Shown: positions 1 to 64,000 of the stretch, one piece after another
How positions within the stretch are numbered: position 1 is the first letter of the stretch
How the letters are laid out: each line of letters opens with the position of its first letter
IMG/VR virus record: IMGVR_UViG_3300045240_000051
Span: 1-64,000 of that record
Direction: 5' to 3' (one strand)
DNA from: a virus
Length of the DNA stretch: 64,000 bases
The notes under the pieces: generated by a model
Databases searched by the model: none
The model's input: the letters and a program-made list of their open reading frames with translations, nothing else
Told to the model about the DNA's origin: nothing
Translations under genes and position numbers: made by a program

Positions 1-2
1 AT

Positions 3-719
3 GCTCTAACGCGTGCAACAGGGCAACAGTATACCACCGGTAATAATCAGCTTCCACAGGGTAGCGCCCAAGCCATGCAGCAGCCGGCCAAGTACGCCGG
101 CATTACTCCTAATGCGCCATACGGTGGTGCGGGGGGCGGCGGTGGCGGACAGCAGAAGGAGCGTCCGTTCGCCGATCAAGATGCCCTGCCGGAAGATTTG
201 CGGAGACAGGCTAACGCGTTATTTCCTAGGGTTGACCAAGAGGAACAGCGTACTGCGTTCATAGAAAAAAATATGACGGCGCGTGCCGAGCAACAGAGCA
301 AGTTGGAAGTTGCCAAGAATACACGATTGTATGGGAGCCAAGCCACAGGCGATGCCAGGACTAATGCGGCGCAGATAGCTGCGGACTCTCGTGAACAAGT
401 GGCTCGTACTAAATCACAAGCGGACATGTTTGCCGCCCAGGCCAAGAGCCCTATGGACGTGCAGAAGTACAAAACCCTTAGCTCGTATTTGACGGCCAAT
501 CCAGGAGCTACGCCGCAAGCGATCCGTCAGCAGATGGCCATACTTGGAATTAACCCGCAAGCGTTTACACAACAGCAGCCCCAGGCTCCTGCACAGCAGG
601 CCCAGGCGCAGCAAGGTGGTGGACCCGAAGCCTATCTTCGAAGCCATCCGGAGACTAGAGACCAGTACGACGCTAAGTTTGGACCAGGGGCCGCGGCTAA
701 GGTGCTTGGCCAACAGTAA
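3..719 (+). CDS. Gln-rich virion protein, 5' end cut by window
   Basis: The reading frame is open from the first bases of the window, so the true start lies upstream; the first internal Met is at 75. The visible product is rich in Gln, Ala and Gly, with a (Q/P/A)-rich linker followed by a conserved-looking C-terminus (EAYLRSHPETRDQYDAKFG). A C-terminal block of that kind is often seen on proteins encoded just before large internal virion proteins of short-tailed phages. The gene lies 9 bases upstream of the ejection-protein gene on the same strand. I infer a minor virion or ejection-associated protein; no enzymatic motif is visible. Confidence 0.75.
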   Translation, partial: ALTRATGQQYTTGNNQLPQGSAQAMQQPAKYAGITPNAPYGGAGGGGGGQQKERPFADQDALPEDLRRQANALFPRVDQEEQRTAFIEKNMTARAEQQSKLEVAKNTRLYGSQATGDARTNAAQIAADSREQVARTKSQADMFAAQAKSPMDVQKYKTLSSYLTANPGATPQAIRQQMAILGINPQAFTQQQPQAPAQQAQAQQGGGPEAYLRSHPETRDQYDAKFGPGAAAKVLGQQ

Positions 720-728
720 GGCCAGAAC

Positions 729-3700
729 GTGACTGACGCGACATATAGTGATCCGTCGGGGTCGGCGAATGTTTACGACCAATTCGACGCACCCAAAACG
801 CAGCAGCCACAAGCGCCGCAAGGGAACATCTACGACCAATTCGATGCCCCTAAACAAACGCAACCGCAAAACCCTTACGATCAATTCGACGAACCGGAAA
901 GTTCGCCGGGCGGCGCGTTCGCGCGTCAAGCGATTAAGCAAGCCCCAGCAGCCGCAGCGGGCTGGGTCGGTGGCGTTGCTGGCGCGGAAAGTGGAGCCGC
1001 GGCCGGTGCCGCAGTGGCTCCGTTCCTTGGTCCTCTGGCGCCGGTTGCACCACTAGGTGGCGCTATTATCGGCGGTCTGGCCGGTGCCGGTGGCGCCAGC
1101 TATCTGGCGACCAAGGGCGAAGACTGGGTTCTGGATAAACTAGGTTTGCGTGGCGGTACTGGCATGTTGAGCCAGCGCCAGGAGCAGGCCGATATCGAGC
1201 AACACCCTTACGCCAGTGAGGCAGGCGGCCTTGCGGACGTGCTTATAGGTGGCGCGGCCGGTGGAGCTACCCGCGGCGTGCGAGCCATAGGCGGGGCGAT
1301 TATGGGTGGCACGACTGCCGCCCAGGAGTATGCCGAGAACGGCGAAGTAAATCCTGTAAAAGTTGGCATGTCGGCTGTGGCGGGTGCTGTAGCGCCTAAC
1401 CCGCGCGGGTGGGTCAAGGATGTTACCGCCCCGGTAACTCGCATGCTCTCGCGCCCACAAGTAAACCCCGATGCCGCTGGCCGTCCAGACCTCAGAGGAC
1501 CACAAGACGAGAAGAAAGATATTGCCAACTCCAACGATATTACCACAGTGGCTCCCGGTGTCGCTGCGGATAACGCCCCTGCGCCTAAGAAGGGTGTACA
1601 GTCTGCGGCTAATACATCGGAAGGATCGGAACGTGACTACAGAAAAAATACACCGGCCGGCGCTGTTCAGGGAGTACGAACCGTCGAGTCCGAACCGAAT
1701 ATCAATACAGACGCTATACATCCAGACATTCAAGCAGCACTGGGGGGAGAAGATGAAGAAACTATCACTCAGGTGCCTAGCGTGGGTAATCGCCCCGTTC
1801 GCAATCCTGCTGTTCCTGGTGATGTGGCTAATAGACCAACTCAACCGGTTCCTGGGCAAGCTGCTACTCAGCCTGTGCCTGCTGATACTGGAAGCGTACC
1901 CCCCATCGAAAGCGGGATTGCCGAAGCTGGGGCCGCGCAGGGATTAGGCCAGAGAGTTCCACCTGAAATAGCTCAACGGCAAGAGCAAGCAGTAGCACAA
2001 GTCGATCCGGAACTGGCGCACCGGATAGGATCGCTTACGATACAAGGTCGGAACGCCGCTCAGATTTTTGCTGATCTGAAAGGTGCTATGACGCCACCTG
2101 CCATACGCGATGTGCGTAGCGGGCTTGGATTAAATCCGCAGACCAAGGATGTTATTCAAGGCGCGATGCGGGAAGCCGTGCAGCGCCCCATTGTTGAAAG
2201 TCCTGTTTCATCCATAGCCAACTCCATTCCAGGTGGCCCCGTTGTTGTGCATCCGGAAGTGCCACCGGAATTTAGGCCGTTCCTGGCGGTCCACGAAACC
2301 GTAGAGGAAAAACTGGAAGGTGCAGGGTATAAGACGGCGCATAAGGTGGCAACTATTGCCGAGCGTATGGCTGTGGAAGCCTCCGGTATGGACTGGAAAA
2401 AGTACCAGGACTGGTTCGCTACACATGGCAAGGCCATTGAAAAGACCCCTACCGATATGACGGCGCTCAAAGAGCAGTTTGGGCCCGACGTAAAGTTCCA
2501 CGTTGACCCGGAAGCAGCCGATGGACATTACACTTCGCACCTTGGCCCCGATGCCGGTACTGATGTTGCGCCAAAACTAAATCCTGATCCAGACAGCCCG
2601 AGTCAGATATTCGCGCGTGCCAACGCTGCACGCTCTCAAGGGCAGACTAAGCCCGGTAAGGTGTACTTAGAGGCAATCAAACATCTTAAGTCTGTAGGCT
2701 TGAACAAGGTTGCGGACGAACTGGCCAAGCTGCCGGCCGGCGAGCGCGAAGCCAAGGCTGCACAGCTTCTGGCTATGGAGCGGAACAAGGGCGGCGAAGC
2801 CGAAGTACCTAAGAACGTACGTGTCCCGGCTAAAGGCTATAAGACCGATACCGGTATTACTGCATCTGGAAAAGCAGACCTGGAACGCAAACAGGGAGTG
2901 TTGGACGCTGTTAAGAGCGCCTTCGATAAATTCAAGGGTGATAAGGAAGATGTTATACCTACGACCACTTCCGATAAGGCAAAGGTTATCGAACGGGCCA
3001 AGCAGGCAGTAGCCCATGCCACCGAGCAGAACAAGGGCGCTGATCCGATCAAGACATACAGGGCTCTTAACGATCCCAACTGGCGCTGGATGCGTGATGC
3101 CAAGCGCGTAGTTGACAGTCCTACGCCAAAGAACATTTCAGAGTTCATCACTAACGAAAAGCTTGCTTTTGCCGGTGGCGCCAAGGACGCGCAGCAGACC
3201 GCACGTATCAAGGCCGATACGGAACTGCGCCCTGGTCCGCCCCCCGTGGAGGAAGCTAGTGAGCAAGCTATACCACGTGAAACCTTCGAGCCTGTACCGG
3301 TCGTAGCCGCGGGCAAGGATAACTCCTACGTCGAAGCGCAGAACGAAGTCCGCGACTACGTTAACAACCTGCCGGGCAAGGACTATGAAACCCTGGCCGA
3401 GCAGTACGATCTGCATAACGAACTGGACGAACCGGCCGATCCCAAGGAACTACTTGGCAACTTCAAGCAGACCATTGCCGAGACTACCAAAAAGCGTCCG
3501 GGTGTAATAGAACGTGTACCAGCCGAAGATGTAACCGGTACGCCACAGCCTGTTCGCAACAAGCGAGATATAGATAGGTTCGCACCCACCAAAGAGGGCG
3601 GCGCTGCATCGGCTGGACGAGTGCTTACTGGTGAGGAAAAAGCCAAGGCCATTGCGGCCATGAACATGCCAGCGGCTACGCGTAACGTGGACGAGCGTAT

Positions 3701-6110
3701 CAAATCCGAAGAAGACGCCGTTACACGACAAGCCATGGCACGCAAGAACATGCCGAAAAATCTTAGCGAAGCCACTGGCAAACTAATAAAAGGCGTAACG
3801 CAAGCTTCCGGCGTGCCGTTGCAAAACACTTGGGACGCTGCCAAAGAGCGCATGGCTGACTACCTTAAAGACAGCACCGGTAAAGTTTCATTCAAGCCGT
3901 TCTCCTGGATGCAGAAGCGTCTGGTGGATGCCTTTTCGCCTCATGCGCTTCCGGCTGTGGACCAGTATGTGGAGTCCTTGGGTGATCTGTTTAACGAACA
4001 TCGCAATAAAGGGCAGAACCGCGATAGCGAAATATTTGCCAACGCCATGGCCGCGCCGGATCACACGCCGGAAGAATGGAAGCAAATACACGAGGCCCAC
4101 GATAACCGCACCACGTCCGCGCTGCCTACAGAATTGCGCGATACGTATAACAACCGTATCAAGCCTCTGACGGACAAATATGGGCGAGATTACGATTGGG
4201 TACGTACCAACGATAAAGACCTTGATCTGCCACGGCGTTACGACGATGGCACGGTGGCCTTCCAGCCGTTGCTGAAAGAGGGTTCGCAAGTATTCGACCG
4301 CGAGAAGGAGAACGATCCAGTTACCCGCCTTCGCACCTTGTCGGATTATACCGGGCCACTGCAAGAACGTAGCTACTTCGCTTTGGATAATGGCCAGGGG
4401 CGGCGTATCATATTCAAGCCGGGTGACGGTGAGATATCGATCTATAAGATCAGCCCCAAGACCGGCAAGACTACTACGTCCAAAGTTGCCACGGTGGATT
4501 TTGACGGCGATCCCGGCGATAGAATAACGTTAAAGATAAATGGCAATACTGACACCTTTTCGGTGGACAATGCCACAGCCAAAGAAATTATGGCCAGTGT
4601 CAAGAACGAAGATGGAACGCCGCTTAAGTACCACGAGAGCCCGCTTACCGCATGGTCTAATGCAGTTCGCGGCGTAGGGCAGGTGCGCGACAATGTAATG
4701 CTGTTGCAGAAAATAGAGAATTCCAAACCGTTCTTAGAGAACGCCACTAAGAACGCCAAGGAAGCCGAAGCAAAAGGGTACATCAAGACCACCCTGCCAC
4801 AGATGAAAGACTGGTACATGGAGCCGCGGATCGCCGAGGCCATGGATGATTTCGCTGCCCCCGGGTTTAGCGATCTGCACGTCCAGGGTTTGCGCAATGC
4901 AGCTACCGGGCTTATCAAAACCATGTACACGTTCGGCCCGTTCGTCCATGCGCTTAATGAAGCTGATCTGTGGGCCACGTCCCGTGGCTTCGACTGGCTC
5001 AATCCGAAGGGTTACCAGTCCATCGTGAAAAATGGATACAAAGCCATCAAGTCTGTCAATACGCAAGACGATTTACAACGGCAAATACGAGCCGTTGGCG
5101 GCAACCCCATGTTGGGCGCGGTGCTTACCCGCGACCTAATTACGCAAATTGCAGAAAAGTCCGGGCTTGAAATTACTCGCAACGCCCCCGCCTGGGACCC
5201 GATAGCCAAGTCGTTTGGCATAAGCACCGCCGACTTGGGGCGTGGTGTGTATAAAGAGTCCAGCAAGATCATGTGGAAGTTGAGCGACATTCTCCTTACG
5301 CAGAAGGTTATAGAGAATATGGACATACATAAAATGTCCTTGACCGATGCTGTTAACGACGCTCACAAGTTCATTTCGGATTATCGCATTGGGCCACGGG
5401 TAGCCAACTCTAGGTTCATTGCCAAGTTTCTTGCGGACCCTGCCACATCTTTGTTCGGCCGATATCACATGGGGCTGTGGAACTCCATGGGCCATATGAG
5501 CCGTAATCTTGTCAAGGGTACACCGGAGGAACGTACCAAGGCGGCTGGACAGCTTATCGCGTCTGGCGTCATGGCGTACTTGATCTATCCGGCGCTGGAT
5601 AACGCGGCCCAGTATATCACTGGCAACAACGACGCAAGTTTTGGCCGGCGCGGGTTTGCCACCATACCTAATTCCTTGTCGGAACTGGCCCAAGGTAAGA
5701 GGGATTATACCAAGACCGCGGCGGACGTGTTCACGCCGTCCCTGCCGCTGAATGCCCTTGGCCAAGCCCTCCATAACACCGACTGGAAGGGCCAGCCGAT
5801 CATCCAGAAAATGGATTACACCAAGCATCCGGAAAGAGCTTTTACCGCGGCTGGTGAACTGGCGGATACGGCTGGCTCGGCCCTGGTAGCACCGTATGCT
5901 ACGCTGGCTACGGGACTGCACGAGCCAGGAGCCACCCCTGCGTCTGTGGCCGGTAAGTTCGCCACTGCTGCTGTGGGTATAACCAACCCGACGGATCAGG
6001 CGCGGAAGTACATGCACAACCAGCCTAAGTACAACGAGCAGGACTTGAAAAAGCGAGCGCAGAAGAACGCCGGGCCTATTGAACGCCTTACCAATTACTT
6101 AACGAGGTAA
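729..6110 (+). CDS. Large internal virion (ejection) protein, 1793 aa
   Basis: A GTG start follows the upstream stop by 9 bases. The N-terminus has three YDQFD repeats (residues 16-20, 35-39, 50-54), then a Gly/Ala-rich hydrophobic stretch at about 75-135 that resembles a membrane-inserting glycine-zipper segment. Around residue 515 there is an H-E-x3-E cluster followed by Y-x2-A-H, as in a group of phage polyvalent proteins with possible peptidase relatives. The rest is Lys/Glu/Gln-rich and probably helical. Size, composition and position next to other virion genes fit a protein stored in the capsid and injected with the DNA. No lysozyme or RNA polymerase signature was found. Confidence 0.75.
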   Translation: MTDATYSDPSGSANVYDQFDAPKTQQPQAPQGNIYDQFDAPKQTQPQNPYDQFDEPESSPGGAFARQAIKQAPAAAAGWVGGVAGAESGAAAGAAVAPFLGPLAPVAPLGGAIIGGLAGAGGASYLATKGEDWVLDKLGLRGGTGMLSQRQEQADIEQHPYASEAGGLADVLIGGAAGGATRGVRAIGGAIMGGTTAAQEYAENGEVNPVKVGMSAVAGAVAPNPRGWVKDVTAPVTRMLSRPQVNPDAAGRPDLRGPQDEKKDIANSNDITTVAPGVAADNAPAPKKGVQSAANTSEGSERDYRKNTPAGAVQGVRTVESEPNINTDAIHPDIQAALGGEDEETITQVPSVGNRPVRNPAVPGDVANRPTQPVPGQAATQPVPADTGSVPPIESGIAEAGAAQGLGQRVPPEIAQRQEQAVAQVDPELAHRIGSLTIQGRNAAQIFADLKGAMTPPAIRDVRSGLGLNPQTKDVIQGAMREAVQRPIVESPVSSIANSIPGGPVVVHPEVPPEFRPFLAVHETVEEKLEGAGYKTAHKVATIAERMAVEASGMDWKKYQDWFATHGKAIEKTPTDMTALKEQFGPDVKFHVDPEAADGHYTSHLGPDAGTDVAPKLNPDPDSPSQIFARANAARSQGQTKPGKVYLEAIKHLKSVGLNKVADELAKLPAGEREAKAAQLLAMERNKGGEAEVPKNVRVPAKGYKTDTGITASGKADLERKQGVLDAVKSAFDKFKGDKEDVIPTTTSDKAKVIERAKQAVAHATEQNKGADPIKTYRALNDPNWRWMRDAKRVVDSPTPKNISEFITNEKLAFAGGAKDAQQTARIKADTELRPGPPPVEEASEQAIPRETFEPVPVVAAGKDNSYVEAQNEVRDYVNNLPGKDYETLAEQYDLHNELDEPADPKELLGNFKQTIAETTKKRPGVIERVPAEDVTGTPQPVRNKRDIDRFAPTKEGGAASAGRVLTGEEKAKAIAAMNMPAATRNVDERIKSEEDAVTRQAMARKNMPKNLSEATGKLIKGVTQASGVPLQNTWDAAKERMADYLKDSTGKVSFKPFSWMQKRLVDAFSPHALPAVDQYVESLGDLFNEHRNKGQNRDSEIFANAMAAPDHTPEEWKQIHEAHDNRTTSALPTELRDTYNNRIKPLTDKYGRDYDWVRTNDKDLDLPRRYDDGTVAFQPLLKEGSQVFDREKENDPVTRLRTLSDYTGPLQERSYFALDNGQGRRIIFKPGDGEISIYKISPKTGKTTTSKVATVDFDGDPGDRITLKINGNTDTFSVDNATAKEIMASVKNEDGTPLKYHESPLTAWSNAVRGVGQVRDNVMLLQKIENSKPFLENATKNAKEAEAKGYIKTTLPQMKDWYMEPRIAEAMDDFAAPGFSDLHVQGLRNAATGLIKTMYTFGPFVHALNEADLWATSRGFDWLNPKGYQSIVKNGYKAIKSVNTQDDLQRQIRAVGGNPMLGAVLTRDLITQIAEKSGLEITRNAPAWDPIAKSFGISTADLGRGVYKESSKIMWKLSDILLTQKVIENMDIHKMSLTDAVNDAHKFISDYRIGPRVANSRFIAKFLADPATSLFGRYHMGLWNSMGHMSRNLVKGTPEERTKAAGQLIASGVMAYLIYPALDNAAQYITGNNDASFGRRGFATIPNSLSELAQGKRDYTKTAADVFTPSLPLNALGQALHNTDWKGQPIIQKMDYTKHPERAFTAAGELADTAGSALVAPYATLATGLHEPGATPASVAGKFATAAVGITNPTDQARKYMHNQPKYNEQDLKKRAQKNAGPIERLTNYLTR
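1423..1437. repeat. Dispersed palindrome copy 1 (N5)
   Basis: TTACC-GCCCC-GGTAA inside the ejection-protein gene, read as Val-Thr-Ala-Pro-Val-Thr. Confidence 0.8.
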
Positions 6111-6112
6111 GT

Positions 6113-6127
6113 TTACCGTCACGGTAA
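6113..6127. repeat. Dispersed palindrome copy 2 (N5), intercistronic
   Basis: TTACCGTCACGGTAA, a perfect 15-bp dyad with a single central base. It begins 3 bases after the ejection-protein stop and ends 10 bases before the next ATG. Confidence 0.85.
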
Positions 6128-6137
6128 CGAGGGTTAA

Positions 6138-6497
6138 ATGCCGTTCAAGAAGGTAGGCTCTAATGAATATAGTTCTCCTTCTGGTCGTCATTTTAATGGC
6201 GCGCAGGTACGCCTCTACTACGCAAACGGGGGGAAATTCCCAGGAGAGAAAACTATGAGCAATAAAGGCTATATGGGTAAGAGCACGAGCTACGCGCAGG
6301 GGGGGCCTGTCCTTGGCAAAGTGAGCGAGTTCCTTAAGGCCGAAAACGAGTTTACGGACCCGGACGAAGGCGAGAAGGGCGACAGCGCCGACGAAGACCA
6401 GAAGTACGGTAAAACCGGCGCTGGTGCGGGTAAAGGCTTTACAAAGCCCCCCAAGGCTGCTGGCAAGTCATTGAAACCGGTCAAACCGCGTAGTTAA
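6138..6497 (+). CDS. Small basic virion-associated protein, possible two-start gene
   Basis: The 119-residue product has two parts. Residues 1-36 (MPFKKVGSNEYSSPSG..., containing VRLYYANGG) look like a free-standing small phage protein. Residues 40-119 begin MSNKGYMGKSTSYAQGG, a typical start of another small phage protein, and end in a Lys/Gly/Pro-rich tail. An AGGAGAG Shine-Dalgarno sits 8-9 bases before the internal ATG at 6255, so the second part may be translated separately. Function is unknown; position suggests a late virion or assembly protein. The stop overlaps the stop of the convergent gene. Confidence 0.7.
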   Translation: MPFKKVGSNEYSSPSGRHFNGAQVRLYYANGGKFPGEKTMSNKGYMGKSTSYAQGGPVLGKVSEFLKAENEFTDPDEGEKGDSADEDQKYGKTGAGAGKGFTKPPKAAGKSLKPVKPRS

Positions 6498-6610
6498 GTA
6501 TCCTTATCCGCGGGGGGCGTGCCGAACATCCAGTCGGCCAAATAATCGTCGTCCCCAAAATTGCGGGTGCGCTTTCTAAGCCTTTGATACTTCTTGCGAA
6601 GTTGGCGCAT
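6494..6610 (-). CDS. 38-aa basic small protein
   Basis: A strong AGGAGGG Shine-Dalgarno precedes the ATG at 6610 at good spacing. The peptide starts MRQLRKKYQRLRKRTR and ends acidic (FGDDDYLADWMFGTPPADK). It overlaps the end of the primase-helicase gene by 35 bases, as is common in this operon, and is the last gene of the early operon. Its TAA shares a TTAA palindrome with the stop of the convergent late gene. Function is unknown; the Arg/Lys-rich N-terminus could bind nucleic acid. Confidence 0.6.
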   Translation of the reverse strand: MRQLRKKYQRLRKRTRNFGDDDYLADWMFGTPPADKDT

Positions 6611-9605
6611 TGGAACCCTCCTGGGAAGGTACTAACCCTACCACGTCAGACTTAAGGACCTGTGCCCCCGGTCGTTCGTCCATGGGCGTATGGGCGAAAA
6701 GCTGTCCCTCCAACTCGCTGCCGGGCGGTATGGGTATCTGGATGATGGTCTCCTGGCCACCGGACAGTGTAGTACCCGCGGTAAGGTCTACTCGCTTTAC
6801 CCCTATCTCGGCCAAGAAGTGCTTCTTGAGACCGTTGAACACCGCGGTCTTTTCGTAGCTGGTGGCGTCCAGGATTTCCTCGAACTTGGTCTTGGATATA
6901 CGCACCCGCCTGTGCGTGGTGTCCCACTCCACATGAACCTGCCCAGGCCGTGGTAGTGTCTTGAGCACCGTCACCACCGGCTTACCACGCCCCAAGTGCC
7001 GTCCTGCTGTCCATATCATATTCTCCACCAGGGACTTCATCACCAGGGTAAGCACGTCGCTTACGTGTAACTCGGTATTGCTGACGGTGGAGCTACCTTT
7101 GACATGCTCCCGCTGCATGGCGAACTGGCGAAGAAGATACCTATACATTTCCCCCAGGTTGAACTGTGCCAGCCCAAGCTTGTTGGCAAACGCAGCCCCC
7201 GCTATGGTAGTGGCGCATGTGGCCGTCCAGAACCGTTCCTCACTTGCCACCTTGATCTGGTCTTCGAAATCGTTGAGAATAGCTCGCGTATCCCGTTCCA
7301 CCAGTTCCGTATTACGACCCAGCCACTCGGCGTATTGCTTACCGGCCCAGCCAAAGTTGTAATCTAGACTCTTGATAAGGTGCTCTACGTCGGACGCACG
7401 CTGCGTATCCGGACGCTTCTCCACTTCGATTTGAAACACCCTGCGAAGCTGTGCGTCCGTGTTCTTGACGTGCTTGGTTATCTCGTCCCACAGGGAAAGA
7501 TTAGACCCTACGCAAATCATCGCCTGCCAATTACCCGACTCCCTGAACGACCTATCGGAGTGCAGCTTGTTACCTTCCACACCCTCGGTCAATGACCCCA
7601 GGATATGCCGCACATTCTCAATACGCTTCTTGTCGGATATCTCGTCCCAGTATGCCGGAAGGTTTCGCAATTCTCCAAGCTTCTTCATCAAGGCCAACGG
7701 CGACGCGGTAGGCGTGTCCTTGGTCATCTTGGGATTGCCCCACACCGCGGAGCCGATACTAATGGCCGTGGACTTGTGCGCCCCCGACTGTGCGCTCATG
7801 GCATGGAGCATGCCGTTGTATTGAGCCGGTACGTGCATAAGCGGCGATCCGAATGCCACCGCTATGATCGTCTCTAGGTCCGGACGCTTCTGATCGGTGA
7901 CGATCTTGATAGCCGCGCGCCAGTTATCCATCTTGCCAGACGGCGTGTAATGCTGCTGTAGGCGTTCGTCGGCATAGCCTGCTTGGTGGTCCTGGCCATC
8001 CTTGCGGTACACCTGTCCACCGTAGGCGAAGCCTACCTGCTCGCCGCCCTCGTATATCCACCCGTACGGAACCGTGTTAATGCGCGCCTTGGCTGCGTCA
8101 AGTTTTTCTGTCCAGCTACTCATAAAAGCCCTCACTCTTTTTTCGTTCTTAACGTATGGTTTGATACGCCGGCTGCGCAAAGCTACCATAAGCTTCGTGT
8201 CCGTGGCAAGTTCAGTCTCGGGGATAGACACGCGCTGTTCCCGTTCCAAGTCCAGCGAAGTCGTAAGGTTCATTGCCGCGGGGCCGTTCTGCATCCACGG
8301 CAGGGTAAGCCTACACTCAAACAACTGCGCGTACTCGTCCTGTGTGGCGCCACTACCGATTTGCTTCTGCACTAATTCGCAAATATAGCCCGTTTCAGCA
8401 TCTACGATGTACCCGTTTGGGAGGTACATATCGGGGGGTGAAGGGGGCGCGGTGGCAGGCTGCGGTATAATTTTAGGGGTGCATAGGTTGAGGGGCGACC
8501 GGATGCTGCCGCGGAGCGGACACGCTGCACAAGATAAGCAACCTGCATTCTCGAAAGCCGCGCAGCTTGGCCACCCAATGCCATTCTCCCTGTCCGTCTT
8601 TTTACGCGCAAATAATGCTTCGGTTTCTTCCGGAGTATAAGTCTTGTACCCACGCGAAAGAACGTGGGACAGCGCGGGCCCGTCTTCAAGGAACGTACAC
8701 GCGAGTACGTCGAGCATCCATAGGCCCTGTTCATAGTTCGCTCCATGCGTCTTATAGGCATCCTGAAAGTGCGGGCATCCCTTGAACAGTCCTGTGTAAT
8801 CAAGCGGGGTGTCGTCCCGCAAACTTAAACCCTCGGCTAGGCTTTCGATCCCACCAGTAGGTATTGGTCTGGCGGGGAATTTCGACAAATCAAAAACTGG
8901 TTTTGTTACCGGGCCGGTAATAGACGTTAGCGATGGTGATGCCCGAATACTATCAAAGACCGCAAAATCATAGTCCATACCAAGAGCAGCAAGCCGTACA
9001 GGCCGTGGCGGCGCTGTTTTTCGGTTGAATGTTCCGGGAACACGAAGCACTCTTGCGCTGTCAGTGGTGATCCCGTGGTCGCATTTGAGTCCGTGAAGGC
9101 GTGTAAGTGTTTCAAGACCATCGGCGTACGGTTGCCATTCTTCTTTTGTGAGGGGCCGGTCGCTGATCCAATAGACGTGGCACCCTCCGCTTCCGGAGAG
9201 GACGAGCGCACTGGGCGCGGGTAGTTTCGCCTTCCCAACGAAGTCCGTAACGGCGCTGATTGCTTCTGCGGTTGACCCATATCCATTACCATCTTTAACG
9301 TCTACGTCGATCCATAGCGCCTTGAGCCTATGCACGTTGCGCTGGTTTCGCAACGCCGTTGCGTGGCCCTGGTATATTTTACCGGTGGCCCGCTGGCTGG
9401 ACATACAGAAGTAGATATCTTTAGCTACGCTCGGCTTGACAGCCAGCCACTGCGCCATACCCAGGAAGTCTTCCACCTTGGTGTACGGGCGCCCCCGCAT
9501 ACCAGGAGACTTGTCCGTTGTCCAGTGCAGATTGCAAAACCCCGGCTCGCCATCGGCGGGCCAGGGTAATACTCTACGCAGGAATTCAGTAATATTTCCT
9601 GCCAC
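6576..9605 (-). CDS. AEP-type primase-helicase (PrimPol plus DUF927-like helicase)
   Basis: The 1009-residue product starts at GTG behind an AAGG site. The N-terminal third shows archaeo-eukaryotic primase motifs: D100-V-D102 in LWIDVDVK, His143 in SGSGGCHVYW, and a third acidic site near C175-D-H-G...D182. Around 350 is a four-Cys cluster (C-x7-C-x2-C-x2-C) likely to bind zinc. The C-terminal half resembles DUF927-type superfamily 3-like helicases: a degenerate P-loop with GAHKST, then an acidic YWDEISDKK segment. Known relatives prime and unwind phage DNA. It is the largest early gene and probably the replicative primase-helicase. The lysine-containing P-loop lacks the usual GxGK spacing. 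Confidence 0.8.
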   Translation of the reverse strand: MAGNITEFLRRVLPWPADGEPGFCNLHWTTDKSPGMRGRPYTKVEDFLGMAQWLAVKPSVAKDIYFCMSSQRATGKIYQGHATALRNQRNVHRLKALWIDVDVKDGNGYGSTAEAISAVTDFVGKAKLPAPSALVLSGSGGCHVYWISDRPLTKEEWQPYADGLETLTRLHGLKCDHGITTDSARVLRVPGTFNRKTAPPRPVRLAALGMDYDFAVFDSIRASPSLTSITGPVTKPVFDLSKFPARPIPTGGIESLAEGLSLRDDTPLDYTGLFKGCPHFQDAYKTHGANYEQGLWMLDVLACTFLEDGPALSHVLSRGYKTYTPEETEALFARKKTDRENGIGWPSCAAFENAGCLSCAACPLRGSIRSPLNLCTPKIIPQPATAPPSPPDMYLPNGYIVDAETGYICELVQKQIGSGATQDEYAQLFECRLTLPWMQNGPAAMNLTTSLDLEREQRVSIPETELATDTKLMVALRSRRIKPYVKNEKRVRAFMSSWTEKLDAAKARINTVPYGWIYEGGEQVGFAYGGQVYRKDGQDHQAGYADERLQQHYTPSGKMDNWRAAIKIVTDQKRPDLETIIAVAFGSPLMHVPAQYNGMLHAMSAQSGAHKSTAISIGSAVWGNPKMTKDTPTASPLALMKKLGELRNLPAYWDEISDKKRIENVRHILGSLTEGVEGNKLHSDRSFRESGNWQAMICVGSNLSLWDEITKHVKNTDAQLRRVFQIEVEKRPDTQRASDVEHLIKSLDYNFGWAGKQYAEWLGRNTELVERDTRAILNDFEDQIKVASEERFWTATCATTIAGAAFANKLGLAQFNLGEMYRYLLRQFAMQREHVKGSSTVSNTELHVSDVLTLVMKSLVENMIWTAGRHLGRGKPVVTVLKTLPRPGQVHVEWDTTHRRVRISKTKFEEILDATSYEKTAVFNGLKKHFLAEIGVKRVDLTAGTTLSGGQETIIQIPIPPGSELEGQLFAHTPMDERPGAQVLKSDVVGLVPSQEGSNAPTSQEVSKA
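8906..8920. repeat. Dispersed palindrome copy 3 (N5)
   Basis: TTACC-GGGCC-GGTAA inside the primase-helicase gene, read on the minus strand as Ile-Thr-Gly-Pro-Val-Thr. Confidence 0.8.
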
Positions 9606-9614
9606 CGTGTAACC

Positions 9615-10709
9615 TTACCCGGTTTTGATAAGGCCAGCGATCCTTGCATCAAGGTCCGCATCGGAAGCTTCCGGCTCCCCGGTGTCCGAGAATGTCTGTG
9701 TCGCCGGCTGCACGGGCTGCACCTTCTCGGCAACCACGTCCAGCGTCACACCACCAAATCCGGTATCTACCGGTGTCGGAGAAGTGGATTGCGCTGGCGC
9801 GGTCGTCTCTGCCATAGTAGTCCGTGTAGCAGGCTGGGCAGATGCCGTGGTTGCGGAGGTAGAAGGCTGGGTCTGCTGAGACCGCTGGGGGGCCGCGGTA
9901 GCGAGCGTAGAAGTAAGGCCCGTTTCCACGTTCCCAGGCGGCGTCAATGCCTTCGGCCCCTGTGGTGTTCCCCCGCCCGTTATCCGCTCCACCAGATCGT
10001 TGTTGCGCAACTCCTGAATGATCGGGGCTTCCTTGTCGGTCAGTCCCTGTAGCGGTCTGAATACCATTTCTGGCCATGAGGTCTCCGGGTTGAAAGTGAT
10101 CCTGGTGATATACGAGCTAAAGTGCCAACCCTGGTTCGCCATAGTCTCACCAAGCACGGCAAGACTGTTCAACGAAGCAGGCGGGACACGCAGGAATACC
10201 GGCTCCATGAGCGCCTGTCCAAGGATGGCAGCCGACTGCGGAGGCAGTATAAGCACCGCCAACCGTTTGAAGTCGGTGCATTCACGGGACATGCGGCCGG
10301 TCTCGGCGTTCATCTTGCGAACGTTACGCGGGCACGTTGCGCAGTTGTCCGACTGTTTAACCTGCACATCCAGATCAGGGGTAATACCATCGGCAGACGC
10401 ACATATCGGACGCTCCCCTTCGCTACCACCGCCTTGGTCATATTTCTTGTAGTACGACTTCGACTTATGCCGGGCTTGACCCAGGATCACCACGTCCAAG
10501 TGCGCCACTGGTGTGCCGTCATCTGGCCGCACAAAGTTGTGCTTCTCGCCGCGGTAGCGCAACGACCACACTTTGCCCTTATAACCGATCACACCGTAGG
10601 ACTGGCCGATGCCTTCGGACAAGTTTTCAGCGGTGGGATCGAGATAAGCGAAGCCTTGCGAGGGCTTGCTGGTCTTGAAGTTTTCGGGAATTTGAAGTTC
10701 CTGGCCCAT
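9615..10709 (-). CDS. Replication-associated protein with Cys cluster and disordered tail
   Basis: The 364-residue product has an ordered N-terminal domain (about 1-250) with the series CASADG...C-x2-C...C around residues 102-143, a likely zinc site, followed by a Pro/Thr/Gln/Ala-rich low-complexity tail and an acidic end (SDADLDARIAGLIKTG). That layout, and its place directly upstream of the primase-helicase, resembles phage single-strand DNA-binding or recombination mediator proteins, but no recognised OB-fold signature was confirmed. The start has an AGGAGACC site directly downstream of a TTACC palindrome. Confidence 0.65.
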   Translation of the reverse strand: MGQELQIPENFKTSKPSQGFAYLDPTAENLSEGIGQSYGVIGYKGKVWSLRYRGEKHNFVRPDDGTPVAHLDVVILGQARHKSKSYYKKYDQGGGSEGERPICASADGITPDLDVQVKQSDNCATCPRNVRKMNAETGRMSRECTDFKRLAVLILPPQSAAILGQALMEPVFLRVPPASLNSLAVLGETMANQGWHFSSYITRITFNPETSWPEMVFRPLQGLTDKEAPIIQELRNNDLVERITGGGTPQGPKALTPPGNVETGLTSTLATAAPQRSQQTQPSTSATTASAQPATRTTMAETTAPAQSTSPTPVDTGFGGVTLDVVAEKVQPVQPATQTFSDTGEPEASDADLDARIAGLIKTG

Positions 10710-10724
10710 GCGGGTCTCCTGTTG

Positions 10725-10738
10725 TTACCGTGCGGTAA
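10725..10738. repeat. Dispersed palindrome copy 4 (N4), intercistronic
   Basis: TTACC-GTGC-GGTAA. It lies between the stop of the 131-aa gene and the Shine-Dalgarno of the Cys-cluster gene, so a bound protein could affect expression of the latter. Confidence 0.85.
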
Positions 10739-10739
10739 A

Positions 10740-11135
10740 TTACTTTCCGGTTGGTCGTCTAACCCCGACGGTGGTTATCCCGTTCAAATTGCAGCCGGGG
10801 GGTAAATTATTATGCTCGTTTACATACTCCTTAACCGCTGTACTGTTTGCTCTGCGGTCGAGCAAGTCGAACTGGTTATTGCTGATAACGAACCGCATGA
10901 ACGCATCAGGATCGGCAAGGGAAGTGGTATAGCGTGTGCTCTTATAGCACGTTCCGTGCTCCGTCTTCAAGCTCTCCATGTTGTTGTCATCGAGAAATTT
11001 TTGAAGACGACCAGATAATGCCGCTTGAAGTTCAACAAGTGGTTTACGTGCTGTCTCGTGCGCCTCGTCTATTTCTTTCAGCTTGTCCCTGATCTGGACA
11101 TACTGCATTATTCTCTTGTTCATGTCTTCTGGCAT
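10740..11135 (-). CDS. 131-aa hypothetical protein with helical N-terminus
   Basis: Residues 1-60 are charged and predicted helical or coiled coil (MNKRIMQYVQIRDKLKEI...), followed by a compact domain with ESLKTEHGTCYKSTRYTT and DPDAFMRFV. Proteins of this general form occur beside phage single-strand-binding and recombination genes, but the family is not named here. Its ATG lies inside the 3' end of the 56-aa gene, so the two are probably translationally coupled. Confidence 0.65.
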   Translation of the reverse strand: MPEDMNKRIMQYVQIRDKLKEIDEAHETARKPLVELQAALSGRLQKFLDDNNMESLKTEHGTCYKSTRYTTSLADPDAFMRFVISNNQFDLLDRRANSTAVKEYVNEHNNLPPGCNLNGITTVGVRRPTGK

Positions 11136-11290
11136 TGTGTATCTCGCTGTAATCCAAACCTACATATGGTAGCTACGCGGTTGCGCCAACTACCAAAACA
11201 AGCGTCCAAAGCAAGCTGGTAGACGGATTTTAATGCTGTTCTCATACGTTCGTTTTCACGAACAAGCTGCATTATTTGATCTTCTGTCAC
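11120..11290 (-). CDS. 56-aa small protein coupled to the SNF2 helicase gene
   Basis: A GTG start overlaps the helicase stop codon (GTGA). GGAGG lies 7 bases upstream within the helicase gene, which supports the start strongly. The product begins VTEDQIMQLVRENERMRTAL, a short helical segment, and carries two Cys. It overlaps the start of the 131-aa gene by 16 bases. Function is unknown. Confidence 0.6.
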   Translation of the reverse strand: MTEDQIMQLVRENERMRTALKSVYQLALDACFGSWRNRVATICRFGLQRDTQCQKT

Positions 11291-12834
11291 TTTAAGTCCT
11301 CCGTAGCCATTTCAAAAAGTTGCAAAAGCTGATCCTGTATTTTCTGTTTGGAGCGCAACATACTATATATGCGTTTTTCGATCCCAGTTGACTGTAGATG
11401 TAGTAGCTGCTGCTTGTGCGCCTGCCCTACTCGTCTTATCCTGGCATTAGCCTGTTCGTATGTTTCCAGACTTGTTATTGGGAGATACCAAATAATCGTA
11501 TCCGCTGCGGTAAGTGTTAACCCGTGTGACAGCGTACCAGGATGAGCCAGTAGAACTTTTGGCTTGTTCGTGTTTTGGAACCTGGCGAATACCTGCTCAC
11601 GATCTTTTGTATCCCCATGGATAATATCGTGGTCGATTTTCACCTTGTCCAGTTCGAAGATTTTAGACAGCCCTTCGATGGCGTGCCTATAAGGAACGAA
11701 AACTATCACCTTGTGTTCCGCGGACTCGATCAAATCTATGAGAGCGACTATACGCGGGGCCGCATCCAGGCGGACGAACTCGGGCGACTGCGTATACACC
11801 CAACCGCCTGCGACCTGTAACAACTTGCTCATGACCACGCCAGCGTTTACCGCCGTTACAGTCTTGTCCTTAATCATCGCTTTGCAGTCTTTAAGGATAC
11901 GCTGGTACACGGTGTTCTGTTGTGGGGCCATATCCACGTCGATCATGCGCGGGATCATGGGGGGCAGTTCAACCACATCGTCCAACGCATACCTGACCGC
12001 GGGCTGCATCATCTTGAACGCCATGTCCACAGCATTGGGCTTGGGCACCCACTTGAACGTACTAACTTTGGTCATCAGCATATCGCGGGCATGGGTCTGT
12101 CGATTAGGCACCGTGTTAGGCGTGACGATCTTGCACTGTGCCCATACGTCAGTAGGCTCGTTGGGCATGGGGGCACCGGTCATTCCCCATACTATACTGA
12201 ACCTTGCGGCGAACTTGCGCATCAGTTTGCTGCGCTCGGAGTTATTGCGGTACACCGCCAACTCGTCAAGGATTAAAGTGTCTATATCGGCACGGGTATG
12301 AAGCGCCTCGGCTATCACCTTCAATCCGTCGTGATTGATAATGTATATATCCGCATCCTGAGCCAGCTTGGCCAAGCGTTCAGCCCGCGTACCGTATAAG
12401 ACCTGGACACGACGGCCGGGGATAGTCTCAAAACATTCCCTCGCCCATACAAAGTTAAGTGTCGATAGCGGACCGACCACCAGCATTTTCCCCGCCATTC
12501 CCGAGCAATTAAGAAAATCCCATGCCCATAGAGCAGTCTTAGTTTTGCCGGTCCCCATATGATTGAGTACATATGCATGTGGGTTCTCCGTTAGCATTTT
12601 GCATGTAGCGCGTTGCACGGCGAAAGGTTTACCTTTGCACCAGTCGTAATATAGCAGCATCGGATTAGGTACTTTTTCAAATCCAAGATGCTTAAGCAGC
12701 AGCACGCTACGCATGTTGTGCGGTACGACCAAATTACCGTCCGGTAACTTCGGAGCAGACGGAAATAAAGAGAGTGCCCCCAGTATAGGGGGCACCACTA
12801 AAGTTTGCGTTGCTTTGGAAACGATTACTGGCAT
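11287..12834 (-). CDS. SNF2-like DEAD-box helicase, 515 aa
   Basis: The product has a superfamily 2 helicase core: Walker A MGTGKTKTA (GTGKT at 94-98), motif Ia VVGPLSTL, motif II LDELA (Asp190-Glu191), motif III WGMTGAPMPN, and a C-terminal RecA-like lobe ending with the motif VI-like NARIRRVGQ. This is the SNF2/RapA-type arrangement often found in phage replication modules, where the enzyme translocates on duplex DNA, possibly for fork restart or recombination. The gene lies directly downstream of the VRR-NUC gene, a combination seen in many phage genomes. Confidence 0.88.
   Translation of the reverse strand: MPVIVSKATQTLVVPPILGALSLFPSAPKLPDGNLVVPHNMRSVLLLKHLGFEKVPNPMLLYYDWCKGKPFAVQRATCKMLTENPHAYVLNHMGTGKTKTALWAWDFLNCSGMAGKMLVVGPLSTLNFVWARECFETIPGRRVQVLYGTRAERLAKLAQDADIYIINHDGLKVIAEALHTRADIDTLILDELAVYRNNSERSKLMRKFAARFSIVWGMTGAPMPNEPTDVWAQCKIVTPNTVPNRQTHARDMLMTKVSTFKWVPKPNAVDMAFKMMQPAVRYALDDVVELPPMIPRMIDVDMAPQQNTVYQRILKDCKAMIKDKTVTAVNAGVVMSKLLQVAGGWVYTQSPEFVRLDAAPRIVALIDLIESAEHKVIVFVPYRHAIEGLSKIFELDKVKIDHDIIHGDTKDREQVFARFQNTNKPKVLLAHPGTLSHGLTLTAADTIIWYLPITSLETYEQANARIRRVGQAHKQQLLHLQSTGIEKRIYSMLRSKQKIQDQLLQLFEMATEDLK
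12734..12747. repeat. Dispersed palindrome copy 5 (N4)
   Basis: TTACC-GTCC-GGTAA near the 5' end of the helicase gene, read as Leu-Pro-Asp-Gly-Asn, a different reading frame from copies 1 and 3. Confidence 0.8.
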
Positions 12835-12995
12835 TCCATTTTCACGATTTTTAGGCCATCGGATTTCATCACAGCTTCAAGGCCGGCTTGTTCTATGCTG
12901 GTAGGCGCAACTACGACGCCAACAGCATACGTTCCTTTGCCATCCGTGAAGACAACGCGCCACTCTTTAGTGGGGTTCCACCGGATTATGCTCAT
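12825..12995 (-). CDS. 56-aa small protein between nuclease and helicase
   Basis: An ATG inside the end of the VRR-NUC gene opens a frame (MSIIRWNPTKEWRVVF..., then GTYAVGVVVAP) that ends 10 bases inside the helicase gene. The alternating hydrophobic strands followed by a helix (SIEQAGLEAVMKSDG) look like a real small alpha-beta protein. The Shine-Dalgarno is weak, so translation may rely on coupling. Function is unknown. Confidence 0.55.
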   Translation of the reverse strand: MSIIRWNPTKEWRVVFTDGKGTYAVGVVVAPTSIEQAGLEAVMKSDGLKIVKMECQ

Positions 12996-13308
12996 TTGTG
13001 CGTATTTCGTTTGCCAAGGAGCAACATTGCGATATTACTTTGATCGCCGCGGCTAGAGATACATCATCGTCCACCAGATACACAAGGCCATGCGCTTTTT
13101 CTATGGCTTTCTTTGTTTCTTCCTGGCGCGGTGTGTACCATTTACCGGGGGCCTTTGTCTCTATGGCTATGAACCAACCGCCAGCACATACCAGCACATC
13201 AAGCGAAGGTGCACCCATACCGTTTTGCACGGGGCGAAACTGATACAAGCATGGCAGCTTGTCCAGTTCCTTTTTAAGCTTTGCTTTTATACGTCCTTCG
13301 GGGGTCAT
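12967..13308 (-). CDS. VRR-NUC domain nuclease
   Basis: The 113-residue protein is a stand-alone VRR-NUC (PD-(D/E)XK superfamily) nuclease. Visible hallmarks are GAPSLDVLV (the catalytic Asp), IETKAPG (Glu-x-Lys) and RQEETKKAIE. Phage VRR-NUC proteins are known to cleave branched DNA such as Holliday junctions and often sit beside SNF2-like helicases, as here. It probably acts in replication or recombination intermediate processing. Confidence 0.88.
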   Translation of the reverse strand: MTPEGRIKAKLKKELDKLPCLYQFRPVQNGMGAPSLDVLVCAGGWFIAIETKAPGKWYTPRQEETKKAIEKAHGLVYLVDDDVSLAAAIKVISQCCSLANEIRTNEHNPVEPH

Positions 13309-13324
13309 ACCTGTTTATCGGCGG

Positions 13325-13492
13325 TTACTCGGCAGCTTTAGCGAGTTGCGCATTTTTGAAGGCCAGATATTCTTCGGCTCGCTCTTTGCTGTCTGGGCCA
13401 TAGAAGTTTGTCACCCAACAACCGCCATCGTAATCAGAGTTTTCAACCGACCACACTCCCGGCTCGTCCTTCCGCTCGCATATTTCATACAT
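13325..13492 (-). CDS. 55-aa hypothetical protein
   Basis: AGGAG lies 6 bases before the ATG at 13492. The sequence starts MYEICERKDEPGVWSVENSD, then CWVTNFYGPDSKERAEEYLAF; such small proteins recur in phage early operons. The start overlaps the previous stop codon by 8 bases. No functional motif is seen. Confidence 0.65.
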   Translation of the reverse strand: MYEICERKDEPGVWSVENSDYDGGCWVTNFYGPDSKERAEEYLAFKNAQLAKAAE

Positions 13493-13649
13493 CGGCTTCT
13501 CCTGTTAATCGTCTTGCTCTATCGTTCCTGTCGGCGGCGATGCGCTCCGCTTCCTGTTCGCTGACGCGGAACGCGGCTACGGTTCCCCACGATCCGATCA
13601 CGCGCCAGGAATTTTCTGATCTGAGCGGCTCGGCTTTGAAGGTTTCCAT
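13485..13649 (-). CDS. 54-aa hypothetical protein
   Basis: An AGGAC site precedes the ATG. The product (METFKAEPLRSENSWRVIGS..., AFRVSEQEAERIAAD) has the same layout as its downstream neighbour: a short beta segment around a Trp, then a helix with Glu/Ala repeats. The two may be distant paralogues. Its TGA overlaps the next start. Confidence 0.6.
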   Translation of the reverse strand: METFKAEPLRSENSWRVIGSWGTVAAFRVSEQEAERIAADRNDRARRLTGEADV

Positions 13650-13661
13650 GTTAACGTCCTG

Positions 13662-13832
13662 TTACTGCCCACAACACCATCGTAGCACCCTGCGCCACAG
13701 TGGCGGGTCTACCCAACGTAACAATGCACGCAAAGCGTCCGTCTGTGTTATATATGGCCCATGTGTCTGTTCGTATTCGTCATGCCAGTACCACTTCCCC
13801 ATGTATTTCCAGGGATTTTCACGAAGAACCAT
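13662..13832 (-). CDS. 56-aa Trp-rich small protein
   Basis: The ATG at 13832 is preferred over an upstream GTG at 13874 because the shorter start overlaps the previous gene by only 14 bases. The product contains YMGKWYWHDEYEQTHGPY followed by a helix, a pattern recurring in small phage proteins, and ends RRVLRWCCGQ. Function unknown. Confidence 0.6.
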   Translation of the reverse strand: MVLRENPWKYMGKWYWHDEYEQTHGPYITQTDALRALLRWVDPPLWRRVLRWCCGQ

Positions 13833-13968
13833 TTTGTTTCCGTAATTGTTTAACTGCTTCCCGCAGCAAATCACACAGTTCTATATTATCTAAATTATAT
13901 CCTTCTGGTGAATGACGGTTATCATCCAAACGTTTCGCCCACCGTTCAAGCTTATCCGCCAAAGTCAT
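13819..13968 (-). CDS. 49-aa hypothetical protein
   Basis: The ATG overlaps the stop of the upstream gene (ATGA). The product starts MTLADKLERWAKRLDDN and ends in a helical ELCDLLREAVKQLRKQ segment. It fills an otherwise empty stretch of the operon and is likely real. No known function. Confidence 0.6.
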   Translation of the reverse strand: MTLADKLERWAKRLDDNRHSPEGYNLDNIELCDLLREAVKQLRKQNGSS

Positions 13969-14186
13969 AGCTTCACCGCCATATAAGCAAACTCGTTCTT
14001 GCCTAGCCGCTTCTGAAACAGCAACGCCTTGCCAGACTTATAAGCGCCCCACACGATGTTTGCCAAGTCGCGCAAGGTCCGTGCGTCGGGCTGCATACGG
14101 TCATATTGCAAGTCACCGGTGTGATATATGATCCTGTCGCCGCGTCTAGCGTGGAACAGCTTGCGCTGAAACTCTTGCGTTGTCAT
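13965..14186 (-). CDS. 73-aa hypothetical protein
   Basis: Overlapping ATGA junctions on both sides place this firmly in the operon. The product (MTTQEFQRKLFHARRGDRII, YHTGDLQYDR, then ALLFQKRLGKNEFAYMAVKL) reads like a small alpha-beta protein with a helix-turn segment and a final strand pair. Family not recognised. Confidence 0.7.
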   Translation of the reverse strand: MTTQEFQRKLFHARRGDRIIYHTGDLQYDRMQPDARTLRDLANIVWGAYKSGKALLFQKRLGKNEFAYMAVKL

Positions 14187-14446
14187 TTTTCATATCCCAT
14201 TGTTAAAAGGGCTTTAACTACTAAATTAAGCACATGCTTCTGTAATCTTTTATGGTTTAAAATTTCCCCTTGGCGCTGTACTTTATGTAAATCCAAAGAC
14301 GCCCTATCTCGACCACGATAAGAAGCACACCTATAGTTTCCTGTATTTGGGTTGGGTTCATCTCCCTTGTTCCATATACCAATTTGGGCAAGTTCACTAA
14401 CCTTACCTGTAATCGCGGAATGAAGTTCAACACGTACAATTATCAT
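14183..14446 (-). CDS. 87-aa conserved phage protein
   Basis: The start at 14446 is chosen because AAGAGG lies 5 bases upstream and the ATG overlaps the nuclease stop (TAATG). The product begins with strand-rich MIIVRVELHSAITGKVSEL, then NTGNYRCASYRGRD, and ends with KRLQKHVLNLVVKALLTMGY. This order (RGRD block, then a basic helix with HV-NLV-ALxxMGY) is familiar from small proteins in many phage early regions. No role is established. Confidence 0.7.
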   Translation of the reverse strand: MIIVRVELHSAITGKVSELAQIGIWNKGDEPNPNTGNYRCASYRGRDRASLDLHKVQRQGEILNHKRLQKHVLNLVVKALLTMGYEK

Positions 14447-15102
14447 TAGTGCCTCTTTCCGTGAAACTGGCAATTCATTACCGGGCAGTAACGTGCGCAT
14501 AATTTACCCGGCTTGGGTGGATAAGTCATAGTCCTGGCGGCTTGTTCCAACTCGTTAACACGCCCCAACAGCCCGACCCATGCGTTTGCCACGTCCTGGC
14601 GCGTATATGTTTCAGGCGTTGAACAGTCATCCTTGAGCCACACAAACTCGCTGCGAACTTTCTTCACAGTCGGATGAAACGCAAACACACACTGCGCCAT
14701 CAGCATCAACTGAACGCTGTCAACAAGAATTTTTCCAGTTTTCCAGTCAAGTACAAGAGCCACAGGGCCGTCAATGCGGACAACATCGCCAATGCCACGA
14801 TACCAAACCCGCGGGGAAAAATACTCCGTAGGCTGCAAGTTTTTCGTGAGCGCATATTTCTGCTCCACTAACAGTTCACCTGGGCCGGCTATAACCCGAT
14901 CAACCCAGTGCTGATAATCAACCATTTCAGGTGGCAGGGGCTTCTTACCAGAGCACGCCTTGGCAAGCGCATCGTGTACTTCGTTACCCCACTTCATCTG
15001 CGATGTGTCGTCGGTGAAATTTTTTGCTAAATCTACTTCATAGTGCTTCTTAGGGCACGTCTCGAAATTCTTAATCTTTGAATAGCTCCAAGAAAACGCC
15101 AT
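14446..15102 (-). CDS. PD-(D/E)XK exonuclease with Cys cluster (Cas4/AddB-like)
   Basis: The true start is taken as ATG 15102, giving 218 residues beginning MAFSWSYSKIKNFETCPKK; the longer frame covers a separate 30-aa gene. Catalytic positions are visible: His43, Glu80 in LLVEQKY, Gly105-Asp106 in RGIGDVV, and Asp119-x-Lys121 in LDWKTGK, followed by Gln131. One N-terminal Cys (16) and three C-terminal Cys (202, 206, 211) match the split four-Cys iron-sulfur arrangement of Cas4 and AddB nucleases. A role as recombination exonuclease is likely. No recombinase partner of the Red-beta type was recognised nearby. Confidence 0.82.
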   Translation of the reverse strand: MAFSWSYSKIKNFETCPKKHYEVDLAKNFTDDTSQMKWGNEVHDALAKACSGKKPLPPEMVDYQHWVDRVIAGPGELLVEQKYALTKNLQPTEYFSPRVWYRGIGDVVRIDGPVALVLDWKTGKILVDSVQLMLMAQCVFAFHPTVKKVRSEFVWLKDDCSTPETYTRQDVANAWVGLLGRVNELEQAARTMTYPPKPGKLCARYCPVMNCQFHGKRH

Positions 15103-15194
15103 CACACAAACACCCATCTGGCCCAACATACAGCAAGACCGCCCAAACCAAATCCAGCAAAAAACGCCATACCAACTAATGCAAAATCTGTCAT
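15102..15194 (-). CDS. 30-aa single-span membrane peptide
   Basis: The frame (MTDFALVGMAFFAGFGLG..., WARWVFV) is one transmembrane helix with a short basic end. It starts in the stop codon of the SGNH gene (TGATG) and ends in the start codon of the nuclease gene (TGATG), with GAGAGG upstream. The tight double overlap supports translation. It may also serve to couple translation across the junction. Confidence 0.5.
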   Translation of the reverse strand: MTDFALVGMAFFAGFGLGGLAVCWARWVFV

Positions 15195-15568
15195 CACATA
15201 GCCTCTCGAATAGCTTTGGCAACTTGGCCATTATACTTAGGGTGAACATGATCGTTGCTCTGCGTAAACGTTACCACCTTGTCGTTGTGGTCCCTGGCAA
15301 CGGTAAGCACGGCCCTGGCGGCTTTCGGGTTCAACGGCACAATCCATATCACCTTGCCTGTCGCCTTGGCGCGGATCGCCTGTAAGTTCTGCAACAGCTT
15401 GGGATTATCGGGGTCGTTGCTGCCGGCGCTGACTATGAGCGTGTCCACAGCATGAACCCGACCAATCACAGCGGCGCTAGGAATACCTATTTTGGCGTCA
15501 TGTATGCACGCCGGGAAATAAGTAAACTGCGCTTCCGCTATACTGTCGCCGATCACCGCACAAGTCAT
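15194..15568 (-). CDS. SGNH/GDSL-like hydrolase, 124 aa
   Basis: Block I is VIGDS with the nucleophile Ser9, block III-like SAGSND lies at 47-52, and the C-terminal NDHVHP supplies Asp106 and His109 in the family D-x-x-H arrangement. These are the catalytic residues of SGNH esterases. At 124 residues it is much shorter than usual (about 180-250) and has no signal peptide, so the target is probably cytoplasmic. The gene lies between nuclease and nucleotide-enzyme genes; the substrate is unknown. Confidence 0.72.
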   Translation of the reverse strand: MTCAVIGDSIAEAQFTYFPACIHDAKIGIPSAAVIGRVHAVDTLIVSAGSNDPDNPKLLQNLQAIRAKATGKVIWIVPLNPKAARAVLTVARDHNDKVVTFTQSNDHVHPKYNGQVAKAIREAM

Positions 15569-15792
15569 TTCATATCCCTCAAAAAATTTTCAATCCATGC
15601 GTGTAGACGGTTCTTATGCACAGAAGACATTCTCGTGTTATACTCGGACACCAGTATGGCTCTACGACCAACGTACATTTCCTGTGCTCTTTTTCGATCT
15701 CTGTACGGGTTTGGTTTAGGTTTTTTCGGTAGTGGATTATTGTCCGATCCTACCGGGTAAATTTCTGGCCATCCTACTCCTGCACGAGGCAT
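15565..15792 (-). CDS. 75-aa basic hypothetical protein
   Basis: The ATG at 15792 is separated by one base from palindrome copy 6 and has no visible Shine-Dalgarno between. The product (MPRAGVGWPEIYPVGSD, then PLPKKPKPNPYRDRKR) is Pro/Lys/Arg-rich and ends in a helix. Its stop overlaps the SGNH start (ATGA). Function unknown. Confidence 0.6.
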   Translation of the reverse strand: MPRAGVGWPEIYPVGSDNNPLPKKPKPNPYRDRKRAQEMYVGRRAILVSEYNTRMSSVHKNRLHAWIENFLRDMK

Positions 15793-15793
15793 G

Positions 15794-15807
15794 TTACCGT
15801 CCGGTAA
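15794..15807. repeat. Dispersed palindrome copy 6 (N4), intercistronic
   Basis: TTACC-GTCC-GGTAA fills the whole gap between the stop of the DUF5664 gene and the next ATG, occupying the place where a ribosome-binding site would be. Confidence 0.85.
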
Positions 15808-16170
15808 TTATTTGCAGCCGCGCGGCATTGATAAACCTAGTTCTTTTTCCAGTTCTTCCTGTAACAGCGCCAGTGCCCTCCAGGCCAACTTGGCCGAGTG
15901 CCGCAGTTTATCTGTGTCCAATGTACCACGTTCGGTAAAGTGACGCACGATACAATTTTCATGGTCCATAGACTTACCGCGGGCCCAGTGTGTCGGCTGT
16001 CCAGGGTTATGTTGCTGGTTCCCCACATACGATACATTGGCAACAGCCGCCAGTGCATCGGGAAAATAGTCCAGCACCCCTTCTCCTATGGGGTATTCCT
16101 TACGGGCTTTCGGGTTGGCTGGCAGCAAACGACGCGGAATTTCTGGCACAACTTCTTCTGTATCGATCAT
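15808..16170 (-). CDS. dATP/dGTP diphosphohydrolase-like protein (DUF5664)
   Basis: The start at 16170 overlaps the stop of the DUF4406 gene (TAATG), leaving 120 residues. The product matches the DUF5664 pattern by eye: YPIGEGVLDYFPDALAAVA, VGNQQHNPG, HWARGKSMDHENCIVRH and DTDKLRHSAKLAWRAL. This family is annotated as the N-terminal domain of dATP/dGTP diphosphohydrolases and includes relatives of phage MazZ, which makes dGMP for 2-aminoadenine synthesis. Here it heads a row of three nucleotide-related genes. No PurZ partner is present in the window, so modified-base synthesis is not shown. Confidence 0.75.
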   Translation of the reverse strand: MIDTEEVVPEIPRRLLPANPKARKEYPIGEGVLDYFPDALAAVANVSYVGNQQHNPGQPTHWARGKSMDHENCIVRHFTERGTLDTDKLRHSAKLAWRALALLQEELEKELGLSMPRGCK

Positions 16171-16526
16171 TATGTGTACTCGCCTCCAAGGATGATGATG
16201 GTATGGCGTAGCGTATGTGCTAGTGCATGTTCGGCGCGGGCACCGCCGCTGTTTTCCCATCCGGGCAGCAGCGCGATTGCGTTCGCGTGTATACATATAT
16301 AATGTGTGTCCGCGGCGAGCGCGTCGCGCAACGAAAAACCTTTCGCGAGCGCCGTTGTCATGTCGCCGTCCGGATGCTCTTTTGAGTTAAACCCTGTTTG
16401 TTCGTCCCGCTCCGCTGGATTGAACACTTCATGTCCTTCGGCGCGCAACAGACGGGCGGCTTTATGGAACGCCGGAAAATTGAACTCTGCTATACCCCGC
16501 ATGGGGCCTGCTAGGTAAATATTCAT
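16170..16526 (-). CDS. DUF4406 protein (nucleoside deoxyribosyltransferase-like)
   Basis: The N-terminus MNIYLAGPMRGI followed by FNFPAFHKAARLLRAEGHEVFNPAE is diagnostic of DUF4406, a Rossmann-like relative of nucleoside 2-deoxyribosyltransferases. A second block (HANAIALLPGWENSGGARAEHALAHTL) is the usual substrate-loop region. Known relatives act on nucleosides or nucleotides; the exact phage reaction is not established. It overlaps both neighbours, which are also nucleotide-related. Confidence 0.85.
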   Translation of the reverse strand: MNIYLAGPMRGIAEFNFPAFHKAARLLRAEGHEVFNPAERDEQTGFNSKEHPDGDMTTALAKGFSLRDALAADTHYICIHANAIALLPGWENSGGARAEHALAHTLRHTIIILGGEYT

Positions 16527-17005
16527 AGCACCCTCCTAGCTCCTGGTTGTCTCAACTCACTAATAAGTTTGTTCTTGTCCAAGAACAGGCCAGTAGCAAA
16601 CTGATACATTATGTCCCAACGTTCTGGCTCTTTGTCAAACAGCACGTACCCGCGCTTGCGCTGTCCCAGCATATACCCAAGTTCCATATGCCCCGACTTA
16701 CCAGCCGGTAACATCAAAATTCCAACGCTTGAGCGGTTGATATTACGCTCGTCGAACTCGAACACGCATTTGGCGTGGGCACCGTAGATGGCTTCCAGAT
16801 AACTTCTGCCACGGTCCTGCTCGTATTTCTGCCAGATATCGTCCGCCTCCGGTCCGGCAGCGTGCCAATCGTCAAACACATCAAACCCGGCTGCCCGTAG
16901 CTCCTTGGCGAACTCTCTCACCGATGGTAGACGCAGCGAGCCGATCAGGTAAATGGTTTCTGTTTTCAGGGGGAAGCTAGCCCTAATTACTTCAAGCTCT
17001 CTCAC
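16523..17005 (-). CDS. Nucleoside 2-deoxyribosyltransferase-like protein
   Basis: The GTG at 17005 is chosen: GGAG lies 6 bases upstream and it overlaps the preceding 23-codon frame (TAGTG). The 160-residue product has TIYLIGSLRLPSVREFAKEL at the N-terminus, then FDDWHAAGPEADD, and the signature SSVGILMLPAGKSGHMELGYMLGQ of the deoxyribosyltransferase family. It may exchange or remove bases from deoxynucleosides. Together with DUF4406 and DUF5664 it suggests phage control of the deoxynucleotide pool. Confidence 0.8.
   Translation of the reverse strand: MRELEVIRASFPLKTETIYLIGSLRLPSVREFAKELRAAGFDVFDDWHAAGPEADDIWQKYEQDRGRSYLEAIYGAHAKCVFEFDERNINRSSVGILMLPAGKSGHMELGYMLGQRKRGYVLFDKEPERWDIMYQFATGLFLDKNKLISELRQPGARRVL
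16698..16711. repeat. Dispersed palindrome copy 7 (N4)
   Basis: TTACC-AGCC-GGTAA inside the deoxyribosyltransferase-like gene. It spells Leu-Pro-Ala-Gly-Lys, part of a conserved protein motif. Confidence 0.75.
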
Positions 17006-17076
17006 TACGGACTCCAATAGTAGCGCCACATAAGCGCGCACCAAGCTGCAAAACCTTTATTTGTATGCACCGTCAT
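17005..17076 (-). CDS. 23-aa short frame, possible leader peptide
   Basis: An ATG overlapping the previous stop (ATGA) opens a 23-codon frame (MTVHTNKGFAAWCALMWRYY, then WSP) ending exactly at the next GTG start (TAGTG). It has four aromatic residues near its end. Overlap at both ends suggests a coupling peptide; there is no other evidence of function. Confidence 0.35.
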   Translation of the reverse strand: MTVHTNKGFAAWCALMWRYYWSP

Positions 17077-17525
17077 ACCCACTTACCGTTTCTCATGTCC
17101 CAACGTTTACCGGGGGCATATTCAGATCGCGCGGCTGCACGGGCCTTCATGGTAGCTATGCGACCTTTTGCTTTTTCCACCTTAGTACGACCCTGCTCGC
17201 TTGTCAACTCTTTTATCACGGTCAAATCATGCTCTGTAAGCGGGTAGCCATGCTTACCAGATAAACTTGTGGGGGGAGTGTCTTGCTGACAAGGCTGGTC
17301 ACTCCCCCCGCTCCGCGTCGGATGGCCCTCTGTCATTGGCCCAACCTTCGGAGCATTGGGATCAACTGGTTTACGTTGCAGGAACTCGGGAATAAGTTCG
17401 CTATCGTTTACCGGCGCGGTAACTTCTGCCGCGGCATCTATGGCCCGCAGGCAATCCGGGCACGGATCAACGTCGAATATGGGCCAACCGTGCTGGCATA
17501 CGGGGGTGGCGTGCGGATCAGTCAT
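17073..17525 (-). CDS. 150-aa hypothetical protein with N-terminal zinc-finger-like motif
   Basis: The N-terminus carries C-x-H-x8-C-x2-C (CQHGWPIFDVDPCPDC), a plausible zinc site. The middle is Pro/Thr/Ser-rich and probably disordered. The C-terminus (KRWDMRNGKWV) is a basic helix. It lies between a zinc-ribbon-like gene and nucleotide genes. Family not recognised. Confidence 0.65.
   Translation of the reverse strand: MTDPHATPVCQHGWPIFDVDPCPDCLRAIDAAAEVTAPVNDSELIPEFLQRKPVDPNAPKVGPMTEGHPTRSGGSDQPCQQDTPPTSLSGKHGYPLTEHDLTVIKELTSEQGRTKVEKAKGRIATMKARAAARSEYAPGKRWDMRNGKWV
17408..17422. repeat. Dispersed palindrome copy 8 (N5)
   Basis: TTACC-GGCGC-GGTAA in the 150-aa gene, read as Val-Thr-Ala-Pro-Val-Asn. 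Confidence 0.8.
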
Positions 17526-17730
17526 TATTGGTCATTTTTGGGTTATGTTTTTCTATACAATCGTGGGATACACATTTCCCGGTATGATCTACCTGTATTG
17601 CTCCGCATCCTTCACATAATACCACCGGAAACAACCCTTTATTTGTGTCATCTTCTGTAGACAATCCAGCCATATCTCCGAAATCTTCGCCAAATATAGC
17701 GGTACTACATTGCTCGCAGTAATCGCTCAT
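17518..17730 (-). CDS. 70-aa zinc-ribbon-like protein
   Basis: The product has CEQC near the start, then CEGC and C-x4-C, with the block FGEDFGDMAGL between. Five to six Cys in paired spacing indicate a zinc-binding fold. The start overlaps the polymerase stop (ATGA) and the end overlaps the next gene by 8 bases. It could be a DNA or protein adaptor of the replication system; no direct evidence. Confidence 0.7.
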   Translation of the reverse strand: MSDYCEQCSTAIFGEDFGDMAGLSTEDDTNKGLFPVVLCEGCGAIQVDHTGKCVSHDCIEKHNPKMTNND

Positions 17731-19616
17731 TTCGCGTCTCCATAAGACTGCCCAACGCCTATGTCGGCGCTAAGAGGTAGATCGGGTGCCCAGGACGGGC
17801 GTTTGGTAACTTCCTCGTAAATTATTCGCTTGGCATTGTCAACGTCCGCATCAGGTACAACGAACGCCAGGGCGTCGTGTTCCTGCAATTTAAACTTATA
17901 TCCCTTGTCCCACAGCCGCAGCGCGGCGTTCATTATTACTACGCGCGCTAACGCTTGAACTATGTTCTCTAAAAATTTACTTCCGTAAATCTTATGCACG
18001 AACTTACCATACCGGTAAGTAAGACCTGTTTCAGACCTAGGATCAAGCGACACAGGCACATAGTTAAGCCGCATGCCGTTGGGCATCAGCACTGCACCGC
18101 GCTCGATTACCACAGGACCGAATTTCTGCGGTAAACCGTTGCCGCACCACGACGTTTCCAGCAGCCAATCCAGGCGCTTCCACGCCGCCACGGTGGCCCT
18201 GTTCATTTGTCTATACGTGTCCACGGTCTTTTGGGCCAACGCGGGCGTCCATACAGCCTTCAACCTTGTCATGTCCATACCCATACGGCGGGCACTCTCA
18301 AGGACCATGTTATAGAACCGGTCTGCGCCACAGCCAAACCCTAGTCCCAGGACACCGGACTTCCCTATGAACCGTTCCAGGCTGTCCTTGGTTACACTTT
18401 CCAGGGTGAACACTATGCAAGCCAGGGCAGCATAAGGGTCGATCTTGTTGGCGAACTTGTGCAGCAGGTGTGCTTCACCTACCAGCCATGCAGTTATGCG
18501 GGCCTCGATCTGCGCCAAGTCAATGACTATCACCTTGTGCCCGGCGTGCGCAATAATGGCCTTTCGCAGCTTGGTCTTCTGCCCACCACGACCAGATGGC
18601 AGGTTTTGCAGGTTTATCTTCCACTCCCCACCAAGTCTATGGGTGTGCGCCGCGCCATACTTCAACGGCACAGGCAGCGGATTAACTCCGTATCGTTCGG
18701 GCCACGGCAAATCCACGATAGATATAAGCCGCTCGGTACGAGTCTGCTCTATGGTGCTCTTAGCACCAAGTCTAGCCGCGGCCAGCGCCTGTACCTGCGG
18801 ATCGTCGTGTTCCAGCAATCCTTGCATAAAATCATCGGTCTTGGCCAAAGCGGGTATTTGCTTTCCAGTTAGGGAAGTCTTGTATTCTATAGGCACGCCT
18901 AGTTTTTCCAAGGCGGCAGAAAACTTGTTGGTAGACATTAACTCGGACGTATCCGACAAACCACAGGCTTGCAAAAGCAAAAGTTTATCGTTTTCAAGGT
19001 CAACCAAGTGCCCTTCAAGCATTTTTTTATCGACCTGAAACGCCGGCTCCACGGCACAGCGGAGGACCCGATCCATGATTTTGCGCTCACTAATCGGGAA
19101 ATTTGGGAGCATGATTTTGAAGACACCACGCATCAGGGCTACGTCCTGGTTGGCGTAGTCGCAAACCTGTTTCCATACAGCGGGATCGGCGCGTAACTCC
19201 GCGCGATGCTTACCCTTCATATTCTGTATGTAGTCACCCTTCGCGCCCAGGCGGAAGAAATCAGCGACCGCGCGCAATGAAACACTTGACAGCAAGTGCC
19301 CATGGAGAGCCCACGCCATACCCATAGGATCGAGCATACGCTGCGGCACAAAACCGTAGCGCCACGCAAGTATGCAATTATCGAAAAGCGAGTTGAATGT
19401 TACCGTCGTGGTAACTTTCGGATCGAACTGTTTTAGGTATTCCGAAAAATCTGGACCGTCTATTGCTTGGGGGCGGTCATCATCCTCAGCCACCGAAACC
19501 ATAATGGTCTCAAAACGCGGGTCAAGGATATAATTAGGAGTCGCCATACGGGTAAGGTTGTACTCCGCGTCATAATAAGTTTCGTAGTCCAGATAAAGCA
19601 ATCTATTTTCTGGCAA
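17727..19616 (-). CDS. polA-like: Family A DNA polymerase with 3'-5' exonuclease domain
   Basis: A TTG start is preceded by AAGGA. The N-terminal exonuclease has Exo I LDYETYY (Asp10, Glu12), Exo II TFNSLFD (Asn75, Asp79) and Exo III in DYANQD. The polymerase domain shows motif A VIVIDLAQIEAR, the O-helix region near RFIGKSGVLGLGFG and motif C in QEHDAL. The usual HDE of motif C is HDA here. At 629 residues it lacks a 5' nuclease domain, as normal for phage replicative polymerases. It is almost certainly the replicase, working with the AEP primase-helicase. Confidence 0.93.
   Translation of the reverse strand: MPENRLLYLDYETYYDAEYNLTRMATPNYILDPRFETIMVSVAEDDDRPQAIDGPDFSEYLKQFDPKVTTTVTFNSLFDNCILAWRYGFVPQRMLDPMGMAWALHGHLLSSVSLRAVADFFRLGAKGDYIQNMKGKHRAELRADPAVWKQVCDYANQDVALMRGVFKIMLPNFPISERKIMDRVLRCAVEPAFQVDKKMLEGHLVDLENDKLLLLQACGLSDTSELMSTNKFSAALEKLGVPIEYKTSLTGKQIPALAKTDDFMQGLLEHDDPQVQALAAARLGAKSTIEQTRTERLISIVDLPWPERYGVNPLPVPLKYGAAHTHRLGGEWKINLQNLPSGRGGQKTKLRKAIIAHAGHKVIVIDLAQIEARITAWLVGEAHLLHKFANKIDPYAALACIVFTLESVTKDSLERFIGKSGVLGLGFGCGADRFYNMVLESARRMGMDMTRLKAVWTPALAQKTVDTYRQMNRATVAAWKRLDWLLETSWCGNGLPQKFGPVVIERGAVLMPNGMRLNYVPVSLDPRSETGLTYRYGKFVHKIYGSKFLENIVQALARVVIMNAALRLWDKGYKFKLQEHDALAFVVPDADVDNAKRIIYEEVTKRPSWAPDLPLSADIGVGQSYGDAK
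18004..18018. repeat. Dispersed palindrome copy 9 (N5)
   Basis: TTACC-ATACC-GGTAA in the polymerase gene, read as Tyr-Arg-Tyr-Gly-Lys, in the third possible reading frame. Confidence 0.75.
19400..19414. repeat. Dispersed palindrome copy 10 (N5)
   Basis: TTACC-GTCGT-GGTAA in the polymerase gene, read as Val-Thr-Thr-Thr-Val-Thr. Confidence 0.8.
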
Positions 19617-19842
19617 GTTTTATTCCTTCATCCATCCAATTGCGAAATCTATACCATTGCCGGGATGAAGCGTAAAGAGGGGCGCAGTTGGTGTATCGCT
19701 CCAACAGTTTCATTTCCGGCAATGATATAGCCTTCAGACCGCCTAGTTGTGCGTTTCTTGTAGACCATCTATTATTTAAGAACCTAGCTCTAGTCTTACT
19801 ACGCTCAAAATCCTTAAACTCTCTAAGCTTGCCAAATTCCAT
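19603..19842 (-). CDS. 79-aa basic hypothetical protein
   Basis: The start overlaps the stop of the 224-aa gene (TAATG), and its end overlaps the polymerase start, so it is probably translated as part of the polymerase unit. It is Arg/Lys-rich with several Trp and Phe (FERSKTRARFLNNRW, SRQWYRFRNWMDEG). Role unknown. Confidence 0.6.
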   Translation of the reverse strand: MEFGKLREFKDFERSKTRARFLNNRWSTRNAQLGGLKAISLPEMKLLERYTNCAPLYASSRQWYRFRNWMDEGIKLARK

Positions 19843-20516
19843 TACAGCAACCCTACCGTCTTTTCACCTTCGCCATAGTGTAGTATAACACTGTTCCGAC
19901 CGTCCTTCTTTTCGGGAAGCATCGCGGCACCAGCCACGATTGGGGCAGTTTCACGGAATTTGTTAATCATAGAAGACACACCGGGTATATCGCGAAACTT
20001 GTCACCACCGCATGAATGTATGTCGTGTTCGGCGGGAAGCAAGGCACACATGGACGGCCAGTAATACCTTGCCGCGCCAACCGTTGCGTTTTTGTTAAAC
20101 CACTTAACTACATCACGCACTCGGTCATACTTATTAGAAATGTCCATTATTTGGTCTAGCGCCACGCCCAACAAACTATCCTTGGGTACTTCTTGGCAAA
20201 TGCTTGGGTCAAACCTAGCCATTTTATAGTCGTCCTGGTCGAAATTTATAATTGCGTTATATGGCGCAAGATATATGACCTGCCGCCCGTAACTCGTAGT
20301 AACAATCCCAAATGCCCGCTTAACTAAGTCTTTATGCTCCGGGCTAAGGACTATATCAAACACGTCCTCCATGGTAAAATTTATAGGGACAAGCGCGTGA
20401 ATGGCGCGTTCCTCTATCAAACCCACAGTTTTCAACGCTTCGGTAAAAGGACCAAGCAAGCCTTTTTCCTTCTTAGCGTCATTTCCAGCTTGTTTCCACT
20501 GGTTACGCCTTGCCAT
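19842..20516 (-). CDS. 224-aa conserved hypothetical protein
   Basis: The N-terminus is Lys-rich; a folded region then carries IHALVPINFTMEDVFDIVLS and VRDVVKWFNKNATVGAARYYWPSMCALLPAE. No enzyme signature was recognised. Position immediately upstream of the polymerase unit suggests a replication or host-takeover role, but this is only context. Confidence 0.65.
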   Translation of the reverse strand: MARRNQWKQAGNDAKKEKGLLGPFTEALKTVGLIEERAIHALVPINFTMEDVFDIVLSPEHKDLVKRAFGIVTTSYGRQVIYLAPYNAIINFDQDDYKMARFDPSICQEVPKDSLLGVALDQIMDISNKYDRVRDVVKWFNKNATVGAARYYWPSMCALLPAEHDIHSCGGDKFRDIPGVSSMINKFRETAPIVAGAAMLPEKKDGRNSVILHYGEGEKTVGLL

Positions 20517-20525
20517 GTGTTGCCC

Positions 20526-20894
20526 CTATATTTTGCCTGTTAGTTTTTCCAAAACTGTTTTAACCGGAATACCAGCGTTAATCATTTCCTGTGCTTGTTG
20601 CGCACATGACGAAGGTATTGGCGGCGCTGTCTTGTAAGCATTAACTATTGCGGCCTGTTGTAACGCCTGTGCTGCCATAATATGCTCGGCTTCCTGCGCC
20701 CGATCAACCGACTCGATCATGCGAAACATGGCACGGGCGTTAAGTACTTCTTCATGTGCTTCGCGTTGCTGATTGCCCTTGGTGAACGTGCTGGCACGCT
20801 CAATCAAGTAACGCTCGGCAAACGAACGAAAACGCGTTGTTTCGTTATTCATCATATCCATTCTCGCTATATTCTTAATTCTTATGCTCTGCAT
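20526..20894 (-). CDS. Helical hypothetical protein, up to 122 aa
   Basis: Start is uncertain: ATGs exist at 20894, 20861, 20855 and 20852, and the segment beginning MDMMNNETTRFRSFAERYL looks like a natural N-terminus. The product is mostly helical with Gln/Ala/Glu repeats (EAEHIMAAQALQQAAIVNAY) and ends GIPVKTVLEKLTGKI. Unknown function. Confidence 0.6.
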   Translation of the reverse strand: MQSIRIKNIARMDMMNNETTRFRSFAERYLIERASTFTKGNQQREAHEEVLNARAMFRMIESVDRAQEAEHIMAAQALQQAAIVNAYKTAPPIPSSCAQQAQEMINAGIPVKTVLEKLTGKI

Positions 20895-20964
20895 TAATCA
20901 TACTCGCCCCTATTTTATGCAAGTGCTTATATGTTTTGATATAATTGCTTCCAAGCTTGCTCAT
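20875..20964 (-). CDS. 29-aa short frame after the VWA gene
   Basis: An ATG overlapping the VWA-protein stop (ATGA) opens MSKLGSNYIKTYKHLHKIGA... of 29 codons, running into the next gene start. No good Shine-Dalgarno is visible. The coupled start and protein-like composition make it possible. Confidence 0.35.
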   Translation of the reverse strand: MSKLGSNYIKTYKHLHKIGASMINAEHKN

Positions 20965-22265
20965 GGTACATCTTGATTGATCTTGTTAACGCGCACTACC
21001 TCGCCCCACGGATAGTCCTTCTTGTCTGTGCTGCTGGCCCATATCACCGGGTACGGCGGCTCCTTGCGGGGAAACGTCACATACCCATCGGTGAAGCCTA
21101 TGAACATATCAGGCGGCTCATAGGCGTTGTCGTGTATCCATTTGAACACCGGGTCGCAGCTAGTACCGCCACCACCCTTGGTGCCGCGGGCAATAACTCT
21201 GGCCAAGTCACCGGCATCTTCCAACTCGTCGATGTAGTCAATGGCAGCGTCGCACCATAATATCGTTAAACGTTTAGGACGTACACCTTCAAGGATACCC
21301 GATAGCTCGGCCATGTTGCTGGCAATCTCTTGACCGCTACGCGATCCAGACGTATCGCCCCAACACACTACCCAGTTAGCACCATAGCCTGACTTGCTCG
21401 GCAGGTACAGATCACGCCCAATGAACCGGCGATCAGGTCGGCACCAGTCATAGCTGCCGCTTCCCACCTTGCGGTGAATGATACCCTTGATATGCTCGGT
21501 CCACGGTATCTCCGGGGAGAGTATCTTCTCGAACGCTCGCTTCAACCCGCCAGCCATATCGCCTTGGGCGCGCTGCGCCATAAGCGACTGCGCCACGGCA
21601 ACCTCCACAGCCCACTGTTGCGGATTGCGCTGCGCTGCGGCTTGCTGCGGGTTCTGCCCGGTCGATTTACCGGGCGGTAACAAATTATCGAAGCCCGATG
21701 CGCCGCCACCGGAATTGTCCTCGTAAATCTTCTTGTAGATATCTACCACGCTGTCCATTTGCGTGGCGATCTTTGGGTCGTATTGCCCGTCTTTCGGGCA
21801 CTTGCCGATGTTACTCTCCACCAGCATGGCGTTAATGCGCAAGTCCATGGCGCGTTGCATGGACGAATTGTCGAACGGCATGCTTGTACCATCCGACATT
21901 GGCACCCTGCCGGTGTTGTTACACCTGTGCAGAAACTCCACGTCCGCCAACATATTATGTACCACTTCATGGCACATGATGAACGTGCGTTCGGGCAGGC
22001 TGTACTCGAAGAACGTGTTAGGATTGAGCAAGATGTTAGCCGCGTCAGTGGCGGCCACTGGCACCTTATCCGTCATAACGGCGGTATGCTCGCCGTTGTT
22101 ATTGGCTAGCAGCTTATAGAACAGATGACGGAAGCCCGGAGCGACCCACATCATCATTGACATGGTGTCCTCCCACTGCTGCTTTTGCTTCGCTGTTAAC
22201 TCTAACGGTTTCGCAGTATGCAAGCCATTCAAATCGCCACTGTTTGAACTTGTCGAATTGCTCAT
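20961..22265 (-). CDS. VWA-like metallopeptidase-domain protein (DUF2201 type)
   Basis: AGGAG precedes the ATG by 6 bases. The N-terminal half contains the zincin motif H99-E-x2-H103 (MCHEVVHNML), and the C-terminal half is VWA-like (VVCWGDTSGSRSG, then IGFTDGYVTFP), the DUF2201 arrangement. A Gly/Gln-rich linker lies between. Relatives are usually encoded with MoxR-type AAA+ ATPases and are thought to form remodelling or metal-insertion complexes. The AAA+ partner is encoded three genes upstream. The target in a phage infection is unknown. Confidence 0.85.
   Translation of the reverse strand: MSNSTSSNSGDLNGLHTAKPLELTAKQKQQWEDTMSMMMWVAPGFRHLFYKLLANNNGEHTAVMTDKVPVAATDAANILLNPNTFFEYSLPERTFIMCHEVVHNMLADVEFLHRCNNTGRVPMSDGTSMPFDNSSMQRAMDLRINAMLVESNIGKCPKDGQYDPKIATQMDSVVDIYKKIYEDNSGGGASGFDNLLPPGKSTGQNPQQAAAQRNPQQWAVEVAVAQSLMAQRAQGDMAGGLKRAFEKILSPEIPWTEHIKGIIHRKVGSGSYDWCRPDRRFIGRDLYLPSKSGYGANWVVCWGDTSGSRSGQEIASNMAELSGILEGVRPKRLTILWCDAAIDYIDELEDAGDLARVIARGTKGGGGTSCDPVFKWIHDNAYEPPDMFIGFTDGYVTFPRKEPPYPVIWASSTDKKDYPWGEVVRVNKINQDVP
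21667..21680. repeat. Dispersed palindrome copy 11 (N4)
   Basis: TTACC-GGGC-GGTAA in the VWA gene linker region, read as Leu-Pro-Pro-Gly-Lys. Confidence 0.8.
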
Positions 22266-22410
22266 TTGGTGCTCCTATAGGAAACTTACGGTCCTTATTG
22301 GCCCATCCGGCATGATAGTGCCGCCACAAGTCGCGGGCTATAACGCCGCGTTTTACAAGCGCCTTCTGCTGCTCTGTGTCCACGTTTTCGGGTCGAAGTC
22401 GTCCACCCAT
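22114..22410 (-). CDS. 98-aa hypothetical protein overlapping the VWA gene start
   Basis: AAGG lies about 8 bases before the ATG. The product has a protein-like central block (RGVIARDLWRHYHAGWAN, then FPIGAPNEQFDKFKQW). It overlaps the VWA gene by 152 bases and its upstream neighbour by 58, which is unusually deep even for this operon. The VWA Shine-Dalgarno lies inside its coding sequence. Either it is a true nested gene or its C-terminal part is not under selection. Confidence 0.5.
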   Translation of the reverse strand: MGGRLRPENVDTEQQKALVKRGVIARDLWRHYHAGWANKDRKFPIGAPNEQFDKFKQWRFEWLAYCETVRVNSEAKAAVGGHHVNDDVGRSGLPSSVL

Positions 22411-22613
22411 TGCAAGTACCTTGTTATTTCTGTTTCGCTGGCGCCGGGCCAGTTTAGATCAACCTTTACAAACGTAGCACTCGCTTTAGTTAAATTAGGC
22501 CAGCGGCAAGGACGCCCAGGATATTCTAGGCGCTTCTTGCGATACTCAGCCATAACCTTCCGGCAAAAACGCCTGTAGTTTCGACTACCAACGGCATACC
22601 TACTTGATTCCAC
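22353..22613 (-). CDS. 86-aa basic hypothetical protein
   Basis: A GTG at 22613, inside the previous gene's end, gives 86 residues; an ATG at 22553 would give 66. It is Arg/Tyr/Trp-rich (YRRFCRKVMAEYRKKRLEY, RPCRWPNLTK) and ends QWVDDFDPKTW. Unknown function. Confidence 0.5.
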   Translation of the reverse strand: MESSRYAVGSRNYRRFCRKVMAEYRKKRLEYPGRPCRWPNLTKASATFVKVDLNWPGASETEITRYLQWVDDFDPKTWTQSSRRRL

Positions 22614-23025
22614 CGGACATTTCCTTGGCCGCAGCCATAAGCTCGCTGCTTACGCCGCTTTCCTCGGTGGTGTCGGCTTCGACCGCCTTGCCGATCACAT
22701 CATCCAGCAACTCAATTTCCTCATGTCCTGTGAAGAAATCATCGCTGAACAACGCAATCTTGGGCTTCTGGCCTTGGGACAACAAACACGCCTTGGCGTA
22801 CACATGCCTTGCTGCCGCTGTCCACGCCTTGCGCATAACTTCGTTCTTGTCTTCTTCCGGGCCATAGTCAACCCGTAACTCCATGGTGAATTGTCGTTGC
22901 ATCTGTATGCTCCGTTGGTTGTCTTTAGAAGTAAATCTGTTGTCACCCATACGCCAGTCAATTAACTTGTCCAGCGTATTGGGTTCCAACATCGGCACAT
23001 CCCAAAACGGATGCTTATCCGTCAC
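22600..23025 (-). CDS. 141-aa hypothetical protein next to the MoxR-type ATPase
   Basis: The GTG overlaps the ATPase stop (GTGA). The product contains RWRMGD-like segments (LIDWRMGDNRFTSKDN), a strand-rich block (MELRVDYGPEEDKNEV), a helix rich in Ala with Cys, and an acidic C-terminus (ELLDDVIGKAVEADTTEES). Placement between AAA+ and VWA genes makes it a candidate third component of that module. Confidence 0.65.
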   Translation of the reverse strand: MTDKHPFWDVPMLEPNTLDKLIDWRMGDNRFTSKDNQRSIQMQRQFTMELRVDYGPEEDKNEVMRKAWTAAARHVYAKACLLSQGQKPKIALFSDDFFTGHEEIELLDDVIGKAVEADTTEESGVSSELMAAAKEMSGGIK

Positions 23026-24140
23026 GCAAGACTCGCAATCAGCGAGACCAGCGTGGCGTTCTTGTTAACCCAAGCGTCCATAGCGGGCATGTTGTAGAAC
23101 GTCTTGTAGTCACGCCGCAACAGCGAACTGATATACGTCACACTCATGTCCTTGGGGAACCGCGTGATATACTTGATGATATTACCAAGATCATCCGGCT
23201 CGGTCTGGTGCGCCATCTTGTAGGCCATCAACAGCTTTAAGTCGGCCTTGCTTGGCACAGGCGTGCCTTCCGGGTCTTGCGCTACCAGCTTGTAAGACGG
23301 CAGTTCAAGCTCGAACTTGGCGAACTCCAAGATGCTTTGCGAACCGCCAGCACCTACATATCCTTGTGTGCTCTCCATGAACCCGGTATCGTTCAATGGG
23401 TATTCGCCGTTGTTGTCGTCCTTCATAACCGTCATGTAACGGTCAAGGCTGGTAACACTCCGCGGATTGCACCACGGTCCCTGCACCTTGGGCTTGGGCT
23501 CAAACATGACTTCCGCATGGTTCTCGGCCCACACCTTCATAAGCGGGGACACTTGCCACATCTTGCCATCCCACTCGTAGGGACGATCAGCGAAGTCATC
23601 CAGCCACACCTTGACGCTGGCCGTTATTGTCTTTTCGGTACGCCGGCCGATCACAAAGTCGAACTCCTTGGTAACGCCATCGGCGCTGTCAATGTTCGTC
23701 AAGGCTATCTTGGGAGACCCAGGCGGAAGATAGAACCCCGGCACGCCACCTTCCAGCATGACACTGGCGTAGGCACGCTTGGTCTCCGCTTCGCCTTGTC
23801 CCCATTCCTCGAACACCATGAGAACTTTGTCGTACACACAAGCCGGTAGGCCATCGGTGGTTATGTACCACCGCGGCATGGCCGGGTCTGTAATCGTGTA
23901 CCTCTTGCCCATGTACTCGACTTCACCTTTCCAGGGAAGCCCAGTGGCATCAACGCTGCTCTGTGTCGCCATGAAGGCACGGCACATTCCCACCTTCTTG
24001 CCGGGATTGTTGGCCTTCAACTGCTTAAACAAGTCGAACGTCGCAGCAGTCTTAGCCATACCGGGCTGGCTCTTGAAGATAACGGTGTTGCTTGCCTTGA
24101 AGTCCGCCATGGCATGGCGCTTTGCGTCACGAATGTGCAT
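23022..24140 (-). CDS. MoxR-type AAA+ ATPase with altered P-loop
   Basis: AGGAG precedes the ATG by 6 bases. The Walker A region reads SQPGMAKTA with Lys30-Thr31; an Ala replaces the usual Gly before Lys. Walker B is VLMVFEEWGQ, followed by VMLEGGV and a sensor-like IALTNIDSADGV, as in MoxR/CbbQ-like ATPases. Such enzymes pair with VWA proteins, and one is encoded downstream (20961-22265). ATP-driven remodelling of an unknown target is the likely role. Confidence 0.8.
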   Translation of the reverse strand: MHIRDAKRHAMADFKASNTVIFKSQPGMAKTAATFDLFKQLKANNPGKKVGMCRAFMATQSSVDATGLPWKGEVEYMGKRYTITDPAMPRWYITTDGLPACVYDKVLMVFEEWGQGEAETKRAYASVMLEGGVPGFYLPPGSPKIALTNIDSADGVTKEFDFVIGRRTEKTITASVKVWLDDFADRPYEWDGKMWQVSPLMKVWAENHAEVMFEPKPKVQGPWCNPRSVTSLDRYMTVMKDDNNGEYPLNDTGFMESTQGYVGAGGSQSILEFAKFELELPSYKLVAQDPEGTPVPSKADLKLLMAYKMAHQTEPDDLGNIIKYITRFPKDMSVTYISSLLRRDYKTFYNMPAMDAWVNKNATLVSLIASLA

Positions 24141-24173
24141 AGGATGCTCCTAATGCTTGCTCCGGGGGTGGTT

Positions 24174-24206
24174 GGGGCTGTGGCGGGAGCATTGCACCAC
24201 AGCCCC
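24174..24206. other. Intercistronic hairpin, 10-bp stem
   Basis: GGGGCTGTGG and CCACAGCCCC form a perfect 10-bp stem around a 13-base loop. It lies upstream of the MoxR-type ATPase gene on the minus strand. There is no T-run, so it is either a processing or stability element or a weak terminator. Confidence 0.6.
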
Positions 24207-24210
24207 GTAG

Positions 24211-24236
24211 GGCCAGTACGCGAGACTTTACTGGCC
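24211..24236. other. Second intercistronic hairpin, 8-bp stem
   Basis: GGCCAGTA and TACTGGCC pair around a 10-base loop, 5 bases from the previous hairpin and just after the stop of the 141-aa gene in minus orientation. Confidence 0.55.
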
Positions 24237-24241
24237 TTTCT

Positions 24242-24667
24242 CTAAGCTGACTTTATGGCTTTCTTCCAGTTCGGCTTCCCTGTTTTAAGCCAATTATCTA
24301 TCGCAACAACCGATTGAGCAGGAGTTATATCTTCCCAATTAACCCTAAGGTCTCGAATGGGGGGCGGAAAAAACAACTCTTGAAACGACTTCGATGCTGT
24401 ACCAATATGGTTGCATGTGCCAACGTAGTATTTAGCGTCTATTTCTGATTTTCCCATGATAAGGGCCATGGTGCCGCCGATGCAACCTACACTGCCACAC
24501 TCATCCAACTTACATTGGACCGCCATATTAAATTGGTGTTTATGGGGTTTAACATCCCGTTTTTTGGTGTGTGTTAGTGCTTTCATGACAAGCATCGCCC
24601 TTGTGCCAAGTAATGCTCCATACTCAGCAAACGTAATTTTACGGCGTTCGTGAAGGGGTAAACTCAT
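24242..24667 (-). CDS. 141-aa hypothetical protein with CKLDECGSVGCIGG motif
   Basis: ATG 24667 is used: AGGAG lies 8 bases upstream and the longer frame reaches into the next gene. The core CKLDECGSVGCIGGTMALIMG recurs in phage and bacterial proteins of unknown function. A basic HTKKRDVKPHKHQFN block precedes it and EDITPAQSVVAIDNWLKTG follows. No catalytic motif identified. Confidence 0.65.
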   Translation of the reverse strand: MSLPLHERRKITFAEYGALLGTRAMLVMKALTHTKKRDVKPHKHQFNMAVQCKLDECGSVGCIGGTMALIMGKSEIDAKYYVGTCNHIGTASKSFQELFFPPPIRDLRVNWEDITPAQSVVAIDNWLKTGKPNWKKAIKSA

Positions 24668-24696
24668 TTCAGTTACTCCTAGTTGGGGGTTTGTAG

Positions 24697-25389
24697 TTAC
24701 GGTGTGGTAGTTCCAGAACGCGACTTCGCTATGGCAACAAGACGCTTGGTGCAAGTACGCACAATGTCGTCCACCAAGCTATCGGTGATATGTATGCCAC
24801 CCTTGCCAGCCTTCGCGCGTTGGGCTTTCTTGCGGACACCTTCCCACCATTCTTCCTCGGTTTGGGCATCTGCTTCGGGCTTGAACATGAGCGGCTTGTA
24901 CTCGTCAGGCAACAGCAACTGGTCACGCTTGACTTGGACGCGAGCATAACGCAGCAGAGCGTTGGCAGCATCGTCCAGCTTCTTGGCATTGGCAGGGTCT
25001 TTACGCAGGGACTGGCGCAGCGTGATAAAGCTATTCACCGTTGCCAGAGGCTCGCCAACCCCACCTTTCGGCCACATGCCGAGTTTAATCATGGCACGGG
25101 TGCAGGATATGGTCTTGCGCTGATTAGGCGCCTTGGCATCGAATATGGTTGCGCCAGTCTGACCCTTGACATAAGCCTCGGTCAGCTTGGTGGAGTCGTC
25201 AACGCCAGCACCATGCTTGTCAGCGTCCTGGTCGATCACGCCAAGAAACGCAGCCTCATGGATTTTCAGAAGGAACTTTATCTGCGTATCCTTGCCTTGG
25301 CCGGCTTGCTTGCCAAGATCATCGGCGACTTGCAGTAAAGACGCCAGCGTTGGCGCGTTTGTCTGTTGGGCTTGGGTTGGGGGGTTCAT
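24697..25389 (-). CDS. 230-aa hypothetical protein
   Basis: AGGAGCG precedes the ATG. The protein is mainly helical with Lys/Ala-rich segments (SLLQVADDLGKQAGQGKDT, PNQRKTISCTRAMIKLGM) and ends in SLVDDIVRTCTKRLVAIAK. It looks like a conserved phage early protein; no domain is recognised. Confidence 0.65.
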   Translation of the reverse strand: MNPPTQAQQTNAPTLASLLQVADDLGKQAGQGKDTQIKFLLKIHEAAFLGVIDQDADKHGAGVDDSTKLTEAYVKGQTGATIFDAKAPNQRKTISCTRAMIKLGMWPKGGVGEPLATVNSFITLRQSLRKDPANAKKLDDAANALLRYARVQVKRDQLLLPDEYKPLMFKPEADAQTEEEWWEGVRKKAQRAKAGKGGIHITDSLVDDIVRTCTKRLVAIAKSRSGTTTP

Positions 25390-25403
25390 TTCACGCTCCT
25401 GGG

Positions 25404-25667
25404 TTAGAGATTTTGCAAAGTGCGAGCGGCATCGGCCGAAACCATTACCGCGCCGGTAACAACGCCGCGTTTTGCAGCGCCACAGGCTAATAGGAAGCGT
25501 GTGCGATCAAAGTTAGGGTTCGCTTCCTTAAACAAGTTACACATATGAGAAGCAATGTGCAAACGCATACCTTCCGCATCAGCACTGGTAGCGTGCTGTG
25601 CTGCGGCCTTGAAAACCCTGGCCACACGTTCAAAATGTTTGGTCGCAATGGTTTTGCTTGGCGACAT
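25404..25667 (-). CDS. 87-aa hypothetical protein
   Basis: ATG 25667 directly follows the stop of the upstream membrane peptide (TGACATG), so coupling is likely; the longer frame would only add the peptide region read out of frame. The product is helical (ATKHFERVARVFKAAAQH, MRLHIASHMCNLFKEA). Function unknown. Confidence 0.6.
   Translation of the reverse strand: MSPSKTIATKHFERVARVFKAAAQHATSADAEGMRLHIASHMCNLFKEANPNFDRTRFLLACGAAKRGVVTGAVMVSADAARTLQNL
25445..25459. repeat. Dispersed palindrome copy 12 (N5)
   Basis: TTACC-GCGCC-GGTAA in the 87-aa gene, read as Val-Thr-Gly-Ala-Val. The same spacer occurs in copy 14. Confidence 0.8.
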
Positions 25668-25668
25668 G

Positions 25669-25767
25669 TCAGCACCACACCAGCAAATACAGTAAGAAGC
25701 CAGCAGCAAACGCCACCATAATGTAGTCATACCATCTTAACTTGACGATAGGGCTGTTTAAGTGCAT
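25669..25767 (-). CDS. 32-aa membrane peptide
   Basis: CGGAG lies 8 bases before the ATG. The peptide (MHLNSPIVKLRWYDY, then IMVAFAAGFLLYLLVWC) is a single transmembrane helix with a polar N-terminus. Its stop is one base from the next ATG. Likely expressed; role unknown. Confidence 0.55.
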   Translation of the reverse strand: MHLNSPIVKLRWYDYIMVAFAAGFLLYLLVWC

Positions 25768-25789
25768 GGCGTTTGCTCCGTAGGGTTGA

Positions 25790-26257
25790 CTACTTGAAAC
25801 CTTCGACACCTGTCATTTTCATGACGATATCACAACGAAACAAGCGGAACTTGCTGCATTGTATACCGAGTTCATGCGGCAAACAAGCAATGTCGCCAGC
25901 CTTGAACGCCACAAGCCACAATACTAGACTATCTTGATCTTTCGCCGTGTAACGGTTGTTCATGCACCAATCAAGCGTGCCAACATTGACACCAGAACCG
26001 CAGTCTCGAATGGGGGACACGCTGCACATTGGCACCCTAAGCTCCGCGCCGGCCCTATGCACCAGCTTTGGTTTGTGGTTTGTTTTGATAGCTGACCCAC
26101 CTTCCGATGTAGAGAATTTATACGCCAAAAATACCGTATTTTGCGGGTAGGCGTTGCGGTCCTTGCTCAATCGCTTAAGCACAGTATAAGTTACCGTCAC
26201 GGTAAGCCTCGCCCGGTCTTTCAATTCTTTGGCCTGCATTCGCCAGTAACTACGCAT
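25790..26257 (-). CDS. 155-aa hypothetical protein
   Basis: AGGAG lies 8 bases before ATG 26257, which is chosen over upstream ATGs inside the neighbouring gene. The product is strand-rich with CSVSPIRDCGSGVNVGTLDWC and six other Cys, and ends with LFRCDIVMKMTG. No family assigned. Confidence 0.65.
   Translation of the reverse strand: MRSYWRMQAKELKDRARLTVTVTYTVLKRLSKDRNAYPQNTVFLAYKFSTSEGGSAIKTNHKPKLVHRAGAELRVPMCSVSPIRDCGSGVNVGTLDWCMNNRYTAKDQDSLVLWLVAFKAGDIACLPHELGIQCSKFRLFRCDIVMKMTGVEGFK
26191..26205. repeat. Dispersed palindrome copy 13 (N5)
   Basis: TTACCGTCACGGTAA in the 155-aa gene, same sequence as copies 2 and 21, read as Leu-Thr-Val-Thr-Val-Thr. Confidence 0.8.
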
Positions 26258-26283
26258 GGGAGTAGCTCCTTGTTTGGGTTCGA

Positions 26284-26508
26284 TTACGCTGCTTCCAGTA
26301 TGCGTATCAAGCGTGAACAACGCTCGGCAGCATTGAACCAACGCTCTGCCGACGCAATTCGACGCTTGATCCAGCATATCTGATATCGCCGCATCGCATA
26401 ACGCTGCAACGCGTGTACCCTGTCTTTGTCGTTATAGTACGGCCGGTATGGCCGGGTTACGTGGATGGTAGTACGTATTCCACGGTGGGGTTGAGTGTAG
26501 GCGTTCAT
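26284..26508 (-). CDS. 74-aa Arg-rich hypothetical protein
   Basis: AGGAGCAAACC precedes the ATG, a very good ribosome site. The product is rich in Arg and Tyr (TRPYRPYYNDKDRVHALQRY, RRYQICWIKRR) and may bind nucleic acid. Function unknown. Confidence 0.6.
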   Translation of the reverse strand: MNAYTQPHRGIRTTIHVTRPYRPYYNDKDRVHALQRYAMRRYQICWIKRRIASAERWFNAAERCSRLIRILEAA

Positions 26509-26517
26509 GGTTTGCTC

Positions 26518-26760
26518 CTAGACGCGCTGAATGTTGCGATACCCAATGGCAAGATACTCCCTGCCATCTGGCAGCAGCCTTACCTCTGTGGTAGCCTCTG
26601 CGTTGTAATGCCCGTTCCCACCATCAACCAGCGGCCTGCATAAGCCTTGGTTGATGTGTGTCATGCAACGGGCGAATGTGAACGGATCGGACTTGTCCGC
26701 CGCAGCATACGCCACGGCCCCACGGACTATACGATCACGGTTGGCTTGTACCGCACTCAT
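26518..26760 (-). CDS. 80-aa hypothetical protein
   Basis: AAGGAGCG lies at good distance before the ATG. Residues 1-40 are helical (ANRDRIVRGAVAYAAADK); the end is strand-like (EVRLLPDGREYLAIGYRN). Its leader is a near-copy of that of the 124-aa gene upstream. Confidence 0.65.
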   Translation of the reverse strand: MSAVQANRDRIVRGAVAYAAADKSDPFTFARCMTHINQGLCRPLVDGGNGHYNAEATTEVRLLPDGREYLAIGYRNIQRV

Positions 26761-26798
26761 TTTGTCGCTCCTTCGTTACCGTCCTAAATGGACAAACA

Positions 26799-26821
26799 GG
26801 CGTGGTTTGCCAGACCACGCC
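26799..26821 (-). terminator. Hairpin after the 124-aa gene, terminator-like
   Basis: On the minus strand GGCGTGGT and ACCACGCC form an 8-bp stem around CTGGCAA, followed by TGTTTGT. It lies 8 bases after the stop of the 124-aa gene and upstream of the 80-aa gene leader. The T-rich stretch is broken, so read-through is likely. Confidence 0.5.
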
Positions 26822-26829
26822 GTTAAATA

Positions 26830-27204
26830 CTACAGGTTCGCCTCAATGTAATCGGCTATTTGAGCAAATGACTGCGCTCCAAAACGCACATCATTGTATA
26901 AACCGCCGTCATTACGCGCAGCAAGTTCATCCATTTCGGGTTGTGTTAGACCGGCATTAAACTGGTACGGCACGGTGGACGACCGCAAAGCATCCTCCAC
27001 AAGATCATCCCTATCCGCTTCGTCTTGCTCTTCTATAACGGCTTCATTCTCGAAGTACGCTTGCGGGGCATGTCCCTGGCACGCCATAAGCACGCCAAGG
27101 CAACAAAACCCACCGTTGCCCTCTAACACGGATTGGGTTTGATTGTAGACACCACTACGCAACGCTTCGATCCACTTGACCTTGATTTCGGTATTCATCG
27201 TCAT
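26830..27204 (-). CDS. 124-aa conserved phage protein with FCCLGVL motif
   Basis: ATG 27204 has AGGAG 8 bases upstream. The N-terminal pattern KWIEALRSGVYNQTQSVL followed by GFCCLGVLMACQG is shared by a widespread family of phage proteins of unknown function. The C-terminus is acidic with AQSFAQIADYIEANL. Probably an early protein; no reaction is known. Confidence 0.7.
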   Translation of the reverse strand: MTMNTEIKVKWIEALRSGVYNQTQSVLEGNGGFCCLGVLMACQGHAPQAYFENEAVIEEQDEADRDDLVEDALRSSTVPYQFNAGLTQPEMDELAARNDGGLYNDVRFGAQSFAQIADYIEANL

Positions 27205-27242
27205 GTTCGTAGCTCCTTCGTTACGTCCTAAATGGACTAATG

Positions 27243-27266
27243 GGTGGGAGATTTTACCCTCCCGCC
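27243..27266. other. Intercistronic hairpin overlapping a promoter-like -10
   Basis: GGTGGGAG and CTCCCGCC pair (8 bp with one wobble) around an ATTTTACC loop. On the minus strand the loop contains TAAAAT. Confidence 0.45.
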
Positions 27267-27278
27267 TTACAATGTCAA
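27251..27278 (-). promoter_or_regulatory. Candidate internal sigma70 promoter
   Basis: TTGACA at 27278-27273 overlaps the stop codon of the 73-aa gene, and TAAAAT lies 16 bases downstream. The predicted start, near 27244, would give a leader of about 40 bases for the 124-aa gene. The match is good but the overlap with a hairpin makes it uncertain. Confidence 0.4.
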
Positions 27279-27496
27279 CGCTTTGCCAGTCGTTCACCGT
27301 TGTAAAACCCCATAGCCATAGCGTGGTCAACAATCTGTTTCTGCCACGACCTAGGCCATTTCTGGTTCTCTTTAGGCGGTCCCCAACGCTTAATACGCGA
27401 AAACGGTGTCGGGAACGGATCGCTTTTCTTGTTGGGGAAATACAGGTTAGCTTCACTAACCGTATTGTCTTTTTCCCTGGCGGGATACCAGCCCAT
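27275..27496 (-). CDS. 73-aa basic hypothetical protein
   Basis: The ATG overlaps the previous stop (TGATG). The product starts MGWYPAREKDNTVSEANLYF and has PFSRIKRWGPPKENQKW, then QKQIVDHAMAMGFYNGERL. A Trp/Lys/Pro-rich middle followed by a helix is seen. Unknown function. Confidence 0.6.
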   Translation of the reverse strand: MGWYPAREKDNTVSEANLYFPNKKSDPFPTPFSRIKRWGPPKENQKWPRSWQKQIVDHAMAMGFYNGERLAKR

Positions 27497-27708
27497 CAGA
27501 CCATTCCTTGGTTGTACGGCAAGCCAGCGGCTTCACATGCCACCTTGCCACGTTGCGCCACAGCCAGTTCAAAGTCGGTCTCATAAGCAAGTGAGACCCT
27601 TAACGGGACAGGCCGTGGCTTGTGCCCCGCCAAGTATGCGTGATGTGCCATGCGATGACGGCGCGGCCATCGCTTATCTTGTGCCGTGTTGCGTATTTCT
27701 TTACGCAT
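27496..27708 (-). CDS. 70-aa basic hypothetical protein
   Basis: ATG 27708 is chosen: GAGG lies 8 bases upstream, inside the end of the 52-aa gene. The product is strongly basic at first (MRKEIRNTAQDKRWPRRHRM) and contains RVSLAYETDFELAVAQRG. No family recognised. Confidence 0.6.
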   Translation of the reverse strand: MRKEIRNTAQDKRWPRRHRMAHHAYLAGHKPRPVPLRVSLAYETDFELAVAQRGKVACEAAGLPYNQGMV

Positions 27709-27859
27709 TTTGGTGGTCCTCTGGATCATGCACTTTGCCATCCCTGGCCGATGCTTCAATTGCCCGTAATGCCTCTCTTTGACGTTCGGCATAGTTGGCG
27801 TAGCCCACATACTCTACCGCGGCAATGGCCGTCTGTTCAAGGGCTTCAATGGGGTCCAT
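27701..27859 (-). CDS. 52-aa acidic small protein
   Basis: GGGAGGG lies at ideal spacing before the ATG. The product (MDPIEALEQTAIAAVEYVG, ANYAERQREALRAIEASA) is helical with an acidic bias. It overlaps the next start by 8 bases. The 14 bases at its start (leader plus ATG) are identical to those of the 70-aa Cys-rich gene upstream. Confidence 0.6.
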   Translation of the reverse strand: MDPIEALEQTAIAAVEYVGYANYAERQREALRAIEASARDGKVHDPEDHQNA

Positions 27860-27860
27860 G

Positions 27861-28073
27861 TCACCCTCCCGTGCATTGCGGGATAGTCTCTACCCCACTA
27901 CAATGCCAGCAGCAATCCCAACCACATGCCGCGCACTTTGGGCCATTATGGAAGCCTTGCATGTCCGCAGCAAAAAAGTCCAGATGATCGTGGTTCATTA
28001 TCGGCAAATGCCCTTGTGCTTCCATGGCCTTCTGCCATTTGTCGCACAATTCATCCAGGTATTCGTCCGCCAT
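27861..28073 (-). CDS. 70-aa Cys-rich small protein
   Basis: ATG 28073 has the same GGGAGGGTGAC leader as the 52-aa gene. The C-terminal part holds CAACGWDCCWHC plus two further Cys, a likely metal site. The N-terminal half is helical (EYLDELCDKWQKAMEAQG). Possibly a small zinc protein interfering with host functions, but this is only a guess from composition. Confidence 0.6.
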   Translation of the reverse strand: MADEYLDELCDKWQKAMEAQGHLPIMNHDHLDFFAADMQGFHNGPKCAACGWDCCWHCSGVETIPQCTGG

Positions 28074-28074
28074 G

Positions 28075-28347
28075 TCACCCTCCCACCTTGTCGTTATCGT
28101 TCGCCGGGACCATGTTACGCAAATCAGCGGTGACGGGAAAGTACTGGTGTCCATCCTTACGGATTTTATTGTTGCGAACCAAGGCCGACATGATCTGCTC
28201 GAAATGGTCCAAGTCGAGCATAGCCATACAGCCGGCATACAGATGACCGGCAGGGGCACCTTGCGGGCACTCCTGCACGGTGTCAAGTATCGCCTGGGCG
28301 ATGAAGCCTAGTGCAAGTTTGATACGGTTCTCGTTTGGATCAGTCAT
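28075..28347 (-). CDS. 90-aa hypothetical protein, winged-helix-like
   Basis: AGGAAC precedes the ATG. The arrangement of a helix (ALGFIAQAILDTVQECP), a second helix (LDLDHFEQIMSALVRNN) and a strand pair (KIRKDGHQYFPVTADL) resembles a small winged helix-turn-helix, so DNA binding is possible. Sequence evidence is weak. Confidence 0.6.
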   Translation of the reverse strand: MTDPNENRIKLALGFIAQAILDTVQECPQGAPAGHLYAGCMAMLDLDHFEQIMSALVRNNKIRKDGHQYFPVTADLRNMVPANDNDKVGG

Positions 28348-28423
28348 TGTCTTGTTCCTACCAATATATTGTTATACAAAGCACACGGCCGCAGTGAAAA
28401 TAGATGTTTACCATCCTAGACCG

Positions 28424-28444
28424 CCTCGGATGCAAAATCCAAGG
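28424..28444. other. Intercistronic hairpin in 148-bp gap
   Basis: On the minus strand CCTTGGAT and ATCCGAGG pair (8 bp with one wobble) around TTTGC. The surrounding gap 28348-28495 holds no convincing gene. Confidence 0.35.
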
Positions 28445-28495
28445 CCATCCCCATCCACCACCATGCGCTATGACAGCCCGTATTTTCACCTTGGG

Positions 28496-28723
28496 TCACC
28501 CGTTGATTTTGAGTAGCTGGCGCAACTCACTGCCAAGCCACTTGGTGAAGTGCGGAGTTGTGTCGGGCATCTGACTGTGAACCCATTGCAGATAGTTCTG
28601 CACAGATTGAGTGATCCACCCGTACTTGGTGCTCATAGGGAGTGGCATGGGTTCTGGCGACTTGATCGCCATTGCCGAACAATCACCGTCGAAAACTCCG
28701 AATTGCCAAACATCTAAGCGCAT
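28496..28723 (-). CDS. 75-aa hypothetical protein
   Basis: AGGAGTAACGAAA precedes the ATG. The product has VWQFGVFDGDCSAMAIKS at the start and a helical end (YLQWVHSQMPD, KWLGSELRQLLKING). Function unknown. Confidence 0.65.
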   Translation of the reverse strand: MRLDVWQFGVFDGDCSAMAIKSPEPMPLPMSTKYGWITQSVQNYLQWVHSQMPDTTPHFTKWLGSELRQLLKING

Positions 28724-28753
28724 TTTCGTTACTCCTGTTAGCGTGTGCGGTAT

Positions 28754-29410
28754 CTAGAACATCAGTTCTTTCCCATTCCAAGCGCAGTCGGGAATGTGGG
28801 ATTTTATGAAGGAAACTATCTCGGCATCGAGCGGGGCGTGCTTGGCGTTGTAGTCGGCATCGAGCGGGGCGAGCTTGGCCCTGTAGTCATCATAGAGCGG
28901 GGCGTGCTTGGCTTTGAAGTCGGCATCGAGCACGGTGCACTTGGCGTTGTAGTCGGCATCGAGCACGGTGAGCTTGGCGTTATAATCGGCACGTAGCGGG
29001 GCGTACTTGGCCATGTAGTCGGCATCGAGCACGGCGAGCTTGGCGTTATAATCGGCACGTAGCACGGCGAGCTTGGCGTTATAATCGGCACGTAGCACGG
29101 CGAGCTTGGCCCTGTAGTCGGCATCGAGCGGGGCGAGCTTGGCCCTGTAGTCATCATAGAGCGGGGCGCGCTTGGCCCTGTAGTCGGCATCGAGCACGGT
29201 GCACTTGGCAGCGGCCTCGCAATCTCCCAGATATATCATGTTATGAAGCCGTATGGCTATTTCATGCTTAGGCTTATGTTTTTTAATATGTACGACACGT
29301 TCCGTAACGTCATGCGACGTTTCGACAAGCGTATTGTGATGTAGTAAGCCGAATATGCCTTTTGTCGGCCCAGTGTAGTTATCTCGTCCGGGAAACATGG
29401 TATTGAGCAT
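28754..29410 (-). CDS. Hendecad-repeat protein, 218 aa
   Basis: AGGAG lies before the ATG. Residues 1-67 are a non-repetitive head; residues 68-197 are eleven full and one partial tandem copies of an 11-residue unit with consensus AKLAVLDADYN; residues 198-218 form a tail (IVSFIKSHIPDCAWNGKELMF). Eleven-residue periodicity predicts a right-handed or straight coiled coil with Leu and Tyr/Ala core positions and charged Lys/Asp faces. The copies differ mainly at Asp/Arg and Ala/Thr/Pro positions. It could be a rod, spacer or amphipathic membrane-contact protein. No known family was recognised. Confidence 0.75.
   Translation of the reverse strand: MLNTMFPGRDNYTGPTKGIFGLLHHNTLVETSHDVTERVVHIKKHKPKHEIAIRLHNMIYLGDCEAAAKCTVLDADYRAKRAPLYDDYRAKLAPLDADYRAKLAVLRADYNAKLAVLRADYNAKLAVLDADYMAKYAPLRADYNAKLTVLDADYNAKCTVLDADFKAKHAPLYDDYRAKLAPLDADYNAKHAPLDAEIVSFIKSHIPDCAWNGKELMF
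28820..29209 (-). repeat. 33-bp tandem repeats encoding 11-residue units
   Basis: About 11.8 contiguous units of 33 bp with no spacers, in frame with the 218-aa gene. Neighbouring units are nearly identical at DNA level (for example the two AKLAVLRADYN copies), indicating recent expansion by slippage or recombination. Confidence 0.9.
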
Positions 29411-29431
29411 CGTAATTGCTCCTGTTGAAAT

Positions 29432-29456
29432 GGTGGCAGAGTGTCACCCTGCCACC
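29432..29456. other. Intercistronic hairpin upstream of the hendecad gene
   Basis: GGTGGCAG and CTGCCACC pair perfectly (8 bp) around a 9-base loop, 9 bases after the stop of the 111-aa gene and 21 bases before the hendecad-gene ATG. Confidence 0.55.
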
Positions 29457-29465
29457 TTGTGTGAG

Positions 29466-29801
29466 TTACTTGCAGAAATCCACAAAGCCGCAAGCTACAC
29501 CCTTCCATTTCACGGTTTGCTTGTTAACGTCAACGGTAATGACCTGATCCTCGCCATCGCCGATGATTGAGGATATGCCATAACCCGTTTCACCTCGCCA
29601 TTGGTCTTGTGGCACAAGATGGCAGAACAGGATACGCGCAAGATAATATCCATCATCCCACCTTTTGCGCGCTTCCTGGGTGGAGAGTGCTTTCTTCACA
29701 ATAGTTGGCAGATCGCTGCCTGACCAATGTGTGTAAAGAAACACCTCGGATTTACGTGGTGCTTCGCCTGTGATTATTCTGATATTGCCTCGGTCACCCA
29801 T
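29466..29801 (-). CDS. 111-aa conserved protein (MGDRGNI family)
   Basis: The start MGDRGNIRIITGEAP, then VFLYTHWSGSDLPTIVKKAL, RWDDGYYLARILF and ETGYGISS, matches a small protein family found in phages and bacteria whose members share the order 'MGDR-N, LYTHW, LP, RWDD-YLARI, GYGIS'. Its function is not known. It sits near the promoter-proximal end of the early operon and is probably expressed early and strongly. Confidence 0.75.
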   Translation of the reverse strand: MGDRGNIRIITGEAPRKSEVFLYTHWSGSDLPTIVKKALSTQEARKRWDDGYYLARILFCHLVPQDQWRGETGYGISSIIGDGEDQVITVDVNKQTVKWKGVACGFVDFCK

Positions 29802-29817
29802 GATCTCGCTCCGAATG

Positions 29818-29832
29818 TTACCGCGCCGGTAA
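29818..29832. repeat. Dispersed palindrome copy 14 (N5) at a gene end
   Basis: TTACC-GCGCC-GGTAA. The last bases on the minus strand supply the final codons (Leu-Pro-Ala-Arg) and the TAA stop of the 45-aa gene, 16 bases before the next ATG. Confidence 0.85.
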
Positions 29833-29955
29833 GTTTTCTAGCGGCGGTCGCGCGGCGCTCAAACCCGCCGCGTTTTGCAAAACGCCTAATAGCTTGATAT
29901 GACTAAGCAATCCAAGCTCACGTGCTGGCGCATGTGAAGGCTCTTGGTTATTCAT
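29818..29955 (-). CDS. 45-aa hypothetical protein
   Basis: The ATG overlaps the stop of the promoter-proximal gene (ATGAATAA). The product (MNNQEPSHAPARELGLLSHI, then LLGVLQNAAGLSAARPP) is helical. It ends within palindrome copy 14. No good Shine-Dalgarno is seen, so it may depend on coupling. Confidence 0.5.
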   Translation of the reverse strand: MNNQEPSHAPARELGLLSHIKLLGVLQNAAGLSAARPPLENLPAR

Positions 29956-30103
29956 CACGTTGCCGTGATGCGAATACACTTTCTTGTGATCTAATTAATT
30001 CTCTTTCACATAAAGCGCAATACAAACAATCGGATACAGGCAAGCCGCTCTCAAATTGCGCGCGTAAATTCCAAATACGTTTGGATAATTCGGCGTGTTG
30101 CAT
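29948..30103 (-). CDS. 51-aa first gene of the early operon
   Basis: The product (MQHAELSKRIWNLRAQFESG, DCLYCALCERELIRSQE) carries C-x2-C-x2-C and is otherwise helical. The ATG lies exactly where transcription from the consensus promoter P1 should begin, and there is no Shine-Dalgarno, so translation may be leaderless. As the first gene of the operon it may be made very early. Function is unknown. Confidence 0.55.
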   Translation of the reverse strand: MQHAELSKRIWNLRAQFESGLPVSDCLYCALCERELIRSQESVFASRQRDE

Positions 30104-30109
30104 ACCACG

Positions 30110-30138
30110 TTAATAGTTGCACCTTTTCACCTTGTCAA
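30110..30138 (-). promoter_or_regulatory. Promoter P1 for the early operon
   Basis: TTGACA (30138-30133), a 17-base spacer starting AGGTGAAAA, and TATTAA (30115-30110) give a near-perfect sigma70 promoter reading leftward into about 23.5 kb of same-strand genes. The predicted start is about 30102-30104. Confidence 0.75.
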
Positions 30139-30185
30139 GGTAGGCACAAAAGTATATTGGATTGTGGCAATGGAACTCGCTTAAT

Positions 30186-30258
30186 GGTAAATCGCGAGCG
30201 GCCAGAGGGCATTGACCCTAGGGCAAGAACGGAGTGGTGCGACAAAGTGAAGCATGGC
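30186..30258 (+). repeat. Left arm of 73-bp inverted repeat
   Basis: It aligns without gaps to the reverse complement of 30401-30473. The outer 10 bases (GGTAAATCGC) are identical and 28 of the inner 33 match, with a 12-base identical core CAAAGTGAAGCA. The middle 30 bases have diverged. Confidence 0.75.
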
Positions 30259-30400
30259 TTCCCTGTGGTTTGTAGAAAAATGGCATTACAACTCCTAGCA
30301 TGAGTTTAGGTGTTGTTTTGTTTATATTTTTAGCAATCGTAAGTATATTTATTAATTTTCACCTTGCAACTTCTATGATTAGATTTACAACCCCTGTTTA
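30259..30400. other. AT-rich spacer between inverted-repeat arms
   Basis: This 142-base stretch is clearly AT-richer than its surroundings (for example TTTATATTTTTAG and TATATTTATTAATTTTC). It holds promoter P2 and no gene. AT-rich DNA flanked by inverted repeats would suit a replication origin or a divergent control region. Confidence 0.4.
30342..30370 (-). promoter_or_regulatory. Promoter-like element P2
   Basis: GTTGCA (or TTGCAA), a 17- (16-) base spacer beginning AGGTGAAAA, and TATACT at 30347-30342, reading leftward. It shares its spacer sequence and geometry with P1. Confidence 0.5.
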
Positions 30401-30473
30401 GCCCTGCTTCACTTTGCCGCATCACCCCGTTTTCATATAGGGCCTCTCACCCAAAAACGATTTGCGATTTACC
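30401..30473 (-). repeat. Right arm of 73-bp inverted repeat
   Basis: Partner of 30186-30258; the conserved inner core is here in the opposite orientation (TGCTTCACTTTG on the plus strand). It lies 21 bases from P3. Confidence 0.75.
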
Positions 30474-30494
30474 ACTAACCTCACAATGCCGTGA

Positions 30495-30523
30495 TTTGAA
30501 AGGTGAAAAGGTAACAATTACAA
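30495..30523 (+). promoter_or_regulatory. Promoter-like element P3, rightward
   Basis: TTTGAA, a 17-base spacer AGGTGAAAAGGTAACAA and TTACAA. The hexamers are weak, but AAGGTGAAAAGGT (13 bases) is identical to P1 in the opposite direction, suggesting a shared activator or operator. Confidence 0.45.
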
Positions 30524-30761
30524 CAACTTACTAATTAACATGACCAAATTTCGAAATTGCAACATTAAAACCTAAATAACGGACACAATTGTAATTAATT
30601 GCGGCGGCACCAAGGCGCACTGAAACGGTAGCATACTCAGTACCTTATAAATAACAGTCCTCTCTATCAGACCTTTCCCTGGCCACGCATCGCGCGTGTG
30701 GCTGCAAAACGCGGCGAGTGCGACGGCCGGCGCCGCTGGCCGCTTACTAGGAGCAACGAAA
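30524..30761 (+). other. Non-coding leader of the rightward operon
   Basis: No convincing gene. An 11-codon frame starts at 30539. GC-rich self-complementary segments lie at 30682-30702 (GCCAC...GTGGC) and 30711-30736 (GCGGCG...CGCCGC), so the 5' leader before the 65-aa gene is probably structured. Confidence 0.4.
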
Positions 30762-30959
30762 ATGACCATTAAGACCGAAATGAAGGGTGACAACCTTGTT
30801 ATCACGGTTGATTGCTCGCAAGCCGCCCGCGACGCGGCCACAGTGTCGAGCACTGGCAAGACCCGCATGCTTGGCACCACGTCAGGGTTCACGGCTCTTG
30901 CGACGCCGCATGGCATCGTCAAAGCGTCGCTGAACGTGACGGTTCCTCTGGCCGGCTGA
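30762..30959 (+). CDS. 65-aa hypothetical protein
   Basis: ATG 30762 has AGGAG at good spacing; an upstream GTG frame is rejected. The product is strand-rich (MTIKTEMKGDNLVITVDCS, GKTRMLGTTSGFTAL, VKASLNVTVPLAG), a pattern seen in short phage proteins. Likely strongly expressed from P3 and followed by a large hairpin. Role unknown. Confidence 0.7.
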   Translation: MTIKTEMKGDNLVITVDCSQAARDAATVSSTGKTRMLGTTSGFTALATPHGIVKASLNVTVPLAG

Positions 30960-30970
30960 TACCCTGACAC

Positions 30971-31012
30971 CCTGTCTGGCTTGAGGGCGACCCCGCCCCC
31001 AGGCTGGACAGG
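30971..31012 (+). terminator. Large GC-rich hairpin after the 65-aa gene
   Basis: CCTGTC pairs with GACAGG, extended by GU pairs to a stem of about 12, with an inner GGGC/GCCC stem. No T-run follows, so it may attenuate rather than end transcription, or protect the upstream mRNA. Confidence 0.5.
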
Positions 31013-31124
31013 CCGGTGCCTTCCGCGCGAAACAAACCCAAGCGAAACTTACGGTTGAGTGGTTTTTGGTTCTTAACCAGTTGTTAAGGTGACAATATTA
31101 AAAGGTAAATAAAGGAGACCCCCA

Positions 31125-31319
31125 ATGGCAAAAACCAACAGCCAAAAGTGGTATGATGATTTGGAGGCACTTATTGACAAGTATCCACATATGAAGGTGT
31201 CACAGGTAATGGTGACAACGCAACAGTGGATGGATGCAGTTTGGCGCCGGTTGGAACCCGCGGGAAAAACAAAGGTTACTATATTGAAGGACGTAAAGGG
31301 GCGTTATCGTCTTGGGTGA
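31125..31319 (+). CDS. 64-aa hypothetical protein
   Basis: AAAGGAGACC precedes the ATG. The product (MAKTNSQKWYDDLEALIDKY, KVSQVMVTTQQWMDAVW, then KGRYRLG) looks like a small alpha-beta DNA- or protein-binding unit. Family unknown. Confidence 0.65.
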   Translation: MAKTNSQKWYDDLEALIDKYPHMKVSQVMVTTQQWMDAVWRRLEPAGKTKVTILKDVKGRYRLG

Positions 31320-31384
31320 GCACTATTGAACACTCAGTTAATTAACTGCGGTGTGCTACCTTGCCAGCCTATAAGGGGTGAACC

Positions 31385-31612
31385 ATGAGTGCAATAATCC
31401 TCGGGCTGTTGTGGGCGTTGTTCTGGTGCATCGTGCTTGCGGGTGTGGTGTATCTGGTGCTGTACGGTATTAATAAGTTCATCTACGAACTGCCGGAAAA
31501 ACTTGTGCAGGGTGTATGGTTTTTGTTCTTGCTGTTGTGCATTATTGCGCTGGTGACAGTATTCGCGGGTGGCGGCGGGGGGTCTGCCACCTTTGTACCT
31601 CACTTTCGGTAA
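31385..31612 (+). CDS. 75-aa membrane protein with two transmembrane helices
   Basis: AAGGGGTG precedes the ATG. Residues 5-27 and about 43-60 are strongly hydrophobic, separated by a short charged loop (NKFIYELPEKLVQG), followed by a Gly-rich tail. It could be an accessory membrane or superinfection protein; no holin-specific evidence. Confidence 0.65.
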   Translation: MSAIILGLLWALFWCIVLAGVVYLVLYGINKFIYELPEKLVQGVWFLFLLLCIIALVTVFAGGGGGSATFVPHFR

Positions 31613-31681
31613 CCAGCCAACGCCAGGGGTTAACCATTTGATGACACCCAACCCCCCTAGTATTTGCAGGGGAGTAAGTGG

Positions 31682-31900
31682 ATGCGAGTAATTGCCTTCG
31701 ACGCGAAGAACGCCGGGAACTTAAAGACGGTGAACATTGTTACGTCTTTGCCCGCGGGCGGTCAGACCAAGACGGGCACGCAGAACACTTCTGCATTTGC
31801 CGCCGCCAATCCGAACGCACAGCCAACGTATATGGCATCCGCCTCCCCCGTAGCGGGCTTGCCAACGGTGTTCATTTCGGGGTATAGTGCGCCGAACTAA
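31682..31900 (+). CDS. 72-aa hypothetical protein
   Basis: GGGGAG lies 7 bases before ATG 31682. The sequence (MRVIAFDAKNAGNLKTVNIV, then Ala/Thr/Asn-rich stretches, ending VFISGYSAPN) is low in charge and probably strand-rich. Function unknown. Confidence 0.6.
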   Translation: MRVIAFDAKNAGNLKTVNIVTSLPAGGQTKTGTQNTSAFAAANPNAQPTYMASASPVAGLPTVFISGYSAPN

Positions 31901-31920
31901 CCAACCAAAGGAACCGCCCA

Positions 31921-32187
31921 ATGAGTATTTCACAAGAAACAGACAAGGTTAAAGCCTCTCTTACATCTGAGGCCCAGTCGCTAGTGTCTCGCCTTGAGGC
32001 ATTGTTTGAACGGCTTCGTAATGCAGTAAATCGCGTGCATGGTGCGGCGCCACAACCAGCGGCTCCACAGTCCGCGGGCACTGCCGTGCCGACTGCTATT
32101 CCGGCTGTCGCTGCTAGTGTTGACGCAGCGCACTCTGCGATATCCAGTTTGGATAATCAAGTTGCAAGGCTTGAAAACAGCCTATAA
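31921..32187 (+). CDS. 88-aa coiled-coil protein
   Basis: AAAGGAAC precedes the ATG. Two amphipathic helices (residues 3-42 and 64-88, with SSLDNQVARLENSL at the end) flank a Pro/Ala/Thr hinge. Likely an oligomerising small protein, perhaps membrane-associated with its TM-peptide neighbours. Confidence 0.65.
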   Translation: MSISQETDKVKASLTSEAQSLVSRLEALFERLRNAVNRVHGAAPQPAAPQSAGTAVPTAIPAVAASVDAAHSAISSLDNQVARLENSL

Positions 32188-32198
32188 GGGTTTACTCT

Positions 32199-32282
32199 AT
32201 GGACGTTTTAATGTGGCTGTTCGTAGGCGGCTGTGCTGTGCTGCTTATTTATGTCATCCCCAGGATCAAGTACCCACGATAG
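32199..32282 (+). CDS. 27-aa membrane peptide
   Basis: AAGGG lies upstream of the ATG. The peptide (MDVLMWLFVGGCAVLLIYV, then IPRIKYPR) is one transmembrane helix with a basic tail. It lies in a 100-base space between two well-supported genes. Confidence 0.5.
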   Translation: MDVLMWLFVGGCAVLLIYVIPRIKYPR

Positions 32283-32292
32283 GAGACACCCC

Positions 32293-32694
32293 ATGGGTGG
32301 CGTTACAAGAGCCTTCATATATGGAATAGCCGTAGGATTTTTCCTGCTTGGCGTTATGACTGGCGTGTTTATAAGCGTGCTGGTTACATCCACCCATGCC
32401 AGAGCCGACGGCACCACCATGGCACCGCTTAGTGACATTCATCCACCCGTTGCCCATGAGCCTGGGCCGCAGTGGAAACTTACCGTGACGGTAACGGATA
32501 CGGAAGGTAAACCAGTGAACAAGTTGCGGTATACCGGCCGCACATGGGATACCCGCGACTACTGCCAGAAGTTCGTTGCCACAGATGACTTTTCCAAATC
32601 GTTACCGCCGCTGGTCAATTTTATGATCCAGCAAGGGTACGAGGCGTACACGGTGGACTTCGCTTGCGAACCGATGGTGGATAGAGGGCGATGA
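32293..32694 (+). CDS. 133-aa membrane-anchored extracytoplasmic protein
   Basis: AGGAGAC lies before ATG 32293. Residues 8-30 form a transmembrane helix (FIYGIAVGFFLLGVMTGVF), followed by a soluble domain with WKLTVTVTDTEGKPVNKL and YCQKFVATDDFSK plus a second Cys, suggesting a disulphide. Orientation signals fit an N-in, periplasmic C-terminus. It may act at the cell envelope, for example in superinfection exclusion. Confidence 0.65.
   Translation: MGGVTRAFIYGIAVGFFLLGVMTGVFISVLVTSTHARADGTTMAPLSDIHPPVAHEPGPQWKLTVTVTDTEGKPVNKLRYTGRTWDTRDYCQKFVATDDFSKSLPPLVNFMIQQGYEAYTVDFACEPMVDRGR
32480..32494. repeat. Dispersed palindrome copy 15 (N5)
   Basis: TTACC-GTGAC-GGTAA inside the 133-aa gene, read as Leu-Thr-Val-Thr-Val-Thr. 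Confidence 0.8.
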
Positions 32695-32707
32695 CCGGTG
32701 GTGGATA

Positions 32708-33520
32708 ATGGTCATAGGCCGCATGGGGTTCACGTCGCAGCTTGTACGGATAAACTTTCCGCGCAAGTGCGATATACTGGCAATACAGGCAGCAGAGCGG
32801 CGTAGCAGCCAGCTTGCCGGCGATAGTCTTGTTCGTGGCACCAACGGCATAGATGCGTTTGCGTTTTCAACTAGCTCCCTGCCGGGCTACACGTCCGGAT
32901 TTAGTTTTTGCCAAGCCATACCCAACGCCACACCCGGAATGGTGAATAGTGCCATAACTGCGCAAGGTGGCATGGGTGTGTATAAGGGACCGGCTCCTGT
33001 TTTCAATTTTGGAGTTGGTGGCGGGTTCACTGGTAGTGTCATAAATACCGACTTGGTGTTCACACTTGGCGGTGCGGCAAAGGATGCGTGGAATTGGAAC
33101 GGGGCGACGCCGAAGTATAACTACGACTTGCGGGCATATATGTTTATAAACATGACACTGTTCCGCAAGTTGTTCGGCGGAAACACTTTGAATTTTGCTG
33201 TTAAGTTCGGGGGAAGTACTTACTCTAATTATGGGTTGTGGGTGGAAGTACTTCCGAACCAAAGGGGGATTGGGTTCGGAAATAGCCTTGTGGGGTTTGG
33301 CGGGGTGGGGTTGCAGACCGCCAGAAGCATGGGGTGGAACTGGCAGGCCATGAGTTCGTACGTCAAGGGGCTTGGAACCCCCTCCGGGTCTGGATCGTTA
33401 GCAGATATGACCCCCACCATGAACGTGTTTGTGCCGGTGTCCGGGCGGCCGTCCATGTCCGGATCGGGGTTCGCGTCGAACAACGTGTTCTCCACCACAG
33501 GGGCGTTTGGCAACGATTAA
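32708..33520 (+). CDS. 270-aa Gly-rich orphan protein
   Basis: Starts at ATG 32708 with a weak GGTGG site; an ATG at 32723 is an alternative. After a basic N-terminus (QLVRINFPRKCDILAIQAAERR) the protein is rich in Gly, Asn, Phe and Ser with strands such as GVGGGFTGSVINTDLVFTL and GLWVEVLPNQRGIGFG. Composition suggests a beta-rich surface or secreted protein. I do not recognise its family; it stands alone before a strong hairpin. Confidence 0.6.
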   Translation: MVIGRMGFTSQLVRINFPRKCDILAIQAAERRSSQLAGDSLVRGTNGIDAFAFSTSSLPGYTSGFSFCQAIPNATPGMVNSAITAQGGMGVYKGPAPVFNFGVGGGFTGSVINTDLVFTLGGAAKDAWNWNGATPKYNYDLRAYMFINMTLFRKLFGGNTLNFAVKFGGSTYSNYGLWVEVLPNQRGIGFGNSLVGFGGVGLQTARSMGWNWQAMSSYVKGLGTPSGSGSLADMTPTMNVFVPVSGRPSMSGSGFASNNVFSTTGAFGND

Positions 33521-33543
33521 CGCGTCTAGCGTAGTAAGAGTAT

Positions 33544-33610
33544 GGGCCCTGGCGCTTTTACGTGCGTTGAGTTATCTCCGCACACACGGGGGTGGGGGGC
33601 GCTGGGGCCC
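33544..33610 (+). terminator. Two-level GC-rich hairpin, likely operon boundary
   Basis: GGGCCCTGGCGC (33544-33555) pairs with GCGCTGGGGCCC (33599-33610) over 12 bp including two GU pairs; a GTGCG/CGCAC stem forms inside. It separates the 270-aa gene from the regulator gene. No T-run follows. Confidence 0.5.
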
Positions 33611-33634
33611 ACTTGCCTGCGTTTAACTTATCTG

Positions 33635-33648
33635 TTACCATACGGTAA
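33635..33648. repeat. Dispersed palindrome copy 16 (N4), upstream of the regulator gene
   Basis: TTACC-ATAC-GGTAA, 37 bases before the regulator ATG. It sits between a possible -35 (TTAACT) and -10 (TAATAA), the position of a classic operator. Confidence 0.8.
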
Positions 33649-33685
33649 TAAGGTGTGAACTTAAAATTCACCCTGGAGTTACCCC

Positions 33686-34285
33686 ATGGACCCGTCGGAA
33701 CAAGAACTCCCCCCGCTTCAAACCCATATCGCGCAGCGCATGGCCTTGGAAGGAATTCCGGTGCGGGCCATAGCGCGTTCGCTTAAACAAGAGGCTACGT
33801 TGGTCTATGAAACGCTTGAAGCGGCGCAAGGGCAAGGCATCATCATCGACATGCCGAAAGACGACTGGGCGCCGACGGCGAACCGCGCGGACCATGCCCC
33901 CTCCTTCAAGCCGGGACTTCGTGACGATGATCTGGCGTTTACCTGCCGGCAGGTGTTCAAGCTTACGCCGCTACAGGCTGCGTTTATGGTGGCGCTATTG
34001 AAGAATTCCAGGGTGGATAAGACTAAATTTCATCTGTTGATCGAGAATATGCGCAACCGCAAGCCGGGGACTTCGCCCAGCGACAAGGACCCGACCGAGC
34101 CTAAGATGGTTGACGTGGTGATTTGCCATCTTCGAAAACGGCTTAAGAAGGTGGATCAGGCTATCGAAATAAAGACGAATTGGGGGGATGGTTACTTTAT
34201 CGAGCCTACGTGTCGGTCGTACGTGATGAAGACGTATTTTCCCAGTCCGCGGGAGCAAGACGATGCCAGTGCCGATACTGCATGA
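33686..34285 (+). CDS. Winged-helix transcriptional regulator, 199 aa
   Basis: The N-terminal region (about 10-50) looks like a helix-turn-helix (HIAQRMALEGIPVRAIARSL). The C-terminal region carries KMVDVVICHLRKRLKK followed by IEIKTNWGDGYFIEP, the recognition helix and wing of OmpR/PhoB-type winged helices. There is no receiver domain. An internal FKLTPLQAAFMVALLKNSRVD segment also matches the OmpR-like LTxxExxxLxxL start. It is the only clear regulator in the window and a candidate ligand of the TTACC palindromes, one of which lies in its own upstream region. Confidence 0.78.
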   Translation: MDPSEQELPPLQTHIAQRMALEGIPVRAIARSLKQEATLVYETLEAAQGQGIIIDMPKDDWAPTANRADHAPSFKPGLRDDDLAFTCRQVFKLTPLQAAFMVALLKNSRVDKTKFHLLIENMRNRKPGTSPSDKDPTEPKMVDVVICHLRKRLKKVDQAIEIKTNWGDGYFIEPTCRSYVMKTYFPSPREQDDASADTA

Positions 34286-34625
34286 AGATGTGATTTTGCA
34301 AAACATCCACCCGTCGATGCCGTTGGCCCCGGACGGCCTTCGCATTTGTCTCAAGTTCATATTGTCGGCGTGCAGCGATAGACAGCTTACCCACGAAGGG
34401 TTTCTGGATATAGCCGAGCAGGTTACCGATACTATGGAGTTGTTAACCCGCATGGAGACCACGGGGTTGTGCAAGTATGCGATTGAAAAATCAGGCGGGG
34501 ATACGCCAAGCATGGCGGAAGCGATTGCGGGGATGCAGAAGGAACTTATTGCCAAGAGGTTGGGATTAGTGGAGAAATTCTCCTTGGTTATGCAGTGCCC
34601 TGTGGATAAATTAGAAGTTAATTAG
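34263..34625 (+). CDS. 120-aa hypothetical protein
   Basis: GGGAGC lies 7 bases before the ATG, inside the end of the regulator gene (overlap 23 bases). The product is helical (GLRICLKFILSACSDRQLTH, MAEAIAGMQKELIAKRLGL). It may work with the regulator; family unknown. Confidence 0.65.
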   Translation: MPVPILHEDVILQNIHPSMPLAPDGLRICLKFILSACSDRQLTHEGFLDIAEQVTDTMELLTRMETTGLCKYAIEKSGGDTPSMAEAIAGMQKELIAKRLGLVEKFSLVMQCPVDKLEVN

Positions 34626-34670
34626 TTGATGACAGGGTTCCCATAGTTGTCGCGGTATATCGGAGCGACC

Positions 34671-35069
34671 ATGGGTGTATTATTCCAAGTGGAGCCTGTT
34701 TTGGAAAACCAGTTTGATCTGTCTCACTGGATAGGACATGTTACATCTATTATTGCAGCCCTTGGTGCCTTTATGGGGCTTCTGCCATCGGCAGTTGCCC
34801 TAGTTGCACTTATTTGGTATTCAGTTCAGTTATATGAAAGCCGGACAGTTCAGCACTATTTACGTAACCGAAAGATGGTGCGTAAAGCTAAAAAAATAGC
34901 AAGGTTGCGGGCCAAGGAAAAAGTCATCATAGCGGAGTTGGAGGCGCTTGAAGTAATGCGCGAGGCCAAGGCCACGGCCAGGGAAAAAGTTGCAAAAGCT
35001 TCGCACGAAGCCGAGGTTCTTGTTGTTCACGAGACCGCGGATCAAAAAATAAACCTTCCTCCGGTGTAA
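34671..35069 (+). CDS. 132-aa holin-like membrane protein with coiled coil
   Basis: CGGAGCG precedes ATG 34671. A long hydrophobic segment (VTSIIAALGAFMGLLPSA, VALVALIWYSVQLYES) spans the membrane once or twice, followed by a highly basic and then acidic coiled coil. Layout resembles class II phage holins or related membrane proteins. The main lysis genes are far away (58-59 kb), so a different membrane role is possible. Confidence 0.55.
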   Translation: MGVLFQVEPVLENQFDLSHWIGHVTSIIAALGAFMGLLPSAVALVALIWYSVQLYESRTVQHYLRNRKMVRKAKKIARLRAKEKVIIAELEALEVMREAKATAREKVAKASHEAEVLVVHETADQKINLPPV

Positions 35070-35070
35070 C

Positions 35071-35337
35071 ATGTTTGGTTTTTCGTTAGAGCAAATAAAT
35101 AGTACGGCGTTTCTTGTTATCGCCGCGCTTAATTTATGGGTGGCGTATTTGACTTTAAGGACGCATAGAAATGTCGCCTTGATTGAAAAGGCCACCAATA
35201 GCATGAAAGACGAACTGGTTAAATCCACCGCGCTGGCGTCATATGCCGAAGGTCATGAAGTGGCCCAGGTTGCCGGGGAGAAGAAGGCGGCTATTTTAGC
35301 GCAAGGTGTAGTGCAGGGAAAAGCCGACGGTGCTTGA
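35071..35337 (+). CDS. 88-aa membrane protein
   Basis: The ATG lies 1 base after the previous stop. Residues 11-30 (TAFLVIAALNLWVAYLTL) form one transmembrane helix; the rest is a charged helix with Lys/Ala/Gly (VAQVAGEKKAAILAQG). It seems to form a membrane unit with the genes on either side. Confidence 0.6.
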   Translation: MFGFSLEQINSTAFLVIAALNLWVAYLTLRTHRNVALIEKATNSMKDELVKSTALASYAEGHEVAQVAGEKKAAILAQGVVQGKADGA

Positions 35338-35491
35338 TGCGTATATTAGCTGGGCGCAAAATTTATCTGACGAACAGCGCGTGTTTATATGGGGAGGCTG
35401 TTTGGGTCTTGTGTTTTTGTACGCTATTGTGGCTTGCTGGGGTGAATTAAAAGACCCGCCCGATGATTACCAACCGCCCCTTGCGGGTTAA
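35330..35491 (+). CDS. 53-aa membrane protein, end of rightward operon
   Basis: A GTG overlaps the end of the previous gene by 8 bases. The product has one transmembrane helix (GGCLGLVFLYAIVACWGEL) and a Pro-rich tail (DPPDDYQPPLAG). Its TAA shares a TTAA palindrome with the stop of the convergent terminase gene. Confidence 0.6.
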   Translation: MLDAYISWAQNLSDEQRVFIWGGCLGLVFLYAIVACWGELKDPPDDYQPPLAG

Positions 35492-36957
35492 GTCCAGCCC
35501 TTTGATTGTATGGTGTTACGTGCAGTTGGTCGTTGGACTAATCTGGTTGTTATATAGCCCACCATATTTCCGTGTACAATAAGGCTCGCGTATTGTAGGC
35601 AGTCAGCTACGTGCGAGAAGCCTTCCTTGTCGTTCTTTTCCGGGACGACGCGCAGCGCACCCGCCTTGGTTTTGGTAAACCTGTAGCCTCCAGACATAGC
35701 TCTACAGAGCCAGGGACAACCCTGCCTACTAATAATGAGCGTAGGACCGCCGTTTGTTTGCCGGCCAAGTAGGCTCTCGACTGCACGAAGGCGGGGTTCA
35801 ATGTCGTTTGTAGGTGCTGGGAAAGCAGGAAATCCAAATCGTTTAAGAGCGTCAAAACAGCTTTCCTCTGCGATGGAGCCTTTAGCAACGCCTGCTGGAT
35901 CGCCGACCACGGCGATACGTTGTCCGACGTATTTGTTCGACATGAGTTTGGGGCGAAGCGATTGGTTGACATGTTTTTCCAGTCCTACGTTGATGGCGGG
36001 TACTTCTTCGTGAACGATCAGCCTTCCAAGATGGTCGGGTTGGCAGATAAGGGACCAAGGATTACGCCCAAAGTCCTGCGCAACAATAAGAGGGTATCCG
36101 GGTATGATGCCGTGCCACTTTTTGTCCGTTTCATCCATAATGTGGAAATCGGAACGAAAGGTATTCTTGAACACAGCCATACCCGATGGGTCGTCACCGT
36201 ATTGGGCGTAGACATACCGTTTAACCCAGTCGGAGTCTTCTCCGTACATTTCGACAAAACGCTCATAGTATTTTCTCCCTTGGGCGATACGGGCAGGGTG
36301 GTCGATGGGCAATTTAATGGTTTGCTCGTTCTGCACCAGATAGGCAAGGTTTTCGGCGTTAGGGGATAAGCCGGATGGCTGGATGAATTTTTGCCAGTCA
36401 GACGGTAGATTTTCCATAAATGTGTGCCATGGGGCGAGTTCTGTGGGCATGTTGGTGTCGGCTATGATACCATGCCAAGTAGGTGTTCCACGTATGCCGC
36501 TAGGGTAGCGTCCGCATCGTCCGGATACAGGGCCAAGCACGCTAATGTCCATTTCAATGCACTCTGAGAGCCATGCGCCGGTAAGCTGCATGGAAAGAAG
36601 TCTTGCTTGATCTTCGGAGTTTTCGAGCGGGATGAAGACCCATTCACTTCGCACATCGTCAAAATTAACATGAAATGTTCCTTCGCTGACCTTCCAAATG
36701 CCCAGTCCGCCAAGCCATGTTTCGCAGTCCTTAAGCACAGTATCTTTAAGTTGTTTTAGCGTTTGGCGTACAACCGAGAAGCGTGTATAACGTTTGCCGT
36801 CTGCACCGGGGGTTTGGGCTACGGATCGGCGTAACAGTTCAACGATGGCCGCAGTGGTCTTACCGGAACCGACCGGCCCCGCGGCGATCCTCCCGAACGC
36901 TTCCGACTTCATAAAGCTGGCAAGCGTAGGGGGTGCGTTGAATGTAAATCCGCTCAT
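35488..36957 (-). CDS. terL: Terminase large subunit
   Basis: The 489-residue protein has Walker A AAGPVGSGKTTA (Gly30-Thr34), a Walker B region ending in TGAWLSECIEM, and an RNase H-like nuclease domain with VAQDFGRNPW, VVGDPAG and HVADCLQYA supplying acidic residues. This is the ATP-driven DNA packaging motor and nuclease. It is encoded opposite to the portal and capsid genes, with a metallophosphoesterase and a candidate small terminase upstream on the same strand. Confidence 0.93.
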   Translation of the reverse strand: MSGFTFNAPPTLASFMKSEAFGRIAAGPVGSGKTTAAIVELLRRSVAQTPGADGKRYTRFSVVRQTLKQLKDTVLKDCETWLGGLGIWKVSEGTFHVNFDDVRSEWVFIPLENSEDQARLLSMQLTGAWLSECIEMDISVLGPVSGRCGRYPSGIRGTPTWHGIIADTNMPTELAPWHTFMENLPSDWQKFIQPSGLSPNAENLAYLVQNEQTIKLPIDHPARIAQGRKYYERFVEMYGEDSDWVKRYVYAQYGDDPSGMAVFKNTFRSDFHIMDETDKKWHGIIPGYPLIVAQDFGRNPWSLICQPDHLGRLIVHEEVPAINVGLEKHVNQSLRPKLMSNKYVGQRIAVVGDPAGVAKGSIAEESCFDALKRFGFPAFPAPTNDIEPRLRAVESLLGRQTNGGPTLIISRQGCPWLCRAMSGGYRFTKTKAGALRVVPEKNDKEGFSHVADCLQYASLIVHGNMVGYITTRLVQRPTARNTIQSKGWT

Positions 36958-36987
36958 TTTCTATGATGTGTTGCTAGTCGCCGTTTT

Positions 36988-38091
36988 TTATTCTTGCCAC
37001 GAAACCCATACTTTTTCGCCTTGGGAGACTTTCTTGGGTTCAAGGAAGACTTCCCAGCGCGCCGTAATACCGTGCTCGGGGTGATTGAACCATAGGGCTT
37101 GAGAAGGTTTTGTGTTGGGAGCACGGAGTCCCAGGTGCCCATATTCGTTAAGACCCATGAGGGAATTATTGACAATAATCCCTGAAAGGCTGACGTATTG
37201 GTGCCAGTGTCCCATAACAAGCGTATCAAAGTGGCGCCCGATTTCCGCTTCGCTTCTACCGACTTTAAGTGCTCCACGGAGAATGGGCCCCAAAGCCCCA
37301 ATGATCCCATCGCCTCCTTTAACGCCGAGGCTATCCCCATGTGTAAGGAGATAACGGTGACCGAACACTGCAAAGTAGGCATCTGCCTCTCCTGACACTA
37401 GAAATTGAATGTTTTTGGTTTTTCGGAATTCGCGTTCCAAATTGCAGTAGATGTTCCACTCGTAGTTGGTGTGGACACGCCCCTTCATCCTAGGTTTGCG
37501 AGTAGAGCGACCATGATTACCAACCACGCAAGGAACAAACAGCTTCCCAAAACTAGACGCCATTTTGTCGAGCGAAGCTGCCAGTATGTCGGTAAGATCG
37601 TTGATGGCTTCTTGGGGGGTTCGGTCATTGGTGTTTTGCAATTCTTCATGGATATCCCCCGTAATCATGTCGCCGCCCAACATGATAACGGCTCCGGGGT
37701 ACTTTTGTGCCGATCTGCCCATATGGTTGTAGGATAGGTCAATGGTGGTGTCTACCAGTTTATGCACGCGCTTTTTGGCCACTTTAGCGTTGAATTCATT
37801 GACGCCGCCCACATCGTCCGGATTAACGACTTCCCCGTAATGCCAATCACTCCAAATAGTTACGGGGCATCCGCGTTTGCCTGATGCGCCGCCAGGACCA
37901 GTGATCCATTTCGGGGGTTCAGGGGTATGAGCAGACAAACCATAAATTTTAGTTCGTATGATTTCCTGGGTGTCATTGTCACGCCTGATCTGCCGGATGG
38001 TTTGATTGGCTGCGTTTAATTCCGCGTTCTTCTTGCGGATTATCTCCATGGCGTCGTTTAGGCGGTCGTCGTTTGTTTTTACGGGTGCCAT
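36988..38091 (-). CDS. Calcineurin-like metallophosphoesterase, 367 aa
   Basis: AAGGAAATATAACC precedes ATG 38091. A helical N-terminal region (about 1-50) is followed by the metallophosphoesterase motifs in order: WSDWHYGE (Asp82-x-His84), LGGDMITGD, VVGNHGR, LTHGDS and GHWHQ. All metal ligands are present. It sits between the two terminase genes, a place where related phages sometimes carry such an enzyme. A role in DNA end or nucleotide processing during packaging is possible but unproven. Confidence 0.85.
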   Translation of the reverse strand: MAPVKTNDDRLNDAMEIIRKKNAELNAANQTIRQIRRDNDTQEIIRTKIYGLSAHTPEPPKWITGPGGASGKRGCPVTIWSDWHYGEVVNPDDVGGVNEFNAKVAKKRVHKLVDTTIDLSYNHMGRSAQKYPGAVIMLGGDMITGDIHEELQNTNDRTPQEAINDLTDILAASLDKMASSFGKLFVPCVVGNHGRSTRKPRMKGRVHTNYEWNIYCNLEREFRKTKNIQFLVSGEADAYFAVFGHRYLLTHGDSLGVKGGDGIIGALGPILRGALKVGRSEAEIGRHFDTLVMGHWHQYVSLSGIIVNNSLMGLNEYGHLGLRAPNTKPSQALWFNHPEHGITARWEVFLEPKKVSQGEKVWVSWQE

Positions 38092-38299
38092 GGTTATATT
38101 TCCTTTCGATCTCTCGACCTTTGGGGGAAAGTTTGTACTGGCGTTGGGCTTCAAGATGGGCTCGGGAGTGATTGTAACGGTCCTGGGTTGCTAGACCCTT
38201 CGGGGAGTGGTGATACCTCGATTGCCTCGCCCTCGATAGGAGTAATTGCTTTGTCGATTTTGATTTGGTCGGCCCCCAAGTTGATTGTGATTTGGACAC
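37979..38299 (-). pseudogene. Out-of-frame basic repeat region, possible HNH gene remnant
   Basis: Read in this frame the sequence gives repeated blocks RYHHSPKGLATQDRYNHS and RQYKLSPKGREIERKYNH. Such S-P-K-G/R-Y repeats are typical of the N-terminus of phage HNH homing endonucleases. The frame overlaps the 3' end of the small-terminase gene and the 5' end of the phosphoesterase gene and has no start of its own. It may be a relic of a homing gene or chance. Confidence 0.2.
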
Positions 38300-38714
38300 G
38301 TTCTGTGCTCTGCTCTTTCTGTTTTTCGCCGCCGACGCCGGCCATGTCTGCCAGTACTTTAAGCGTTCCGGTTACACTTGACAAGGCTTCGTTCTTGTCG
38401 CCCATTCGCGCAACAACGTCCGGAAGGCGGTCTTCGATCCCGCATGCCGCTTGGAGGGCGATGCGCTGTTTGGTGGATTTGATGCTCTCCCATTCGGTGA
38501 CGGCTATCTTGAAAGCATCTTGGAAATACTTGTTTTCTTTCAATAGGTTAAGCTGGTCTTCGGTTATTTTGTATCGGGCGCAAACAACCTTTACTGGATG
38601 CAAATTAGCTGCGAGTTCGCGGACTATGGCTGCTACGGTATTCAGGGGAATGTCTGGCATTTCCGCGGGGGGGTTTACCGCGACGGTAACAAGTTCGGTT
38701 GACGGATCAGGCAT
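38151..38714 (-). CDS. terS: Candidate terminase small subunit
   Basis: AAGGAG lies before ATG 38714. The product (187 aa) has a helix-turn-helix-like region (ELAANLHPVKVVCARYKIT) followed by a long helical part with KENKYFQDAFKIAVTEWES, and an acidic C-terminus. Size, DNA-binding layout and position upstream of the large terminase on the same strand fit a small terminase, which recognises packaging DNA. No direct signature proves it. Confidence 0.6.
   Translation of the reverse strand: MPDPSTELVTVAVNPPAEMPDIPLNTVAAIVRELAANLHPVKVVCARYKITEDQLNLLKENKYFQDAFKIAVTEWESIKSTKQRIALQAACGIEDRLPDVVARMGDKNEALSSVTGTLKVLADMAGVGGEKQKEQSTERVQITINLGADQIKIDKAITPIEGEAIEVSPLPEGSSNPGPLQSLPSPS
38675..38689. repeat. 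Dispersed palindrome copy 17 (N5)
   Basis: TTACC-GCGAC-GGTAA near the start of the small-terminase gene, read as Val-Thr-Val-Ala-Val-Asn. Confidence 0.8.
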
Positions 38715-38826
38715 TTCGTAAACTCCTTCTAGTGTGCTATCATACGCTTTGCGCAAATGCAAGCGTTAGCGCCGCGTTAACGACCGTTCGATACGGTTGA
38801 CGATTATGGGATAAATCGGGTCCAGC
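38715..38826. promoter_or_regulatory. Divergent intergenic region between terminase and portal units
   Basis: This 112-base gap must hold signals for at least one of two diverging units. It contains the dyads TTTGCGCAAA and CCGT-TCGAT-ACGG, and a TATGAT hexamer on the minus strand without a good -35. No consensus promoter is obvious, so a phage- or activator-dependent promoter is possible. Confidence 0.3.
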
Positions 38827-41091
38827 ATGTCAGACATGGCCTTGGGGCAGCAAGGGGTTCTACAGGTCATACCGCCCGCTGCCCTTGAACAACAGCTTCA
38901 ACAGCAGGCGTTGGATAAGGCGCAGGCCAACCAGCAGCAACAGGACCAGCAGGCCCCGCCTGACCTTGTGGGGTATATTAAAGGCCAATTCGAAATTTTC
39001 CGTAACCATCGCAATACTTCTGCCGGATGGTCAAATAGGCTTATCGACGCGCTGCGTATATTCAATGGACAGTATGACCCCAATAAATTGAATGAAATAC
39101 GAAAGTTTGGCGGAAGTGAAGTGTACGCGCGTATTATAGCGCAGAAATGCCGTGCGGCCAGTTCGCTGTTACGTGACATTTATCTTGGGCAAGATCAGGC
39201 GTGGTCTATACGGCCGCCATCCGATCCGGATGTGCCGTCAGAGATTTTGCAAAACATAGACCAGTTGATGCAGCACGAGCAGGTTATGGTGCAACAGCAG
39301 ATGGGGCAGGCGCCGCACCCGTCTGACGTGGCAAATCGTAGGCGCATGCTGTTGGAGTCAGCGGAAGATGCGGCTAAAAAGAAAGCATCACAGCAGGCAC
39401 GTACGTCCGAAAGTAAGATTGAGGACATGTTGCGCGAAGGAGGGTTCTATCATGCGCTTGCGGAGTTTTTGGTGGACCTACCCGTTTTTCCTTTCGCCGT
39501 TATCAAAGGTCCGGTGGTTAAAGTAATCCCGGAAGTAGTTTGGCCACCCAACGGGCAGGGCGCGCCATCCGTCAAGCAAAAGCCCAAATTGACATGGAAT
39601 AGAGTGTCGCCGTTTGATTTGTGGTTTACTCCTGGTGTAGCGGATATTGAGAATGCCAATTGCATCGAAAAATTGCGAATTACCCGTGCTGAACTCAACG
39701 ATATGCTTGATTTGCCAGGGTATAACCAGGATGAAATTAGAGCCGTCCTGGAAGAATATGGGCGGGGTGGACTTTACGATAATTGGGACACCACCGACGC
39801 AGAGCGGGCTGTCCTTGAGAGCAGAGAAAATCCGGCATGGAATAGGTCCGGCTTGCTGTCAATGATGGAGTTTAACGGCAATGTACAAGGTCGGACGCTT
39901 CAAGATTATGGCATGGCCGTGGAGGATGAACTTCGAGATTATAACGTGCAGGTTTGGTGCATCGGAAGTCATATCATTAAGGCTCACCTTGCGCCGTCAC
40001 CGCGCCAGAGGCACCCTTACTTCATTACGTCGTTTGAGAAGGTTCCGGGTACACCGGTTGGAAACAGCCTCTCAGACCTGCTTGGTGACATACAGGAAGT
40101 CGCTAATGCAACACTCCGTGCGCTTGTAAACAATCTATCTATTTCGTCTGGCCCCCAAGTCGTCGTTAACGATGAACGTTTGTCGCCTGGGGAGACGGGA
40201 GAGGACCTTTACCCATGGAAACGATGGCACGTACGCAACGATCCTGTGGCGAACAACACGCAGGAGCCGATCAAGTTTTTCATGCCGACAAGCAACTCGC
40301 AATCGCTGATGGATGTGTACAACGCATTTATTGGCATTGCGGACGATGTATCGGCGATCCCGAAATATGTTGGCGGTCAGGCAGGTGCTGGCGGCGCAGG
40401 GCGGACGGCGAGTGGATTGGCTATGTTAATGGGGAACGCCTCCAAGATATTGCAGTCGGTGAGCGCCAACATAGATCGCGACGTGCTAGAGCCCGCGCTA
40501 TTGCAGTTGGCCGACCTGATTATGCTGACAGACACTTCCGGGTTATTGACGGGGGAAGAAAAGATTAGCGTGCAAGGTGTGGCGGTGGCCATCCAGCGCG
40601 AGACGTTGCGTCAACGCCAGATCGAGTTCTTGCAAGCCACGTTGAACCCGACCGACCAGAAGATCATTGGCCTTAAGGGCCGAGCTTCGCTGCTGCGGGC
40701 GGTTGGCACTACGATTGGCCTTCCTGGGGAGGAAATTGTTCCTCCGGAACAAGTTATCGAGCAGATGGATGCTAACCAGAAGAAAGAACAGCAGCAAGGT
40801 CCGATGTTGGAGCAGGTTCAAAAGGGTGTTATGAAGGGCGTTGAACTTGGTGTGCAAACTATATCCAAGGAATTGACCGCTGGTGAAATAGCTGCTAGAG
40901 CACAGATGCCGGAAGGCAAGCCTACACACATAGGAACGCTGCCGGGTGGCTCTCAGGAGCAGGATGCGGCGCAAGGACAAGGCACAAGACAAGGCCCGCT
41001 CGTGGGTGGTGGAATGGCCCCTAATTCTGCTAACGTAGTCGGCAATCAACCAGGGCGCGGGGCGCACCCGATAAGTCCAGGCGTTGGGTAA
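38827..41091 (+). CDS. Portal protein, 754 aa
   Basis: A Gln-rich N-terminus is followed by the folded portal region: NRLIDALRIFNGQYDP, IIAQKCRAASSLLRDIYLG, VDLPVFPFAVIKGP, WNRVSPFDLWFTPG and a C-terminal helical part with GRTASGLAMLMGNASKILQ. This order is typical of portal proteins of podovirus-like phages. The C-terminus is Gln/Gly-rich. It forms the DNA entry ring at the capsid vertex. Its stop overlaps the sulfotransferase start (TAATG). Confidence 0.85.
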   Translation: MSDMALGQQGVLQVIPPAALEQQLQQQALDKAQANQQQQDQQAPPDLVGYIKGQFEIFRNHRNTSAGWSNRLIDALRIFNGQYDPNKLNEIRKFGGSEVYARIIAQKCRAASSLLRDIYLGQDQAWSIRPPSDPDVPSEILQNIDQLMQHEQVMVQQQMGQAPHPSDVANRRRMLLESAEDAAKKKASQQARTSESKIEDMLREGGFYHALAEFLVDLPVFPFAVIKGPVVKVIPEVVWPPNGQGAPSVKQKPKLTWNRVSPFDLWFTPGVADIENANCIEKLRITRAELNDMLDLPGYNQDEIRAVLEEYGRGGLYDNWDTTDAERAVLESRENPAWNRSGLLSMMEFNGNVQGRTLQDYGMAVEDELRDYNVQVWCIGSHIIKAHLAPSPRQRHPYFITSFEKVPGTPVGNSLSDLLGDIQEVANATLRALVNNLSISSGPQVVVNDERLSPGETGEDLYPWKRWHVRNDPVANNTQEPIKFFMPTSNSQSLMDVYNAFIGIADDVSAIPKYVGGQAGAGGAGRTASGLAMLMGNASKILQSVSANIDRDVLEPALLQLADLIMLTDTSGLLTGEEKISVQGVAVAIQRETLRQRQIEFLQATLNPTDQKIIGLKGRASLLRAVGTTIGLPGEEIVPPEQVIEQMDANQKKEQQQGPMLEQVQKGVMKGVELGVQTISKELTAGEIAARAQMPEGKPTHIGTLPGGSQEQDAAQGQGTRQGPLVGGGMAPNSANVVGNQPGRGAHPISPGVG

Positions 41092-41888
41092 TGATACATT
41101 TTATATCGGGTTTGCCGCGGAGCGGATCAACGTTGCTTGCGGCCATACTTCGACAAAATCCGGATTTCACCGCTAGTATAATGTCTCCGGTGGGACGTGT
41201 TTTTACGGACACGCACGCGGCCATGAGCGTGGATAGCGAAGCGGAAATATTTCTGGACGACGATACCCGAGTGCGGATACTACGGGCATTATTCTCCGCA
41301 TACTACGCCGACAAAGGGGCGGATGTAATATTTGACAACAATCGGCGGTGGACGGCCAATGCCGATCTACTTATGACGCTGTTCCCTATGTCGCGAATTA
41401 TATGTTGTGTACGGGACCCTAAAGCTATTGTGGATAGTTTTGAACGGTTACTGCGTTCACATCCATTGGCGGTTAGCAAGATTATAGGAATGCAGTCTAA
41501 CTTGAACGTATATTCCCGGTTTGACCACTACATGTCCGCGGAGGGTGTATTAGGCTTTGCTTATTATGCGTTGCGGGATGCTTTTTGGGGGCCGGCTAAG
41601 GATCGGCTCTTGTTCATTGAATATGACGATCTTTCGCGTTTTCCGAAGGAAGTTTTGGAGGATTTGCACAAAGTCCTCAACCTGCCTAAGTTCAAGTATG
41701 ATTTTGAAAATATAGAACAGTTACCGTTGACAAAAGAATTCGATGCCAGAATAGGCACACCAGGGCTTCACGACTTGAAAGGTAAAGTGGTGTACGAACC
41801 ACGTACGACCATTTTGCCGCCTGATATCTATAATCGGGTGCCGGGTCCGTTCTGGCGCGTTAATAAAGAAGCAACCAAGGCACCGTAA
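41091..41888 (+). CDS. Sulfotransferase
   Basis: The N-terminus ISGLPRSGSTLLAAIL is the PAPS 5'-phosphate-binding loop, and IICCVRDPKAIVDSFERLL matches the 3'-phosphate-binding motif of sulfotransferases. The 265-residue length is normal. The enzyme would move sulfate from PAPS to a hydroxyl on sugar or protein. It overlaps the portal gene and lies directly before three collagen-like genes, so a virion fibre or host glycan is a plausible acceptor. Confidence 0.88.
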   Translation: MIHFISGLPRSGSTLLAAILRQNPDFTASIMSPVGRVFTDTHAAMSVDSEAEIFLDDDTRVRILRALFSAYYADKGADVIFDNNRRWTANADLLMTLFPMSRIICCVRDPKAIVDSFERLLRSHPLAVSKIIGMQSNLNVYSRFDHYMSAEGVLGFAYYALRDAFWGPAKDRLLFIEYDDLSRFPKEVLEDLHKVLNLPKFKYDFENIEQLPLTKEFDARIGTPGLHDLKGKVVYEPRTTILPPDIYNRVPGPFWRVNKEATKAP

Positions 41889-41919
41889 CGTTCGATTGCC
41901 ACCATTTTAAGGGCGCTCC

Positions 41920-42498
41920 ATGTCTGTTACTGGGTCATATAAATACGACCGAAATACACTAGGGAACGTTCTCGCCCAAGTGGTTACAGCCATCAACAAG
42001 GGTACAGGTGGCGGAAATACCGGTCCTACGGGGGCCACAGGTTCGGGCGTTGGCTCTACTGGCCCTGCGGGCCCTGGTGTGACAGGTCCTACTGGCGCTG
42101 TTGGTTTGGGCACAGGTATTCAAGGGCCGCAAGGCAATTACGGTAACACGGGTAATACTGGCCCCACTGGTAATACTGGCCCTACGGGCCAGACCGGCAC
42201 GGGTGGGCCGCTTGGTGCGACTGGTCCTGGTGCTGGTGTTACCGGGCCTACGGGCCCGACCGGTTCGAGCACCGGCATTGCCGGGTTCGCCGGTAATACT
42301 GGCCCCACTGGTAATACTGGCCCGACCGGCGCAACCGGTTTAACTGGTTTCAAAGGACATTGGGGCCCCACGGGTCCTACGGGTCCTACTGGACGAGCTA
42401 CTACGTTGTTTGTTCCGCCCACTTCAAGTCCGGGTGTTACGGGTCAGGTGTGGAATAAGAACGGCGTTCTTACAATTTCTGCCGGTCCAGGGACGTAA
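41920..42498 (+). CDS. Collagen-like fibre protein A
   Basis: A short N-terminal head ([20 protein letters not shown]) leads into Gly-x-Tyr-position triplets from about residue 28 to 160, dominated by GPT, GNT and GAT, then a C-terminal domain [19 protein letters not shown]...LTISAG shared with proteins B and C. The collagen region should form a triple helix; the C-terminal domain may start trimer folding. Likely a thin virion fibre. Thr-rich triplets are possible O-glycosylation sites. Confidence 0.85.
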
Positions 42499-42508
42499 GG
42501 AATAAGTC

Positions 42509-43102
42509 ATGGCCGCTAAATATGTAGATGGACCGCTTGTTGAGTCCCCGGATTTTGACTTTCAGCTTTTTGGCGAGCATTTGCATCGCGTTGTTGACAC
42601 TTTTAACCAAGGGGGTATTGGCGGCGCCACTGGTGTTACTGGTCCTGCTGGTTTGGGCGGTGGAAACACTGGCCCTACTGGCCCTACCGGTGTAACCGGT
42701 CCTACTGGTTCTGCTGGTGGCCAACCGGGTCCGGTTGGTAATACCGGTGCGACTGGCCCTACTGGTGCGCAGGGTAATGTTGGCACTGCTGGTTTAGCCG
42801 GTCCGTTGGGTCCGACTGGTCCGACTGGTCCGACTGGCATAACCGGTGGTAACACTGGTCCTACTGGTATTACTGGATCGCCGTCTGGTAAACAGGGTCC
42901 GACGGGTCCGACGGGTCCGACTGGCGCTACTGGTGGTGCTGGGCTTGCTGGTTCGTCTGGACCGATGGGGCCGACTGGTCCGACAGGTAACACAGGTAAT
43001 ACGGGTATCAACACGTCCGTTTTCACACCGGCTACCGCTGATCCGCATGTGGTTAATCAGGTGTGGAGTAATAGCGGCGTTCTCACAATTTCGGCGGGGT
43101 AA
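42509..43102 (+). CDS. Collagen-like fibre protein B
   Basis: Paralogue of A. The head ([31 protein letters not shown]) is followed by about 40 Gly-x-y triplets and a C-terminus with [25 protein letters not shown]-like ending. Repeats are mostly GPT at both DNA and protein level, giving scope for recombination with neighbouring genes. Confidence 0.85.
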
Positions 43103-43107
43103 GGACA

Positions 43108-43833
43108 ATGGCAACCAACATCCCGTTCCCTACTGTGGGACCAGACACCTACGACGACAACGACCTGAGTACCATTCTCACGCAGGTTACGCACGTCATT
43201 AACACTGGTACGATTACTGGTCCGGCTGGTCCCGCGGGTCCTACCGGTCCGGTAACAAGCACTGGCCCGACTGGTACGACCGGTTTGGGAAAGCTGACCA
43301 CTTTTGTGCCGATTACTGGCGGCACTGGTATGACTGGTGTGGTTTCGTATCCGGGAGCCACTGGGCCTTGGGGGTCATACACCGGTCCTACTGGCGTTAC
43401 TGGGTATACAGGCCCGGCCGGTGCGCAAGGTCCGTCTGGTCCGCAACCGGGTACAGGTAATACTGGTGCGACGGGTGGTACTGGGTATCAGGGTCCTCCG
43501 TATTTTGTTGGTCCGCAAGGTCCGACTGGCGCGACAGGTATCACAGGTCCTACTGGTGCGACAGGACCAAGTGGCCCTGCTGGTTTTGCCGGTAACACGG
43601 GTAATACTGGCCCCACAGGTCCTACTGGCGGAAGTACTACGTTCAAACCAACGATTGGTACTGGCGGGTCTGGTAATACTGGAACAACGGTTTATTGGGG
43701 TCCGCAAGGTCCAAACGGGCCTGTCCTGAATGACCAGTTTATTGCGCCGACTACCGATCCGAACGTGCGCGGTGCGGTGTGGAATAGAAGCGGGACGCTT
43801 GTGATTTCTCCGGGCGTTGTTGGCGGCGGGTAA
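43108..43833 (+). CDS. Collagen-like fibre protein C
   Basis: Third tandem paralogue. The head ([20 protein letters not shown]) resembles those of A and B. The collagen region is interrupted by non-triplet segments (for example [20 protein letters not shown]), and the C-terminus [19 protein letters not shown] aligns with A and B. Three related but unequal copies could make hetero- or homotrimers. Confidence 0.85.
43241..43255. repeat. Degenerate palindrome (CTACC-GGTCC-GGTAA)
   Basis: One mismatch from the TTACC/GGTAA family, inside fibre gene C (Pro-Thr-Gly-Pro-Val-Thr). Chance is likely here because GGTCCTACTGGT-type repeats are frequent. Confidence 0.3.
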
Positions 43834-43862
43834 TTGACATTGGAAGGCGGGTGCTGTACAAA
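43834..43862 (+). promoter_or_regulatory. Sigma70-type promoter before the decoration cassette
   Basis: TTGACA (43834-43839), 17-base spacer, TACAAA (43857-43862). It begins right after the stop of fibre gene C and lies 22 bases before the glycosyltransferase ATG, allowing the modification genes to be expressed apart from the structural genes. Confidence 0.55.
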
Positions 43863-43884
43863 CGGGGCATAAGGGAAACATCCC

Positions 43885-45909
43885 ATGCCCCGTTTGATTT
43901 TGAACAGTATCGTGAAGAACGAGAGCGCGCGTATCGAGCGCATGCTTGAAAGTGTTGTGGCGTTTATCGACTGCGTGGTTATTGTAGATACCGGCAGTAC
44001 GGACAATACGCAGGACTTGATTAAGTCCTTTTGCAATAAGCACAACCTGCCGGTCCACATCTACGAAGTTGGGTTTATAGATTTCTCGCAGGCGCGCAAT
44101 AGCGCCCTGCGTAGTGCTCGTATGCACGCGAAGGCCGCGGATGATTACATCCTTCTTGTAGACGCGGATATGGAATTGAAGGTTGAAGATAAAACGTGTT
44201 TCGATAATTTAACTGGTCAATCCTACGACATGTATCAGGTGGCCGGTACGCTGCATTACCAGAACCGCAGACTTGTTCGTGCCGGCTCTGTAGGATGGTA
44301 TCGCGGTGTTACGCATGAATATCTTGACGTGGAGAGCGCGGGGTTTATTCCGGAGGAAAAGGCGTATTTTTTTGACCACGCCGACGGCGCCAACCGCCCC
44401 AACAAGTTTACTAGGGATATCAGCCTGCTTAAGCGGGGGTTGAAAGATGAACCCAATAACGAGAGATATTTCTACTACTTGGCGCAGTCGTATCGTGACG
44501 CTGGAAAATACATGGAGGCTATACGGTGGTACGATAAACGAGTTAAATTTGGCGGCTGGCCGGAAGAACAGTGGAGCGCACAGCTTCACAGTGCGGAGTG
44601 TTACAAGGCCCTTGGTAACGAGGCAGAGTTTATACGCAGATCGTTGATTGCGTATAACATGCGGCCGTCCCGTGCGGAGAGTGTATACGGGCTGGCCAAC
44701 CATTTTAGGCTTAAGGGTGAGAATGCGCTGGCTTGCTTGTTTGCCGAAGAAGCCATGCGTATTCCACGTACCAAGGATGCGTTGTTTGTGAATGATTACG
44801 CCTACACTGTGGGCCCACTGGAGGAATTGTCCATATCCGGGTTCTACGTCGAAAGCAAAAAAGAGCATGCGTTTAACGTTACTAACAAGCTATCTCTTAC
44901 AGCCGGCCCCTATGCCGGGGCGAGAGAGTTAGCGCGTAACAATATGTTTTGGTACGTCTCGAAATTGTCGGAGGATTGTCCGTCGTTCAAAAGCCAGAAA
45001 TTAGGGTTTACGCCGGAAGACGGTTGGACGGCTATGAACCCCAGCATTGCTAGATTGGGCGAAGCCATGTTCTGCGTTGTGCGGACAGTTAATTACACTA
45101 TGGATGACGAAGGGCGCTACTTGATAAAGGGGGTTGAGGACGACGGGAAGGTTGGTTGCAACGCTAACGCCACAAACCCTATTCACACTAGAAATTGGCT
45201 GGTGCGGATTGAGAATGATTTGAGCGCAGAAGTACGCAATGAGTTGTTACCGCCCGGTAACATGCCGGTCGGTTGGCCGCTGGTTATTGGGTTTGAAGAC
45301 ATGCGTTTGTTTTCATCCGACCGCTCTATGTGGACTTCCTCTACTGTGCGGCAAATTCATCAAGACGGGAACTGCGAACAGGTTCTAGCCCGTATAGACT
45401 TGAACAAGGATGGTTATGTTGTTGGCGATGACTACAAACGAATGTTGCGCCAGCCGCGGGTTACCGAGAAGAATTGGATGCCTATTGACGGTAGCAATCC
45501 GATACGGTTCATGTATCGTTTGGGTCATGTGGTGGATAGTGACGGTAAGGACATTGTTGTTAATAAGCCACCGGTAGACGTTGGACAGATTAGCGGCGGT
45601 TCGCAGGTAATACCGTGGATGGGTGGATGGCTGTGTCTTGTACACGAAGCACGCCCCTTACCGGATAAGCACTACAAGCGGTACTATTGGCATCGTTTCG
45701 CCTATCTCAATCACGAGTTCAAACTTATCAATATAAGTCACCCGTTTGTGTTTCAGGAGAAGCAGATAGAATTTGCTGCGGGACTGTGCTGGCACCCGGA
45801 CGGTAAGCGGTTTGTGATTTCGTACGGTGTGCAGGATAAAGAAGCACATATAGCGATAGTGAACGAGTCCGAAGTAGGGAAGATGCTATGGTTCGCACCA
45901 AAGTTGTGA
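43885..45909 (+). CDS. GT2 glycosyltransferase with TPR-like and glycoside phosphorylase-like regions
   Basis: The N-terminal 200 residues are a family 2 glycosyltransferase: ILNSIVKNESARIERML, VDTGSTDNT and the metal-binding Asp93-Ala-Asp95. The middle (about 185-330) has helical pairs like TPR repeats (YFYYLAQSYRDAGKYMEAI). The C-terminal 330 residues hold five-bladed-propeller-like blocks (MNPSIARLGEAMFCVVRTVNY-type start, GFEDMRLF, EKNWMPI, AAGLCWHPDGKRFVISYG) resembling GH130-like enzymes. It probably transfers, and perhaps also remodels, sugars on phage fibres or host glycans. Confidence 0.82.
   Translation: MPRLILNSIVKNESARIERMLESVVAFIDCVVIVDTGSTDNTQDLIKSFCNKHNLPVHIYEVGFIDFSQARNSALRSARMHAKAADDYILLVDADMELKVEDKTCFDNLTGQSYDMYQVAGTLHYQNRRLVRAGSVGWYRGVTHEYLDVESAGFIPEEKAYFFDHADGANRPNKFTRDISLLKRGLKDEPNNERYFYYLAQSYRDAGKYMEAIRWYDKRVKFGGWPEEQWSAQLHSAECYKALGNEAEFIRRSLIAYNMRPSRAESVYGLANHFRLKGENALACLFAEEAMRIPRTKDALFVNDYAYTVGPLEELSISGFYVESKKEHAFNVTNKLSLTAGPYAGARELARNNMFWYVSKLSEDCPSFKSQKLGFTPEDGWTAMNPSIARLGEAMFCVVRTVNYTMDDEGRYLIKGVEDDGKVGCNANATNPIHTRNWLVRIENDLSAEVRNELLPPGNMPVGWPLVIGFEDMRLFSSDRSMWTSSTVRQIHQDGNCEQVLARIDLNKDGYVVGDDYKRMLRQPRVTEKNWMPIDGSNPIRFMYRLGHVVDSDGKDIVVNKPPVDVGQISGGSQVIPWMGGWLCLVHEARPLPDKHYKRYYWHRFAYLNHEFKLINISHPFVFQEKQIEFAAGLCWHPDGKRFVISYGVQDKEAHIAIVNESEVGKMLWFAPKL
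45247..45260. repeat. Dispersed palindrome copy 18 (N4)
   Basis: TTACC-GCCC-GGTAA in the glycosyltransferase gene, read as Leu-Pro-Pro-Gly-Asn. Confidence 0.8.
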
Positions 45910-46586
45910 CAGGTTTCGTGCCGATACCAAGGCACCCGCGTACAGCCGAAGAATACGGTAAACTGGGGGAACACTTCAAAGAGTTGATGACTCCCGTTCA
46001 TCCGTTCTACGAGGGCATCGAAGATTGCTGGCTTACTCGATATTTGCGGAAGCACAAGATACATCCTAATCATTCCGAAGGGGACAACCCCCAAAAGAAC
46101 ACGTTGGCATACCACATAGTGCAGCACCAGAAGTTTGAATGGCTATGCAAGGCTGCTATGTACGACCGCGGGCCTGATGTTTTTATTTGGATGGATTACG
46201 GTATATGGCACGTACCTGGAGTTACTTCGAAGGTGGTTCGTGAATTCCTTGCCAGCGTGAAGCCGTTTGATTTAGCTATTCCGGGGTGTTGGAAGTCAGG
46301 TGATCCGCGTATAGAGTCGGTTGGTAACGACTGGCCTAACTGGCGGTTTTGTGGCGGTCTTATGGTGGTGCCTAGGAACCAGCTTATACCGCTTTATAAA
46401 CGGGTGCGGCAGGCTGTGGCAATAAAGCTTTCGCTGGAGCACCATATAACCTGGGAAGTGAATACACTTGCCGATGTGGAGCAATTCCTGCCGATACGTT
46501 GGTATGAAGCGGACCATAACGAAACAATGTTCACGGAGTACGAACATGGTGCAGACGTTTCGAGAGTTCCAATCCTCACGGCTTGA
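45888..46586 (+). CDS. HtrL/YibB-like putative glycosyltransferase
   Basis: The product overlaps the GT2 gene by 22 bases. It begins with VVTGFVPIPRHPRTAEEYGKL and has VFIWMDYGIWHVPGV, with an acidic-aromatic motif where the family has its nucleotide-sugar-binding Asp, and later FCGGLMVVPRN. This pattern resembles HtrL/YibB-type proteins, which have a glycosyltransferase A fold. Sugar and acceptor are unknown. Confidence 0.7.
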   Translation: MVRTKVVTGFVPIPRHPRTAEEYGKLGEHFKELMTPVHPFYEGIEDCWLTRYLRKHKIHPNHSEGDNPQKNTLAYHIVQHQKFEWLCKAAMYDRGPDVFIWMDYGIWHVPGVTSKVVREFLASVKPFDLAIPGCWKSGDPRIESVGNDWPNWRFCGGLMVVPRNQLIPLYKRVRQAVAIKLSLEHHITWEVNTLADVEQFLPIRWYEADHNETMFTEYEHGADVSRVPILTA

Positions 46587-47091
46587 GGAAGTTTGTTGTA
46601 CTCCCCGTTGTCCTGGTGACACACTTAGCGAGGCCGATTATTGCGTAGGTCTCGTAGAGTTGATAAACTTGGTACGACCAAGATCAGTTATAGAGATTGG
46701 TTCATGGAAAGGTGTATCCACGGAAGCGTTCTTGTTGACCGTCCCGCTTGTTTTAGCAGTTGATCCTTGGGACTATCCGGATGGTATTTTTGAGGAATTT
46801 ATGGAGCGGTGTGGTGCGTATCCTGGATTGGGAGTGCGTCGTGGGAAAAGTCCGGAAGCTTTGGAGGGTTTTAACAATCGTTTTGAAATGTGTTACATAG
46901 ACGCCGAGCACACATATGACGCCGTGCGGGCTGATATTCTTGCGGCTAGCAAAATAGTGAAAGACGACGGGTGGATAGCCGGCCACGATTTCCAAATGCC
47001 GCAGGTGGAGAAGGCGGTATTATCCAGAGTAAAGGCGCCTATACTTTTTAGGGATGGGTCTTGGTTGGTCAAAAACAGGATAATGGAATAG
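46546..47091 (+). CDS. Class I SAM-dependent methyltransferase
   Basis: GGAG lies 8 bases before ATG 46546, inside the end of the HtrL-like gene. The SAM-binding motif SVIEIGSWKGVSTEAFLL, the acidic VDPWDYP strand end, CYIDAEHTYDAVRADI and DGWIAGHDF define a Methyltransf_24-type enzyme. Such enzymes often methylate sugars or small molecules in glycan clusters, which fits the surrounding genes. Confidence 0.85.
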   Translation: MVQTFREFQSSRLEEVCCTPRCPGDTLSEADYCVGLVELINLVRPRSVIEIGSWKGVSTEAFLLTVPLVLAVDPWDYPDGIFEEFMERCGAYPGLGVRRGKSPEALEGFNNRFEMCYIDAEHTYDAVRADILAASKIVKDDGWIAGHDFQMPQVEKAVLSRVKAPILFRDGSWLVKNRIME

Positions 47092-47092
47092 C

Positions 47093-47287
47093 ATGTTGTC
47101 CAAGGTACACGTCAAGTTTGGTGATAATAACTTGTCTTATAACGAGCAATGCAAGTTGCTGTTCGAATTTGAGAAATTTGCCCGTGTCCTATATCCTGAT
47201 AAAGGGGTGGAAATTTTCATGGATCGTATGGGGGATGATAGTAAGCTTAGGGTCAAAATGACACCTGAACAAAGGAATACGCTGTAG
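47093..47287 (+). CDS. 64-aa protein directly before the radical SAM gene
   Basis: The frame begins 1 base after the methyltransferase stop and its TAG overlaps the GTG of the radical SAM gene. The product (MLSKVHVKFGDNNLSYNEQC, KLLFEFEKFARVLYPDKG) is alpha-beta and charged. It may be an accessory subunit, a peptide-recognition element or even a substrate of the radical SAM enzyme. No known motif. Confidence 0.65.
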   Translation: MLSKVHVKFGDNNLSYNEQCKLLFEFEKFARVLYPDKGVEIFMDRMGDDSKLRVKMTPEQRNTL

Positions 47288-48402
47288 TGACTGTTATATC
47301 GCCGTATGATCTTGAGTTAGACGGCACCAAGGTTGGTTGGTGGAAAGATCGCGTGGAAGCATGGGAGCGCGGCGAGAAGTTTGCTCCTATTACAATGGAT
47401 GTAGCCTGGACCCGCCAGTGCAATGCTGCGTGCGTGTTTTGTTATGCCACGTTACAAGCTAGTCAAGGGGGCAAGATTGAGAAGAAGCACGCGTTTGATT
47501 TCTTGGATGATTGTGCCGAAATTGGTGTGCGGGGTGTGTCGCTTATCAGCGATGGCGAGAGCACTATTGTCCCATGGTTTGCCGACAGCATAGAGCATAT
47601 GGGGTTGCTTGGACTGAAAGCGGGTTGTAGTACTAACGGTGTACGGTTGAAGCGTCCGTTGCTGGAACGTATCCTCCCCCATATGACCTACTTGCGGTTT
47701 AATTTTAGTGCCGCGGATCAACCGCGGTATTCTGCGATCATGGGGTTGCAGAAGCGAGACTACGAACAGGTGCTGCAAAACGTTAAAGACGCTATGGAGA
47801 TAAAGCGGCGCGACAAGCTGCCGGTTACGATAAACATACAAATGGTCACCATGCCATCGTCGTTCGATCAAATTTTGCCGTTGGCGCGATTGTGCAGAGA
47901 CGTATTGCGCCCGGATTATTTGATCTATAAGCATTGCTCAAGTGATAGCGAGAACCAGCTAGGTATTGACTATTCTGAATATTCCAAGTGCCATGATGAT
48001 TTGCGCCGGGCAGAGGCTATGGGCGACGATGAATTTCGTGTTGCCGTTAAGTGGTCCAAGATAGAGAACGAGGGTAAGCGGGAATATTCAAAGTGTTTCG
48101 GGGCACCGTTCATCTTACAAATGAGCGGTAATGGTCTGATTGCCCCCTGCGGTATGCTGTTCAACAGAGAGTATGCTAAATTTCACATCGGCAACATTAT
48201 AAATGAGCGTTGGCGGGATATATTCAATTCTGATCGCTACTGGGAAGTTATTCGGTATCTGGCTAGTGACCAGTTTAACCCACAGAAGCGGTGCGGTGCC
48301 AACTGTTTGCAGCATCATACCAATGACTGGCTTTACAAGTTTAACCAGGGGCGCGTGCAGCTTCCGTCTTCTTCCATGCCAACCCACCCGGAGTTCATTT
48401 AA
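47287..48402 (+). CDS. Radical SAM enzyme with SPASM-like C-terminus
   Basis: Cys45-x3-Cys49-x2-Cys52 (CNAACVFC) binds the SAM-cleaving iron-sulfur cluster. The following SLISDGESTI and STNGVRL segments fit the TIM barrel. The C-terminal region contains CFGAPF, APCGMLF, a FHIGNI segment and CGANC, matching an auxiliary-cluster (SPASM/twitch) domain. Such enzymes modify peptides, sugars or small molecules by radical chemistry. The gene lies inside the sugar-decoration cassette. Confidence 0.9.
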   Translation: MTVISPYDLELDGTKVGWWKDRVEAWERGEKFAPITMDVAWTRQCNAACVFCYATLQASQGGKIEKKHAFDFLDDCAEIGVRGVSLISDGESTIVPWFADSIEHMGLLGLKAGCSTNGVRLKRPLLERILPHMTYLRFNFSAADQPRYSAIMGLQKRDYEQVLQNVKDAMEIKRRDKLPVTINIQMVTMPSSFDQILPLARLCRDVLRPDYLIYKHCSSDSENQLGIDYSEYSKCHDDLRRAEAMGDDEFRVAVKWSKIENEGKREYSKCFGAPFILQMSGNGLIAPCGMLFNREYAKFHIGNIINERWRDIFNSDRYWEVIRYLASDQFNPQKRCGANCLQHHTNDWLYKFNQGRVQLPSSSMPTHPEFI

Positions 48403-49061
48403 TGTGGTTTATGCCAACATACGGCCGTCCGCACCACCTGGAGCAGTTGGAGGCTTCCCCTGGCGGTATGCCGCCTTACGACGATTTTGTACTTCTGCTT
48501 ACCGAGTCTGATCCTAAGTTGGTGGGGTATGACAAATGGCCGTACCGAAAAATGATACGGCCTGCGCGTTCGCTTGGGGACCAACTCAGGTATATATTAC
48601 CGTGTTTCCCTAGAGAACGTAGCTACGGTATTTTGACAGACGATCATTACCCGCAGACCAAATACTGGTGGAATTTTATGGAAACGGCCGCTGGGGACCG
48701 GTTGCTTGCTATTGCTACGGCACCGGGGAGTACTGCGTCGTTGCCAGGAGAACCGTGTTTTGGTGGTGGCCTTGTGCGGGCTATGGGCAGCATAATGCCG
48801 CCGAAAGATGTGCATCACAACTCCACCGATGTTGTATGGAGAGAAATTGGGGATGCGTTTAAGTTGATTACGGTTGTTCCGGAAGCTGTTATTTTGGAAA
48901 AGCACCCTATACACGGCACCGCGGAAATGGACGATACTTACAAGCGGGGGGCGTTTAACCCGATGTTTAAGGACAATGATCCGGCCAACCACCACAAGTG
49001 GTCTGTCAGTAAGGCCCATGACGATATGTATACACGAATTAAAGTGTTTCTCGAAAATTAA
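48402..49061 (+). CDS. Putative glycosyltransferase, 219 aa
   Basis: The ATG overlaps the radical SAM stop. MWFMPTYGRPHHLEQL at the start and YGILTDDHYPQTKYWW in the middle (DD-x-H as metal and sugar-nucleotide site) resemble a GT-A type transferase, with a late HHNSTDVVWREIGDAF block. It is the last gene of the cassette. Acceptor unknown. Confidence 0.7.
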   Translation: MWFMPTYGRPHHLEQLEASPGGMPPYDDFVLLLTESDPKLVGYDKWPYRKMIRPARSLGDQLRYILPCFPRERSYGILTDDHYPQTKYWWNFMETAAGDRLLAIATAPGSTASLPGEPCFGGGLVRAMGSIMPPKDVHHNSTDVVWREIGDAFKLITVVPEAVILEKHPIHGTAEMDDTYKRGAFNPMFKDNDPANHHKWSVSKAHDDMYTRIKVFLEN

Positions 49062-49128
49062 CAGGTTATCTACTTTTGCCGGGTTAGATGGCCCCAAGGG
49101 TTTAGCTAGCCCTACAGGAGATTTTCCA

Positions 49129-49413
49129 ATGGCCAGTGGCGCAAAAAGTGGTTCCAAAGATACCGGTAGCGTTGCCGATCTAAAGGGCAGCGGTAAAGTT
49201 GACCGGCACGAAAAAACGCATAACGTAGAATTTGCCAAGGGCGGCAACACCAAGATGTTTGGCGAGCAAGCGGCCGGTGAACAGAAGCCGGAACACACCG
49301 GTAAGCAGCCTACGTCGGCTCCCGGTGCGGAGTTCGCCAAGGGCGGCAGTGGTAAGATGTTTGGCTTTACCGCGGCCCAGCCGGCCCAGTCGGGCATTAC
49401 GAGTGCTCGATAA
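49129..49413 (+). CDS. 94-aa small virion-type protein
   Basis: CAGGAG precedes ATG 49129. The product is Gly/Lys/Ser-rich with two related blocks, VEFAKGGNTKMFGE and AEFAKGGSGKMFGF. Small proteins with the 'FAKGG..KMFG' block occur among structural genes of many phages and may be minor head components. Confidence 0.7.
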   Translation: MASGAKSGSKDTGSVADLKGSGKVDRHEKTHNVEFAKGGNTKMFGEQAAGEQKPEHTGKQPTSAPGAEFAKGGSGKMFGFTAAQPAQSGITSAR

Positions 49414-49637
49414 TGGCCATCAAGGTCACAGGCGGTAAGGTTAAATCTGCGGGTGCTCCGGAAGGTAGAGAGTTTGCTTTGGGCACACGACCACCCAATT
49501 TGCGTGACTTTCCGATCCAGCGCACCATGCCTGTGAACAGCGGGGCTGGTACACGCAATTATGGTAAGGCCCAGCAAGGCCCACGTCAGCCGGCGTTTGG
49601 CGGCGGGTTTGGCACTACAGGCCAGATTGGAAGCTAA
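49413..49637 (+). CDS. 74-aa small virion-type protein
   Basis: The ATG overlaps the previous stop (TAATG). The product (MAIKVTGGKVKSAGAPEGRE, PPNLRDFPIQRTMPVN) is basic and Gly-rich with little predicted structure. Found between the decoration cassette and scaffold; probably a minor particle protein. Confidence 0.65.
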   Translation: MAIKVTGGKVKSAGAPEGREFALGTRPPNLRDFPIQRTMPVNSGAGTRNYGKAQQGPRQPAFGGGFGTTGQIGS

Positions 49638-49639
49638 CC

Positions 49640-49870
49640 ATGGTTTTCAAGAAAGATATTAAGCCGTTTTCCAAAGGCGGGGCAATTACCAAGCACCAGG
49701 GTAAGGGCTCGCAGATGGCTGCTATGCCAAATCGGAATACCTTGTCTGCGCTGCAACAGCCAGCAGGTCAGTCGATCAACAACTACGCAAAAGCCACCCC
49801 CATGGCTAACCCGACTGCCGGTGCTCCGGACGGTTTGGGTAGTGGGAGTTGGGCTGGAAACGGACAATAA
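49640..49870 (+). CDS. 76-aa small virion-type protein
   Basis: Starts 2 bases after the previous stop. The sequence (MVFKKDIKPFSKGGAITKHQ, AMPNRNTLSALQQPAGQS) is Gly/Gln/Asn-rich and likely disordered. Its stop overlaps the next ATG (TAATG). Confidence 0.65.
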   Translation: MVFKKDIKPFSKGGAITKHQGKGSQMAAMPNRNTLSALQQPAGQSINNYAKATPMANPTAGAPDGLGSGSWAGNGQ

Positions 49871-50079
49871 TGGCCCTTCCGCCTTCTCTTAAAGACACAA
49901 TAGAGCGTTTGAAGAATAACGCTGGCGAGGCGTACGATATTTTTGTTAACGCATTTGAAACCCATACCGCCGAAGTTACCGCCACGGTAATAATAGCCTC
50001 TCCTTCCGATGTGCAGAATAAGCAAGGACAGGCCCAAGAAGCGACTAAGTTGTTGAGGATGTTCAAAGAAGCCAAGTAA
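49870..50079 (+). CDS. 69-aa helical protein
   Basis: MALPPSLKDTIERLKNNAGE starts a mostly helical small protein ending KQGQAQEATKLLRMFKEAK. It directly precedes the scaffold gene and could be an assembly factor. Confidence 0.65.
   Translation: MALPPSLKDTIERLKNNAGEAYDIFVNAFETHTAEVTATVIIASPSDVQNKQGQAQEATKLLRMFKEAK
49976..49990. repeat. Dispersed palindrome copy 19 (N5)
   Basis: TTACC-GCCAC-GGTAA in the 69-aa gene, read as Val-Thr-Ala-Thr-Val. Confidence 0.8.
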
Positions 50080-50118
50080 GCCCGGACCGTATAGCCGTCC
50101 GCGCCAAAGGAGACGAAA

Positions 50119-51183
50119 ATGGCAGCGCCCCTTCCGCCTGTGGATACTAGTGTTTCACTCCCCCCGTCTGTGCTTAGAGCCGCGGAAGTAGCCAATGCAG
50201 CCCATGCGCAAGCGTACGGAGCCCCCGAACCGCAACCAGCAGCTACTGAACCAGCGCCAGCTAATGCAGGGTCACCTGACCCCGCCGCCCCGGCTACAGA
50301 GCCAGTCCAGCCACAACCCGTTGCCCAGCTCGCCGCTACACAACCCCAGTCAGAACCACAGCACCAGGAGCCCGTAGAGCCTGCGGAATGGGAGCATCGC
50401 TATCAGTCCATGAAGGGGCGCTTCGATCAATCGCAGCGCACTGTTGGATCGTTGCAGCAACAGCTTTCGGAGTTGGGAGACGAGCTTATTCGAACCCAGC
50501 AGTTAATAACGCAGCCCCGCCAACAGCAGCAACCGAATACACCGCCGCAGCCGGTTAGGGTATTGACAGACGAAGATCGTGCCAATTATGGTCCGGAGTT
50601 GCTGGATGTTATCCAGCGTGCTGCACGTGAAGCTATAGAGCCTGAAATCAATCAGGTTAGGCAGCAAAATCGTAATATAGCTCAAAGGGTTGCAACACAA
50701 ACGCAGCAAGGTGTTTACCAGACCCTTAGCGCCGAAATACCTAATTGGAACGAGATAAATAACAGTCCACGATTCAAGGCGTGGTGCCGTTTACCAGACC
50801 TTTACTCAGGGGTGGTACGTGGTAAGTTGTTAATGGACGCCTTCCAAGCCGCTAATGCGCCTCGGGTAGTCGCGTTCTTTAGGGGCTTCCTCGCAGAGGA
50901 AGTAGCCACGGGCCAGCAACCAGACCCGTCGGGCCAGCAGCAGCAAGAACCCGCTCCTGCACGGCAACCGGCGATCCCCCTGGAAACTCTTGCGGCTCCT
51001 GGTAGGGCGAAGCCGGCGACTGGGAACACTCCTGCGCCCGCGGATAAGCCGATTTACACACGCGCTCAAGTTGCCGGGTTTTACGATGACGTACGCAAAG
51101 GTGTGTACGCTGGTCGTGACGAAGACAAAAAGCGCGACGAGGCATTGATTTTCGCGGCCCAACGTGAGGGTCGCATTCGATAA
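50119..51183 (+). CDS. Capsid scaffolding protein
   Basis: AAAGGAG precedes the ATG. The N-terminal third is Pro/Ala/Gln-rich and disordered; a long coiled-coil region follows (RYQSMKGRFDQSQRTVGSLQ, QQQLSELGDELIRTQQ), and a charged C-terminus (RKGVYAGRDEDKKRDEAL) would contact coat protein. Composition and position immediately before the major capsid gene are typical of scaffolds. No protease gene was seen nearby. Confidence 0.8.
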   Translation: MAAPLPPVDTSVSLPPSVLRAAEVANAAHAQAYGAPEPQPAATEPAPANAGSPDPAAPATEPVQPQPVAQLAATQPQSEPQHQEPVEPAEWEHRYQSMKGRFDQSQRTVGSLQQQLSELGDELIRTQQLITQPRQQQQPNTPPQPVRVLTDEDRANYGPELLDVIQRAAREAIEPEINQVRQQNRNIAQRVATQTQQGVYQTLSAEIPNWNEINNSPRFKAWCRLPDLYSGVVRGKLLMDAFQAANAPRVVAFFRGFLAEEVATGQQPDPSGQQQQEPAPARQPAIPLETLAAPGRAKPATGNTPAPADKPIYTRAQVAGFYDDVRKGVYAGRDEDKKRDEALIFAAQREGRIR

Positions 51184-51222
51184 CCAGGGGCATGAGGGTG
51201 CCCCGCAATAAGGGGTAGTACC

Positions 51223-52233
51223 ATGCCTATCGGCTCTGGCGCATTTCCGGGTGCAACGTCTGGCTCAACACCGGCTATTTATCCGGTCGGTTCGAGCGGC
51301 AACAGCTTGCAGACTACCGGTTTCATTCCTGAAATCTGGTCTGGTAAGCTTGTTGAGAAATTCTATGCCAGCACTGTGTTGGCTGCAATCAGCAACACGG
51401 ACTATGAGGGTGAAATCAAGAACAAGGGTGACCGTGTGAAAATTCGCACGAAACCCACGATCACCATTCATACGTACGATGCCGACGGCTTGCTCGGTCT
51501 CGACCGTCCGACTGGTGGCACCGTGGAACTCTATATCTCCACGGGTAAGTACTTCTCGCTGATCCTCGACGACGTGATGGAAATTCAGAGCGATTTGAAC
51601 ATTCTGTCTATGTGGTCGGACGACGCAGCGCAGCAGCTTAAGATCACGGTTGACCAGGACGTTCTTGCCGGTATCGTCGGCGGAATGGCCGCGGCTAACC
51701 AGGGTACGGCGGCTGGTGTCATCACTGGCTCGTTGAACCTTGGTGCGCAGGGTTCTCCGCTTACGGTGGTTGGCCGTAACCCGGCTTCCGGTCAGGTGGA
51801 ACTGCTTGACGTGCTCATGCGTATGGGTCAGGTCCTGGACGAACAGAACATTCCGGAAGTCGGCCGATGGGTCGTCATGCCGGCTTGGGCTGGTCGCCAG
51901 ATCAAGCAGTCGGAACTTCGTCAGGCTTATCTGTCTGGAGATAGCGTGTCGATGCTGCGGAACGGCCGGCTTGGTATGGTGGATCGGTTCACGATCTACA
52001 TTTCGAACTTGCTGCCGAACAACAGTAACGACTCTGCCGCGTTCAACTCTGGTGAGTGGCCTATTTTCGCTGGCCACGCTCATGGTCTGACATTCGCGTC
52101 GCAGATTTCCAAGGTCGAAACGTTGAGATCAGAATTAACGTTCGGGCAAATCCTCCGTGGGTTGCAGGTTTATGGCTATCAAATTGTTGATGGTAAAGCG
52201 TTAGTTCAGGCACAGGTTACTCCTGGGTCCTAA
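51223..52233 (+). CDS. Major capsid protein (HK97-like fold)
   Basis: The 336-residue product starts MPIGSGAFPGATSGSTPAIY and has FIPEIWSGKLVEKFYASTVL, ISNTDYEGEIKNKGDRVKIR, DVMEIQSDLNILSMWSDDAA and WVVMPAWAGRQIKQSEL, the order seen in HK97-fold coat proteins of many podovirus-like phages. There is no long N-terminal delta domain, consistent with a separate scaffold. A strong terminator follows. Confidence 0.88.
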   Translation: MPIGSGAFPGATSGSTPAIYPVGSSGNSLQTTGFIPEIWSGKLVEKFYASTVLAAISNTDYEGEIKNKGDRVKIRTKPTITIHTYDADGLLGLDRPTGGTVELYISTGKYFSLILDDVMEIQSDLNILSMWSDDAAQQLKITVDQDVLAGIVGGMAAANQGTAAGVITGSLNLGAQGSPLTVVGRNPASGQVELLDVLMRMGQVLDEQNIPEVGRWVVMPAWAGRQIKQSELRQAYLSGDSVSMLRNGRLGMVDRFTIYISNLLPNNSNDSAAFNSGEWPIFAGHAHGLTFASQISKVETLRSELTFGQILRGLQVYGYQIVDGKALVQAQVTPGS

Positions 52234-52259
52234 CGGTTCAACCATTGCGAGTGGTGCAG

Positions 52260-52290
52260 ACGGCGGGGCTTGACACCCCGCCGTTTTTGT
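52260..52290 (+). terminator. Rho-independent terminator after the capsid gene
   Basis: CGGCGGGG and CCCCGCCG pair perfectly around CTTGACA, followed by TTTTTGTTT. It is the clearest intrinsic terminator in the window and probably limits read-through from the capsid gene. Confidence 0.85.
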
Positions 52291-52297
52291 TTATATA
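52270..52297 (+). promoter_or_regulatory. Promoter overlapping the terminator, for the HNH gene
   Basis: TTGACA lies in the terminator loop (52270-52275) and TATATA follows after 16 bases (TATATT after 18). The predicted start is about 20 bases before the HNH-gene ribosome site. Confidence 0.5.
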
Positions 52298-52322
52298 TTG
52301 GCATGACCCAAAGGAGATTACC

Positions 52323-52811
52323 ATGCCGTATAAAGACGCCGCCCAAAAACGTGCGAATAATGCTGCTTGGCGTGCTGCGCATCCGGATTATAATTGGCAC
52401 CGGGATAACCCTGAAAAATCAAAAACGCAATCTGATACGTACAGAAAAGAACATTTAACGCAATACGCAGAATACCAACGCAACTCGCGCGGTAGGCGGC
52501 CTAGAGAAACGTTGGTTGAACAAGCTAGAGGTAGGGCTAAACGAGACGGGCTCCCCTGCGATATAACCGTTGAATTATTGGAGTGGCCTACGCATTGCCC
52601 TGTACTAGGGGTAGAATTGGACTATACCCAAACGCCGCCAGGAGAACGGCGGATTAGAACGAATTCGCCTACGCTTGATCGCCGCGTAAATAAACTTGGG
52701 TATGTGAGGGGTAACGTGTTTGTAATTTCACACCGCGCCAATCGTATAAAATCCGACGCAACTGCTGCCGAGTTGAAAGCTGTTGCTGAATATGCGGCTA
52801 TTACCGTCTGA
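52323..52811 (+). CDS. HNH-type homing endonuclease
   Basis: AAAGGAG precedes ATG 52323. The N-terminal half is a basic helical repeat region (YRKEHLTQYAEYQRNSRG). The C-terminal half shows CDIT...CPVLGVELDY, SPTLDRRVNKLGYVRGNVF and ISHRANRIKSDATAAEL, the arrangement of phage free-standing HNH enzymes. It probably cuts related phage DNA near this site and spreads by homing. It lies between the capsid and head-completion genes, with its own promoter, as expected for an inserted element. Confidence 0.85.
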   Translation: MPYKDAAQKRANNAAWRAAHPDYNWHRDNPEKSKTQSDTYRKEHLTQYAEYQRNSRGRRPRETLVEQARGRAKRDGLPCDITVELLEWPTHCPVLGVELDYTQTPPGERRIRTNSPTLDRRVNKLGYVRGNVFVISHRANRIKSDATAAELKAVAEYAAITV

Positions 52812-52825
52812 TTAACGAATGGTTG

Positions 52826-52841
52826 TTACCGTCGGCGGTAA
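52826..52841. repeat. Dispersed palindrome copy 20 (N6), in a gene leader
   Basis: TTACC-GTCGGC-GGTAA, the only copy with a 6-base spacer. It lies between the HNH stop and ATG 52855. Confidence 0.65.
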
Positions 52842-52854
52842 CAGGACCGCCGAT

Positions 52855-53256
52855 ATGTCTGAACAACTCTGCACGGTGAAAGACTATATAGACGACGTGC
52901 GGACACTGGTTCAAGATAAACGCCAGCCGTATCGCTATGACGACACCAGCATGGTGCGGGCGCTTAATTTGGCGTTCCTTGAGGGGCGGCGCATTCGACC
53001 GGACCTGTATATTCATCGGGATGGTCTTAAGGTCCCACATTTCGAAAATCCATCCGATGAAGAAGTCCATATGGAGCAGCAGTTCCGGCTGGCGTTCGTG
53101 TTTGGCACTGCGTCGCATGTTCTCTTGAGGGACGAGGAGGACGTGCAGGATTTGCGTGCTAACTCGTTCGCCAATACTTTCAAGTACCTTCTTACCGGCG
53201 AGAAGCCGCCACAAGTTCAGGGTGGCACGCCTGGACCTGGAAGTGCCCAAAAATGA
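52855..53256 (+). CDS. Head-tail adaptor-like protein, 133 aa
   Basis: ATG 52855 has AGGA at 9 bases; an upstream in-frame ATG (52819) has no ribosome site. The product MSEQLCTVKDYIDDVRTLVQ, DDTSMVRALNLAFLEGRRI is mainly helical, like adaptor proteins placed between portal and tail. It is followed directly by the second head-completion protein. Confidence 0.7.
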   Translation: MSEQLCTVKDYIDDVRTLVQDKRQPYRYDDTSMVRALNLAFLEGRRIRPDLYIHRDGLKVPHFENPSDEEVHMEQQFRLAFVFGTASHVLLRDEEDVQDLRANSFANTFKYLLTGEKPPQVQGGTPGPGSAQK

Positions 53257-53927
53257 TAGCCACTCGCGACCTCGAACAATTTATGAACCAAGCCCGGATC
53301 AAGCTTCCGGGTGCGTCGGATATGGGCCTTAAGGCTGAACTGTACGACGTGCTGGATGAATTTTGTGACGAGAGCGGTGCGTGGCGTGAGGCACTTACGG
53401 TGCCAATCTTGGCCAAGACCAGCACCAATAACAACCTTAACTACCAGCTTGTTCCGCAAAACGATGGTATTATCATACGTCTAGTGGGCGTGTGGGACCC
53501 CTTGAACATTCCACAGCCAGCCTTCATGCCGACCAATGCCAGTGATGACGGCACTGAAATTGGACAGCTTCAACTGGTGAACCCAGTTAATCAGCCTCAG
53601 AATTTCACTGTTGCGGTAATCAAGACTGTTGTGTTGCCTAACGGTAAGGGCGAAGTGCCGGTGTTCGATCAAGTCTTATTTCGGCGCTACCATCGGTATT
53701 TGCTGGACGGCGTGCTTGGCAAGATGATGGGGCAGCTAAATAAATCTTTCTCCAATCCAACGCTTAGTATGTATCACTTGCGTAGATTTGAAAATGGCAA
53801 GGCCATGGCGCGGGTGCAGACCGAACGACAGAATACGCAGGGCGCGCAGGCGTGGTCGTTCCCGCAGACTTTTAGAGCGCGAGGCCAACGTGGCGGTGTA
53901 TCTACTGCTAACCCATCGCAGTTCTAA
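53253..53927 (+). CDS. Head completion or tail tubular-like protein, 224 aa
   Basis: Overlaps the adaptor gene by 4 bases. The N-terminus is helical (RDLEQFMNQARIKLPGASD); a strand-rich central domain (VPQNDGIIIRLVGVWDPL) is followed by FRRYHRYLLDGVLGKMMGQL and a basic end. Layout resembles podovirus tail tubular A or head-completion proteins. No precise family was proven. Confidence 0.65.
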   Translation: MIATRDLEQFMNQARIKLPGASDMGLKAELYDVLDEFCDESGAWREALTVPILAKTSTNNNLNYQLVPQNDGIIIRLVGVWDPLNIPQPAFMPTNASDDGTEIGQLQLVNPVNQPQNFTVAVIKTVVLPNGKGEVPVFDQVLFRRYHRYLLDGVLGKMMGQLNKSFSNPTLSMYHLRRFENGKAMARVQTERQNTQGAQAWSFPQTFRARGQRGGVSTANPSQF

Positions 53928-53938
53928 CGGAGTGATAG

Positions 53939-54349
53939 ATGCCATCGCCCACTAGTGAAAAAGTCGATATTGTTGTTTCAAACAACGCGACTTTTAATGA
54001 CAGCTTTTGGTTTGACCCACCGTATCCGTGGGGGGTTACGGGTGCGACTGGTCCAACGGGAACTAACTGGACTTTGACCGGTCAGAATTTTCGCTTGGAT
54101 ATTAAGGGGAACAAATACACGCAGGTTAACCCGTTGCTGTCTTTGTTCTCGACAAATGGGCAGATCGTGGTGGATGATGTTAACCAGCGGATACTTCATT
54201 TCAATGTGCCGGAAGCCACGCTTACCGCGGCGCTTATTCCTGGTGAGTATGAATACGATTTTGTCATGTACGACAATTCTAATCCGCCCGTGCGCGTGCA
54301 GTTGATGCACGGTAAATTTAGGGTGGACGAAGGAATTACAGGGGGCTAA
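53939..54349 (+). CDS. Virion beta-sandwich protein with short collagen insert, 136 aa
   Basis: The product (EKVDIVVSNNATFNDSFWFD, TLTGQNFRLDIKG, IPGEYEYDFVMYDNS) is like small immunoglobulin-type phage structural proteins. A GATGPTG stretch interrupts the first part. Probably a fibre base or adaptor. Confidence 0.65.
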   Translation: MPSPTSEKVDIVVSNNATFNDSFWFDPPYPWGVTGATGPTGTNWTLTGQNFRLDIKGNKYTQVNPLLSLFSTNGQIVVDDVNQRILHFNVPEATLTAALIPGEYEYDFVMYDNSNPPVRVQLMHGKFRVDEGITGG

Positions 54350-54350
54350 G

Positions 54351-54665
54351 ATGGTTGCTTATCCGGCTGGTCCAACTCCTGTATTCACGCGCCCTATTGT
54401 TATAGCAACAGGGTTCACCGGCCCTACTGGCCCTGGTGTTGGGTCTACCGGTCCTTCTGGAGCAACAGGCCCTACGTCGGCTACTGGCCCCATTGGCCAA
54501 ACTGGGCCCACTGGCGCTAACTTTTCCAGTTCGTTTTTGGCTGCGGGTGCGGGTGGCGCCACGCCGGTACTGTCTGTTGGTCCGACTGGTGTGCATTCCG
54601 CTGTGCAGGCTTGGTTGTCTATTACTGGCCCTGCGGGTACGCAAGTGTATATCCCTTGTTACTAA
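54351..54665 (+). CDS. Short collagen-like protein D
   Basis: About 15 Gly-x-y triplets (residues 22-60, rich in GPT and GPS) join a short head to a C-terminal domain (SSFLAAGAGGATPVLSVG, VQAWLSITGPAGTQVYIPCY). It is the fourth collagen-like gene and starts the second fibre group. Confidence 0.75.
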   Translation: MVAYPAGPTPVFTRPIVIATGFTGPTGPGVGSTGPSGATGPTSATGPIGQTGPTGANFSSSFLAAGAGGATPVLSVGPTGVHSAVQAWLSITGPAGTQVYIPCY

Positions 54666-54674
54666 GGTGCCTAA

Positions 54675-56012
54675 ATGCGTTTTGAAGTTGCCGACGAAGA
54701 AAGAGTTCTCGGGCGTCTAAATCAGGTTGTTGGCGACAGCCTACAGCATGAGATTGATTATTCGGAGTGGTTGCAGAAGGGCGAAGTACTTAGCGCGGTA
54801 TTTTTAACAGTTGATGCTGGCACGGCGACTGTTAGCAACCAGACTTATTTTCTAAACCAGAAAGCTGTTAGGTTTTTTCTTAACGGCGGGACACTTGGCG
54901 ATCAGTTCAATATTATAGTGTTTGCCACCACGTCGTTTGGCCAAAGCCGGTATGATAGTATTCATGTTGGTGTTGAAACGAATGGTGGTGCCGTTGTTTT
55001 GTCTTCTAACCAGCAGCTTATGTTGTCAATACAGGGGAATACGGGGCCCACTGGTATCGGTCCTACTGGTCCGTCGGGTGGTCCTACTGGTGCAACTGGT
55101 TCGTCTGTTACTGGTCCTACTGGCACGACCGGTAACACCGGTTCTACTGGGTGCACAGGAAACACTGGCCCTACTGGTGCGCAGGGCATACAGGGTATTC
55201 AAGGCGTAACTGGCCCCACGGGTAACACAGGAAACACTGGCCCTACTGGTGCGCAGGGCATACAGGGTATTCAAGGCGTAACTGGTTCTACGGGGAACAC
55301 CGGTAATACCGGTCCCACTGGGAGCATCGGTAACGCGGGCCCGACCGGTGCACAGGGCGTAACTGGCCCCACCGGTAACACCGGTCCCACTAGTAATACT
55401 GGTCCTACCGGTGCACAGGGCGCAGCGAGCACAGTTACTGGCCCCACTGGTAACACCGGTAACACCGGCCCTACTGGTGCGCAAGGTAACGCTGGGGCAG
55501 CGAGCACGGTTACTGGTCCTACCGGGTATACTGGAAATACGGGGAATACTGGCGCTGCTGGTCCTGCTGCCAATACCGGTGCAACAGGTCCGACAGGACC
55601 AATCGGCAATACAGGTAACACTGGTAACACTGGTAACACTGGCCCAACCGGGTTAAATAATAGCGGTACAGGGTGGGTTCCTACAGATCAAAGTGGGGCG
55701 GGTTTATCATTTACAAATGCTACTGGTACATATTCCCAAATTGGTAATTGGGTTTTTGTGGCAGGCGCGCTAACTTATCCTTCTACTGTTGACACCAGCG
55801 CGTCTAAAATATCGTTACCTGTTGCGGTGCCTAATACTTTATACGCTGCTGTCCCAGGGGTTTCTACTAATGCTTCTTCTGGCAGTGAAATAAGGGCGGT
55901 TCAAAATTCTTCCACCGCGGCGTTTGTGCTTATTGCTAGTGGCGCTGCGCTTACCAATGCTAATCTTACTAGCAGAGCAATAGAGTTTGCGTTGGCGTTT
56001 CCAGTGAGTTAA
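54675..56012 (+). CDS. Collagen-like fibre protein E with receptor-type C-terminus, 445 aa
   Basis: Residues 1-110 form a domain also present in the following tailspike ([38 protein letters not shown]). Residues about 115-325 are collagen triplets, partly in larger repeats of [16 protein letters not shown]. The C-terminal 110 residues ([31 protein letters not shown]) resemble distal fibre domains that contact receptors. Likely a long thin receptor fibre using the shared N-terminal domain for attachment. Confidence 0.82.
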
Positions 56013-56013
56013 C

Positions 56014-57888
56014 ATGCGTGATTTTACGGTAATACGAGCAAGTGCAGCGTCATTAGGGTCCATCGTCCAGACGGTGGGTTCTGTGTTGACGTATGTTATC
56101 GACTATCGACAGTTTTTGACTACTGGCGAAACTCTCGCGTCTGTTGGATTTGTGGTGAGTGGTGGACCCGCCACGATTTCAAATGTTACGTTGTCATTGG
56201 ATCGTTTGCAAGTGATGTTCACGCTTAACGGTGGCGGGTTGAACGATAAGTTTACCGTCACGGTAACAGCAAAAACTTCTACCGGTGAAACACGCGTTGA
56301 CACGATAAACTGCCAAGTTACGACCAACGGCGGCCCTACAACGCTGTTTGCAAACGGCCAGCAGTATAACACTTTGATCGGCCCACAAGGCCCCACAGGT
56401 AATTCAGGGCCGACTGGACTTCCTGGTTCTGCGGTTAACACAGGTGCGACCGGTCCGACGGGGTGGACAGGTAATACCGGCCCTGCTGGTACTGCGTCTA
56501 ATACAGGTGCCACAGGAAACACAGGCCCATCAGGAGGCCCGACGGGTCCGACTGGAACATCGGCCACGGGGCCAACGGGCTATACAGGTCCTTCTGGTCC
56601 GGTTGGCGGTCTTGGTGCTCCTGGCGCTGACAGCACGGTTACTGGGCCTACTGGATATACGGGTTATACCGGTAATACTGGCGCGTCGGGTTCGGCTTCA
56701 AATACAGGTGCTACTGGACCTACTGGGTTTACAGGTAACACCGGGAATACTGGTGCTTCAAGCACAGTTACTGGTCCTACCGGTAATACTGGGCCGTTGG
56801 GAACAGGGCCAACAGGAAATACCGGCGCTCAAGGTGCGGCTAGCACAGTTACCGGGCCCACCGGTAATACGGGTTCTATTGGCGCTGCGGGGGCGGCGAG
56901 CACTGTTACCGGTCCTACTGGCAACACGGGCCCTGGTGTTAATCTTGCCGCGGCGAATGTGTGGACAGGATTAAACACGTTTAACGGGGGGCTTCTTACA
57001 GGGACCGGTGCTACGTTTGGGTTTGGCGGTCCGGAACCTTGGTGTGACGCGTCAGTGTTTGGTATGTCTTCTGCCAATGCAGATAATTCTACAGCGTTGC
57101 AAGCTGCTATTAACTATATGAATTCTAATTTTGGCGGTGGAAATATACGTATTCCGCACGGGGATTTTCTGTTTACGAACGCTGTTACGGTAAAAGGTGC
57201 CTGTAGGTTGATTGGTGTTGGCAGACGCTTAACTGTTTTAGATGCACTGGCTACCGACATAAACGTTTTGAATTTTAACTCCAGTTGTCAAGATGGGTGC
57301 GGGTTGCAAGACCTTGCGGTGTATGGCAGACAAAATGCGGCTGCTTCGCATAGTACTATTATTGTGGCGGCAGGAGTTCCGGTTACATTTAGGGACTGTA
57401 ATATTTGGTATGGCCTTATTGGTATAAATATGGCCGGGGTGGATGGTATTATTGAAGATTGTTCTATTCAATCTTATGGGTATAATGTATATTCCACAGG
57501 GGCTAATTGGTGGTTGCGTACTGCGTTTGATGACGCTATAGCCGGTTTCACAGCGTTCTATCAAGACCAAGCATATGCTGGATCGCCTAGCGCAGAGAAC
57601 CACTTTACCGATTGTGATCTTTCTACGGCGGCTACTTATTCGTTCCAGTGCGACGATGTGGCTGGTAGTCCTCGGGCCATAAACACGTTTAACGGCTGTG
57701 TATTCTCTAAAGCGGTTCTTATCCATAGGGCAGAAGCCACTATGATTTCCACCTGTGAAGTCGGTGCGGGTATTCTCATAGACAGCGGTGGCGGGGTTAT
57801 GACCTTAACCGGTAATTACGCTTTCAACCCTATCACGGTGACGGGTGGGACGGCGGTTGTGAAGGCAGGTAACTACAACATTTCGTAA
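56014..57888 (+). CDS. Tailspike with attachment domain, collagen stalk and beta-helix head
   Basis: The N-terminal domain ([35 protein letters not shown]) is homologous to that of protein E. A collagen stalk follows (residues about 125-305), then a pectate-lyase-like beta helix starting [20 protein letters not shown], with [26 protein letters not shown] and repeated short strands to the end. Beta-helix spikes usually cleave or bind host polysaccharide. The collagen stalk in front of such a head is unusual. Confidence 0.85.
56252..56266. repeat. Dispersed palindrome copy 21 (N5)
   Basis: TTACCGTCACGGTAA in the tailspike attachment domain, read as Phe-Thr-Val-Thr-Val-Thr. Confidence 0.8.
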
Positions 57889-57898
57889 GGAGGGTTTC

Positions 57899-58027
57899 AT
57901 GGGTTGGTTTGTTGCTATTGTGATTGTTGCATTTGTAGGGTATGTTGCGTACAGGGTTTATAAATCGGACCCTAATGCCGCGCAAGAAGTCGAGAGTGCA
58001 TTCGGCAAGACAGGACCAAAGAAGTAA
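57899..58027 (+). CDS. 42-aa membrane protein
   Basis: AAGGAGGG precedes the ATG. The peptide has one transmembrane helix (MGWFVAIVIVAFVGYVAYRV) and a charged tail (YKSDPNAAQEVESAFGKTG). First gene of the lysis cassette, possibly an accessory or antiholin. Confidence 0.7.
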   Translation: MGWFVAIVIVAFVGYVAYRVYKSDPNAAQEVESAFGKTGPKK

Positions 58028-58030
58028 ACC

Positions 58031-58309
58031 ATGGCCACAGTTGTCGAGACAGTTGGTGCTGCTGTAACAGCCACCAAAGACGCCACTGCTGCTACATTGG
58101 ATAATCACGCCGTGTCTGACTGGCGTGATGCCCATAAAATGTGGAGCATACAGATTGCCGTGTTTTGGGCTGTTGTGGCTGGCGTATGGATGGCGTTACC
58201 AGCATTTCAAGACCGTCTTGACCCGTTTTGGTTCGCCGCCTTGTGTATTGTGTTTTCACTGGCTATATGTTTTGCTAGGCTTACACATCAACCAGGGTTA
58301 CCTGACTAA
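58031..58309 (+). CDS. Holin candidate, 92 aa
   Basis: Two transmembrane helices (IQIAVFWAVVAGVWMALP and FWFAALCIVFSLAICFARL) follow a soluble N-terminus containing SDWRDAHKMWS. Size, topology and location directly before the lysozyme gene fit a holin that opens the inner membrane or a pinholin that releases the SAR lysozyme. Confidence 0.75.
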   Translation: MATVVETVGAAVTATKDATAATLDNHAVSDWRDAHKMWSIQIAVFWAVVAGVWMALPAFQDRLDPFWFAALCIVFSLAICFARLTHQPGLPD

Positions 58310-58806
58310 TGACCAGTATTCGTAATCACCCTCTTGTACAGCAGCACGCCGGCAAAGTTGCATGGTTGGTTGTTGCTATTACCATAGTGTCCGGATTTGA
58401 AGGGTTCTACCCTAAGAAGTACTATGATAGCGTTGGTGTAGCCACCATATGTTATGGGGCTACAGCAGCCGACCATGTGGACCTTACCAAGGTTTACACG
58501 AAAGAAGAATGCCAGCGAATGCTCGGGAACGATTTGCCCAAGTACGACTTATCGGTTCATAAATGTCTCACAAAGGAAGCATACGATGCCCTACCGCCAG
58601 AACGACATGCAGCAGTTGTTAGCCTTGTCTACAATGTCGGCGGCGGCGCTTTCTGCCATTCTTCTGTGGCCCGCGATCTTAATGCTGGACGGTTACAACA
58701 GGCTTGCGACGATTTCCTCCGGTTCAACAAAGCCGGGGGCCGAGTCCTCAAAGGGCTAACCAATCGACGCGAAGCCGAGCGCAAACTTTGCAGGGTGGGA
58801 CTATGA
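58309..58806 (+). CDS. SAR endolysin, GH24 lysozyme
   Basis: The T4/P21-type catalytic triad is complete: Glu31-x8-Asp40-x5-Thr46 in GFEGFYPKKYYDSVGVATIC. A weak hydrophobic helix (about residues 17-29) just before it is a signal-anchor-release segment, so the enzyme can be exported without a holin-sized hole. It cleaves peptidoglycan. The start overlaps the holin stop. Confidence 0.9.
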   Translation: MTSIRNHPLVQQHAGKVAWLVVAITIVSGFEGFYPKKYYDSVGVATICYGATAADHVDLTKVYTKEECQRMLGNDLPKYDLSVHKCLTKEAYDALPPERHAAVVSLVYNVGGGAFCHSSVARDLNAGRLQQACDDFLRFNKAGGRVLKGLTNRREAERKLCRVGL

Positions 58807-59114
58807 CATTTTTGGTAGAATATTTTTTTGCCGGTGTGTGGAGTCTTGTTTGGCACTGGGGGCTTGGGATAGGGCTTGTTATCCTGTGCTTGTTCATGGC
58901 ATGGTTCAGCCCCCTATGGAAAAAGGATTTTTTATGGGCCGCGGTAGTTGTGGTTATGGCTCTCGTGTTTGAAGCCGTGGGCGTCCACGACGAAGCCGTG
59001 ATTTGCAACGCCCGGACAGTTGTGGTAGAGAAGCAGGTTCATAAGGTGGTTGTTGGCACCAAAAACCCAAAGGCCAAACAAAAGAAAGACCCCTTCGATA
59101 ACCCCAAATTTTGA
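58803..59114 (+). CDS. Lysis-associated membrane protein, spanin-like candidate
   Basis: ATG overlaps the lysozyme stop (ATGA). Two hydrophobic helices (GLGIGLVILCLFMAWF and LWAAVVVVMALVFEAVG) precede a soluble part (VVVEKQVHKVVVGTKNPKAK). Position fits an inner-membrane spanin or accessory lysis protein, but two membrane spans are atypical for i-spanins. Confidence 0.6.
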   Translation: MTFLVEYFFAGVWSLVWHWGLGIGLVILCLFMAWFSPLWKKDFLWAAVVVVMALVFEAVGVHDEAVICNARTVVVEKQVHKVVVGTKNPKAKQKKDPFDNPKF

Positions 59115-59123
59115 GGACCCACC

Positions 59124-59351
59124 ATGAAAGCCGTAGCCCTTTTAGCATTGCTTGCTGTAGCTCCTGCCAGTTGTAACCCCAATAATGTTCCGGCTGCGGA
59201 TAGAGCCACTATTTGCGAAGCCCTTATTGGGCCGTTGCGTTATAACACGGCCAATAAAGCCAGTCAGCGGTATGCTGCTGTTCTGTTGGCAATGGACCTG
59301 AAACAGCGTAATCAAGTGTGGACGGCTCTTGGGTGTAGGGAGGGAACGTGA
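59124..59351 (+). CDS. Small exported protein, lipoprotein-like (o-spanin candidate)
   Basis: A signal sequence (MKAVALLALLAVAPASCN) ends in a possible lipobox (PASC) with Cys17. The mature part is short and helical (RYAAVLLAMDLKQRNQVW). In the lysis cassette a small outer-membrane lipoprotein would be a good o-spanin candidate. Confidence 0.6.
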   Translation: MKAVALLALLAVAPASCNPNNVPAADRATICEALIGPLRYNTANKASQRYAAVLLAMDLKQRNQVWTALGCREGT

Positions 59352-59524
59352 AAGCAATTCTGCTTGCCCTAGCTCTGCATGTTCCACCGTTGGACTGTTC
59401 GAAGATACCCTGGTTCTTCAAGTCGTATTCTGTGTCCCAGGTAGATGACGCCATGCGGTCTGTGGGTATGTTGAAGTGGCAGCTTGCGCGCTTGCACAAA
59501 TGCCTGGGCGTTAATGAAGTCTAA
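59348..59524 (+). CDS. 58-aa exported small protein
   Basis: GTG overlaps the previous stop (GTGA) with GGAGGG upstream. A short hydrophobic start (MKAILLALALHVPPLDCS) resembles a signal peptide; the rest is helical and basic with two more Cys-containing segments. Likely a periplasmic accessory of the lysis group. Confidence 0.55.
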   Translation: MKAILLALALHVPPLDCSKIPWFFKSYSVSQVDDAMRSVGMLKWQLARLHKCLGVNEV

Positions 59525-59729
59525 AGATACTTACCCTAGTTTTCAATCTGCAATGGCGGCCATGAAGCAACGGCCGTCTTCTAACGTATCACAAGGCGCG
59601 CAGCCAGCTACAGGAGACCCCAATGGCAGAATTGTTTCAGGTGCCGATAGAGGACGAGGATATGGCGCCGCTCAAGCTACAGGAAACGCCAGAGCAAGCA
59701 ACAGTGGAAGTAGCCGCGCCGGAACTTGA
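59514..59729 (+). CDS. Possible 71-aa gene overlapping its neighbours
   Basis: ATG 59514 lies in the end of the previous gene. The first half (MKSKDTYPSFQSAMAAMKQR, PSSNVSQGAQPATGD) resembles N-termini of small virion proteins; the second half overlaps the 150-aa gene by 107 bases and looks arbitrary (Gly/Ser/Arg). The real product may be shorter or absent. Confidence 0.35.
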   Translation: MKSKDTYPSFQSAMAAMKQRPSSNVSQGAQPATGDPNGRIVSGADRGRGYGAAQATGNARASNSGSSRAGT

Positions 59730-60075
59730 TGCTCCGGTAGAAAACGCTAAACAGCGTGCGGATCGCGAAGCGGCGGAAGCCCGACAGACACGCGTTAGGG
59801 ATTTCACTTTGGCAGTGCTTGAAGCCCGCAAGCCGGCCCCGGAGCCTGTTGCCACGCAACCTGTGGCTCCGGGTATGGCGGATCGTACCGCTGCGGAAAA
59901 GGCCGAAGGGGCGCGCATGAACCAAGTCCATGCCGATGCCAAAGCCAATCGGCCGGTGCAGAAACCTAACGCACGAGAAGTTGCCGCGCAGGGTAGCTCT
60001 ACGCCTGTCTTCCGCCCGTCCGACTATATTCCAGACCCTACGAAGGCTGCGCCACCGCAGGGTCGCAATTTATAA
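59623..60075 (+). CDS. 150-aa disordered hypothetical protein
   Basis: CAGGAG precedes the ATG. The product is Ala/Glu/Pro-rich, with a helical middle (QRADREAAEARQTRVRDFTL) and a Pro-rich end (FRPSDYIPDPTKAAPPQG). Possibly a minor virion or assembly protein. Its stop overlaps the endonuclease VII start (TAATG). Confidence 0.6.
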   Translation: MAELFQVPIEDEDMAPLKLQETPEQATVEVAAPELDAPVENAKQRADREAAEARQTRVRDFTLAVLEARKPAPEPVATQPVAPGMADRTAAEKAEGARMNQVHADAKANRPVQKPNAREVAAQGSSTPVFRPSDYIPDPTKAAPPQGRNL

Positions 60076-60530
60076 TGCCGTTTGATTTTGCTGCATATAA
60101 ACGAAAGCGACGCGCGGACCCCGTTCTTCATGCGCATGATAGGGCTATGGATAATGCACGCTTGCGCAAAAAACGAAAAGAAGACCCGGAAAAAGTTAGG
60201 GCCCGAGATAGGGCCGTGTATCATTCTCGACCAGAAAATTGGATAAAACGAGCTCGTTTACGAAAGTATAAAATTACTCCTGTAGAGTGGGATAAACTAT
60301 TCGAGCAGCAAGGGAAAGTCTGCGCAATTTGCAAAGACCCATATGCTGGTTGGAAGCGAGGAACGTGGCACACAGACCACGATCATAAGACAGGAATAGT
60401 GCGTGGCATTCTCTGTCACCATTGCAATCATATGCTTGGGGCAGCAAAAGACAACCCGGATTGTCTTATAGAAGGCGCGAAGTATCTGCGGGAAAGGAAC
60501 GGTGGTCCCAATGCCGGCAATAAAGCTTGA
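60075..60530 (+). CDS. Recombination endonuclease VII-like protein
   Basis: The C-terminal half is the endonuclease VII fold: Cys83-x2-Cys86 and Cys114-x2-Cys117 form the zinc site, and Asp101-His102-Asp103-His104 with Asn118 form the catalytic His-Me finger (WHTDHDHKTG, CHHCNHMLG). The N-terminal half is basic. T4 endonuclease VII resolves branched DNA before packaging; free-standing relatives can also be homing enzymes. The location among late genes allows either. Confidence 0.85.
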   Translation: MPFDFAAYKRKRRADPVLHAHDRAMDNARLRKKRKEDPEKVRARDRAVYHSRPENWIKRARLRKYKITPVEWDKLFEQQGKVCAICKDPYAGWKRGTWHTDHDHKTGIVRGILCHHCNHMLGAAKDNPDCLIEGAKYLRERNGGPNAGNKA

Positions 60531-63500
60531 ACAGATAGGTGGAATGTTGCCTGCTTGGGACCCGTAGCCACAATTACTCCCGGCCGGGCAGGCATCCGAC
60601 GCTACTAATCTTTATGCATTCTCCGGACATATGGAGGGTTGGCGCGTACCAAAGTTGCTGCGCAACCTTACGAATAGCGCGGCTAAGTTTGCGTATCGCG
60701 TACCATCTACCGCGCAAACCTATGCGGGTGTGTTTCTTGTTTTTGCTGGTGGAGGGGGTCATCGCCCTGCCGATGGCGATACAGTAACAATCGGTAATTT
60801 CACATACACGTTTCGTCTAACCGCCGCCGTTGCCCCATATGAAGTTTGGATGGGTAACACGGGTACAGAGAGCGCGCGTAACCTTCTTGCTGCGTTGACT
60901 AACGACAATGGGCTGCAAACAAATATCGGCTTGTGGTACGCCAACGGTACTGAGCAAAATCCTGCTGTGGGTACGCAGAGTTACGTGGGTATGATACCAT
61001 TGGGGGCTGGTGCTGGTAACGCGGCCTATGTACCGTACGTAGCGGTACAGGCTCCTGTTGTCGGTGTTGCGTATAACGGGGTTACAGCAACTACGAACGT
61101 AAATCCGCAGTCTATCAGGGTGCTGTCCGATCTGGCTTCGCTCGCGGACACAACTACGGTTTTTGTCGGTGGCAGCAATCCCTCCTTGAAAAATGGAATT
61201 ACTGATACTGTGTCGTGGTTGGAATTTTTAGACCCTGATACCAACGTAGTGCGTTCGCAAGTTTTGAACGACCAGTTTCAGCGGTATTATTTTGCTAGTC
61301 CATCCCAACGTCCGCAGTATAACACAGCGGCTCGTATTGCTGCCGGACAGCCCGCGTTTAAGCTTGGCATAAACCCACCTACTATTCCTCCAACTGTTTC
61401 AGTATCGGGGGGTAATAATCAGCTTTCGTTTCCAACTTATGGGTCCGCGAACAGCGGCGCAAGCTTGGGGTCCTTTTTTGCCAACGCTATGATGCTGATG
61501 CCAATTACCCCTACGGTAAATGGCACCTTACAAAGTGTGTCCTTTACGCCGGGTAATACAGACGCCACTCAACAATTCCAAGCAGTTGTCTATTCCGACA
61601 ATGGAACAGCTACTGGCGGAACAACGCCAACAAAACCTTTTACTCTTATTGCTGCGGGTGCAATCCAAACCGGAACTACGGCGGGTGTAGCGGCAGTAAG
61701 TCCATTGCTTAACCCAATAGGGTTGCTGGCCAATACATCATATTGGGTTGGTTTTATGCTTCTCAATAATGAGAATATATACGCTGCTAGTCCTGCTACT
61801 CCGCTTACTGGTTTGGCTACTAACACTAACGTGCCGTTCGCTAATGGTGCCCCCTTCAACGCGCCTGTCCTTAATACTATGGCCGTGTATGGGTACGCGT
61901 CTAACCCGTCCATATGGGCCACCATACAAACAAGCGACGTGTTGGAAGCGCGTGCTTACATTTACACTTGGGTGAGTGCGTACAACGAGGAAAGTGCCCC
62001 AAGTCCTTTCGCACTGGCAAACGGTTTCACCGATGCTACGTGGAGTATTCAATGTACGCCACCGCCTTTGGCGGACATGGGCACAGATCGCAACCTGACA
62101 ACCGTTAGGCTTTACCGTACGGTAACAGGATCGTCCGGCGCCACGGTGTTCTTTTGGGTAGCGGATTTCCCCATAACGCAGACCGGCTACCAAGACACAC
62201 AGACCGATGCCGTGATCGCCACGCATATCCAGCTTCCGAGTACGACTTACTTCCCGCCGCCTGGAAACCTACAAGGTTTAATCAATCTCCCCAACGGGAT
62301 GGTTGCAGGGTTTATAGGTAACCAGATTTGGTTCTGCGTTCCGTTCCTGCCGCATGCGTGGCCACCTGCTACGGTGTTCAACACAGAGTTCCCTATTGTT
62401 GGATTGGGATATACCAACGGCGCTCTGGTGGCCTGTACGGCGGCCACGCCTTATGTGTTGAACGGCACCAACCCCAACACCATGAGCGTTACAAAGTGCC
62501 ACGCTGCGGAACCATGCTTGTCCCGCGGAAGCATTCTCAGTACCGACCTTGGCGTATATTACATGTCGCCGAACGGGTTGATACAGGTTACTAATTTGGC
62601 GCAGGCCACCAACGTAACCGAGTTATGGATAACTCGCGAGAAGTGGGTAGCTCTTACGCCGCAGCAGCGTGGGCGTGTTGCTCCCATAAGCGGGTGTTAT
62701 TTCTGTTATGGTACTACGTCCGGCCCCATTGTTAATGCGGATAAGGCTACAGCAGTCCTTTTGCATTTTGATGGTGTAAACGGTTCAACGGCTATAACAG
62801 ACACGGCTTCCCCCCTCCATATTTGGACAGCACATGGCGCTGCCGCTATTTCAACGGTGGCTTCTAAATTTGGCGGTTCTGCTCTTGTTTGCCCAGATGC
62901 TGTTGACGGCAATGACTATATTGATATTCCCGCGGGTTCTGATTTTTACTTAGGTTCCGGTGATTTTACTATTGATACGTGGTTCAATAGGCAGGGGGGT
63001 AATGGCACAACTCGTATTATTGCGGGACAGTGTAATGCTGGCGGTGCTGACCAGAGTTTTCAATTAAGGTTGAATTCTTCAAACGTTCTTGAGGCACTTG
63101 TTAACGGGACTAATAATGTTACAGGGACCACCGCTGTAACTTCGGTGGGTTGGCATCATGCGGCTCTGGTTCGTACTGGTAACATTTTACGGTTGTTTTT
63201 AGATGGCGTACAGGAGGGTGGCGATATCGCTTTTACCGGGGCGGTAACAAGCAGCACGTCGCCACTGGCTGTGGGCAGAATTGGGGCTTTTCCTAGTTTG
63301 TCGTTCAATGGCTATATTGACGAGTTTAGAATTTCAATTGGAGTTGCGCGTTGGACTTCCAATTTTACACCCCCAGCAACAGCGTATTCACTACCCGCTG
63401 TTGTTGATCCTGTTGCGCAGCAAGGGTTCGCTATCGAGTTAAACCAGGATAATACCAGCTTCACCATATGGCCGCAGCCGGGTGGACATAGAGTGGGCTT

Positions 63501-64000
63501 CACCAAACTTACTTCGCCTAACGGTTTTAACGTGGATAATATTTCGATTGACCCGTGGACGGGTATTGCGTTGATCGTGCAGAACGGCCAAGTGTATTAT
63601 TACGACTTTACAGACCCAGCCGCGGCCATGCAGCCGTATGCGTACCAGTCCAAGGTCTACCAGCAGAATACCAAAAAGAGCTATTCAGCCATGCGGGCGT
63701 TCTTCACGGTGCCGGTTAACACGCCAGCACAGCAGGGCGTGCCTAATCAACTGGTTGAGACCGATCCAAGTTGGCAAACGCTTGGCACTGGCCAGTGGGG
63801 TATTATCCTGGTGTATGCCGACGTGGACGATGGCACCGGGCAAGGTGTCCTACAGCTTGTGTGCGCGCGTGAACTGCGCCAGAGCGGCGAACTGCTTAGG
63901 ATTACGGGTGGCTACAAGGCCGAACGTTGGCAGTTCAAAGTGCTAGGACGTGTGGTTATATCGAATATTCAAGTAGCTACGTCGGTTAAAGAATTGGCGA
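60511..64000 (+). CDS. Giant tail structural protein, with in-frame TAG and 3' end outside window
   Basis: An ATG inside the endonuclease VII gene opens MPAIKLEQIGGMLPAWDP, then TAG at 60565-60567, after which the same frame stays open to the window end (over 1140 codons): PQLLPAGQASD..., GWRVPKLLRNLTNSAAKFAY. Both sides of the TAG look like one continuous N-terminus of a large tail protein seen in podovirus-like phages. About residues 745-965 form a LamG-like jelly roll (LLHFDGVNGSTAITD, WHHAALVRTGNILRLFLDG, IDEFRIS). The next possible ATG is 60631 with a poor ribosome site. Read-through, mutation or a shortened start are all possible. Confidence 0.7.
61505..61519. repeat. Dispersed palindrome copy 22 (N5)
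   Basis: TTACC-CCTAC-GGTAA in the giant tail gene, read as Ile-Thr-Pro-Thr-Val-Asn. The spacer is less symmetric than in other copies. Confidence 0.7.
62112..62125. repeat. Dispersed palindrome copy 23 (N4)
   Basis: TTACCGTACGGTAA, a perfect 14-bp palindrome, read as Tyr-Arg-Thr-Val-Thr in the giant tail gene. Confidence 0.85.
63233..63247. repeat. Dispersed palindrome copy 24 (N5)
   Basis: TTACC-GGGGC-GGTAA in the LamG-like part of the giant tail gene, read as Phe-Thr-Gly-Ala-Val-Thr. Confidence 0.8.

Follow-up and report, generated by a model that had tools for sequence, protein, structure and literature searches.

What function is served by the region from which the two main transcription units of a soil phage diverge, and which protein would act there? 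The window analysed here, a 64,000-base stretch, comprises bases 1-64000 of a 68,211-base IMG/VR virus record, whose genome encodes a terminase, a portal, a major head protein, a family A DNA polymerase, helicases, and a primase-helicase. The initial annotation of the control region at the point of divergence described a 73-bp inverted repeat around an AT-rich core and proposed a replication origin, a lytic switch, or a pair of divergent small RNAs. We conclude that the region is very probably the bidirectional (theta-type) origin of this ~68-kb tailed phage, and that the primase-helicase most likely binds the arms and melts the core. The region lies between the following two genes, with a G+C-rich leader ahead of the first gene on either side:

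29466-29801, minus strand: first leftward gene (111 aa), heading the replication-side operon
30762-30959, plus strand: first rightward gene (65 aa), whose homologues in relatives head the rightward operon

Several other features of the window were recorded. Just left of the proposed origin, a tandem array (28.8-29.2 kb) encodes a 218-aa protein (28754-29410, minus strand) consisting mostly of ~11-residue repeats (LDADYNAKLAPL...). Three proteins with long collagen-like G-x-T repeats (43108-43833, 54675-56012, and 56014-57888, all plus strand) are probably virion fibres. A radical-SAM-like protein (47287-48402, plus strand; CxxxCxxC motif identified by eye) is present in none of the 23 relatives tested.

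When recomputed, arm 30186-30258 and the reverse complement of 30401-30473 align without gaps and are identical at 45 of 73 positions, with the outer (10 of 10) and inner (28 of 33) identities as originally given and 7 of 30 in the middle segment. While the arms match, they are better described as two nested repeats with a common centre at 30329.5 (30181-30195/30464-30478 and 30228-30259/30400-30431) than as a single 73-bp repeat. From left to right, the elements of the divergent interval are:

29863-29879, plus strand: outermost mirrored block, in the leftward leader (CCGCCGCGTTTTGCA)
30121-30133, minus strand: left AAGGTGAAAAGGT copy, between TTGACA and TATTAA (leftward); candidate promoter/operator element, the promoter reading being by eye only
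30181-30195, plus strand: left outer block TTAATGGTAAATCGC, with its centre shared with the inner arms
30228-30259, plus strand: left inner arm, containing CAAAGTGAAGCA; candidate initiator-binding site
30259-30400, no strand: AT-rich core, 142 bp; candidate DNA unwinding element
30356-30369, minus strand: third copy (TTGCAAGGTGAAAA), within the AT-rich core
30400-30431, minus strand: right inner arm, complementary to the left arm at 28 of 32 positions (88% over 32 nt)
30464-30478, minus strand: right outer block GCGATTTACCACTAA
30500-30512, plus strand: right AAGGTGAAAAGGT copy, running on into AACAATTACAAC
30703-30719, minus strand: outermost mirrored block, in the rightward leader (TGCAAAACGCGGCG)

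When the window was scanned for spaced inverted repeats without gaps, the inner pair ranked first, with a score of 22 compared to 14.5 for the runner-up and 12-15 for the best repeat in each of 20 shuffles (maximum 15); the repeat is therefore real and lies far above chance. Three further pairs are mirrored around a near-identical centre, namely the outer blocks, the AAGGTGAAAAGGT pair (30121-30133/30500-30512), and a TGCAAAACGCGGCG-like leader pair (29863-29879/30703-30719), the latter two sharing the centre of the arms roughly. Consequently, nested mirror symmetry extends over the whole 960-bp divergent interval. Small peptides readable within the arms were looked at by eye and dropped, as the arms have no conservation to test them against. 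The core, correctly identified from the outset as a 142-base AT-rich segment, is 69% AT and would supply the AT-rich unwinding element expected of a theta origin: the 60-bp stretch richest in AT across the 68-kb genome starts at 30300, and the AT-richest 100 bp are centred on 30334, 4 bp from the repeat centre.

Given that the arms could fold and that a G+C-rich leader precedes the first gene on both sides, the locus might instead specify two divergent small RNAs, as had been suggested, or structured leaders. No Rfam family was matched, however (best 18.4 bits versus a cut-off of 117), and the arm sequences are not conserved between phages, making this explanation highly unlikely.

While no DNA-level relative was found in the INPHARED phage collection, many protein-level relatives are present in IMG/VR, and conserved genes were mapped in a comparison set of 36 additional related records, mostly 45-70 kb long. 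These share a layout in which replication genes lie to the left on the minus strand, followed by the divergent region and then by rightward genes. Some lineages have the terminase cluster in the opposite orientation; the block comprising the terminase, phosphoesterase-like, and adjoining genes (35488-38762, minus strand, in this phage) is inverted in G003-G007, G009, and G019 and not in some other relatives. Two relatives have DNA polymerase I divided between two open frames, separated by a gap of ~460 bp in G002 (29393-31733) and by a stop in G015 (47214-49039), reflecting either an inserted element or a split polymerase.

The initial annotation held that its reading would fail if related phages lacked the symmetry. 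The symmetry is kept: the top spaced inverted repeat falls in the divergent region, which makes up 8-28% of each genome, in 25 of 31 genomes (this phage included), and elsewhere in the remaining six. Where relatives have a homologue of the first rightward gene, nested inverted repeats of unrelated sequence lie upstream of it at the same distance, and of the 24 genomes whose repeat is strong, 22 have their AT-richest 100 bp no more than 500 bp from the repeat centre (~0.4 expected). At the DNA level, the control region gave two short, weak matches to relatives (L012 and L014), and an exact search of IMG/VR with the inner arm gave no match. G007 and G020 also have the element in which AAGGTGAAAAGGT runs into AACAATTACAAC, again bordering the origin on the right, and G006 and G009 have a less exact version of it there; at least three of these four phages carry iterons of other sequence. 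In addition, GACGCGGCAA-type leaders in relatives resemble the leftward leader CCGCCGCGTTTTGCA.

To examine strand composition, a joint model of coding strand and replichore was fitted to GC skew at four-fold degenerate sites, with genomes lacking end repeats assumed to be circular. This model replaced the raw cumulative skew minimum, which agrees in many genomes, with the G003-G007/G009 group as an exception. For this phage the model gives a strong replichore term (z=7.2; z=4.4 when whole genes are resampled by bootstrap) and a coding-strand term close to zero, and it places the best origin 0.7 kb from the repeat centre and the best terminus at 0.51 of the genome. Strand composition thus switches both here and roughly half a genome further on, irrespective of coding strand, as expected of a theta origin. 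Pooling 27 genomes gave z=12-13 with a peak within 1 kb of the site, and nine later-added genomes gave z=4.5 at the site; among the 27, the replichore term is slightly negative in six, and the signal is absent in some (G003, G005, G032, G034, and others). Given that divergent transcription coincides with the site, the skew switch could in principle arise from transcription alone and be uninformative on replication. This is very unlikely, considering the near-zero coding-strand term and the fact that the minus-strand terminase, phosphoesterase-like, and adjoining genes hold the skew sign of the right replichore, which is not as expected from a transcription effect. The four-fold skew of the terminase alone, compared across genomes between its two orientations, is mixed.

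A lysis/lysogeny switch would likewise suit the geometry of a divergent control region, and a lytic switch was among the functions first proposed. A tyrosine integrase is absent from this genome, however, and occurs in only 1 of the 16 genomes of the group searched (G007:2474-2971), rendering such a switch extremely unlikely. In Rhizobium phage RHph_TM27A, the homologue of the primase-helicase (L380:42248-45331) is annotated as a 'putative integrase protein', which is very likely a misannotation. In that phage both the repeat and the iterons are weak, and a skew minimum lies near the divergent region, a pattern that neither confirms nor refutes the origin reading.

Many relatives carry 5-9 copies of a single 7-9-bp word in the region, with the word nearly absent elsewhere in the genome. 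Copies in the region relative to the whole genome are 9/9 (G006), 7/7 (G007), and 8/8 (G009) for AAATGTCC, 7/7 for ATGGTGGGG (G002), 7/7 for CGTAACTAC (G014), 7/8 for AGCATTTC (G013), and 6/7 for ATTAGCTG (G005). These iterons often form two sets of opposite orientation on either side of the centre, which partly reflects the way in which the centre was picked. Pseudomonas phage Rollin is a distant relative that has been cultured; 9 of its 10 genomic AAAGGTAG copies fall within the first 497 bases (L382:1-497), together with strong inverted repeats of 25-27 bp, and this segment is a probable unannotated origin. Compared to the 5-9 exact copies of relatives, the iterons of the phage studied here are few and loose, each inner arm holding a single site and each side a single long arm. 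They form a loose, iteron-like set of five TTCACYTTKYM sites:

30126-30136, plus strand: TTCACYTTKYM site
30241-30251, minus strand: TTCACYTTKYM site
30358-30368, plus strand: TTCACYTTKYM site
30408-30418, plus strand: TTCACYTTKYM site
30497-30507, minus strand: TTCACYTTKYM site

Five of the seven such sites in the window thus fall within 382 bp (0.5 expected), under a consensus chosen after inspection.

Neither skew nor AT-richness identifies the initiator. The leading candidate is encoded on the replication side:

6576-9605, minus strand: archaeo-eukaryotic-type primase fused to a DUF927 helicase (PF06048, 1.2e-11), 1009 aa; candidate self-loading replication initiator

Searches with its own peptides found no close relatives, and the family was reached through an alignment. 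The family profile matches just two solved proteins, SCCmec Cch (5dgk, 1.1e-16) and a SaPI Rep (8tch, 3.5e-15). A Foldseek search with the predicted model (pTM 0.45, read at domain level only) returned Cch (5dgk, 1.5e-17) and the SaPIbov1 replication initiator (1.2e-14) first, and a phage PrimPol was among the matches of the primase half.

Covariation with the iterons points to the same protein. Among the five phages that have AAATGTC iterons in common, within/between similarity of the primase-helicase, relative to phages with other iterons, is 1.40 (rank 1 of 56), compared to 0.91-1.10 for other replication-side proteins. When split by domain, the ratio is 0.98 for the primase half, 1.48-1.58 for the helicase parts, and 1.86 for the C-terminal domain; iteron type thus follows the helicase/C-terminal half (rank 1 of 56) but not the half that carries the primase. 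A Mantel test of iteron sharing against C-terminal identity, given the N-terminal half, yielded r=0.22 (p=0.0005; 26 genomes). As polymerase and SNF2-helicase identity also hold some partial correlation with iteron sharing, this covariation is support rather than proof. Whether iteron and initiator helicase have been swapped between phages as a matched pair, independently of the fused primase domain, is in our judgement evenly balanced.

A rival DNA-binding candidate is encoded to the right of the region:

33686-34285, plus strand: conserved winged-helix protein, Trans_reg_C-like (2.1e-5, just under the Pfam cut-off), found in 61 records

The oppositely directed promoters first described around the arms are borne out only in part: TTGACA-17-TATTAA can be read by eye leftward from 30138, but a consensus promoter scan found promoter-like sites at chance level (2 found, 1.6 expected). 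If the region were a divergent operator-promoter, the mirrored repeats would be sites of one regulator, such as the winged-helix protein, and would have no role in replication. The position of the region exactly between divergent operons, the fit of AAGGTGAAAAGGT between -35 and -10 hexamers, and the presence of the conserved winged-helix gene 3 kb away are all compatible with this. Nevertheless, we consider it unlikely, since it leaves both the AT maximum of the genome and the coding-independent skew switch unexplained, the promoter scan does not favour it, and similarity of the winged-helix protein does not go with iteron type (within/between 1.14, or 1.05 once the closest pair is removed).

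The further suggestion that each arm has two functional parts is plausible, in that the outer AAGGTGAAAAGGT recurs in relatives with other iterons and the inner arm is private to this phage. The outer copies are more likely promoter or regulator elements, and would serve the divergent promoters, not initiation, while the inner arms are more likely phage-specific initiator sites. Such two-part arms, with promoter-type outer elements nested around phage-private inner arms, also suit a combined origin and promoter, in which the initiator would additionally repress or activate the divergent promoters; this refinement, which is compatible with the origin reading, we put forward tentatively.

The replication origin, of the functions first proposed, is thus strongly supported by the AT maximum, the GC-skew switch, the architecture kept in relatives, and the initiator-type helicase. 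Under the mechanism we propose from sequence comparison, the primase-helicase would bind the mirrored arms as two assemblies, one per arm, melt the AT-rich core, and load in opposite directions, so that the leftward and rightward forks would meet roughly half a genome from the site. For a large family of uncultivated soil phages, this provides an origin and an initiator concrete enough to test, and it bears on how co-resident phages avoid firing one another's origins. It also illustrates that conserved mirror geometry can expose an origin whose sequence is wholly unconserved. By linking a satellite replicon type to ordinary phages, it further bears on where satellite replicons came from.

Several known systems invite comparison. 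The alpha protein of phage P4 is a fused primase-helicase that itself recognises short iterons (ori/crr), and P4 needs a distant second repeat region (crr). The likeness to our phage, a fused primase-helicase together with iterons, is one of organisation. In lambda-type systems, O is a separate origin-binding protein, and its iterons lie inside the O gene. Lambdoid phage origins (O protein; PMC7466680) resemble the present one in that iterons adjoin an AT-rich element, and differ in having no DUF927 helicase. In SCCmec cch/cch2 modules, the C-terminal domain of Cch2 binds a repeat-bearing putative origin (PMC7581432), and the primase-helicase has its best match, by structure and by sequence, in Cch (5dgk); these modules, however, belong to chromosomal cassette elements and have another primase arrangement.

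PICI/SaPI origins (PMC6092414; PMC7581432) are comparable in layout and in their DUF927-type self-loading helicase, SaPIbov1 Rep being one of the highest-ranking structural matches, and the candidate initiator described here is homologous to SaPI Rep and Cch. SaPI origins sit directly downstream of rep (PMC6092414; PMC7581432), whereas the origin proposed here (30.1-30.5 kb) is not immediately 3' of the initiator gene (6576-9605) but ~20 kb from it. Moreover, the helicase is fused to an AEP-type primase, the region has strong mirror symmetry and is placed between divergent operons, and the genome is that of a full tailed phage, with its own terminase, portal, and major head protein, rather than a helper-dependent satellite. 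On account of three of these differences (full phage, fused primase, and ~20 kb distance), we regard the origin as a variant that works like a PICI origin, in a phage that is not itself classed as a PICI.
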